Part shown: positions 1 to 34,312 of the stretch, in pieces
Position numbering within the stretch: position 1 is the stretch's first letter
Layout: the number at the start of each line of letters is the position of its first letter
Source of the DNA: Bacteroidota bacterium
GTDB taxonomy: Bacteria > Bacteroidota > Ignavibacteria > UBA10030 > UBA8401
Length of the DNA stretch: 34,312 nt
Assembly (NCBI GenBank): GCA_005792285.1
Contig: SXSI01000026.1
Location: forward strand, 1 to 34,312
Direction: 5' to 3'
Translations under genes and position numbers: made by a program
Notes under the pieces: generated by a model
What the model was told of the DNA's origin: nothing
Databases searched by the model: none
What the model saw: only the letters and a program-made list of their open reading frames with translations

Positions 1-58
1 AAAAGAAGTAAACAAACTAAAATCAAAATCTGAAAAAGATTATTCATCAAAGGAGTAA
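1..58 (+). CDS. 3' end of an S74-type fibre paralogue (partial)
   Basis: Codons starting at base 2 read [18 protein letters not shown] and then stop at 56-58. This is almost the same as the last 18 residues of the protein at 107-1486, which ends [18 protein letters not shown]. The rest of the gene lies left of the window. The segment would be the end of the C-terminal coiled coil that follows an S74 (endosialidase chaperone) domain. It shows that the locus holds at least two tandem copies of this fibre gene. The reading frame is open to the stop, so this copy may be intact, but only 19 codons are visible. Confidence 0.7.
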   Translation, partial: KEVNKLKSKSEKDYSSKE

Positions 59-80
59 CAAATGTAAAACACAATATTAA
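59..80 (+). pseudogene. relic of the start of a type IX cargo gene
   Basis: Bases 59-80 match bases 1487-1508, the junction between the S74 fibre gene and its downstream partner, with only a few differences. In this copy the ATG at 62-64 is followed directly by TAA, so the partner gene cannot be translated from it. The similarity fades after about base 80. This looks like the remnant of a duplicated two-gene unit whose second gene was lost. Confidence 0.5.
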
Positions 81-95
81 TTAATAATTTAACCC

Positions 96-102
96 AAGGA
101 GG
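96..102 (+). promoter_or_regulatory. strong Shine-Dalgarno site for the S74 fibre gene
   Basis: AAGGAGG stands four bases before the ATG at 107. It fixes the start and shows that this organism uses Shine-Dalgarno initiation, which is rare among typical Bacteroidota. Confidence 0.7.
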
Positions 103-106
103 ATTT

Positions 107-1486
107 ATGTATAGATTCATATTTGTATTTTTATTTTTAATAAATATTTCTTTTTCTCAAGTTGGCATAGGTACAACAACTCCAGCTTCTACATCGCTAC
201 TTGATGTAACCAGTACAACAAAAGGAGTTCTTGTGCCAAGAATGACAGCAACTCAAAAAGATGCAATTAGTTCACCTGCAACAGGTTTATTAATTTACCA
301 AACAGATGGAACATCAGGATTTTATTATTACACAGGTAGTGCGTGGATTTTACTTACGAATAATTTAACAACAAAAGTTGGTGGCACATATTTTACAAAT
401 AGTTTTTTGTTAGGTCACAACACAACCGGGACGCTACATTCAAGTGGTGCAGATTATAATATTGGTGTCGGAATTGGCTCACTGCAATCTATTACGTCTG
501 GTGACAGTAATACTGCTATTGGATATAATTCATTATACTCTAATACTCAAGGGTTTTCCAATATTGCATTAGGATCTGAAGCAATGAGATCGAATACTTC
601 AGGTGAATATAATGTAGCTTTAGGTCATCAGGCACTTTATCAAAACAGCACAACTAAATATAATGTTGCTATTGGCTTTCGAGCAATTAAGAATAACACA
701 GCAAATTCTAATAATATTGCAATTGGAAAAAATTCAATGTATAACAGTAGTAACACTACAAATTCAATTGGTATAGGAGAAAATGCATTTTATAATTCTA
801 GTGGTGGAACCACAAATATTGGAATTGGACCAAGTACACTTTATAACAATACTTCAGGTCAAATTAATATTGCAATTGGCCAAAACGCAATGAATGCAAA
901 TACTACTGGAGTTGAAAATATTGCATTGGGTTCTTATTCTTTAAGTGCTAATACAACAGGATCTAGAAACCTTGCATTAGGACATAATGCAGGTAATCAG
1001 ATTACATCGGGCTCATTCAATATTTGTATTGGTGAATACGCAAATCCTAGTAGTGCTACAGCAAGTAATGAAGTTACAATATCTGGAGATACATACAGAA
1101 TGTTTGGTAGTTGGACAAATGTATCAGATCTGAAAATTAAACATGCAATCAAAAATATACCTATTGGTCTTAATTTTATTAATAAATTAAGACCTGTTGA
1201 ATTTATTTATAACAGATCTAAAACTAAAGAAAAGACATTTGGATTTATTGCTCAAGAAGTTAAAAAAGTTGTTGAAGAAAATAAGTTGGTAAATTATGAT
1301 TTAGTAACAAATATGGATAAAGATCATTTGGGATTAAATACAACAGAAATAATACCAATTTTGGTAAAAGCAATACAAGAGCAACAAGAACAAATGCAAA
1401 AGCAGGAAGTAATTATTTCAAAATTGGAAAAGAAAATAAACAAACTTGAATCAAAATCTGAAAAAGATTATTCATCAAAGGAGTAA
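107..1486 (+). CDS. secreted YadA-head-like fibre with S74 chaperone domain
   Basis: Predicted exported trimeric fibre of 459 residues. Residues 1-17 form a signal peptide ending FSFSQ-like at ISFSQ. Residues 18-85 are a module common in Bacteroidota surface proteins (VGIGTTTP, then GLLIYQTDG and YYYTGSAW). Residues about 110-325 hold about twelve repeats of 21-23 residues with the core IAIG/IALG followed by a hydrophobic pair, as in YadA-like head repeats. Residues about 338-435 are an S74 intramolecular chaperone domain with SDLKIK (S340, K345; the Ser-Lys pair of the family), a LRPVEF motif and GFIAQEV. A coiled coil closes the protein. In the S74 family this domain drives trimer folding and then cuts itself off; that this happens here is inferred. 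The gene lies 3 nt upstream of the next one. Ligand and cell-surface anchor are unknown. Confidence 0.85.
1477..1483 (+). promoter_or_regulatory. Shine-Dalgarno site inside the previous gene
   Basis: AAAGGAG overlaps the last codons of the fibre gene and lies six bases before the ATG at 1490. This couples translation of the two genes. The same arrangement is seen in the decayed copy at the left edge of the window. Confidence 0.6.
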
Positions 1487-1489
1487 CAA

Positions 1490-2527
1490 ATGAAAAACAT
1501 AATATTATATTTTATATTTTTAATTGCATTAAATTTAAATGCACAAGTATTTACTATTCCCAGCGGAACGAATTTATTTATTACAGCCAATACAACATTT
1601 AACGCACTTAATTTAACGATAGTTCCATCATCAGATTTTACATTATCTAATTTAAGTTTATCAAAAAATACAACTGTTACAAACTCAACCTCTGGAACTT
1701 ATGTCGCAAGAGTTTATCAATTCTCTCCAACCACAAATGCTTTTAGTGGAACAATACAAGTAAATTACGAAGATGCTGAACTAAGTGGATTAACCGAATC
1801 AACCTTGCAGGTTAATTATCATGATGGGACTGCATGGTATCCAATTACAAGCACAACAAATGAAACAACAAGTAATTATGTTGTAAGTAATTCAATTTCG
1901 AGTAAAACAATAAATGAAATTTCTTTGGCAGGATCGGTTGCACCACTACCAGTGGAATTAACCAATTTTAAAGTAAACATTTTTAATGGAGATGTGGTAT
2001 TAACATGGGAAACAATAACCGAGACAAACAATTATGGATTTGATATTGAGAAAAAAATAATTCAAGGGAATGATAATAGTATAAATAATTGGACAAAGAT
2101 AGGATTTGTAAAAGGAAATGGAACAAGCAACATAATTCGAAATTATAAATTTACAGATAATGGAATAAGAAAAGGAAGATACTCATACAGATTAAAACAA
2201 ATAGATAGAGATGGAAAGTTTGAGTATAACAAAGAGGAAGAAATAACATTAGGATTAAACCCAAACAAAATAGTAATAGATGGAAACTATCCAAATCCAT
2301 TTAACAATGAGACAGTGATTAGTTTTCAATTACCAGTTAGTGGAGTTGCAAATATAAAATTATATAATTTAACCGGAAAAGAAGTTGTAGAGATATTAAA
2401 CAAACCAATGGAGGCAGGATTCCACGAAGTTAGATTTAACTTTGGAAGTTTACCAAGTGGAGTTTATTATTACAAAATCATCCAAAACGATAAATCGGAA
2501 TTTAAAAAGTTGCTATTTTTGAAATAA
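1490..2527 (+). CDS. secreted protein with type IX (Por) sorting domain
   Basis: A 345-residue exported protein. Residues 1-18 form a signal peptide (ending LNLNAQ). Residues about 20-150 are Thr/Ser/Asn-rich beta-type sequence of unknown fold. From about residue 153 the motif LPVELTNFKV followed by LTWETITETNNYGFDIE marks the fibronectin-III-like stretch that often precedes sorting domains in this lineage. From about residue 262 to the end, GNYPNPFNNET, LYNLTGKEV and LPSGVYYYKI form a type A Por secretion C-terminal domain. In known systems this domain directs passage through the PorT/Sov outer-membrane machinery and attachment to the surface. The gene sits 3 nt after the S74 fibre gene, so the two products may act together at the surface; this is inference. 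The cargo part has no recognised function. Confidence 0.85.
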   Translation: MKNIILYFIFLIALNLNAQVFTIPSGTNLFITANTTFNALNLTIVPSSDFTLSNLSLSKNTTVTNSTSGTYVARVYQFSPTTNAFSGTIQVNYEDAELSGLTESTLQVNYHDGTAWYPITSTTNETTSNYVVSNSISSKTINEISLAGSVAPLPVELTNFKVNIFNGDVVLTWETITETNNYGFDIEKKIIQGNDNSINNWTKIGFVKGNGTSNIIRNYKFTDNGIRKGRYSYRLKQIDRDGKFEYNKEEEITLGLNPNKIVIDGNYPNPFNNETVISFQLPVSGVANIKLYNLTGKEVVEILNKPMEAGFHEVRFNFGSLPSGVYYYKIIQNDKSEFKKLLFLK

Positions 2528-2552
2528 AAAATAAAATTAAATACCCACTTTT

Positions 2553-2594
2553 ACTTGACAATAGGCACAAATTTATTTACTCTTAGGTCAAGTC
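2553..2594 (+). promoter_or_regulatory. candidate promoter framed by a 7-bp inverted repeat
   Basis: TTGACA at 2555-2560 and TACTCT at 2578-2583 are 17 bp apart, a sigma-70-like spacing with a weak -10. ACTTGAC at 2553-2559 and GTCAAGT at 2588-2594 form an inverted repeat around them. It could serve the gene at 2635. The -10 match is only 3 of 6, so this is tentative. Confidence 0.3.
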
Positions 2595-2634
2595 ACACCT
2601 TTAAAAAAATTGTTATTCAAACAAAAAAAGATTT

Positions 2635-4740
2635 ATGAAAAAAACATTTTTACTATTTTTCTTTTTAACAAACATTGCATTTTCTCAAGTTGGCATAGGT
2701 ACAACAACTCCAGCTGCTACATCGCTACTTGATGTAACCAGTACAACAAAAGGATTTCTTGTGCCAAGAATGACTACAACTCAAAAAGATGCAATAAGTT
2801 CACCTGCAACCGGTTTATTAATTTACCAAACCGATGGAACTGCGGGGTTTTATTATTACACAGGCAGTGCTTGGATATTGATTACTACAGAACTAATATC
2901 TAAAACCGAAGGAACTGATTTTACTGGAGGCTTGCTGGTAGGGCACAAAACTACAGGAACTTTGAGTGCTGCAACTTACAATACAGGCGTTGGGATAGGT
3001 GCATTGAGTTCAATTACAAGCGGAGACTACAATACAGCAAGTGGCTATCAGGCATTTATTTCCAACACCACAGGAAGTAACAACACTGCAATAGGTGTCG
3101 CTGCTATAGATAGAAATACTGCAGGTAATTACAATGCAGTTCTTGGTGCTTTTTCAGGAAGATATATTGCCGATAATGCAACATATAATACAGCAATTAA
3201 TAATTCCGTTTTAGTTGGAGCATTATCTAGGCCATTAGCAAATGATGCAGTTAATGAAATTGTTATCGGGTATAACGCAATTGGAAATGGGTCAAATACT
3301 GTAACACTTGGCAATAGTAGTATAACAAATGTAAAAACCAGCGGTACTATTACGGCTGGTGCAGTAACTTATCCAAATTCACATGGGACCGCTAATCAAG
3401 TATTGAGCACCACAGGTAGCGGAACTTTAACTTGGACTACACCCGCAGCTGGTGGAGCAGTAGCTGCGAATGAACTAACTGGCACAACCTTAACATCAAC
3501 AGTAACAGGGTCTAGTTTAACAAGTGTAGGTACTTTGGCAAACTTAACGGTAACCAATCCTATAGTTGGTAGTGTGTCTGGTAATGCTGGAACAGTAACC
3601 ACGAATGCGAACTTAACAGGCCCTGTTACCAGTGTAGGGAATACTACGGCTATAGCAGATGGTGCTTTATCGATTGCTAAGACGAGTGGGTTGCAAACGG
3701 CCTTAGATGCAAAAGCACCTTTAGCAAGTCCAACATTTACCGGAGTACCGCTAGCACCTACCGCTACTGCAGGAAACAATACAACACAAGTTGCAACAAC
3801 TGCGTTTGTTACTAATGCGGTTACCTCTGGTAGTGCTACTAATGTTACGGGCGTAGTTGTTGGCGCTAATGGAGGTACTGGAGTGGCTAATACGGGTAAA
3901 ACGATCACCTTAGGGGGCAATTTAACTACGTCTGGAGATTTTGCCACTACGTTAATATCAACTGCTACCACTTCAGTTACCTTACCTACTACTGGAACCC
4001 TGTCTACGTTGGGTGGGACAGAGACACTAACTAGTAAAACATTAACGAGTCCAGTACTTACGACACCTGCTTTAGGCACTCCTGCTTCAGGTGTTGCAAC
4101 AAATCTAACTGGGCTTCCATTAACAACCGGTGTTACTGGCACATTAGCTGTTGCCAATGGTGGGACAGGTTTAACCGCAGTGGGAACGAGTGGTCAGGTA
4201 TTGTCCACCAATTCCGGTGGAACTTTAACTTGGACCACACCCTCAGCTGGAGCAGTCACGCATACTATTGGAGAATCTTATGGTGGAGGTATAGTATTTT
4301 ATGTCTATGACAATGGTAAACATGGTTTAATTGCAGCAACATCAGATCAAAAAGCCGATCCCGGAAGGAGGTGGTATGGTGGTACATATGTAAATACAAG
4401 AGCAAGAGCAGATGGGGTTGGCGCAGGAATAAAAAATACTGCAATAATTATTGCAAATCAAGGAGTAGTAGATGGCGAAACTTTTGCTGCAACGATTTGT
4501 AATGAGTATTCTGTAACTGTTAATGGAGTAACTTACGGTGATTGGTACTTACCTTCAAAGCATGAACTTAATTTACTTTATTTACAAAAGAGTATCGTTG
4601 GCGGTTTTGCGAATTACCCCTATTGGAGTTCTACGGAGTACAGCTATGTAGAGGCAAATGCTCAGGATTTCACCCAAGGCACTACTAGCCTCCCCGGTAA
4701 GAACAGCCCCTACCATGTTCGCGCCATTAGGGCTTTTTAA
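2635..4740 (+). CDS. chimeric tail-fibre-like protein with C-type-lectin-like variable C-terminus (candidate DGR target)
   Basis: A 701-residue exported protein. Residues 1-18 are a signal peptide. Residues 19-85 are nearly identical to the fibre at 107, also in DNA. Residues about 115-235 hold degenerate YadA-like repeats. Residues about 250-540 resemble phage tail-fibre sequence: [16 protein letters not shown]-type, [16 protein letters not shown], and two copies of a [13 protein letters not shown] motif near residues 253 and 520. Residues about 543-701 form an Lcl/DUF1566-type C-type-lectin-like domain: [19 protein letters not shown], then [20 protein letters not shown] and the end YHVRAIRAF. 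That fold and ending are typical of DGR target proteins. Residues 662-693 carry the codon pattern expected of a mutated template. The likely role is diversified ligand binding at the surface. Function is inferred; the family also occurs without DGRs. Confidence 0.8.
4618..4740 (+). other. candidate DGR variable region (VR)
   Basis: The stretch covers codons 662-701 and the stop of the gene at 2635. Bases 4621-4740 are 59/120 G+C (49%), far above the AT-rich surroundings. Between E668 and H694, 12 of 26 codons end in C, and all three Ser codons are AGC, both Pro codons CCC and the one Leu codon CTC, although this genome prefers codons ending in A or T. AGC, CCC, CTC, TAC and AAC can all come from AAC by changes only at adenines, and GGT, ACT and TAT from AAT. 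The segment then ends in an unvaried-looking GC-rich tract (about 4713-4733), where an initiation-of-mutagenic-homology site would sit. No template repeat was found in the window. Confidence 0.6.
4705..4738 (+). terminator. weak terminator-like hairpin overlapping the stop codon
   Basis: AGCCCCTA (4705-4712) can pair with TAGGGCT (4728-4734) with one bulged C, around a 15-base loop, and is followed by a run of T at 4734-4738. It could end transcription, but it lies inside the coding end whose sequence is constrained by the VRAIRAF-like motif, so it may be chance. Confidence 0.25.
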
Positions 4741-4764
4741 CTATTTAACTATTTTACAATTTAC

Positions 4765-4792
4765 TTGTCCCCCCGACCATTCGGGGGGACAA
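4765..4792. other. perfect 12-bp GC-rich hairpin/cruciform after the VR
   Basis: The arms TTGTCCCCCCGA (4765-4776) and TCGGGGGGACAA (4781-4792) pair without mismatch around the 4-base loop CCAT. It starts 24 bases after the stop codon. Neither strand has a T-run after the stem, so it is not a normal Rho-independent terminator. DGR targets such as that of phage BPP-1 have a short GC-rich hairpin with a 4-base loop just downstream of the VR, where it helps target recognition. The loop here does not match the GRNA-type loops reported for those elements. Confidence 0.7.
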
Positions 4793-5061
4793 AAATATAG
4801 AAAATACAAAATGGTATTTTAACTTCCACAGTAGTAAACATTTTACACGAATTAGCAATTTTAATAATACAAAACAATACCACTTATCTGGGGGGGTAAT
4901 TTGATAAAACACCTAATTAATTAACCTCTAATAGCGGCTTTTGTAGTATCTCTTTTTGTGGATGTTTAGTAACATAACATGAAGAAAAAAGAAAATTACT
5001 AAAATACATACCATCCAACAGTAGAAGAAATAGTAGTTTTGATTTTAAAAATAAATATTCG
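4793..5061. other. gene-free stretch, no clear content
   Basis: AT-rich DNA without a supported gene. It contains a run of seven G at 4890-4896 and a short ATG-started frame at 4979-5002 that stops after seven codons. No reverse transcriptase, template repeat or RNA gene could be seen here. Confidence 0.4.
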
Positions 5062-5133
5062 CAGCAAATTCAATCTGAACTAAAAGACGAAGTAAGTAAA
5101 CTGAAATTAAGATCTGAAAAAAATATACTTTGA
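5062..5133 (+). pseudogene. relic of an S74 fibre coiled-coil tail
   Basis: The frame from 5062 reads QQIQSELKDEVSKLKLRSEK and then NIL and stop. It aligns with the ends of the fibre at 107-1486 ([10 protein letters not shown]) and of the partial copy at the left edge (EVNKLKSKSEK). No start and no S74 domain precede it. It looks like the left-over tail of a third fibre copy, perhaps the original 3' end of the gene now ending at 4740. The match is short. Confidence 0.45.
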
Positions 5134-5159
5134 AGGAATAAAAAATCAAAATTAAATAT

Positions 5160-5181
5160 AAAAAAAGCCACGAGAAGTGGC
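5160..5181 (-). terminator. Rho-independent terminator of the S46/BNR operon
   Basis: Read on the - strand, GCCAC (5181-5177) pairs with GTGGC (5171-5167) around a 5-base loop and is followed by seven T (5166-5160). It lies about 33 bases after the S46 peptidase stop. On the + strand the stem is followed by CTTTTAATTT, so weak activity from the other side is possible. Confidence 0.7.
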
Positions 5182-5214
5182 CTTTTAATTTATTAAAGAT
5201 AGTTTATTAAATTA

Positions 5215-7269
5215 TTATCCTTCGATCTCGCTCACTAATTCTTTAGCATCGTAAATATTTTTTAGGGCTTCCATCATTCCACCTGTATGAACCGAAACCG
5301 CTCGGTTTGCAAAATCGTCGTAAACAAATCTTCCAACTAAACTTTCAATATTTCCATCGAAAATTAATCCAACAATTTCGCCGTTTGCGTTAATAACAGG
5401 CGAGCCGGAATTGCCACCAATAATATCGCACGATGAGACAAAATTTAATGGTGCATAAGGATTGATTTTATTTTTCTTATCCCAATAATTTTTTGGAAGT
5501 TCGAAATCACCTTTATTATCAAATTCCATAGCGCGTGTAAATAATCCACCGTAAACAGTTTTATACGGTGCAATTGTTCCATTCATCGGATAACCTTTAA
5601 CAGAACCATAAGCAAGTCGTAATGTAAAAGTTGCATCGGGAGATTTATCGCTTCCATAAACTGCAAAAAGAGCTTTGCCAATTTTTTCACCAGATGGCGT
5701 TACAACACTCGAAATATTTTCTTCTTGCCAAGTTATCATTTCGCGACTCATTGCGTCGTACTCGCGCATTAAAACAATCATCGGATCGGTTGATTTATTT
5801 AGTGCACTAATTCCGCCATCAGAAAGTTTTTTTCTAAAATCAGGATTTATTAATTCCGAAGTTGAAAGAGCTTTTGCAGTTTGCTCAATTGATTTATTTT
5901 TTAGCACCATTTTTACAAATTGATCATTTTCTCCGAGTACTGAAATAATTTCATTTAATCTTGCCGAGATTACAAATTCTTCCATATCTGAATAAATTGG
6001 TGCAGGACTGAAGAGTTGCATTTTTAAAGATGCAAGTTGTGCTTCATGGTAACCATCAAATCGTTTGGAATCTTCTTTTGCAGTTTCATTTATATATCTA
6101 ACTAATGTTAAACCACGAGATGCAAGTGTTGAACCGGCGAGAGATCGATAAAAAAGTTCATTATATCTGGAAATTAATTTTTTATAAGCAATTTCAATAT
6201 CGCTCCAAGAAGAAGAATATTTTGAATTCAACTCGCTTTGTAGTGATAATCTGCTTCGTAATTCATTTTCTTCTTTTTGTTTAGTTGCGGTAATTGCCGG
6301 ATTTTTTAAACCATCATATTCTCCAATTGAGGCCTTTAAAGAATTTTCTAAACTAAAAATTTGTTCCTTTGCTTTTCTTGCATTTTCCGGATTTAATACT
6401 GAGAATTTTTTTAAGGCTGCAATTCTTACTTTAAAAGTTTTTAATCTTGCAGGATAACTATAATCTCTGTTAAAATTAAATTGCGCCATTGTTTGTAATC
6501 TATTTGTTGAACCGGGATGACCGCTAACAAATACAAGTTCATTCTCACTTGCGCCAGCACTATTCCATTTTAAAAAATTAGTCGATTGAAGTGGTTTATC
6601 GTTTTCATAAATTCTAAAAATTGTCATGTCCAAATCATATCTTGGGAAAGTAAAATTATCTGGATCACCACCGTAAAATGCAATTTGTTGCTCGGGGGCA
6701 AAAACCAAACGGACATCGGTATATTTTTTGTAACGATAAATCCAATATTCGCCACCATTATAAAGAGTTACAATATCAGATCGAAGTTTAGTTTTTTCTG
6801 TACTTTCTTTTTCAAGTGAAGCAAATATTTTTTTCCGTGCTTCAAGTGCATCTTTGGGATTCATATCGCTTTTAACTGTAGAATTAATTTTAGCGGTTAC
6901 ATTTTCCATTGAGATTAAAACATTTAATTCTAAATCGGTGCATTTAATTTCTTTAGAATTCGAGTTTGCATAAAATCCAACTTTCACATAATCAATTTCA
7001 GGTGATGACATTTTTTGTAATTGTCCCAATGCAACATGATGATTTGTTAAAACTAATCCGGTTGAGCTAATAAAAGATCCACTTCCGCCATCGTTAAAGC
7101 GAACTGAAGAAAGTTGAATTTTTTCCAACCATTCTTTAGTTGGTGTAAAATTATATCTCTCTTTTAATAATTTATAAGGTGGATTGTTGAAAGTCCACAT
7201 TCCTTCATCACCAAAGAGTGATGTTATTGAAATTGTAAAAATAATTACAAGAAGTTTTATTTGTTTCAT
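5215..7269 (-). CDS. S46 family dipeptidyl-peptidase (DPP7-like)
   Basis: Serine exopeptidase of 684 residues that should release dipeptides from the N-terminus of peptides in the periplasm or at the surface. Residues 1-20 form a signal peptide. The mature start DEGMWTFNNPP is typical of the family. The catalytic triad can be read as H78 (TNHHVA), D214 (PRYDLDMTIFR) and S621 (GGNSGSP). Eighteen residues after the serine stands G639 (IFDGN). In this family Gly at that place goes with a preference for hydrophobic P1 residues (DPP7), Arg with acidic ones (DPP11), so a DPP7-like specificity is inferred. Length is usual for S46. The ATG overlaps the TGA of the BNR gene by 4 nt, which implies coupled translation. 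It is the last gene of the operon. Confidence 0.9.
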   Translation of the reverse strand: MKQIKLLVIIFTISITSLFGDEGMWTFNNPPYKLLKERYNFTPTKEWLEKIQLSSVRFNDGGSGSFISSTGLVLTNHHVALGQLQKMSSPEIDYVKVGFYANSNSKEIKCTDLELNVLISMENVTAKINSTVKSDMNPKDALEARKKIFASLEKESTEKTKLRSDIVTLYNGGEYWIYRYKKYTDVRLVFAPEQQIAFYGGDPDNFTFPRYDLDMTIFRIYENDKPLQSTNFLKWNSAGASENELVFVSGHPGSTNRLQTMAQFNFNRDYSYPARLKTFKVRIAALKKFSVLNPENARKAKEQIFSLENSLKASIGEYDGLKNPAITATKQKEENELRSRLSLQSELNSKYSSSWSDIEIAYKKLISRYNELFYRSLAGSTLASRGLTLVRYINETAKEDSKRFDGYHEAQLASLKMQLFSPAPIYSDMEEFVISARLNEIISVLGENDQFVKMVLKNKSIEQTAKALSTSELINPDFRKKLSDGGISALNKSTDPMIVLMREYDAMSREMITWQEENISSVVTPSGEKIGKALFAVYGSDKSPDATFTLRLAYGSVKGYPMNGTIAPYKTVYGGLFTRAMEFDNKGDFELPKNYWDKKNKINPYAPLNFVSSCDIIGGNSGSPVINANGEIVGLIFDGNIESLVGRFVYDDFANRAVSVHTGGMMEALKNIYDAKELVSEIEG

Positions 7270-10200
7270 TTTGTTTCCTTTTTTAATCCGATTAATGGTA
7301 AAGATTTTTCGTGAATCATTGAATTTAATTTTGCGACATCTTCATTTAAAATAATTTTTAATTTACCAAGTTCTGTATCAACTGATTGTGCAAGTTCCTG
7401 ATACGCATCATAAACTTGTTTTGCTGGTGCAGTATAACCAGTAGCAGCTGCATCATAAACTCCGGACAATTTATCATCTAATCTTATGGGGAAGTTCAGT
7501 ACATCTTGTCCACTTTTAGCTTTTGTTTGATGAAGTGCTTCTTCAACTAAAGTTATTTGTTTATTAATTGTATCGACTTGTTGCTTAATTTCTTTTGGTA
7601 AATCTTTTCCAACTCTTGCTTCAAAATCAGTTAATTGTTGTCGAACATCACGAATATTTTTTATTCCTTTAATTATTTCAGAAAATTTATCTCTTGCAGT
7701 TAAAAGGAAATTAAATTGTTCGTCGTATTCAGTTTGAGTTGTTTTGTAATTTGGATCGGATAGTATTGTAAAAGAAGTTTCAGATGAGTCTTTATCTAAT
7801 TTAAATTTTGCGGTATAATTTCCCGGAGATGCTTTTGGACCACCAATTGATCCGTTCCAAATTATTAATCCTTCAAGTTTTTCTGCTTCCGGATAATTCA
7901 TATCCCAAACAAATTGATTCATTCCTTTTGAAATATCAAGTTTATTTTCTTTTGAAGAAGTTGAAAAAGTTTTTATAGATTTTTTATTTTTGTCGAAAAT
8001 TTCAACTGAAAGTTTAGTTGAGTCGTCAACATTCTTCAGAAAATAATTTAGTATAACTCCATTTGGTGGATTTGTGCCGACATTTTTTAAGTTGATATTG
8101 AAATTTCCAAATCTGCCACCCATTCCCATCATTCTGTAAGATGGATTTACATCAAAAAGAAAAAGATTTTTATTCACGATATCTGCATTTTTATTTTGAA
8201 CAACAGTTAAATCGTCGAGGATGTAAATACTTCTGCCTTGAGTTCCGACAATGAGATCATTGTTTTTAATTGCAAGATCGGTAATTGGTACTATTGGTAA
8301 ATTAAGTTGAAATGATTTCCAGTTTTCGCCGTTGTCGTAAGAAATATACATTCCATATTCAGTACCTGCATAAAGAAGTCCGGCTTTTTTATGATCTGCG
8401 CGTAACGCTCTTGTAAAATGTAATTTATTAATTCCATTATCAATTCGATCCCAATTTTTACCGTAATCATCTGTTTTATAAATGTATGGTGAAAAGTCAT
8501 CGAGTTTGTATCTTGTTCCAACAAAATATGCAGTTCCTTTTTTAAAAGGATCAACTTCAACACAATTCCACATCATAAATTTTGGAAGATCTTTTGGAGT
8601 TACATTTACCCAATTTTTTCCACCATCTTTACTTACATGAATTAACCCATCATCACTTCCACTCCATAATAAATCTTTTTCAAGTTGACTCTCTGTTGCA
8701 GTAAAAATTGTACAATAATATTCTACCGAAGTATTATCTTTTGTAATTGGTCCGCCACTTGATGCTTGTTTTGATTTATCGTTTGTAGTTAAATCGGGAC
8801 TGATTGATTCCCAACTTTTCCCTTCATTTTCAGAAACAAATAAATGGTTTCCGGCAGCATATAATTTTTTTGGATTATGCGGTGAAAAGAAAATAGGGAA
8901 GTTCCATTGAAATCTATATTTAGCAGCTTCAGCTCCGGCTCCCATATTATCAATTGGCCAAACATTTATTTGGCGAAGTTCGCCAGTTTTATGATCGAGG
9001 CGTTGCAAAGTTCCCATGTAATTTCCGCCATAAGTTATTTCAGGATTAGTTGGATCAGCGACAACATACCCACTTTCATTTCCAGCAGTAATATCCATGT
9101 CTTGCATTGTTATCGATGAACCATAAGTTCTGCTTTTAATTCTGAAAGCAGAATTATCTTGTTGGCCACCCATTACACGATACGGGAATGCATTATCTGT
9201 ACTCACACGATAAATTTGAACTGTTGGTTGATTTAAATAAGTACTCCAATTTTTTCCGGCATCAAAAGAAATTTGTGCACCACCATCATCAGCAACAATC
9301 ATTCTATTTCCATCTTCAGGGTCAATCCATAAATCATGATGATCACCATGTGGAGTTTGCAAACTTTGAAAAGTTTTTCCTGCATCGTTACTGTACATAA
9401 AACCAACATTCGGGCAATAAACTTTATTTTCATTTTTTGGATCGACAAAAACTTTTGTATAATACCAAGCACGTTGACGAATATTATTATCGTTTCCGGC
9501 GAGAGTCCAAGTTTCTCCAGCATCTGAACTCATGTACAAACCACCATCTTTATTTTCAATTATAGAATAAATTTTTTCTGAATTTGAAGGAGCAACTGCA
9601 ACACCAACAATTCCCCAAATTCCTTTTGGTAATCCTTTTTTTGTGGAAATATTTGTCCAAGTTTCTCCGCCATCTATACTTTTATATAATCCACTTCCAT
9701 CGCCGCCACTTTCGAGACTGTAAGGAGTTCTAATTAATCTCCACATTCCGGCATAAAAAACATTTGGATTTCCTGGCTCCATAACTAAATCACTACAACC
9801 AGTTTGATTATTTACGAATAAAGTTTTTTCCCAAGTTTTTCCGCCATTTGTGGTTTTAAAAATTCCGCGTTCTTCATTTGGACCAAATAAATGTCCCATC
9901 GCTGCCACCCAAACTACATCTGGATTTTTCGGGTGAATAATAATTCTCAAAATATGTCGGGTATCTTTTAGTCCAAGATTTTTCCAAGTTTTTCCGCCAT
10001 CATCAGTTCTCCAAATTCCGCCGAGACCTTCGCTAACATTTCCTCGCATTGTATTTTCCCCTTCGCCGACGTAAAGAATTGTCTCATCACTTGGTGCAAT
10101 TGCAACTGCGCCAATTGAACCACCGAAAAATTTATCGGAAATATTTAACCAATTACTTCCGCCATCTGTAGTTTTCCAAACACCACCACCAGTTGCGCCA

Positions 10201-10424
10201 AAATAAAATGTATTTTTATTTTTGTAACTGCCAACTGCGGCTGCACTTCTACCACCACGAAATGGGCCAATTAAACGATATTTTGTTTTAGAAAATAATT
10301 GCTCATCAACACTTTTAGTTAGTTTTGATGTTTGTCCGATTATAAAGTTTTGGTTAAAACTTAAAATTAAACAGAGACAAATAACTAAAACTTTAGTTGA
10401 ATTAAGTTTGAAGATGTTAATCAT
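7266..10424 (-). CDS. secreted BNR/Asp-box propeller protein (sortilin-VPS10-like)
   Basis: A 1052-residue exported protein. Residues about 1-30 form a signal peptide. The first ~700 residues carry at least ten Asp-box-type repeats, such as TTDGGSNW, TDDGGKTW, TTNGGKTW, SIDGGETW, SSDAGETW, SNDAGKTF, SKDGGKNW and SYDNGENW, which build one or two large beta-propellers as in sortilin/VPS10 and sialidase-like folds. RNTMRGN-like and ILDDLTVVQ segments are common in bacterial members. A beta-type domain (about 750-880) and a helical C-terminus follow. Such proteins are often labelled glycosyl hydrolase, but no catalytic set of a sialidase was identified, so enzyme activity is not claimed. AGGAG lies 6 bases before the ATG. 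The 4-nt overlap with the S46 peptidase suggests that both act on exported or environmental proteins. Confidence 0.85.
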   Translation of the reverse strand: MINIFKLNSTKVLVICLCLILSFNQNFIIGQTSKLTKSVDEQLFSKTKYRLIGPFRGGRSAAAVGSYKNKNTFYFGATGGGVWKTTDGGSNWLNISDKFFGGSIGAVAIAPSDETILYVGEGENTMRGNVSEGLGGIWRTDDGGKTWKNLGLKDTRHILRIIIHPKNPDVVWVAAMGHLFGPNEERGIFKTTNGGKTWEKTLFVNNQTGCSDLVMEPGNPNVFYAGMWRLIRTPYSLESGGDGSGLYKSIDGGETWTNISTKKGLPKGIWGIVGVAVAPSNSEKIYSIIENKDGGLYMSSDAGETWTLAGNDNNIRQRAWYYTKVFVDPKNENKVYCPNVGFMYSNDAGKTFQSLQTPHGDHHDLWIDPEDGNRMIVADDGGAQISFDAGKNWSTYLNQPTVQIYRVSTDNAFPYRVMGGQQDNSAFRIKSRTYGSSITMQDMDITAGNESGYVVADPTNPEITYGGNYMGTLQRLDHKTGELRQINVWPIDNMGAGAEAAKYRFQWNFPIFFSPHNPKKLYAAGNHLFVSENEGKSWESISPDLTTNDKSKQASSGGPITKDNTSVEYYCTIFTATESQLEKDLLWSGSDDGLIHVSKDGGKNWVNVTPKDLPKFMMWNCVEVDPFKKGTAYFVGTRYKLDDFSPYIYKTDDYGKNWDRIDNGINKLHFTRALRADHKKAGLLYAGTEYGMYISYDNGENWKSFQLNLPIVPITDLAIKNNDLIVGTQGRSIYILDDLTVVQNKNADIVNKNLFLFDVNPSYRMMGMGGRFGNFNINLKNVGTNPPNGVILNYFLKNVDDSTKLSVEIFDKNKKSIKTFSTSSKENKLDISKGMNQFVWDMNYPEAEKLEGLIIWNGSIGGPKASPGNYTAKFKLDKDSSETSFTILSDPNYKTTQTEYDEQFNFLLTARDKFSEIIKGIKNIRDVRQQLTDFEARVGKDLPKEIKQQVDTINKQITLVEEALHQTKAKSGQDVLNFPIRLDDKLSGVYDAAATGYTAPAKQVYDAYQELAQSVDTELGKLKIILNEDVAKLNSMIHEKSLPLIGLKKETK

Positions 10425-10446
10425 TGTAGCTCCTTTTAAAAATTAA

Positions 10447-12144
10447 TTATTTCATTCGTTGGCCTTGTTCCTCAGTCGAGAAAATCCAGCCAACAAGTTT
10501 TCCGGGTTCAATTGATTGAAGATTATTCCAATATTCCTTGTCGTAAAAGTGACGTGAACTTGTTTCGTTTTTATTTAATTTTGCAACATTGTTTTTCAAA
10601 GTATTAAATCGTGCAATCCATTTTTTAATATTACTTTCTCTCAAATCAACCCAACCACTTTCTGCCCAAACATCAATATTTTTGTTTGTAATCTTAATTT
10701 CATTTTCTCCTTGAAATGGAGGAATTTTAATTGTTTCGCCTCTTACTAATCTTTTTCCATCGGGTAATAAAATTGGAATTCCAATTGAAATAATTTGTGA
10801 ACGCAAGTTTATATTTGTTGAAATATATTGTAAAAGTTTGGCAGAAATATTTTTTGGATTTTCTGAAATTACATTTTCGAAAGATACATAATTAATTTTT
10901 AAAAGGAATGCTTCATATAAAAGTTTAGAAAGGCGAGGAGGACCAAGCATTTCGAAAGCAACACTTTCTACATTGTTCAACTTTTCAAGCTTCTTCATTT
11001 TCTGTAAAGCTTTATCAAACATAAATCCTGCGCGATAAGTTGGTTCGAGAGTTGCATTATCGAGTGCATTAATAATATCTCGGCCAGTATTTCCACCTTT
11101 TATTTCATAAACAACGCTATCTGCAATTTCTTCCGGAGTAATAAATTCCATTTGTCCGGGAGTTGCAATTGCTTCAAATTCACCACGTGAAAAAATTCCA
11201 TTTTCACCAGTATTAATAAAAACTGATTTTAAATTTTTCTTCAAATTATTTATTTTTAAAGATTTATCTTTTAAGAGTAGTGAGTTTGTTAGTTCAACGG
11301 TTTCATTAATTGGAAGATCAACTAACGGAATTGATTTTCCTTTTTTCTTAATTTCTCCAAAACCAATTTGTTTCCACGCAATTGCGCCAGTTGGTTTTAT
11401 TTCTTTTGTAATTGGTGCGTCGGGAGTTCTTCCCATTAAAAAAAGTAAAAGTGTATGCGCTCCTGCAACTGCAGATTTACTAAGTAAAACTCTCGAAGGA
11501 CGTTCCTCACTATGCGTGTATGGAATATTCAAACCCATTCCACCGGTTCCGCTAGTTCCAATTTTTAAATATACTTTAGTATTTAAATGGTTCATTGAAC
11601 GATAAAATAATTGAACATGCCTTATAACTTGTGGGATGTATAAAGTTGCGAGTAAAAGTTCGGAAGTATTTCGAAGTTGTTCGAATGATTTATTGTTAAT
11701 TGCATGCCTAACAGCTCTTGCTGATTGGAAAATATCTTGATATGCAATTGCAGTTGCTGAATTAACACAATCGATTATAACATCGGGTTTATGTAGTGAA
11801 AGTAGATTAAAGATGGAAGAAGATTTCAACAAATCAGTTGTGAGTTCGTCAAGAATGTCACTAATAAAAACATTTCTATTTTTTTGATTTGCGAAAATTT
11901 GCTTTTTACTTAAATCTTTAAATTTATTTCGATGGAAAATATTTCCCCACCATGGAATAAAATAATTTTTTGGAAGTGACGGGAATTCAGCTTGAAAATC
12001 TTTTACAGCTTTGATTGCTTCTTTTTTAAGAAGGGAAGTTATAATTATTTGTTTTGGTTTTTCTTCTATTAATTTTCTGCAAACGGCAGAGCCAACTAAG
12101 CCCCATCCACCGAGTATGAGAACTTTTTTATTTTTAATATCCAT
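10447..12144 (-). CDS. Rossmann-fold SDR/epimerase-like protein
   Basis: A 565-residue protein with no signal peptide, so probably cytoplasmic. The N-terminus KVLILGGWGLVGSAVCRKL is a GxxGxxG dinucleotide-binding loop, best matched by the extended SDR or saccharopine-dehydrogenase-like groups. DVIIDCVNSATAIAYQD near residue 130 fits the end of the fourth strand of such a fold. KIGTSGTGGMGLNIPYTHSEERPS near residue 195 is conserved-looking, and the C-terminal ~300 residues are unusual for an SDR and not recognised. The protein is about twice the usual SDR length. It lies 8 nt after the barrel gene and 22 nt before the BNR gene, thus within the same operon. Substrate and pathway are unknown; why it is coupled to secreted proteins is unclear. 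Confidence 0.65.
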   Translation of the reverse strand: MDIKNKKVLILGGWGLVGSAVCRKLIEEKPKQIIITSLLKKEAIKAVKDFQAEFPSLPKNYFIPWWGNIFHRNKFKDLSKKQIFANQKNRNVFISDILDELTTDLLKSSSIFNLLSLHKPDVIIDCVNSATAIAYQDIFQSARAVRHAINNKSFEQLRNTSELLLATLYIPQVIRHVQLFYRSMNHLNTKVYLKIGTSGTGGMGLNIPYTHSEERPSRVLLSKSAVAGAHTLLLFLMGRTPDAPITKEIKPTGAIAWKQIGFGEIKKKGKSIPLVDLPINETVELTNSLLLKDKSLKINNLKKNLKSVFINTGENGIFSRGEFEAIATPGQMEFITPEEIADSVVYEIKGGNTGRDIINALDNATLEPTYRAGFMFDKALQKMKKLEKLNNVESVAFEMLGPPRLSKLLYEAFLLKINYVSFENVISENPKNISAKLLQYISTNINLRSQIISIGIPILLPDGKRLVRGETIKIPPFQGENEIKITNKNIDVWAESGWVDLRESNIKKWIARFNTLKNNVAKLNKNETSSRHFYDKEYWNNLQSIEPGKLVGWIFSTEEQGQRMK

Positions 12145-12152
12145 TTAGCAAT

Positions 12153-13139
12153 TTATAACAGATACATCAAAGAAGTTAATATTCTTAAGTTCTCATCCGA
12201 TTGTGTCCCGTTTAAATTTTTATAAATCGGAAATTGTCCATTAACTTCAAAGATTATATTTTCATAAACCAAAAATGAAGTTCCAACAACTCCAAAAATA
12301 TATGTGCCACCGGAATCTTCTATTTTGATATTATTATATTTTTCAATTCCAATGTTTTTTCCAAGGAAGCCCATATTAGTTGTAATAAAACTTTCAGAAG
12401 AAAGAAAAGTAGGTTTAAATTGATGTCGATAAATTAAGTCGTATGTAATTCCAAGACCTTCTTGATATTTATTTTTTGAGTTTAACGGTTTGCCAATCAT
12501 AATACTTGCAGTTACAGAACGATTCTCTTCACTTAAAAATCCATTAACATTAAATAATAAAGTAGAAGTTCCGGTTCCATTTTGTAAATGAGGATGTAAT
12601 AAATATTTAAATTCGTCGCGCGAATCTATCGAGCCAGTCGGAATTGTTGAACCAGCTTGAATATTTACTTTATAGAATAATGAAGACATCTCTTGCAAAA
12701 TTGTATAACGAGCCAAAATTACCATATCGCCAATTCCATTTGAAGAATATTTTTCTATGTAAGAATCAGTTAAATTATTTGTACCGGCAAGTTCCGATCT
12801 ATCTCCATGATGAAAATGAAGAAAACTCGAAGCATCCAATGTAAATTTATTTTCCTGAATTTTACTTGTAAATGGAACAGTTGCAGAAATTCCAAATTGT
12901 TGGAAAGAATAATTGTATGTAAGATAGGAAGTTGAGTATGATGCTTTTAAATTATCTCGCGACTGTATTGGATTTGAACCACGAATTAATCCATCAAATT
13001 GTTGAAATCGAAAATCAATCCGAATACTTGATTGATTTTCACTTGAGTAATATTGTTGTAATCCAACTACACAATAGTCGCATGGAAAAAGTGGATTTAT
13101 AAACAGAAAGGTCAAAATAATTAATTGTTTAAGTTTCAT
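12153..13139 (-). CDS. predicted outer-membrane beta-barrel protein
   Basis: A 328-residue exported protein. The ATG at 13139 gives a clean signal peptide (KLKQLIILTFLFINPLFPC); a TTG at 13175 in the same frame would add 12 residues ahead of it and is less likely. The mature part starts with CDYC, a CxxC pair of unknown meaning. The remainder alternates polar and apolar residues in short strands with loops (SIRIDFRFQQF, TYNYSFQQFGISATVPF, AGSTIPTGS), as in Gram-negative barrel proteins that carry small organic solutes or have no known role. GSTIPTGS is a common turn of such barrels. It is the first gene of the operon with the SDR-like, BNR and S46 genes. Function is not known. Confidence 0.6.
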   Translation of the reverse strand: MKLKQLIILTFLFINPLFPCDYCVVGLQQYYSSENQSSIRIDFRFQQFDGLIRGSNPIQSRDNLKASYSTSYLTYNYSFQQFGISATVPFTSKIQENKFTLDASSFLHFHHGDRSELAGTNNLTDSYIEKYSSNGIGDMVILARYTILQEMSSLFYKVNIQAGSTIPTGSIDSRDEFKYLLHPHLQNGTGTSTLLFNVNGFLSEENRSVTASIMIGKPLNSKNKYQEGLGITYDLIYRHQFKPTFLSSESFITTNMGFLGKNIGIEKYNNIKIEDSGGTYIFGVVGTSFLVYENIIFEVNGQFPIYKNLNGTQSDENLRILTSLMYLL

Positions 13140-13226
13140 AAGTTCGAAAATACCTTGCAAAAAATGTAGAAGCAAGATAAAGAATATTATTTTTAGTCTA
13201 TAATATCTTATATTTATAATACTTTT
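13140..13226. promoter_or_regulatory. divergent promoter region
   Basis: This gap separates the - strand operon from the + strand haem-lipoprotein gene. On the + strand TATAAT occurs at 13199-13204 and again at 13215-13220; the second is only six bases before the ATG at 13227, so it would give an almost leaderless transcript. No convincing -35 was found for either. Both operons must be transcribed from here. Confidence 0.35.
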
Positions 13227-14981
13227 ATGAAGTACTCACCCTCACAATTTATTTTTTATTTATCTCTTTTATTTTGCAATTCCTGCAGTCAAAATAATCC
13301 TATTGATATAAATTGTGATGAAACAAAAGATTTAGAATATATTTATGTCGTTAACGGAAATGCTTCGGCAACAATAGTTTGGAGTGGATCAGAAGTATTT
13401 AATCAATATTCAATTTATCGGGATACAATTCAAAATGTTCGAATTCAAAATTCTACATTCAGAAAATCATTTCAGTCAATATTGCGTGGTGGTTTTGTAG
13501 ATACTCCATTAGTAGATGGAAGAGATTATTATTATAAAATTCTTCTTGAAAAAAATTGCAACAACGAACAAAGTAATATTATTTCATCTTTAGTTGCTGA
13601 AGCTCGTCCAAATAATTATAAAATAATTGATTCTTCTTCAGTTACTTTTTCAAATCATATTAAACCAATTTTAAATAGCAGTTGTGGAGTTAGTGGTTGT
13701 CACAGTTCATCTGAGGAATCTTCTTTTTCAAATTGGAATGATTTAATGAAAGAAGATAATGGTGTCTCATGGGTAATTCCTTTTAAGTCAACTAAAAGTC
13801 ATCTCGTTTATCATTTGAATATTGATTCGACGGTTGCTCCAATTTCAAAACCAACAATGCCTTCTGCAGAAATTCAGTTACCAAAAGAACAGATAAAAGT
13901 TTTAATGAATTGGATTGATAAAGGTGCGAAAGATGAAAATGGAAATATTCCTTTTACAGAAATTCCGAGTGAAGGAATTGCAATTGTTACAAATCAAGGT
14001 GAAGATTTAGCGGCAATAATTGATCTCTCTTTAAAAAGAGTAACTCGATTTATTACAACTGGAGTTTTAGATACAAAATTACAACCACCACTTGCACCAC
14101 ATAATGTTACGATTGATAGCAAAAATCAATTTTATTATGTGAACTTAATTTCCGGAAATAAAATTTTAAAATTTAATATTTCTGATAATAAAAAAGTGGC
14201 TGAATTGAGTTCTGGAATTATTTCTCCATCGCAAGTTGCGTTATCAATTACAAACGATACCGGCTACGTTGCAAATTTCAGTTCATCGCAAACCGGGATT
14301 TCTACAATTAATACAAAGACGATGAGTTTAATCGGAAATTTTTTAGATCCCAGAATGATTGCTCCTCATGGAATTTCGATAACGCCAAATGGTAAATATG
14401 CAATTTCTGCAAATCAATTTTCGGACAATATTACTTTAATAGATTGTGATCAGCAAACAATTCTGGATGTAATTCCATTATCGGCAAAAGTTTCTTCGCC
14501 ACCGACTGCTTCGAAAAATTTCGAACCATATCAATCTGTAATTACAAAAGATAGCAAGTTTGCATTTATTACCTGTGCGCAGTCGAATGAAGTGCGTGTT
14601 TTAGATATTAATCAGCGAAAAATTGTTGATTCGATAAATGTTGGTTTACGGCCGTTAATTCTCGATATAACTCCAAATGGGGAATATATTTATGTCGCGA
14701 ATAGAAATTCCAATTCGGTTTCTGTAATAAATGTAAGTCAACGGAAAGTTGTTTCAACAATTCAAAATGTTGGTCAACAACCACATGGAATTGCAATTTC
14801 AAAAAATGGAAATATTGCGGTAGTTTCATGCGAAAATTTATTAACTTCTGAAGCGCCACATCATCCGACTACTGGAAGTAAAAATATTGGAATTGTAATA
14901 TTGATTAATACTTCAACAAATAGTATAATTAAGAAAATAGAAGTTGGAAATTTTGCTGCAGGAGTTGCAGTGTCACATTAA
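13227..14981 (+). CDS. lipoprotein with CX4CH haem motif and YVTN-type beta-propeller
   Basis: A 584-residue exported protein. The N-terminus FIFYLSLLFCNSCSQNN has a lipoprotein-like end (Cys at residue 20 or nearby). Residues about 35-125 look like a fibronectin-III domain. Residues about 140-245 form a cytochrome-like unit: C153 and C158-H159 (CGVSGCH, spacing CX4CH instead of CXXCH), a possible axial Met in TMPSAE, and VLMNWIDKGA, which is usual in such units. Residues about 250-584 are a seven-bladed propeller of YVTN type, with repeats such as GEYIYVANRNSNSVSVINV. Similar proteins take part in electron transfer or in sensing at the envelope; which one is unknown. The CX4CH spacing is known from some multihaem cytochromes, but haem binding here is unproven. 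The gene is divergent from the barrel operon and 12 nt upstream of thyA. Confidence 0.7.
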   Translation: MKYSPSQFIFYLSLLFCNSCSQNNPIDINCDETKDLEYIYVVNGNASATIVWSGSEVFNQYSIYRDTIQNVRIQNSTFRKSFQSILRGGFVDTPLVDGRDYYYKILLEKNCNNEQSNIISSLVAEARPNNYKIIDSSSVTFSNHIKPILNSSCGVSGCHSSSEESSFSNWNDLMKEDNGVSWVIPFKSTKSHLVYHLNIDSTVAPISKPTMPSAEIQLPKEQIKVLMNWIDKGAKDENGNIPFTEIPSEGIAIVTNQGEDLAAIIDLSLKRVTRFITTGVLDTKLQPPLAPHNVTIDSKNQFYYVNLISGNKILKFNISDNKKVAELSSGIISPSQVALSITNDTGYVANFSSSQTGISTINTKTMSLIGNFLDPRMIAPHGISITPNGKYAISANQFSDNITLIDCDQQTILDVIPLSAKVSSPPTASKNFEPYQSVITKDSKFAFITCAQSNEVRVLDINQRKIVDSINVGLRPLILDITPNGEYIYVANRNSNSVSVINVSQRKVVSTIQNVGQQPHGIAISKNGNIAVVSCENLLTSEAPHHPTTGSKNIGIVILINTSTNSIIKKIEVGNFAAGVAVSH

Positions 14982-14993
14982 AATAAAAGTTTT

Positions 14994-15806
14994 ATGATTG
15001 AATATTTAGATTTAGTTGATCGTGTTTTAACAAAGGGTGTTAGAAAAACAAACAGAACCGGAATGAATACCATTTCCTGTTTTTCGGAACATTATAAAAT
15101 TGATTTGAGTGAAGGCTATCCACTTTGCACAACAAAGAAAATGAATTTCAAATCTATGTTGTACGAAGTTTTGTGGTATTTATCGGGAGATGATCATATT
15201 AGAAATCTGCGCAAGCATACAAAAATTTGGGATGCGTGGGCAGATGAAAATGGAAATCTCGACACAGCTTATGGAAGATATTGGAGAAAATTTCCGAGTG
15301 CGCAAATAAATCCTGCAACAGGAAAATATGAAGTTGTAGAATTTGATCAGATTGCTGAAATTATTAAACTTTTAAAAACGCAACCGAATTCGAGAAGAAT
15401 GGTTGTTTCAGCATGGGAACCGGGAAATGCGCATAATAGTAAACTGCCACCATGTCATTATACTTTTGCATTTAATGTAATTGGAGAAAATTTAAATTGT
15501 CATCTCACTCAACGCTCGGGTGATATTGCGCTCGGGATTCCATTTAATATTGCAGCGTATTCATTGCTTACACAAATTATTGCAAACGAAGTTGGAATGA
15601 AATCCGGATATTTTAGTCACACAATTATAGATGCACATATTTATTTAAATCATGTTGATGGATTGAAAGAGCAATTAAAAAGAAAACCAAAACCAAGACC
15701 GAAATTAGAAATTCTTAAAAAACCAATTGACCAATTACAGTTTGAAGATTTTAATTTAATTGGTTACGAAAGTTGTGAGTCAATAAAATTTGAGGTTGCG
15801 GTTTGA
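14994..15806 (+). CDS. thyA: thymidylate synthase
   Basis: Converts dUMP to dTMP with methylene-tetrahydrofolate, in the cytoplasm. The 270 residues match the family length (264 in E. coli). Visible motifs are NRTG near the N-terminus (phosphate-binding Arg), the YEVLWYLSGD stretch, the PPCHY motif with the nucleophile C154, HLTQRSGDIALGIPFNI, and the end FEVAV close to the usual KAPVAV-like C-terminus that closes over the active site. The gene follows the haem-lipoprotein by 12 nt and overlaps folA by 4 nt. The pairing with dihydrofolate reductase, which recycles the dihydrofolate it makes, is a standard arrangement. Confidence 0.97.
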   Translation: MIEYLDLVDRVLTKGVRKTNRTGMNTISCFSEHYKIDLSEGYPLCTTKKMNFKSMLYEVLWYLSGDDHIRNLRKHTKIWDAWADENGNLDTAYGRYWRKFPSAQINPATGKYEVVEFDQIAEIIKLLKTQPNSRRMVVSAWEPGNAHNSKLPPCHYTFAFNVIGENLNCHLTQRSGDIALGIPFNIAAYSLLTQIIANEVGMKSGYFSHTIIDAHIYLNHVDGLKEQLKRKPKPRPKLEILKKPIDQLQFEDFNLIGYESCESIKFEVAV

Positions 15807-16270
15807 AGTTGTATATAATTGCTGCTCTGAATAGTAAAAGAGTAATTGGTAAAGATGGAAAACTTCCTTGGCACATTTCAGAGGATTTAAAAAGATTTAA
15901 GAAGCTAACAACAGGCAATACAATTTTAATGGGAAGAAAAACTTTTGATTCACTTGGCAAAAAACTACCCGACAGAAAAAATATTGTTATCTCTTCAAAA
16001 AAAATTGATGATGTAGAAACTTATAGTTCTATTGATGAAGCACTTGAAATTTTAAAAAACGAAGAGAAAGTTTTTATAATTGGTGGTGGCGAAATTTTTC
16101 AGCAAACTATAAATCGAGTTGATGGTTTATTTCTAACTTTAGTTGAAAATGAAACTGATGGTGATATATTTTTTCCACCTTACGAACATTTGATTGAAAT
16201 TTTATATCATCTTGAAGAAGAAGAAATTCATGATGGCTTTATTTTTAAAAACTACTTAAGAAACAATTAA
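15803..16270 (+). CDS. folA: dihydrofolate reductase
   Basis: Reduces dihydrofolate to tetrahydrofolate with NADPH. The 155-residue protein has the family signature: LYIIAALN at the start, VIGKDGKLPWHISEDLKRFKK with the acidic active-site residue D28, GRKTFDSLGKKLPDRKNIV for NADPH binding, and VFIIGGGEIFQQ. The start is a TTG at 15803 whose last two bases open the TGA of thyA (TTGA overlap). A GAGG at 15792-15795 gives a ribosome site at the right distance, and no ATG lies in a sensible place. The end overlaps the stop of the convergent gene by 3 nt, leaving no room for a terminator. Confidence 0.95.
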   Translation: MKLYIIAALNSKRVIGKDGKLPWHISEDLKRFKKLTTGNTILMGRKTFDSLGKKLPDRKNIVISSKKIDDVETYSSIDEALEILKNEEKVFIIGGGEIFQQTINRVDGLFLTLVENETDGDIFFPPYEHLIEILYHLEEEEIHDGFIFKNYLRNN

Positions 16271-18069
16271 TTTTCATTATCAATTGTTAATCTAGCAATT
16301 CTTATTTTCTCCAATTTATTAATCCAATCCGATTTTTCTTTTTGAGTTAATTTCTTCCATAAGTTATTTAATTCTTTTGGATCGGATTTGGTATTGAATA
16401 ATTCTTGTGAAATGTGAGAGCCATCTTTTGTTTCGATATATTTAAAATTTCCTTCAATTAATCCTTCACTGTTTGAAATATCCAACACAAACATTGGAAT
16501 ATTACGCTGTTTATTAATTGGTTGAAGTAATGAATTTCCGGTTTGCAGATATTTTAATTTTATTGAGTCTGAGTTGCCAAGAAATTCTAAAACTGTTGGG
16601 AAAATATCAAGATGTGATGTATTCGTATAAATGTTTTGCATTAACCTTTCTTTTAGTTTTTTCGGAAATGAAGTGGGAGTGTAAATTAATAAAGGAATAT
16701 TTATTTCTTCTTCGTATAAAGATTTTAAATGACCAGAATGATTATGTTCTCCAAATGCTTCACCATGATCCGAAGTAAATATTACTATCGTAGAATCGAG
16801 TAATTTATTTTGCTGGAGTGTAATAAATATTTTTTTTATTATCTCATCCTGTTCAAGAATTGTATTATCGTAAGCATTTACAGAGCGAAGTGTTGAAGGA
16901 TTAAATTCTAAATTACTCATTGCTGAAGTTGTGTATGGATAGTGTGTATTATTAAATCCGATGACTCCGAAAAATTTATTTATTTTGATTTTAGAAAGTT
17001 CGTTTTTAAAAAGGGGAAGCAACCCATTATCGTTGAAAGCCATGTCGTTATAAATTGGTAATCCACTTCTTTCCTGACAAATAAAAGTATCAAATGATGT
17101 ATTGTAAACTTTTTCAATTGAATTACGAGCCATTAATTGTGAGGAGATTAGAAAATTTGTAGTGCCAAACCAATGTTTTGAAAAATCTTGTAAATAAGGA
17201 GTATTTACTCTTCTAAAACTAAAAATCCCAGACATCATTATTGGAACAGAAAATTGTGTTGATACAGCGTTGCTCGTATGATTTTCGAATTTAATTAATT
17301 TATTTTCTTTTAAGAGTGAGTCGAGAAATGGAGTTGTTCCTCTTTCATATCCATAGCAATGTAAATTCTTTTTACGTAAACTTTCGCTAAGTAAAATTAG
17401 AACGTTATATTTTGGTGGAATAATTATTTTTTCTTCGATCTCAAATTTCCTCTGAATGAATCCACGATTCCCTAAAATTGATTTTCCAAAAAATAACTCG
17501 GAAGTAAAATATTTAATTGCAAAGATTGTTGCAGGAGTAACTGAGTAACTTTGTGTATAAAACTTCACATTGTTATTAAAAAATAGGATGACTACAAAAC
17601 TGGCAATAATTAAAACCAAACCCTTTCTAAATTTCCAATTTGTAATTTTGCGAACACTCTTAAGAATTATTAATCCATAAAAAATTGTAAGAAAAACTAA
17701 AACAATGAAATGCCACCATTCGATAGAATTTAAAAGTAAACTAATTGTATTAACAAACTGATTTGCCAGAAACCAAAGTGAATAGTTGTTTGGTAAAACT
17801 CCGAAATAAAGATAATGACTATAGACGATTAGTTGTAAAAGGGCAATCATCAAACCAAAAGAGATTGATAATAATTTTGGGTAAGAGGTTCTACTTATTA
17901 AAAAGAAAATAGAGATATAAAAAACTAATTCGAATATTATAGAAATTGAAAAATTAAGTATCCCATTTGAGTCAATTAAGCTTAGAGATTTCCAACGAAT
18001 TAGAAAATCAGTAAGATAAAATAATGCTGGAAGTAAATAAATTATATATGAAGTTTTCGGTCTAATCAT
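16267..18069 (-). CDS. membrane sulfatase-fold transferase, EptA/LtaS-like
   Basis: A 600-residue inner-membrane protein. Five hydrophobic segments fill residues about 8-165, followed by a periplasmic alkaline-phosphatase-superfamily domain from about residue 220. Metal and catalytic residues can be proposed by comparison with phosphoethanolamine transferases: E229 (LLSES), T271 in VSTQFSVP as nucleophile, and D434-H435 in SDHGEAFGEH with H447 in HSGH. GYERGTTPFLD also fits this group. The likely reaction is transfer of phosphoethanolamine, or a similar phospho-group, to lipid A or another envelope glycan; a lipoteichoic-acid-synthase-like or sulfatase role cannot be excluded. It converges on folA with overlapping stops and is divergent from uppS, 97 nt away. 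Confidence 0.7.
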   Translation of the reverse strand: MIRPKTSYIIYLLPALFYLTDFLIRWKSLSLIDSNGILNFSISIIFELVFYISIFFLISRTSYPKLLSISFGLMIALLQLIVYSHYLYFGVLPNNYSLWFLANQFVNTISLLLNSIEWWHFIVLVFLTIFYGLIILKSVRKITNWKFRKGLVLIIASFVVILFFNNNVKFYTQSYSVTPATIFAIKYFTSELFFGKSILGNRGFIQRKFEIEEKIIIPPKYNVLILLSESLRKKNLHCYGYERGTTPFLDSLLKENKLIKFENHTSNAVSTQFSVPIMMSGIFSFRRVNTPYLQDFSKHWFGTTNFLISSQLMARNSIEKVYNTSFDTFICQERSGLPIYNDMAFNDNGLLPLFKNELSKIKINKFFGVIGFNNTHYPYTTSAMSNLEFNPSTLRSVNAYDNTILEQDEIIKKIFITLQQNKLLDSTIVIFTSDHGEAFGEHNHSGHLKSLYEEEINIPLLIYTPTSFPKKLKERLMQNIYTNTSHLDIFPTVLEFLGNSDSIKLKYLQTGNSLLQPINKQRNIPMFVLDISNSEGLIEGNFKYIETKDGSHISQELFNTKSDPKELNNLWKKLTQKEKSDWINKLEKIRIARLTIDNEN

Positions 18070-18166
18070 TAAATAAAGTGCTTTTATTCATTTGAAATTC
18101 TAACCATATTAGCTTACTTTTAAACTATAAAAAATAGAAATTAATATAAGTTTTGGTTAACCAATT
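18070..18166. promoter_or_regulatory. divergent intergenic region before the envelope operon
   Basis: This AT-rich gap must hold the promoters for the membrane transferase (-) and for the uppS-to-lipM operon (+). No -10/-35 pair stands out. The stretch near 18120-18135 (TTAAACTATAAAAAATAG) could hold a -10 on the + strand. Confidence 0.3.
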
Positions 18167-19003
18167 GTGAAATCACGCGTTAAAGCTACAGGGAAAGATA
18201 AAGATTTACAAGATAATCTTCTGCTTTCGGGTCCTATTCCAAAGCACATTGCAATTATTATGGATGGCAATGGACGATGGGCAAAGAAAAAAGGATTACC
18301 CCGAATTGCTGGACATCGCGAAGGCGTAAATTCTGTTCGCGATATTGTTGAAGTTTGTGGTCAACTTGGTGTTAAATATTTAACTCTTTATGCATTTTCT
18401 ACAGAAAATTGGAAGAGACCAAAAGAAGAAGTTTCTTTATTAATGAGATTGTTGTTAAGTGCTATTCGTGATGAAAAAGATAGATTGCATTCCAATGGCG
18501 TGATTTTAAAAACTATTGGTGAAATTTCAGAACTTCCGAATGCAATTCAAGATGAACTTATTGATGCAATTGAAACTACGAAAAATAACGACGGACTGAC
18601 TTTAATACTTGCTCTTAGTTACAGCGGACGTTGGGATATTACAAATGCTGTAAAGGAAATTTCTAAAAAAGTTAGTGAAGGTACAATTAGTGTAGATTCA
18701 ATTACAGAAGAGACAATTAAAAATTCATTATCAACAAAAAAATATCCGGATCCTGATTTATTGGTTCGAACAAGCGGCGAGTTACGTGTGAGTAATTTTC
18801 TTTTATGGCAGATTGCTTACAGCGAAATTTATATTACACAACTTCACTGGCCAGATTTTAGAAGAAATGCTTTATATGAATCGATCGACTCTTTTCAAAA
18901 AAGAGAAAGAAGATTTGGATTAATAAGTGAACAAGTTAAAAAAAACGGAAAAGAAAAACAGAGCCTTGTCAGTAAAATATTTAAAAGAGTTTCAAATCAT
19001 TAA
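18167..19003 (+). CDS. uppS: isoprenyl (undecaprenyl) diphosphate synthase
   Basis: Cis-prenyltransferase that adds isoprene units to farnesyl diphosphate to make the carrier lipid for peptidoglycan and LPS. The 278 residues include HIAIIMDGNGRWAK with the catalytic D33, AGHREGVNSV, LTLYAFSTENWKRP, ALSYSGRWDI, and the C-terminal RTSGELRVSNFLLWQIAYSE diphosphate-binding segment. The only sensible start is GTG at 18167, because the next in-frame ATG is the M of MDGNG; this leaves an N-terminal extension of about 25 residues. It opens the envelope operon, and its end overlaps the start of bamA. Confidence 0.95.
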   Translation: MKSRVKATGKDKDLQDNLLLSGPIPKHIAIIMDGNGRWAKKKGLPRIAGHREGVNSVRDIVEVCGQLGVKYLTLYAFSTENWKRPKEEVSLLMRLLLSAIRDEKDRLHSNGVILKTIGEISELPNAIQDELIDAIETTKNNDGLTLILALSYSGRWDITNAVKEISKKVSEGTISVDSITEETIKNSLSTKKYPDPDLLVRTSGELRVSNFLLWQIAYSEIYITQLHWPDFRRNALYESIDSFQKRERRFGLISEQVKKNGKEKQSLVSKIFKRVSNH

Positions 19004-21392
19004 AACCAATTTCACATATAAGATTTTTATTATTCTATTTCTAATAATAGGAGTAGAATATTCTGCCTTTTCGCAAGAGGGTTTAAAGGGAATGAAGTCT
19101 TATAAAATTGTTGGTATCTCAGTTGAAGGAAATAAAACAGCCGATCAAATTGCAATTATTGCAAATTCAGGTTTAAAAGTAAATGAAGAAATTTCAATTC
19201 CAAGTGAGCAAACAAGGAATGCAATTGCAAGAATTTGGGCGCTTCGAATATTTTCTGATGTTCAAATTGAAATTGAAAAACTAGTTGGCACTGACGCATA
19301 TCTTCTTATTAAAGTAAGTGAACATCCACGATTAGGAAAAGTTATTTTTAATGGAAATGACGAAGTTGGTGAATCGGATTTCAATAAAAAAATTACTGCT
19401 TTGAAAGGACAAATAATTTCGCCACAGGAAATAAATAAAATTTCTAAACAAATTAAAAATGTTTATGAGGAAGCTGGATTTCTTCAGGCAAATATAACTT
19501 CTAGTTTAATAAAATCGACTGATACTACTACAAAGGATTATTTAGATTTGAAATTTGAAATTGTTGAAGGGGCCGAAGTTAAAATTGAAAAAATAGAGTT
19601 TTTTGGAAATAATGATATAGACGAAGGGGATTTAAAAGGGGCAATGGCGGATACTCATGAAAAAATTTGGTGGAAATTTTGGCAAAGTTCTAAATTTGAA
19701 AAAAAGAAATATATAGATGATAAAAAGAAAGTCGTCCAATTTTTAAAGAAAAAAGGTTATAGAGACGCTGAAATAATTTCTGATTCAACTAATTATGATG
19801 ATTCAAAAGAAAATTTAACTTTAACAATTTATCTTTATACAGGTCCACAATATCGGATTCGAAATATAACTTGGGAAGGAAATACAATCTTTCCATCATC
19901 ACTTCTTGATTTCAGATTAGGTTTTTCAAAAGGTGATCTTTATGATTTTGAAAAATTTGAACAAAACTTAAGAGGCAATCAGGAACAAACAGATGTCTCA
20001 TCACTTTTTCTTGATGCTGGATATTTAACTGTTATGATTGATCCACTTGAAAAAAAATTGACCGGTGATAGTATTGATATTCAAATAAGTGTGAGAGAAA
20101 GAAATCAATTTCGAGTTGGCAAAGTAGAAATTCGTGGCAATACAAAAACTTTTGAAAAAGTAGTTCGTCGAGAATTAAGAATTAGACCGGGAGATTATTT
20201 TAGTCGTTCTGATATTATTAGAAGTATTCGTCAACTTTCAGTTTTAAATTATTTCAATCCTGAAAAAATAAAACCGGATACACGTTTTGTAAGTGATAGT
20301 ACTGTTGATGTTATTTTTGAAGTTGAAGAAAAATCTAGCGACACATTTAATATGTCTGTTGGTTATAGCGAAGCTTGGGGACCAACAGGAATGATTGGTT
20401 TAACTTTTAATAATTTTTCAATCAGCGATCCAATGCGTGGCGGAGAAGGACAAATTTTTAATATCGATTGGCAATTTGGTGAATTGAGTCGTTATCAAAC
20501 TTTTCAAATTTCTTTTAGAGAACCTTGGATGTTTGATTCACCAACTTCATTTGGATTTAGTTTATACGACACAAAACAAAATTTGTATTATAATTTACAG
20601 CAAACCGGTGGAACAATAAGTATCGGTCGACAATTCAGATGGCCGGATGATTTTTTTAGAGGTGATTGGATTTTCAAAGGTCAACGAATAGATTTAAAAC
20701 AAGTTGGATATTTATACGATCGAGTTGGAGTTTCAAGTCAATTTAGTTTAACTCAAATCATTTCTCGAAACAGTATTAACAATCCATTATTTCCATCTGA
20801 TGGAAGTAATATTTCACTTTCAACAGAAGTTTCAGGAGCCCCATTGTTATTGGGAACTTCGGAATATTTAAAAAATCAATTTTCAATAGATTGGTACACA
20901 CCAGTTGCAAATAATGTAAAAATTGCTTTTTATATGGGGTCATCCGTTGGAATTATTTCTCCATATAGAAAATCTTCATATATTCCTCCGATAGAATATT
21001 TCTTCATGGGTGGTACAGGAATTAATTATATTGCGACTACACCATTAAGAGGTTATGAAGATAGATCAGTTGGACCATTAGATCCAACAAATAATAGTAG
21101 AGTTATCCCCGGAACTGTGATGGCGAAGCATACTGCAGAACTTAGATATAATGTTGCACTGAACCCAATTCCGATTTATATTTTGGCATTTGCAGAAGCT
21201 GGAAATGTTTGGGATGGGTTAGCAAACACAAATTTTTATAATTTAAGACGATCTGCTGGACTTGGTGCTCGTTTACACATTAATCCAATTGGAATGGTTG
21301 GCTTTGATTACGGATATGGTTTTGATGGAGTTCTTGGAAGTCGAACACCATCAGGGTGGAAATTCCACTTTCAATTTGGACGAGGATTTTAA
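18927..21392 (+). CDS. bamA: outer-membrane protein assembly factor BamA
   Basis: Omp85 barrel that inserts beta-barrel proteins into the outer membrane. The 821-residue frame has a signal peptide (IFIILFLIIGVEYSAFSQ), five POTRA domains over residues about 60-400 (for example YKIVGISVEGNKTADQ and FRVGKVEIRGNTKTFEKVVRRELRI) and a C-terminal 16-strand barrel with the family's LRGYEDR motif and the terminal aromatic FQFGRGF. The start is uncertain. GTG at 18927 overlaps uppS by 77 nt and leaves a long basic region before the signal peptide; TTG at 18966 gives a shorter, more typical one. No ATG precedes the signal peptide. The genes around it (uppS, skp, lpx) are its common partners. Confidence 0.95.
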   Translation: MNKLKKTEKKNRALSVKYLKEFQIIKTNFTYKIFIILFLIIGVEYSAFSQEGLKGMKSYKIVGISVEGNKTADQIAIIANSGLKVNEEISIPSEQTRNAIARIWALRIFSDVQIEIEKLVGTDAYLLIKVSEHPRLGKVIFNGNDEVGESDFNKKITALKGQIISPQEINKISKQIKNVYEEAGFLQANITSSLIKSTDTTTKDYLDLKFEIVEGAEVKIEKIEFFGNNDIDEGDLKGAMADTHEKIWWKFWQSSKFEKKKYIDDKKKVVQFLKKKGYRDAEIISDSTNYDDSKENLTLTIYLYTGPQYRIRNITWEGNTIFPSSLLDFRLGFSKGDLYDFEKFEQNLRGNQEQTDVSSLFLDAGYLTVMIDPLEKKLTGDSIDIQISVRERNQFRVGKVEIRGNTKTFEKVVRRELRIRPGDYFSRSDIIRSIRQLSVLNYFNPEKIKPDTRFVSDSTVDVIFEVEEKSSDTFNMSVGYSEAWGPTGMIGLTFNNFSISDPMRGGEGQIFNIDWQFGELSRYQTFQISFREPWMFDSPTSFGFSLYDTKQNLYYNLQQTGGTISIGRQFRWPDDFFRGDWIFKGQRIDLKQVGYLYDRVGVSSQFSLTQIISRNSINNPLFPSDGSNISLSTEVSGAPLLLGTSEYLKNQFSIDWYTPVANNVKIAFYMGSSVGIISPYRKSSYIPPIEYFFMGGTGINYIATTPLRGYEDRSVGPLDPTNNSRVIPGTVMAKHTAELRYNVALNPIPIYILAFAEAGNVWDGLANTNFYNLRRSAGLGARLHINPIGMVGFDYGYGFDGVLGSRTPSGWKFHFQFGRGF

Positions 21393-21437
21393 AAAAGTAT
21401 AATTCAATTAATATTCATAAATAAAAAAGAGGTTCAT

Positions 21438-21971
21438 GTGAAAAAAATAATCATTTCAATTTTTCTTTTCTGCTTACTTATTGCTAATAGCACATCATTA
21501 GTAAGTCAAACAAAATTTGGATATGTCAATTCCGATACAATTATAAAAGAACTTCCAGAAGCAGTTGAAGCATCTAAAAAATTGGAAGCAAGTGTAAAAG
21601 ATTGGCAAGATGAAGTAGAAAAAAGAGCAAAACAACTTCAAGTGAAGTATGAAGAATATCAAAAACAACAATTAACAATGAAGGATGATATTAAACAACA
21701 ACGCCAGAAAGCGTTAATTGAAGAAGAACAAAAAATAAATGAATTCCGCCAACAAAAATTTGGCCAACAAGGTGAATTAGCTGTTCAACGTGAACGATTA
21801 ATGGCACCAATAAAAGAAAAAATTTTTAAGGCAATCGATAAAGTTTCAAAAGATCAAAAAATTGATATTGTTTTTGATAAAGCAGGAGACGTTTTGATAC
21901 TTTATGCAGATGCAAAATTAGATCTTACTTATAAAGTTTTAGATTTTTTAAAACGTGGCGAAGTAAAGTAA
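21438..21971 (+). CDS. Skp/OmpH periplasmic chaperone, copy 1
   Basis: Holds unfolded outer-membrane proteins on their way to BamA. The 177 residues show a signal peptide (ending LVSQ), the short FGYVNSDTIIKELPEA strand of the trimer body, a long charged coiled coil (about residues 45-130) that forms the tentacle, and the closing DIVFDKAGDVLILYADAKLDLTYKVLDFL. The start is GTG at 21438 with AAGAGG at 21427-21432. An out-of-frame ATG overlaps it by two bases. It is 45 nt downstream of bamA and 4 nt upstream of a second copy. Confidence 0.92.
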   Translation: MKKIIISIFLFCLLIANSTSLVSQTKFGYVNSDTIIKELPEAVEASKKLEASVKDWQDEVEKRAKQLQVKYEEYQKQQLTMKDDIKQQRQKALIEEEQKINEFRQQKFGQQGELAVQRERLMAPIKEKIFKAIDKVSKDQKIDIVFDKAGDVLILYADAKLDLTYKVLDFLKRGEVK

Positions 21972-21975
21972 TTCA

Positions 21976-22488
21976 ATGAAAGCAAAATTTTTTCTCGTTT
22001 GCATACTTCTATTTCCGGTATTAATATTTTCACAACAGAAGATCGGTTACGTTGTTACAGAAAATATAATGGAGGAATTAACAGAAGCAGTTGATGCCCA
22101 AAAACAATTGGATAATATTACTTCTCAATGGCAAGAACAATTGAAGAAAATGCAAGATGATTCCAAAAAGAAATTTGAAGAATACGATCAGCGTAAATTA
22201 TTTCTTTCTGATAGACGCCGTGATGAAATGGAAAAAGAATTACAGGATTTAGATTCAAAAATTATTGAATTCCGTACACAGAAATTTGGAAATAAAGGTG
22301 AGTTGTTTACTAAACAGAACGATCTTATGAAACCGATTCAGGAAAAAATATTGAAGGCGATAAAATCTGTGGCGGATACCGATGGATATGAATATATTTT
22401 TGATAAAAGTAGTTCGACGTTGCTTTTATATTCGAACGAAAAAAATGATGTTACTCAAAAAGTTATTAGTTATCTAAAAGCAAAATAA
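21976..22488 (+). CDS. Skp/OmpH periplasmic chaperone, copy 2
   Basis: A 170-residue paralogue of the preceding gene with the same plan: signal peptide ending IFSQQ, IGYVVTENIMEELTEA, a long coiled coil rich in Lys, Glu and Gln, and a terminal YEYIFDKSSSTLLLYSNEKNDVTQKVISYL. The two are similar throughout but clearly diverged, so the duplication is old. Tandem OmpH genes next to bamA are common in Bacteroidota and Chlorobi relatives. The two may form mixed trimers or take different clients; nothing here decides that. The ATG at 21976 is 4 nt after the first copy's stop, and lpxD begins 3 nt after its own. Confidence 0.92.
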   Translation: MKAKFFLVCILLFPVLIFSQQKIGYVVTENIMEELTEAVDAQKQLDNITSQWQEQLKKMQDDSKKKFEEYDQRKLFLSDRRRDEMEKELQDLDSKIIEFRTQKFGNKGELFTKQNDLMKPIQEKILKAIKSVADTDGYEYIFDKSSSTLLLYSNEKNDVTQKVISYLKAK

Positions 22489-22491
22489 ATT

Positions 22492-23619
22492 ATGAAAGTT
22501 GAAGAAATAGCTGCATTAGTTAACGGTAATGTTATTGGAGATGCTTCGCTTGAAATAACAGGTACAGCAAAAATTGAACAAGCACAAAAAAACGATTTGT
22601 CTTTTATTTCAAATCAAAAATATGAAAAGTTTTTAACTACTTCTCAATGTGGTGCAGTAATAATAAGTAAAACAATTAATATCTCAGAATTATCCCCACT
22701 TCCACCTGCAGTAATTCAAGTTGACGAACCGTATGTAAGTTTTATTATTGCAATGGAAAAACTTCAACCAGTTTCAGAAAAATTTGTACCTGGAATTCAT
22801 GCAACTGCAATAATCCCAGATTCAACAAAAATCGGCGAGAATTGTTCCATTGGAGCTTATGTAGTTTTAGGTGAGAATGTAACAATTGCTAGTAATGTAG
22901 TTATTCAACATAATTGCGTAATTGAAAATAATTGCGAAATTGGATCTAATTCTATTATTTATTCAAATGTAACAATTAGAGATAAATCAATTATTGGAGA
23001 ACGAGTAATTTTACATCCGGGAATTGTAATTGGCGCAGATGGTTTTGGATTTCTTCCACAAAAAGATGGCACTTATAAAAAAATTCCTCAATTGGGAAGA
23101 GTAATAATTGAAGACGATGTAGAAATTGGTGCAAATTCTTGCATCGATAGAGCAACACTTGGCGAAACTATTATTAAACGTGGAACCAAAATTGATAACT
23201 TAGTACAAGTTGCACATAATGTTGTAATTGGTGAACATACTGGAATTGCCGCGCAAACTGGAATTTCAGGGAGTACAAAAATTGGAAATTTTGTAAAAAT
23301 AGCTGGGCAAGTTGGAATTACTGGCCACTTAGTAATAGGAAATAATATTACTATCGGAGCACAATCGTTAGCATCACACGATTTAAGAAAAGAAGGAGAA
23401 ACCTACTGGGGTTATCCTGCAAAAGAGTCGGCAAGAATGAAACGAATTGAAGCATCATTAAGAAATTTACCTGAAGCATTAAAATTAATTTATGAATTAG
23501 AAAAAGTAGTAGCTACTCTAAAAACAAAAATGACTGCTCCTAAAAAAATTAGAAGAGAACATCAACCACAAAGTAACTCAAGTACATATTCATCAGGTTA
23601 TCCAAACTATAATAGATAA
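22492..23619 (+). CDS. lpxD: UDP-3-O-acylglucosamine N-acyltransferase
   Basis: Third step of lipid A synthesis: adds the N-linked acyl chain to UDP-3-O-acylglucosamine. The 375 residues begin with the uridine-binding domain (about 1-100; [14 protein letters not shown]) and continue as a left-handed parallel helix of hexapeptide repeats. [17 protein letters not shown] contains the catalytic His at H242, and [18 protein letters not shown] is the typical helix end. The C-terminal ~25 residues after the helices are a polar, probably disordered tail ([13 protein letters not shown]) not found in shorter family members. Its stop codon is directly followed by the ATG of lpxC-fabZ. Confidence 0.95.
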
Positions 23620-25023
23620 ATGTTAGTCCAGCAACGAACTATAAAAAAACCGATTTCATTATCTGGGGTCGGACTTCATACCGGAACAAGTTGTAAAATG
23701 ACTTTTCGTCCGGCTGCAGAAAATTATGGAATTCGATTTCGAAGAGTTGATATTGGTGGAATGCCTGAAGTTCCTGCAGATGTTGATCATGTAATTGACA
23801 CATCAAGAGGAACAACAATTGCAGTTGGTGAAGCTAAAATTCACACAGTGGAACATGTTTTAGCCGCAGTTGCTGGATTGCAAATTGATAATATTATTAT
23901 TGACTTAGATAGTTTTGAGCCACCAATTCTTGATGGAAGTGCAAAACTTTATGTTGAAGCACTTCTCACTTCTGGAATTGAAACTCAACATGCACCAAAA
24001 GATTATTTAGTGATTGATTCTACAGTTCATTATCAAAATGATAAAATGGGAGTTGATATAGTTGCACTTCCATCGAACGATTATCGACTTTCTGTTATGA
24101 TTGATTATAATAATCCAGCATTGGGAAGTCAACACAGTGGATTATTTGATCTTGAAAAAGAATTTATTTCAGAATTTGCAATGTGCAGAACTTTTTGTTT
24201 TCTAAATGAAGTAGAAACTTTGCATAAACAAGGTTTAATAAAAGGTGGAAATGTTGATAATGCAATTGTAATTGTTGATCGTGATTATTCGCCTAAGGAA
24301 CTTGAACAACTCGGGAAAAAATTTGGTCTTTCACATTCAATATTTTTAGGTACTACTGGAGTTCTAAATAATGGTTCATTACTTTTTAAAAATGAACCGG
24401 CCCGACATAAACTTTTAGATATGATTGGAGATTTAGCTTTAATTGGAGTTCCATTAAAAGCACAAATTTTAGCAGCGCGTCCTGGACATGCGAACAATAT
24501 TGAGTTTGCAAAAAAAATCAGAAAATTATATCAACAGAAAAAAATAATTAAAAAATATCAATACGAGAAAAAAGAGGGAGTTGTATTTGATATAAATGCA
24601 CTTCATAGAATTCTTCCTCATCGATATCCATTTTTATTAATTGATAAAGTTGTAGATTTCCAATTAAATGAAAAAATAGTTGCAATTAAAAATGTATCCA
24701 TCAACGAAAATTATTTTCAGGGACATTTTCCAGGTTCACCAATTATGCCGGGAGTTTTAATTATTGAAGGAATGGCACAAGCTGGAGGAGTTCTATTATT
24801 AGATGGTTCTACTGACCAGCAATCTAAACTTGTTTATTTTCTTGGAATTAATAATGCAAAATTCAGAAAAACTGTAATTCCTGGAGATCAACTTAGATTT
24901 GAAGTTACAATGGTTAATCGTAAACAAAAGATATGCGTTTTAAGAGGTGAAGCATATGTTGGTTCCGAACTCGTTGCCGAAGCAGAAATGATGGCGAGTT
25001 TAATGGATCGTCCAAAAATTTAA
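23620..25023 (+). CDS. lpxC/fabZ: bifunctional LpxC deacetylase / FabZ dehydratase
   Basis: Fusion of two enzymes in 467 residues. Residues 1-about 305 are the zinc deacetylase LpxC, the committed step of lipid A synthesis: H79 (HTVEH), H263 and D267 (HKLLDMIGD) as zinc ligands and H290 (RPGH) as general acid/base. Residues about 315-467 are the 3-hydroxyacyl-ACP dehydratase FabZ with H334 (LPHRYPFLLIDKV) and E383 (PGVLIIEGMAQAGG). The two compete for the hydroxyacyl-ACP pool, so fusion fixes their ratio. This fusion is known from Bacteroidota and Chlorobi relatives and supports that placement. The linker (residues 305-320) is very Lys-rich. The ATG directly abuts the lpxD stop. Confidence 0.96.
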   Translation: MLVQQRTIKKPISLSGVGLHTGTSCKMTFRPAAENYGIRFRRVDIGGMPEVPADVDHVIDTSRGTTIAVGEAKIHTVEHVLAAVAGLQIDNIIIDLDSFEPPILDGSAKLYVEALLTSGIETQHAPKDYLVIDSTVHYQNDKMGVDIVALPSNDYRLSVMIDYNNPALGSQHSGLFDLEKEFISEFAMCRTFCFLNEVETLHKQGLIKGGNVDNAIVIVDRDYSPKELEQLGKKFGLSHSIFLGTTGVLNNGSLLFKNEPARHKLLDMIGDLALIGVPLKAQILAARPGHANNIEFAKKIRKLYQQKKIIKKYQYEKKEGVVFDINALHRILPHRYPFLLIDKVVDFQLNEKIVAIKNVSINENYFQGHFPGSPIMPGVLIIEGMAQAGGVLLLDGSTDQQSKLVYFLGINNAKFRKTVIPGDQLRFEVTMVNRKQKICVLRGEAYVGSELVAEAEMMASLMDRPKI

Positions 25024-25030
25024 TTTTTAA

Positions 25031-25822
25031 ATGAGTACTTCAGTACACTCATCTGCAATAGTAAATCCAAAAGCAAAATTAGGTAACAATGTTTCAATCG
25101 GAGCATATTCAATAATTGAAGCAGATGTAATTATTGATGACAACACTTCGATTTCTTCAAATGTATTAATTGATAACGGTGCGAGAATTGGAAAAGAATG
25201 TATCATTCACAAAGGAGCTGTAGTTTCTACTCCACCCCAAGATTTAAAATATGCAAATGAAAAAACAATTTTTACACTTGGTGATAAAACTGTAGTTCGG
25301 GAATTTTGTACTTTAAATCGCGGAACAAAAGAAACCGGTTCTTCTTCAGTTGGAAGTAATTGTTTGTTGATGGCTTATGTTCATGTTGCACACGATTGTG
25401 TAGTTGGAAATAATGTAATTCTCGCGAATGCAGTTCAACTTGGTGGTCATGTAACTGTGGAAGATTGGGTAATTATTGGCGGAACTTCTCCCATTCATCA
25501 ATTTTGTAAAATCGCTCAGCATGTTATGATTGGTGGAAATTTTCGTGCGGTAAAAGATGTTCCTCCATATATAGTTGCCGGTGGTGAACCACTTTGTTTT
25601 GAAGGATTAAATAATATTGGACTTCGTCGTCGTGGTTTTAGTCGGGAATCAATTGATGCAATTGCTGAAGCATATCGATTACTTTACAATTCTTCTATGA
25701 ATGTTACTCAAGCATCGAAAGTTATTGAAGAAAAATTAGGAAGTTTTAATGAAGTTCAAAATATTTTAAAATTTATTAAAGAAAGTACACGCGGAATAAT
25801 CGGTACACGCAGAAGGATTTAA
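25031..25822 (+). CDS. lpxA: UDP-N-acetylglucosamine acyltransferase
   Basis: First step of lipid A synthesis. The 263 residues match the family length (262 in E. coli). Hexapeptide repeats run from IVNPKAKLGNNVSIGAY through about residue 185. H121 in HVAHDCVVG is the catalytic base. The stretch VVREFCTLNRGT and GLNNIGLRRRGFS, followed by the helical C-terminal bundle, are usual. The gene completes the lpxD-lpxC/fabZ-lpxA order, 7 nt after the fusion gene. Confidence 0.96.
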   Translation: MSTSVHSSAIVNPKAKLGNNVSIGAYSIIEADVIIDDNTSISSNVLIDNGARIGKECIIHKGAVVSTPPQDLKYANEKTIFTLGDKTVVREFCTLNRGTKETGSSSVGSNCLLMAYVHVAHDCVVGNNVILANAVQLGGHVTVEDWVIIGGTSPIHQFCKIAQHVMIGGNFRAVKDVPPYIVAGGEPLCFEGLNNIGLRRRGFSRESIDAIAEAYRLLYNSSMNVTQASKVIEEKLGSFNEVQNILKFIKESTRGIIGTRRRI

Positions 25823-25824
25823 AA

Positions 25825-26613
25825 TTGGTTTTTCCAAAAATTTGGAATTTAATTGATTCTGGTCCTCAAAAAGGGGAAATAAATATGTCAACTGATTTAG
25901 AATTAGTTGAACAATCTCTGCAAAATAAAATTCTACCAACAATTCGCTTTTATTCTTGGCAGCCAAATGCAATTTCTTTAGGATTTCATCAGCCGACTAA
26001 AACAATTGATATTACAAAATGTGAACTAAATGGAATTGATGTTGTTAGGCGTCCAACCGGCGGGAGTGCAGTTTTTCATTCTGAGGAATTAACTTATTCT
26101 GTAATTTTTCCAAATGATAATATTTCTGTTCAGGAAATATATTCTAAAATAAGTAAAGTGTTAATTTCTACTTTACAGGAAATTGGAATCGAAGCAGAGT
26201 GTATCAATTCTAAAAATGGATTCAGTTCACATTTTGAAGATAAAAAAAATATTTCATGTTTCAGTTCTGCATCCAAATATGAAATTCAATTTAATGGAAA
26301 GAAAATTATAGGGAGTGCTCAGCGTTTATTTAGAAATAGTTCCGGACAAAATGTAATTTTACAGCATGGTTCAATTTTACTTGGTTCAAAGTATTTGGAA
26401 ATATCAGAGTATTTCAACTATTCTACTTCGACTGATAAAATTGAAATGGAAAATAAAATGATTGAGAATACAAATAATATATCTTCAATCTGTGGACGAA
26501 ATATTTCTTATGAAGAAGTAAAAGATAGACTAATTAATTCCTTTAAGAAGGGATGGTCAATAAATTTTGAGACCGAATCAGAGGGGATAACCGATAGACA
26601 AATAAACTTGTAG
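25825..26613 (+). CDS. octanoyl-[GcvH] transferase / lipoate ligase family (LipM-like)
   Basis: A 262-residue BPL/LPL-fold enzyme that should move an octanoyl or lipoyl group to lipoyl-domain proteins. RRPTGGSAVFHSEELTYS and KKIIGSAQR are the binding motifs, and C145 in SCFSSASKYEI matches the CF motif that carries the acyl-enzyme Cys of LipM, where lipoate ligase LplA has none. LipM is therefore preferred over LplA. It begins with TTG at 25825, with AAGGA at 25813-25817 inside the end of lpxA and only 2 nt after its stop. Its last 36 nt overlap the 3' end of the convergent patatin gene. Co-transcription with lpxA is likely but has no obvious functional reason. Confidence 0.8.
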   Translation: MVFPKIWNLIDSGPQKGEINMSTDLELVEQSLQNKILPTIRFYSWQPNAISLGFHQPTKTIDITKCELNGIDVVRRPTGGSAVFHSEELTYSVIFPNDNISVQEIYSKISKVLISTLQEIGIEAECINSKNGFSSHFEDKKNISCFSSASKYEIQFNGKKIIGSAQRLFRNSSGQNVILQHGSILLGSKYLEISEYFNYSTSTDKIEMENKMIENTNNISSICGRNISYEEVKDRLINSFKKGWSINFETESEGITDRQINL

Positions 26614-29052
26614 TTGTCCTAATACGAGTGGTTTTCCAATTTCTGAAGGGATATAAAAACTTCTACCCAAAATTAATGAGGCTGGACCAATTGGAGAATC
26701 AATTGAAAGTCCTCCTCCAAATCCGTGATAGAAATCTTTTAATTTAAGTGACTCACGTGTTGGCCAAACTTTTCCTAAATCATATCGTGCCAATAAATAT
26801 GTGTCAAAAAGTATTGTAAATGGAAGTTTAACGGAAAGTTTATTTCTTAAAGAGAAAAGTTGTCTTCCTCTTGAATCATTTTCTCGTAAACCAATAAATG
26901 AAATTTCCCCACCTAAATAAAATTGTTTATTGTAAGGAAGAGTTTTATCAGCTGATCCAAAAATTAAATGAGGATGATATACAATTGATTTATAAATTTT
27001 TTGAATTTGCTCAAACTCAAAAAATATTCTTGAGTAACCTTTTCCTTCGCTATTAATTCTATGTGAAGTTTCATATGTAAAATTAAATACAGATCCTTCA
27101 GTTGAGTATGGATATTTATCTCTGTTGTCTATAAATGAACTTATATGAAACACACCATATTGCGCATCTTCTTCAGTTTTAGCATTGGGCAAAAAGTTAT
27201 ATTTATTGTTTTCAATTGTATAACCAACATTCACATTTCCAAATTTTTCCATTTGCCTGCCAAATTTAAAAGATATTCCTTGATTTATAGTTCGTAATTC
27301 TTTCTCTTTAATTCTACTGAATTGATTTTCAATTTTAAAAGTTGAATCGTTTGAGTAAGTGTAGAAATCCTGTTGTTCATAAAAACCGCGAATTGAAAAA
27401 TTATAATAGCTATCTAAAAATCGATGAGATTTAATTTCTAAGATTGTATTAAAATCACGTTGACCAAGTATCGTAGTTCCACCGATTTCTAGAGCCGCAC
27501 CTAAAAAATTTTCATCTCGAATATCAATTAGTGGTCGAAGTTGACGTTCATTATCCATTCTGATAGAAAGATTTATTCTTTGACTTTCTTTTTCGGTAGT
27601 AGTTACAATAATTTTTGAAGTCGTTCCTTCATAATAAGCATCTATAAAAACTTGATTAAAATAATTTGTGGCGTACAGGTTTGAAATTCCCTGAAGTGCT
27701 TTATCGTAAGTAAACATATCGCCACTTTTAAAAGGGAGTTCTCTATTAATTACCCAAGAACGAGTATTTCTTTTACCAACTAAAATTATTTCATCAACAG
27801 TTCCTTCGTCAAGAATTATATTTAAAGTATTTGTTGTTTCATTGAAGTATGAAGAATCAATCATTGCAAGAGTTAATCCTTTTTTTCTGCAAAGATTAAG
27901 TAATTTTTCGATATAAAATGTTAATTTATCTTTATCGTAAGGGGTGTTTATAATGGAGTTAAAAATGGAATACACTTCTAAATTAGTAATTAAATTATTT
28001 CCTTGAATAGAATAATTTTTAATAATTTGTTGGCTTGAATTATTATTTGTAATAGATTCTTTATTTAGAAAAGTCTCAGATAATAAAAGTGATTTTATAA
28101 GTTGAATTTTTTCTTCAGTAGCAATTGCACCACTTTCAACAATTTTATTTACATCACGTGATTCCCAAGAAATAAAATTATCAAGATTAGGTTTAATAAC
28201 AACTGAAGCTTTTGAAAGTGAAATACTGTTTGCTTGCTGAACCATTATCCCAATTAATTGATCGGCAACTTCCCACGGAGCATTTAGTTGATTTTTATTT
28301 CGAAGTGGACTTGTTGCATCAACTGCAATAATAATATCCATTCTTGAATCTTTTGCAACTTCAACAGGAATATTGGAAAGTAATCCACCGTCAGTTAATT
28401 CAAATGAATCAAGTTTGACTGTTGTATAAAGTAATGGAACAGAAATACTTGCACGAATCGCTTCGGATAAATTCCCTTTATCAATTACAACTCTTTTTCC
28501 GGAAATTAAATCTGTTGCAACAGTTTTGAATGGAATTTTTAAATTATCAAATGAAGGACTTGGCCGATAAATACTATTTAAAACTAATCTGTTTATAAAA
28601 GTACTCATTCGTTGACCACTTGTAAATGAAGAAGGAATAACCGGAGCCAAACCATCGAACCGAATTGTAAGTTGTTTTCTGTCAAAATTTTGTTTTTGGT
28701 CAAAGAAAACACTTCTTCGATCTGTGATATCTGTAAAAGAAAGTATTTCATTCCAATTTGTTGTATTCAAAATATTATGCAGTTCATCAACCGAATATCC
28801 TGCAGAATAAAGTCCACCAATAACACTTCCCATACTTGTTCCAATAATAAGATCAATGGGAATATTATTTTCTTCTAAAACTTTCAAAACTCCTAAATGA
28901 CTAAAACCTCTTGTTCCTCCACCGCTTAAAACAAGTCCAATCTTTAATTTATTTTTTGAAGAATTATTTTGCAATTTATTTTCTTGGGAAATGGAATAAT
29001 TATGATTCAATAAAAAGCTTATAAACAATAGTAAATATTTGTATTTATTCAT
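26578..29052 (-). CDS. patatin-like phospholipase fused to an Omp85 barrel (type Vd / PlpD-like)
   Basis: An 824-residue exported protein. After a signal peptide (residues 1-22) comes a patatin domain: GLVLSGGGTRGFSHLGVL (oxyanion loop), GTSMGS with nucleophile S73, and DGGLLSNIPVE with D221, together the Ser-Asp dyad. A POTRA-like domain follows about residues 345-490 (IDSSYFNETTNTLNIILDEG, VGKRNTRSWVINREL), and the rest is a 16-strand-type Omp85 barrel with FYLGGEISFIGLREND. In PlpD-type (type Vd) autotransporters the barrel exports the lipase. Whether it is released or stays attached is unknown. Its end overlaps the LipM-like gene by 36 nt. It is divergent from the small membrane-protein gene. 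Confidence 0.9.
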   Translation of the reverse strand: MNKYKYLLLFISFLLNHNYSISQENKLQNNSSKNKLKIGLVLSGGGTRGFSHLGVLKVLEENNIPIDLIIGTSMGSVIGGLYSAGYSVDELHNILNTTNWNEILSFTDITDRRSVFFDQKQNFDRKQLTIRFDGLAPVIPSSFTSGQRMSTFINRLVLNSIYRPSPSFDNLKIPFKTVATDLISGKRVVIDKGNLSEAIRASISVPLLYTTVKLDSFELTDGGLLSNIPVEVAKDSRMDIIIAVDATSPLRNKNQLNAPWEVADQLIGIMVQQANSISLSKASVVIKPNLDNFISWESRDVNKIVESGAIATEEKIQLIKSLLLSETFLNKESITNNNSSQQIIKNYSIQGNNLITNLEVYSIFNSIINTPYDKDKLTFYIEKLLNLCRKKGLTLAMIDSSYFNETTNTLNIILDEGTVDEIILVGKRNTRSWVINRELPFKSGDMFTYDKALQGISNLYATNYFNQVFIDAYYEGTTSKIIVTTTEKESQRINLSIRMDNERQLRPLIDIRDENFLGAALEIGGTTILGQRDFNTILEIKSHRFLDSYYNFSIRGFYEQQDFYTYSNDSTFKIENQFSRIKEKELRTINQGISFKFGRQMEKFGNVNVGYTIENNKYNFLPNAKTEEDAQYGVFHISSFIDNRDKYPYSTEGSVFNFTYETSHRINSEGKGYSRIFFEFEQIQKIYKSIVYHPHLIFGSADKTLPYNKQFYLGGEISFIGLRENDSRGRQLFSLRNKLSVKLPFTILFDTYLLARYDLGKVWPTRESLKLKDFYHGFGGGLSIDSPIGPASLILGRSFYIPSEIGKPLVLGQLQVYLSIGYPL

Positions 29053-29166
29053 CGCGCTAAATTACGAAAACAAAGGTTCAACTCACAAAGAGAATTAAAC
29101 TTTTCCACGTGATATTTGTCACTACTATGAGGAAAATAAGTAGTTATCATCACACAAAATAAAAAT
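29053..29166. promoter_or_regulatory. divergent intergenic region
   Basis: Separates the patatin-Omp85 gene (-) from the small membrane protein (+). No clear -10/-35 pair or hairpin was seen. On the - strand, TAATTTAG about 10 bases before the ATG weakly resembles the Bacteroidota TANNTTTG -7 element. Confidence 0.25.
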
Positions 29167-29388
29167 ATGAAACCTACTATTAGTTTACTGATATTATTCG
29201 TCGCTTTCTTATCTGCAATTCTATTTTTGCCTTTTAACTATTTAATATTATTTAGTTTTTTAGTGCTTATCGGTATAAATTTTATTGACAGAAATTTAAT
29301 TTCAAGTTCCCAAAACAAAAATAAAATTAAATTTAATTTCTTTAATAAAACAATTTTGGGGGAAGAAGAAGCCGAGATTGAAAACTAG
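29167..29388 (+). CDS. small hydrophobic membrane protein, unknown function
   Basis: A 73-residue frame with two adjacent hydrophobic segments (about residues 4-20 and 24-40), then a polar tail (NKNKIKFNFFNK) and an acidic end EEEAEIEN. The layout suggests a small inner-membrane protein with both ends in the cytoplasm. No family was recognised. No Shine-Dalgarno site is visible before the ATG. It lies between a divergent promoter and the RsmB-type gene, about 100 nt upstream of the latter. A chance frame is possible, though two well-formed segments speak for a gene. Confidence 0.5.
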   Translation: MKPTISLLILFVAFLSAILFLPFNYLILFSFLVLIGINFIDRNLISSSQNKNKIKFNFFNKTILGEEEAEIEN

Positions 29389-29491
29389 AAATGTGTAACT
29401 TATTTTAATTTAGTACTTAATGGGGATTAAGAAGTAATAAAAAATAAATTTTGAACATTTTTAAGAAGTTTATTTTTCGTAAATTTAACAA

Positions 29492-30802
29492 ATGAATTAT
29501 CCTTTTATCCTTAAATTATCTGCAGAGTTATTAAATCAGATAAATCCTTTATATCCTCCCGACAAAATAGTTGCAAGCTATTTTCGTGAAAAAAAATTTC
29601 TTGGCTCACATGATAGAAAATTTATCTCTGAGACTATTTTCGGTGCAATTCGTTGGAAAAGATTAATCGAATATTATTTAAACACAATATCAAAAAATCT
29701 TAATAATCCTGAAATTCAGCAAAATTGGAATTTATTAAAATGTTATAGTTACCAGATATCATGTTTAAAAGATGAAAATTGTATTAATTATTCTTTCACA
29801 GAGGAATTGGCATTTCTTGATTTAATTAAAAATGAATTACTAAAAATAACTGAAACTGAAATAGTGGCATCAAATGAAATTGAAAAATATGGAATCAAAT
29901 ATTCCTATCCTGATTGGTTAATAAGTGAATGGTTTAATAATTATTCAAAGGCAGAATTCGAAAATATTTGTAATTCAAATAACCTGCAAGCTCCGATTAC
30001 TTTACGAGTGAATACAATAAAAGTTACTCGAGAGGAATGCCAAAAAGAATTATTACTAGAAAACGTATCAACAACATTTACAAAATATTCTCCATTCGGA
30101 TTAAATCTTGAAAAACGAATAAATGTTTTTTCATTAAATAGTTTTCAAAAGGGATATTTTGAAGTTCAGGACGAAGGAAGTCAGCTTTTAACTTTATTAC
30201 TAAAACCAAAACCTGGCGCCAAAATAATAGATGCTTGTTGTGGTGCTGGTGGAAAATCTCTCGCGTTGGCTGCGTTAATGAAAAATAAAGGTGAAATATT
30301 TGGATTTGATATTTATGAAAGGAAACATGAGGAATTCAAAAAACGAATTCGCAGAGCTGGCGTTGACATTGTTCGCCTCCAAATAATAACCGATAATATA
30401 ATTCCTGATAAGTATAAAAATATTGCTGATATACTTTTAGTTGACGCACCTTGCAGCGGAATTGGAACTTTACGCAGAAATCCCGGAATGAAATGGAGTG
30501 TTACACCAAAATCGATTGAAGAAATTTCAATTAAACAACTTGCAATTTTACAAAACTATACCGAAACTCTTAAAGTTGGTGGTAAATTAATTTACGCTAC
30601 TTGCAGTACAATTAAACAGGAAAATGAAGATGTGGTTGATAAATTTTTAGAATCAAGAAATGATTTTATTTTGGAATCAGCAGAAAATTCATTTGCGTTT
30701 TATGGAATTGAAGGATTAGCAGCAGAAAAATATTTTAAATTACATCCACATATTCACAATACAGATGGATTTTTTGGAGCTATTCTTAAAAAAATAAATT
30801 AA
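29492..30802 (+). CDS. rsmB: 16S rRNA (cytosine-C5) methyltransferase, RsmB type
   Basis: SAM-dependent NOL1/NOP2/Sun-family enzyme of 436 residues, likely to methylate C967 of 16S rRNA. The N-terminal ~150 residues are a helical NusB-like domain (DRKFISETIFGAIRWKR). The catalytic domain shows DACCGAGGKSLALA (SAM loop), DAPCSGIGTLRRNP with C321 and YATCST with C371, the two cysteines used by this family for attack and release. GFFGAILKK closes it. The stop shares one base with the next gene's ATG (TAATG), so translation is coupled. RsmB is preferred over RsmF because of the NusB-like part. Confidence 0.85.
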   Translation: MNYPFILKLSAELLNQINPLYPPDKIVASYFREKKFLGSHDRKFISETIFGAIRWKRLIEYYLNTISKNLNNPEIQQNWNLLKCYSYQISCLKDENCINYSFTEELAFLDLIKNELLKITETEIVASNEIEKYGIKYSYPDWLISEWFNNYSKAEFENICNSNNLQAPITLRVNTIKVTREECQKELLLENVSTTFTKYSPFGLNLEKRINVFSLNSFQKGYFEVQDEGSQLLTLLLKPKPGAKIIDACCGAGGKSLALAALMKNKGEIFGFDIYERKHEEFKKRIRRAGVDIVRLQIITDNIIPDKYKNIADILLVDAPCSGIGTLRRNPGMKWSVTPKSIEEISIKQLAILQNYTETLKVGGKLIYATCSTIKQENEDVVDKFLESRNDFILESAENSFAFYGIEGLAAEKYFKLHPHIHNTDGFFGAILKKIN

Positions 30803-31701
30803 TGAATGACAAGCTGCAATATTTAAATCCGGAAATATTATCAAAAGTTTCTTCAATGGAACTTCGTGCTAAATTTGTAGTTGAGGGATTTCTTACTGGA
30901 ATTCATAAAAGTCCGTATCACGGTTTTAGTGTAGAATTTACTGAGCATCGACCATATATGCCAGGAGATGATTTAAGAAAATTAGATTGGAAAATTCTTG
31001 CAAAGACAAACCGATATTATATTAAACAGTTCGAACAAGAAACAAATTTATCGGCTCATATTTTTATTGATACAAGTGCTTCAATGGGATTTTCTTCAGA
31101 GCAAAAAAATATTTCAAAATTAAAATATTCATCATACCTTGCTGCTTCATTAAGTTATTTAATGATAAAACAAAAAGATGCTGTTGGACTTGGATTATAC
31201 GATTCGACTCTTTATAATTATTTATCTCCCAGAACTTCACCTTCACATTTGCACAGATTGTTAGTGGCTTTAGAAAATATGAAACCAAGCAGCAATACAA
31301 GTATATCAGATGCTATTGGACCATTTATAGAAAAAATTAAACGTAAAGGATTAATTATTTTAATAAGCGATTTATTTGATTCGATTGAAAATATACTTCG
31401 CTTAATTAAACAATTCCGATATAACGGACATGAAGTAATTATTTTTCATATAATGGATGAACAGGAAGTTCAGTTTAATTATTCAAATAATCTTCAGTTC
31501 GTTGATGTAGAATCGAATGAAAGTATTAATACAATTCCGGCACAAATTAAAAAACAATATAAAATTGCAGTTGAAGAGTTCATTTTAAAGATTAAAAACT
31601 CCTGCCACCAACACAAAATTGATTATACATTGTTGACTACTTCTACAAAATATGATATTGCGCTTCTTCAATATTTGAATAAACGCCAGCAATTATTTTA
31701 A
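30802..31701 (+). CDS. DUF58 domain protein with vWA-like fold
   Basis: A 299-residue protein without signal peptide or membrane segment. VEFTEHRPYMPGDDLRKLDWK near residues 44-63 is the DUF58 hallmark, and D90-T-S92-A-S94 is a complete MIDAS motif of a von Willebrand A-type fold. DUF58 proteins usually sit beside a MoxR-type AAA+ ATPase and membrane vWA proteins in systems thought to act in envelope protein maturation. No MoxR gene is next to it here, so it may be a separated member. It overlaps the RsmB-type gene by one base. Function is unknown. Confidence 0.85.
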   Translation: MNDKLQYLNPEILSKVSSMELRAKFVVEGFLTGIHKSPYHGFSVEFTEHRPYMPGDDLRKLDWKILAKTNRYYIKQFEQETNLSAHIFIDTSASMGFSSEQKNISKLKYSSYLAASLSYLMIKQKDAVGLGLYDSTLYNYLSPRTSPSHLHRLLVALENMKPSSNTSISDAIGPFIEKIKRKGLIILISDLFDSIENILRLIKQFRYNGHEVIIFHIMDEQEVQFNYSNNLQFVDVESNESINTIPAQIKKQYKIAVEEFILKIKNSCHQHKIDYTLLTTSTKYDIALLQYLNKRQQLF

Positions 31702-31763
31702 TCAGATAAAACGTTCTAGTTGTTTTCTCCTCATCTCTGTAATAATTTACATGACTAATTTTT

Positions 31764-34312
31764 ATGCCTAAGCAAATAAAAGAAAGCTCACTTAATTCTA
31801 TAATTATTAAGGGGGCTAAAATTCATAATCTAAAAAATATTGACGTTGAAATTCCGCATCAAAAATTAACTGTAATTACCGGTTTATCCGGTTCGGGAAA
31901 ATCAAGTTTGGCTTTCGATACAATTTATGCAGAAGGTCAACGCAGATATGTTGAAAGTTTATCTCCATACGCACGACAATTTTTAGGTTTAATGGAACGA
32001 CCCGATGTCGATTTGATAGATGGTTTAAGTCCTGCAATTTCAATTGAACAAAAATCTGTAAGTCACAATCCCCGATCGACCGTTGGAACAGTTACAGAAA
32101 TTTATGATTATCTCAGATTATTATTTTCAAAAATTGGTGTTCAGTATTGTACCAAGTGTAATATTAAGGTGGAAAAACAAGCAGTTGATCAAATTATTGA
32201 TTCAATATTTTCTCTTCCTGAGAAATCTAAAATAATAATTCTTGCACCTGTTATTAAAGCGAGAAAAGGACAATACCGAGAATTATTTTTGGAAATGTTA
32301 AAAGATGGTTTTGTTCGAACCAGAATCGATGGAGAAATAATTAATCTCGAAAAGGGAATGACTGCCGATCGATACAAAACTCACAATATTGAAATCGTAA
32401 TTGATCGGTTGATTATTAATTCTAAAATTCTTTCCAGATTAGCAAGTTCAATTGAATTAGGATTAAAATATGGATCTAATACAATTATTGTTTCTGATGG
32501 TGAGGAAGATAAATTTTATAGTACTTCAAATTCCTGCCCAAAATGTAATCAAAGTTTTGAAGAGCCAGCACCAAATTCATTTTCATTTAACACTCCGTAT
32601 GGTGCGTGTAAAGATTGTGAAGGACTTGGTGAAAAAAAAGAATTTTCTACTTCATTAATAATTCCTTCGATGGAAAAAACAATTAATGAAGGTGGAATTG
32701 CAACACTTGGTTTTCCCAGAGGGACTTATATTTATAGCCAAGTGAAAGCACTTCTTCAATCTTATAATTTTACATTTGATCTTCCCATTAATCAACTTCC
32801 TGAAATTGCTTATGATGAATTAATGAATGGAACAGGGAGCAGAAAAATCGAAATAGAATTTCAGAAAAGCAGTGGAAGAAAAGTAATTTATAAACATCGC
32901 TTTGTTGGAGTTTTGGGAATGCTTAAACATTATTATAAAAAAACTTCCTCACCACGAATTAGAGAGTGGGTTGAAAGTTTTATGTCAAGAACTCCTTGCT
33001 CGGATTGTAACGGAGGAAGATTAAAAAAGGAAAGTCTTGCAATTAAAATTGTTGATATTAAAACAGATAAAAATTATTCAATTCACGAAATTGTTAAGTT
33101 GCCGCTTGATAAATCTTTTGAACTTTTATCCAGTTTAACTTTTGGAAAAAGGGAAGAAATTATTTCAAAGCAAATATTGAAAGAGATAAATCAAAGAATA
33201 AATTTTTTAATTCAAGTTGGACTCCAATATGTAACATTAGATAGAACTACGCGCACACTTTCCGGAGGTGAATCGCAAAGAATTCGTTTGGCAACTCAAA
33301 TTGGAACGCAACTTGTTGGAGTGCTTTATATTTTGGATGAGCCGAGTATCGGTTTACATCAGCGTGATAATCAGAAATTAATTCATTCACTTCAAGAATT
33401 ACGCGATTTAGGAAATACAGTAATTGTAGTTGAACATGATAAAGAAATTATGATTCAGTCCGATTATATAATTGATATGGGTCCCGGCGCCGGTGAACAT
33501 GGCGGTAAAATTGTTGCTGCAGATTCTCCTTCGAAACTAATAAGTTCAGCACTTAAGAAAAATGGAATTTCAAAATCGAGTACATTTGAATATTTAACAG
33601 GAAAGAAAAAAATTCCAATTCCAAAAAAGCGAAGAAGCGGAGAATCAAAATATATTTCAATTAATGGTGCTCGCGGAAATAATTTGAAAAAAATATCTCT
33701 GAAAATTCCTTTAAATAAATTTGTTTGTATTACTGGAGTAAGTGGTTCTGGAAAATCTACATTAATAAATGAAACGCTCGTTCCCGTACTTCAAAAACAT
33801 TTGTACGAATCAAAAGTAACTCCACTTCAATACGATTCGATAAAAGGAATTGAAAATGTAGATAAAATTATCGAAGTCGATCAAACACCAATCGGTCGAA
33901 CTCCGAGATCAAATCCTGCAACTTATACAGGATTATTTTCCCACATCAGAGATTTATTTACATTATTGCCCGAAGCTCAAATTCGTGGATATAAATCCGG
34001 AAGATTTAGTTTCAACGTTAAAGGGGGAAGATGTGAAGATTGCGAAGGTGGAGGTTTGAAAAGAATTGAAATGAATTTTATTCCCGACGTTTATGTTAAT
34101 TGTGAAACTTGTAACGGAAAAAGATATAATAGAGAAACTCTCGAAGTTCATTATCGCGGAAAGTCGATAGCAGATGTTTTGCAGATGAATGTTGAAGATG
34201 CTTTGGAATTTTTCAAAGACCTTCCACGAATTCATCATTTTTTAGAAACTTTAAACGACGTTGGACTTGGATATATTCGATTAGGACAGCAAGCAACAAC
34301 TTTGTCTGGTGG
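31764..34312 (+). CDS. uvrA: excinuclease ABC subunit A (cut off at the right edge)
   Basis: Damage-recognition ATPase of nucleotide excision repair. The frame from ATG 31764 stays open to the window end (849 codons plus two bases), so about 90 of the usual ~940 residues are missing. Visible parts: Walker A1 GLSGSGKSS, EGQRRYVESLSPYARQFLG, first zinc module (CPKCN and CKDCEGLG), PCSDCNGGRL, ABC signature TLSGGESQRIRLA with Walker B LYILDEPSIGLHQRDN, Walker A2 GVSGSGKSTL, second zinc module (CEDCEGGG and CETCNGKRYN), and the second signature TLSGG at the very end. No frameshift was found. Only 62 nt separate it from the DUF58 gene, and no promoter stands out. Confidence 0.97.
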   Translation, partial: MPKQIKESSLNSIIIKGAKIHNLKNIDVEIPHQKLTVITGLSGSGKSSLAFDTIYAEGQRRYVESLSPYARQFLGLMERPDVDLIDGLSPAISIEQKSVSHNPRSTVGTVTEIYDYLRLLFSKIGVQYCTKCNIKVEKQAVDQIIDSIFSLPEKSKIIILAPVIKARKGQYRELFLEMLKDGFVRTRIDGEIINLEKGMTADRYKTHNIEIVIDRLIINSKILSRLASSIELGLKYGSNTIIVSDGEEDKFYSTSNSCPKCNQSFEEPAPNSFSFNTPYGACKDCEGLGEKKEFSTSLIIPSMEKTINEGGIATLGFPRGTYIYSQVKALLQSYNFTFDLPINQLPEIAYDELMNGTGSRKIEIEFQKSSGRKVIYKHRFVGVLGMLKHYYKKTSSPRIREWVESFMSRTPCSDCNGGRLKKESLAIKIVDIKTDKNYSIHEIVKLPLDKSFELLSSLTFGKREEIISKQILKEINQRINFLIQVGLQYVTLDRTTRTLSGGESQRIRLATQIGTQLVGVLYILDEPSIGLHQRDNQKLIHSLQELRDLGNTVIVVEHDKEIMIQSDYIIDMGPGAGEHGGKIVAADSPSKLISSALKKNGISKSSTFEYLTGKKKIPIPKKRRSGESKYISINGARGNNLKKISLKIPLNKFVCITGVSGSGKSTLINETLVPVLQKHLYESKVTPLQYDSIKGIENVDKIIEVDQTPIGRTPRSNPATYTGLFSHIRDLFTLLPEAQIRGYKSGRFSFNVKGGRCEDCEGGGLKRIEMNFIPDVYVNCETCNGKRYNRETLEVHYRGKSIADVLQMNVEDALEFFKDLPRIHHFLETLNDVGLGYIRLGQQATTLSG

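Follow-up and report, generated by a model that had tools for sequence, protein, structure and literature searches.

Two questions are raised by a 701-aa protein encoded in a Bacteroidota genome: whether its C-terminal tip was written by a diversity-generating retroelement (DGR), and whether that tip is still being rewritten. The window analysed here, 34,312 nucleotides long, is the entire contig C17 of a 1.68-Mb draft genome (50 contigs, 95.6% complete). The protein consists of a signal peptide, an N-terminal head, a repetitive stalk and a C-terminal Lcl-type lectin domain (Table 1). A first-pass annotation of the same DNA had proposed that its last codons form a DGR variable repeat (VR) and that the gene is diversified; the sequence, the reading frame and the ...YWSSTE...YHVRAIRAF ending are all as that annotation gave them.

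Table 1. Features of the VR-bearing gene and its downstream region (window coordinates), with the evidence for each.
Feature	Position	Strand	Evidence
Native N-terminal part	2615..2914	+	83% identity to 87-386 over 300 nt
Target gene, 701 aa	2635..4740	+	ORF and translation
Shared module: stalk end, Lcl domain, VR, hairpin, avd start	4145..4821	+	blastn, 76-78% identity, E ~2e-139
Lcl_C/DUF1566 C-type-lectin-like domain, 159 aa	4261..4737	+	phmmer, AlphaFold and Foldseek
DGR-type variable repeat, codons 113-159 of the domain	4597..4737	+	homolog entropy and codon profile, limits of L144, inferred template
Stretch off the template framework, codons 129-134 (TAT GTA GAG GCA AAT GCT)	4645..4662	+	inferred-template alignment
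AT-rich spacer CTATTTAACTATTTTACAATTTAC after the stop codon	4741..4764	+	alignment with L039, conserved in homologs
Hairpin, perfect 12-bp stem, 4-nt loop	4765..4792	+	z = -6.6
avd start remnant (ATGGTATTTTAA...)	4811..4832	+	alignment with L039

Profile and fold together place the C-terminal domain in the Lcl_C/DUF1566 family. The Pfam Lcl_C (PF07603) match covers residues 632-699 with an E value of 8e-6 and, at 26.5 bits, lies below the gathering score of 34.9; phmmer matches the domain to the C-terminal domain of Legionella Lcl (8q4e, E 6e-13). With an AlphaFold model of the domain (pLDDT 81), Foldseek returns 8q4e as the best PDB match (E 1.6e-6; about 26% identity), followed by the Bacteroides fimbrial protein 4eps and by C-type lectins. 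By the phmmer match, the model and the translation, the VR stands at the C-terminus of a target with a C-type-lectin fold, and DUF1566 is common among the target domains of DGRs (PMC4159848, PMC6642488). Legionella Lcl (8q4e; PMC11162425) shares with the window protein the fold, the terminal motif and the layout of a secreted stalk protein; its tip binds glycans, its solved structure is that of a single adhesin, and diversity-generating retroelements go unmentioned in the text of that paper. Judged from its fold and signal peptide, the window protein probably acts as a secreted adhesin with a single, fixed binding specificity, and its tip would bind a ligand on a surface or a glycan.

Codon-level alignment of 74 homologs, from which entropy and codon profiles were derived, reveals that variation in this family is concentrated on the codons of the VR and found almost nowhere else. 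From codon 113 of the domain onwards the framework GGF...YWSSTE.....AW.Q.F..G.Q....K.....VRAIRAF is almost invariant, whereas the 22 positions set into it are near-random, with a mean entropy of 3.3 bits and 84% NNY codons, compared with 2.5 bits and 52% NNY at variable positions elsewhere in the domain (p = 7e-6 for the NNY contrast). In the window the VR is the last 47 codons, 22 of them hypervariable within the constant framework. A real template/VR pair, that of the DGR locus L144 described below, puts its beginning at about 4597 (GTTGGCGGTTTT) and its end at about 4737, so the extent first proposed, 4618-4740, was too short. NNC codons occupy 12 of the 22 variable positions versus 79 of the gene's 653 other codons (p = 4e-6); for NNY the counts are 19 of 22 versus 348 of 653 (p = 0.002).

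The codon choices that had drawn attention to this stretch stand with some narrowing. As the first-pass annotation had stated, CCC encodes every Pro of the VR and CTC its sole Leu; none of the other 55 Leu codons in the gene is CTC. The annotation's observation of AGC for Ser applies to the three Ser at variable positions, the two Ser of the framework being encoded by AGT and TCT. The jump in GC content over 4621-4740, given as about 49%, is real (49.2% measured versus 31.5% for the window), but high GC is not by itself unique to this region, as the stalk at 3400-4260 reaches 46-53%. The stalk would suit a reading in which high GC and C-ending codons are merely the foreign composition of a transferred gene. 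That reading is rejected by the contrast inside the domain, where the adjoining 4261-4596 has only 36% GC and 54% NNY codons and the VR has 51% GC; the NNC excess at variable codons relative to the rest of the gene also speaks against it, and we give plain composition almost no credence.

Two of the homolog genomes carry DGR loci, one of them intact, whose templates encode the framework with Asn at the variable positions. The intact cassette, L144, comprises a target, a hairpin, avd, a template encoding YWSSTEYNNNNAWNQNFNNGNQNNNNKNNTNYVRAVRGF and a 400-aa reverse transcriptase (RT) with GNLTSQ and YVDD; when this template is compared with its own VR over codons 113-157, nearly all mismatches face template adenines. 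At the second locus, L145, which lies next to another DGR, a comparable template is accompanied by an avd that is truncated and an RT truncated at its 5' end. Rewriting with errors at adenines is shown for the family and would have produced the window copy as well. Measured against the real L144 template, the window VR is mismatched at 23 of 44 A sites and at 21 of 73 other sites. The phage DGR L326 was considered as the origin of the template lineage and rejected, because it and the VRs disagree at 36-47 of 97 non-adenine sites.

The closest homologs of the window module are L036, from an isolate of Aquirufa antheringensis, and L039, from a MAG (CANFOM010000008). Upstream of the VR these two differ by 9 nucleotides over 110 codons (95% amino acid identity, 97% DNA identity), whereas in the VR they differ by 36 nucleotides over 45 codons (51% amino acid identity), with 34 of the 36 changes at codon positions 1 and 2 and only 2 at the third. 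The window protein is 84-87% identical to L036 and L039 outside the variable codons, but of the 23 variable residues it has only 1 in common with either. Even so, it has the same third base as L036 and as L039 in 17 of 23 variable codons (p = 0.0004 and 0.001), compared with agreement at only 17/46 and 11/46 of the first and second bases; such third-base agreement is expected if all three were written from one template lineage. Lectin tips evolve fast, and ordinary positive selection on a binding loop, with no retroelement, would also accommodate the few variable window codons that are not NNY (GTA, GAG, CAA). It accords poorly with the restriction of L036/L039 changes to the first two codon positions, the third bases being kept as C or T, and with the near-identity of their upstream DNA. 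Codon-level randomness also ends exactly at the template limits, and real templates carry Asn codons at the variable positions. The L144 pair refutes selection for the family; selection might still account for the drifted codons 129-134, but as the origin of the variable tip we consider it very improbable.

A template was also inferred from L036, L039 and the phage contig L302, with the window left out and A set wherever the three differ; of the 45 sites that differ, 42 are first or second codon positions. In the window VR, changes from this template affect 33 of its 57 A sites and 13 of its 84 non-A sites (p = 2e-7), a concentration on adenines of which the A-setting rule builds in a part, the codon-position bias being independent of the rule. 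Templates with the same framework, the variation among homologs and the adenine excess together bear out the original proposal of a DGR-type VR at the tip of the Lcl/DUF1566 domain.

The same comparison reveals how far the window copy has moved. In leave-one-out comparisons, L036, L039 and L302 have 1-3 non-adenine mismatches versus 13 in the window, which argues that the window VR has not recently been rewritten from the inferred template. Codons 129-134 hold 8 of the 13, including Trp133 to Asn, and the departures at codons 129-134, 139 and 142 are not adenine-directed. The first-pass annotation had derived the variable codons from AAC or AAT by adenine changes alone, a derivation that left unmentioned GTA (V130), GAG (E131) and CAA (Q139), which cannot be reached in this way. 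The framework around them, described as unmutated, is interrupted at codon 133, where AAT replaces TGG, and at codon 142, where ACT replaces CAG, neither replacement being obtainable from AAC or AAT via adenine changes. At codons 129-134 the VR has either drifted since it was last rewritten or was written from another template. The window VR fits the inferred template yet has drifted.

DGRs with Lcl_C/DUF1566 targets from the human microbiome and Bacteroidota (PMC4159848, PMC6642488) resemble the window in their C-terminal VR and its framework, and intact relatives carry a hairpin and avd directly downstream, whereas the window gene has neither RT nor template with it and only the beginning of avd is left. 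The spacer behind the window stop codon aligns with that of L039 at a score of 75 versus a shuffle maximum of 42, and the window hairpin lies where intact DGRs and homologs have a CCGC/GCGG hairpin between VR and avd. The terminal 22 nt of the VR are identical among L036, L039 and L302 and have exact matches in the IMG/VR contigs L302 (117.6 kb) and L303 (65.6 kb); we infer that this conserved 3' end and the hairpin just downstream serve as IMH. The window avd remnant meets a stop after 3 codons and retains only about 15 recognisable bases. In L039 avd begins with ATGGCATTATATTAC at the same distance, and the layout runs on into an avd cut after 63 residues.

Truncated avd genes also follow the VR in L035 (36 residues), L095 (27 residues) and L112 of Legionella tucsonensis (38 residues), and a whole-genome search found further avd pieces, nearly all N-terminal, which indicates that targets repeatedly keep just the VR-proximal start of avd. 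In the Legionella tucsonensis isolate, the region after position 8519 of L112 holds a VR-type Lcl gene followed by the hairpin and the cut avd, and no close DGR RT was found in that genome. Another arrangement occurs at L205:3806-5080 (genome G150), where a target gene is accompanied by a full-length avd (114 aa) with no adjoining RT or template; the RT search of G150 found none.

The remaining DGR components are missing from the window's genome. Searches of this 95.6%-complete assembly with RVT_1 and with the L144 DGR RT gave no match, leaving it with no DGR-clade reverse transcriptase, and no Avd and no second Lcl domain were found there. Neither BLAST nor the codon pattern detected a template or near-repeat of the VR in the window and its genome; an adenine-tolerant template pattern, which allowed only about one real mismatch, found none in the genome, and the codon pattern for this template type occurs in 0 of 391 genomes of the class. 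The complete-looking congener G001 contains no RT, avd or template. The first-pass annotation had looked to a near-repeat of the VR beside a DGR RT as the sign of a diversified gene and to the lack of both as evidence against one; neither was found in the 95.6%-complete draft assembly. Its suggestion that the gene is diversified in this organism is therefore not sustained, and the non-adenine drift in the VR and the mere stub of avd behind it also count against present diversification.

An active DGR could instead act in trans, with RT, Avd and template in the missing part of the genome or on an unbinned plasmid or prophage. Remote targets occur in known DGRs (PMC4891356, PMC8144416), the hairpin and the VR 3' end are intact, about 4% of the genome is missing from the draft, and an RT locus was possibly lost from a 50-contig assembly of this completeness, as DGR loci can break assemblies. 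The absence of RT, avd and template from 95.6% of the genome and from G001, together with the excess of non-adenine mismatches over L036, L039 and L302, makes an active trans-acting system unlikely. We judge it probable that 4597-4737 is the VR of a DGR target separated from its retroelement, carried on a module that was acquired sideways and with a tip that is now frozen. With no RT, Avd or template in the draft genome, the tip is most likely frozen and looks like a captured variant.

The gene itself is a chimera of a native N-terminal stalk and a lectin module. Its N-terminal part is a paralogous copy of the 5' end of the neighbouring gene (107-1486), and blastn homology to L036 and L039 starts only at 4145-4147, running to 4747 with L036 and to 4821 with L039; the N-terminal stalks of those two genes differ. 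A native N-terminus, combined with homologs on other stalks that match only from this point, indicates that the lectin module was joined to it, presumably after arriving by transfer. The target gene is absent from G001, the sole congener examined, where other genes adjoin the conserved neighbour of 7266-10424. A 79-bp leader-like direct repeat at 1-79, 1429-1507 and 5085-5163 (91% and 61% identity) is found ahead of two stalk genes and again behind the VR gene; it may delimit a gene unit that was duplicated or inserted. Of the neighbouring secreted proteins (107-1486 and 1490-2527), one has a Peptidase_S74 (endosialidase chaperone) domain and the other a Por secretion-system (T9SS-type) C-terminal sorting domain.

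A sequence of events that would account for this gene begins in another lineage, whose DGR RT and Avd would have copied a template with errors at adenines and overwritten the VR. The template would have encoded VGGFANNNYWSSTE(N)5AWNQNFNNGNQNNNNKNNTNYVRAIRAF, and its copying would have randomised about 22 residues on the ligand-facing tip of the lectin-fold domain. The module (stalk end, lectin domain, VR, hairpin and first avd bases) would then have been transferred and joined to the native N-terminal stalk, itself copied from the neighbouring gene. The tip would since have been frozen and would now be drifting by ordinary mutation.

The same VR occurs in phages. Of 72 nt of VR framework, L302 shares 70 with L036 and 63 with the window, whereas upstream of the VR the L302 gene has only 55% nucleotide identity with the window; the same framework DNA in a phage gene with unrelated upstream sequence is a further point against selection on a lectin loop. 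The L302 gene, at 2793-3605, encodes a Thr/Ser-rich stretch, and the VR closes its Lcl-like domain. A DNA pattern search found the 5' part of the framework in 17 viral contigs, two of them with three tandem targets. In these two (L315:5752-6778 and L317:2881-4009; IMG/VR 3300020185_004330 and _000312), three ORFs of about 111 aa are spaced at 344 bp, and the VRs at their ends, all of this framework, differ from one another; the ORFs are possibly phage targets rewritten in trans. No RT or template was found in the phage contig stretches examined (L302, L303 and the tandem-target contigs), and L315 and L317 also have no avd there. A single-protein scan of viral contigs with domain peptides gave no match, because the peptides chosen sit upstream of the VR, whereas DNA patterns of the framework did find the phages. 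The presence of the same VR DNA in phages suggests a transfer route.

Targets separated from their RT are frequent in this family. Of 58 genomes searched, most of which carry such domains and many of which are incomplete MAGs, only 6 yielded a close DGR-type RT (identity of at least 55%), and 17 further genomes yielded one more RT fragment, of 52 residues. L036 and L039 are kin of the window module on differing stalks, and DGR RT searches of both genomes found none; L039 retains its 63-aa avd, and the VR of the Aquirufa antheringensis isolate is as clean as in active systems even though the RT search found none. Orphan targets have precedent in Treponema denticola, isolates of which carry target genes with no RT or template (PMC4891356, Table 1). 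There, as in the window, VR-bearing targets stand alone, the core DGR having been lost or the target acquired by itself; the Treponema denticola targets have FGE-sulfatase domains and belong to one species, whereas the VR lineage of the window spans several phyla and phages and leaves an avd stub. Surveys that require an RT beside the VR miss RT-less targets, a limit stated by Roux et al. (PMC8144416). RT-less targets are thus already known; their high frequency in this family and the VR DNA that chromosomes and phages share were less to be expected.

More tentatively, such modules of lectin domain, VR, hairpin and avd stub may travel alone among freshwater Bacteroidota, other bacteria and their phages, at a distance from any RT, either as frozen binders diversified beforehand or as targets rewritten in trans on meeting a matching DGR; as part of the same conjecture, one template lineage may imprint the same VR on host and phage genes that are otherwise unrelated. 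If this were general, most DGR-written lectin tips would be passed on and exchanged ready-made, and DGRs would have left their mark far more widely than the DGR machines themselves occur.

Follow-up and report, generated by a model that had tools for sequence, protein, structure and literature searches.

A perfect GC-rich hairpin behind the variable region of an Lcl_C gene, a probable orphan target site of a Bacteroidota-type DGR

The stretch of DNA analysed here (the window, 34,312 nucleotides in full) holds a perfect inverted repeat just past the end of an Lcl_C gene, and this repeat is very probably the target-site hairpin of a DGR of the Bacteroidota type, in which variable region (VR), hairpin, avd, template repeat (TR) and reverse transcriptase (RT) follow one another, present here as an orphan target. 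The reading is supported by the position of the hairpin, its context and its homology to complete DGRs, as judged from the sequences compared. An earlier note on this DNA had already proposed a DGR target hairpin, and our analysis adds to that proposal its orphan status, as neither RT nor TR is found in the assembly. The features concerned are listed below, where L033 is a locus of the isolate Aquirufa antheringensis, L035 a locus of a Bacteroidetes genome bin, and L058 another locus with a comparable VR.

2635 to 4740, forward strand: target gene, 701 aa, with a C-terminal Lcl_C (DUF1566) domain and an N-terminal part resembling the gene at 107-1486
4621 to 4737, forward strand: VR by homology, from a gapless alignment with the VRs of L033, L035 and L058
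4717 to 4737, forward strand: IMH-like conserved 3' end of the VR, GTTCGCGCCATTAGGGCTTTT, identical in L033, L035 and L058
4741 to 4764, forward strand: AT-rich spacer from stop codon to hairpin, aligning with the same stretch of L035
4765 to 4776 and 4781 to 4792, no strand assigned: arms TTGTCCCCCCGA and TCGGGGGGACAA of the hairpin or cruciform, with loop CCAT at 4777 to 4780, from fold and shuffle scores and pairing
4793 to 4810, forward strand: post-hairpin segment, up to the lost start of avd, from alignment with the L035 segment
4811 to 4821, forward strand: avd-start remnant, ATGGTATTTTA against ATGGCATTATA in L035, with a stop at codon 4

The two arms form 12 perfect pairs, eight of them G-C, around a loop that reads CCAT, or ATGG from the opposite strand, and the hairpin begins 24 nt after the stop codon (TAA, 4738-4740) and 27 nt after the VR. 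Its GC content is 64%, against 31.5% for the window. Folded as DNA, the 81-nt stretch around it reaches -17.9 kcal/mol, compared with -6.1 +/- 2.1 for shuffled sequences (z -5.6), with none of 200 dinucleotide shuffles as good, and in the 110 nt 3' of the stop codon shuffles never equal the hairpin score (p=0.005 with 200 shuffles, p=0.002 with 500). The perfect 12-bp stem, the CCAT loop and the 24-nt distance given in the earlier note are exact to the letter. AT-rich stretches resembling the spacer come after many other targets.

The C-terminal ~210 aa of the 701-aa protein are 68-69% identical to the proteins of L033 and L035, and Pfam places Lcl_C at residues 632-699 (E 8.4e-6), with a score of 26.5 bits, short of the curated threshold of 34.9. 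Among DGR targets, the commonest Pfam domain is reported to be DUF1566 (PMC6642488). With the gene at 107-1486, the N-terminal part shares a 300-nt repeat at 83% and a protein identity of 64%, and the target gene looks like the start of a local surface protein fused to a foreign end. It is the last 117 nt of the gene that match the variable regions of L033, L035 and L058, and their final 21 nt that are the same in all four. A search for the IMH pattern itself gave 18 genomes out of 396 in the order to which the genome of L035 (G062) belongs, and 3 out of 98 in the order of the window.

The VR also stands apart from the domain just upstream in its codons, with G or C at the third position in 21 of 39 against 16 of 100 (p=2.5e-5). 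Among the VRs of L033, L035 and L058, each pair differs at 23 to 26 first and second positions and at one or two third positions, a bias that fits templates rich in AAC codons, as expected. For the VR of the window the trend is less clean, with 27 differences at first and second positions against nine at third positions when compared with L033, and 33 against nine with L035, while the domain upstream shows an ordinary pattern (22 against 26, and 24 against 23, respectively); this contrast between VR and upstream domain gives a Fisher p of 0.008 with L033 and with L035 alike. Against the VRs of L033, L035 and L058, the VR of the window carries nine third-position differences over 31 codons, so that it either came from another template or has drifted since. 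Set beside the non-cognate template of L072, it is equal at 17 of 40 template-A positions and at 25 of 41 other positions.

A separate observation concerns L033 and L035 themselves, which form a clear hypervariation contrast: in the Lcl_C domain upstream of the VR (L033 6001-6351, L035 1234-1584) 15 of 351 nt differ, two of them at third positions, whereas 28 of 93 scored positions differ in the VR. RT was matched in neither genome.

The homology extends beyond the gene. A blastn search aligned window positions 4621-4815 with L035 (G062:C8) at 78% identity (E 2e-17), and the match covers the VR end, the spacer and the post-hairpin segment, through to the avd start. Aligned pairwise, the two loci are almost the same on either side of the hairpin and differ in the stem, which nevertheless pairs in both. 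The next gene of L035 begins as avd (MALYYELPVYRDVYKL...); we take its product to be the DGR accessory protein from its place between VR and TR/RT in complete cassettes. At the window locus an intact avd is absent: the start codon alone survives (ATG at 4811, 18 nt after the hairpin), with a stop three codons on, at codon 4.

Using the Avd of L035 as a query against 395 Bacteroidota genomes, we obtained matches at 25 places in 22 genomes, several of which are complete cassettes with VR, hairpin, avd, template repeat and an RT bearing the YVDD motif; the complete Bacteroidota DGRs are L068, L069, L071-L073, L075, L076, L078, L079 and L087. Comparison of template repeat with VR gave 88 matches, 16 mismatches at template A and one other in L072, and 84, 20 and one in L078. 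Differences at template adenines make up 15 of 17 in L073, 20 of 22 in L075, 17 of 19 in L076 and 12 of 15 in L083, with a less clean share in L071 (19 of 25) and L089 (17 of 26); these A-specific counts leave out L068, L069, L079, L080 and L087, where the VR end was misplaced, and the template alignment is still visible for L068, L069, L079 and L087. Four further loci (L066, L067, L077, L084) have a VR, a hairpin and a shortened avd frame or match, with no TR or RT motif within the fetched stretch.

To score hairpins in the corresponding place, we took the 65 nt that precede the avd start and compared the best perfect hairpin there with dinucleotide shuffles, at 24 of 26 avd loci (L074, at a contig edge, and L085, where the avd start was not recognised, being left out). 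A hairpin at p<0.05 precedes avd in 20 of 23 distinct segments, six of them at p<0.01; many of these loci are close relatives and thus not independent, and they include 18 distinct hairpins. An RT motif lies downstream at 10 of the 24 loci, and nine of those ten pass the hairpin test, L076 having a shortened stem with p=0.076. Where the test is passed, 15-25 nt separate the end of the stem from the avd start. Stems of at least six pairs with at least five GC pairs were found at 19 of 24 avd loci, against 2 of 56 control gene 3' flanks, one of the two being that of L035's own target. The earlier note had held that recurrence behind many unrelated genes would speak for an ordinary terminator. 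Besides these control flanks, the pattern CCCCCCGANNNNTCGGGGGG, with up to three mismatches allowed, occurs at a single place in the whole genome bin (1.68 Mb, 50 contigs).

The hairpins of this Bacteroidota group keep their place and vary in their letters. Stem pairs change on both sides across loci, as at the third pair from the loop, where six classes have C-G and four have G-C. The pair types were read directly off ten hairpins, each standing for a class and chosen for pairing, and so show change without testing it; a MAFFT alignment of the hairpin regions was set aside for these counts because it misplaced the stem of the window. The loops read GTG, TTA, CCA, TTTT, AAC, AGC, AGG, GAA, TTT, CTTT, TCT and GTA, none of them GRNA and with no GRNA consensus, in a group that includes cassettes that look intact. 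The earlier note's description of the window hairpin as a variant thus stands in part: its stem is longer than 8 bp and its loop is not GRNA, but the loop is no local oddity. Across the loops compared, the non-GRNA loop is not peculiar to the window, and the Bacteroidota variety would be a loop-relaxed one.

In BPP-1, the structure of the stem is needed and its sequence is not, the loop matters, and moving the IMH together with the hairpin is enough to send the machinery to a different gene (PMC3240598). As described there, BPP-1 has a GC-rich inverted repeat downstream of VR and IMH at the end of the variable gene, as here; the stem is likewise kept as a structure, and the distance falls within the reported 4-34 bp. 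The window differs in its 12-bp stem (8 bp in BPP-1, 7-10 bp in the phage set of that study), in its CCAT loop in place of GRNA, and in having no RT, TR or intact avd; by the measures of the phage type (BPP-1 class), then, it has neither the loop nor the stem length. It does have what marks a target hairpin, namely an inverted repeat past the VR, a stem conserved in structure (with L033 as the exception) and an IMH-bearing VR recognised by homology. Nanoarchaeal DGR hairpins, as reported in PMC4372165, are also short inverted repeats after the VR whose loop rule departs from that of BPP-1; they lie inside the target gene and have a constrained GRA trinucleotide loop, whereas the hairpins here are intergenic and their loops vary by locus, the GAA of L073 fitting the archaeal form. 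In layout and spacing (VR, stop, AT-rich spacer, GC-rich hairpin, avd start) the window is like the complete Bacteroidota DGRs, in which avd, TR and RT are retained and the stems have five to nine perfect pairs, whereas the window holds the target half with a longer stem. Treponema denticola isolates are described with remnant or remote target genes and with genomes lacking RT and TR (PMC4891356), a similar situation in another phylum, in a paper whose main text contains neither the word hairpin nor inverted repeat.

In a working system, an error-prone RT together with Avd would copy the template repeat with changes at adenines, the cDNA would replace the VR with which the Lcl_C gene ends, and the GC-rich inverted repeat 3' of the IMH would extrude as a hairpin or cruciform and help the cDNA into the target. 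Extrusion and this help to the cDNA are established for BPP-1; for the window we infer them, and with them a role of the hairpin in homing, by analogy. A 2026 reconstitution in E. coli found that deletion of the inverted repeat impairs repair severely, though not completely, and its authors propose that the repeat keeps the target open for cDNA (PMC12875486).

A search with PF00078 found no RT in the window's own genome and matched 3 of 14 control genomes, and the DGR RT of L069, used as a query, gave matches in 17 of 28 genomes and none in this one. No template repeat or second copy of the VR was found in the genome bin, the best other matches being of 17-22 nt (E 0.11), nor was a second target found in the assembled genome. 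With RT, TR and a second target all absent from the assembly, we class the site as an orphan target, either a remnant or one served in trans; at the locus itself an intact avd is missing as well. In the same-genus genome G001, matches to RT and VR are absent, and the S46 peptidase beside the locus has no match there. The Aquirufa genome has the target and no RT match. In the viral_contigs set, two pattern scans returned 4 and 15 loci, some with VR-like ends, and motif scans of the stretches fetched for these gave no RT, loose RT-motif flags on two small ORFs of L062 and L064 being taken as chance. No Lcl_C relatives were found in the same set, and the avd query matched there at one locus (L090), where no VR-hairpin could be recognised ahead of avd. 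Phage records gave no match to the search for a cognate TR or RT, and two Leuconostoc plasmid records (31 nt, E 4e-3) were taken as chance.

Most likely, the orphan site is a remnant left after loss of the cassette. It could instead be a remote target that is still active, with RT, Avd and TR lying in the unassembled 4-5% of the genome or on a plasmid or phage and diversifying the VR in trans; such remote and trans targets are reported (PMC4891356, PMC10907252), the stem is perfect across all 12 bp, and G432 offers a case of a complete cassette (L087/L092) together with a solo target with truncated avd (L067). We regard this as possible but unlikely, given that TR and RT are missing from a bin called 95.6% complete, that G001 has none either, and that no phage record and no relevant plasmid record came up. 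A more speculative idea, and one we hold to be doubtful, is that VR, spacer and hairpin form a minimal RT-free target cassette that travels among Bacteroidota and their relatives, becomes fused to local surface-protein genes, and is kept since DGRs arriving on other elements diversify it in trans. If this were so, the perfect stem, found as it is in a genome that has no RT, would represent no fossil but a docking site that is being kept. The remnant reading remains the preferred one for the orphan site.

As for what the hairpin is, its GC-rich stem soon after a stop codon would suit an intrinsic terminator of the Lcl_C gene, and terminator-like hairpins do occur further downstream of some related targets (L126 and L112, for example). 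No T-run follows it on either strand, however, and a terminator scan of window positions 1-17000 lists 12 other sites and not this one, both in agreement with the earlier note, which had argued that it does not read as a terminator. Further, its homologues lie inside complete DGRs, between target and avd and in the same reading direction, mostly with an A-rich stretch next, and the stem sequence is unique in the genome. We therefore reject the terminator reading, on the missing T-run and the homology to hairpins within DGR operons, and consider it highly improbable for the window; at L116, L083 and L089, where T-rich stretches come after hairpins in the same place, attenuation may occur. Slightly less improbable, though still very unlikely, is that the hairpin acts on RNA, for instance on avd translation or mRNA stability, its form as DNA being irrelevant. 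In complete cassettes it would indeed be carried on the mRNA, between target and avd, but the stem is perfect here despite the lost avd, and the BPP-1 experiments point to a DNA hairpin whose stem works independently of sequence (PMC3240598). A known RNA family was likewise rejected, since Rfam gave no match over 4500-5300 up to E=1. Finally, the genome bin consists of many contigs and the stem has six-base runs of C and G, which might suggest a chance inverted repeat or an assembly artefact; with no shuffle equal to the hairpin, and with homologous flanks carrying hairpins at equal distance, we give this next to no credence.

Related targets do not all carry such a structure. Cassette-type targets typically have the hairpin, whereas scattered ones often lack it. 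Among sites chosen by the IMH pattern alone, drawn from the 18 and 3 genomes given above, 11 of 33 have a hairpin at p<0.05; the window and L035 are among these 11, and several of them resemble terminators. The earlier note had suggested comparing the 3' flanks of other genes ending in Lcl/DUF1566, where a conserved stem with a changing sequence would support a role, and the outcome is mixed: the stem of L035 differs yet pairs, while that of L033 is broken by one mismatch (flank p=0.56), and no hairpin was seen at the corresponding place in the others of the 11 Lcl_C-domain loci in genome_contigs. For L034, L043 and L042's own flank this was judged from the printed sequence alone; shuffle scoring was without a gene end for L029-L032, L034 and L043, and the end scored for L042 belongs to an unmatched gene. 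Closer to the window, the Lcl_C gene of G038, of the same order, is followed by a spacer that begins identically and then by a different, very stable long stem (-55.8 kcal/mol with RNA parameters; p=0.078 on the perfect-stem score alone). L030 of G017, in the same family, has CCATCCGC-TGCA-GCGGATGG about ten bases 3' of the stop, seen by eye and unscored. No hairpin was found in G018 (L135), and the two loci of G002 fell outside the scoring.

These data test by comparison a feature that is known chiefly from a single phage: in a group of chromosomal Bacteroidota DGRs the place and pairing of the hairpin are kept while stem and loop sequences vary, against the loop rule of BPP-1. In the parts consulted of the literature on DGR hairpins, remote or orphan targets and DUF1566, we came upon no survey of the loops of Bacteroidota hairpins; PMC3240598 mentions unpublished hairpin predictions for most chromosomal and plasmid DGRs. 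They also show target sites without machinery, which would escape surveys anchored on RT, and PMC8144416 states that its own approach would not detect remote targets.

Several smaller observations belong with these sites. G730 and G657 (L106, L114, L123, L126-L132) have several IMH-bearing targets, with six sites in G730 and four in G657, and some G730 targets have a short CCGC-type hairpin followed by a separate terminator-like stem common to targets. Two phage contigs, L141 (about 3565-3584) and L146 (about 1195-1214), have a VR-like gene end with the window's IMH (TATGTTCGCGCCATTAGGGCTTTT), with no stop directly after, no evident hairpin, and no RT motif in the fetched stretch. In the window, a run of seven G at about 4889-4897, ~100 nt 3' of the hairpin, stands unexplained in very AT-rich surroundings; a similar GGGGGTAC stretch comes directly before the hairpin in complete DGRs. 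A 79-nt repeat is present in three copies (1-79, 1429-1507 and 5085-5163, the latter two 91% and 61% identical to the first) and joins the tail of an S74-type protein gene to the beginning of the gene that follows. The third copy falls in a non-coding stretch downstream of the hairpin and appears to be what is left of one more gene of this kind, so that the locus may be a decaying tandem array.
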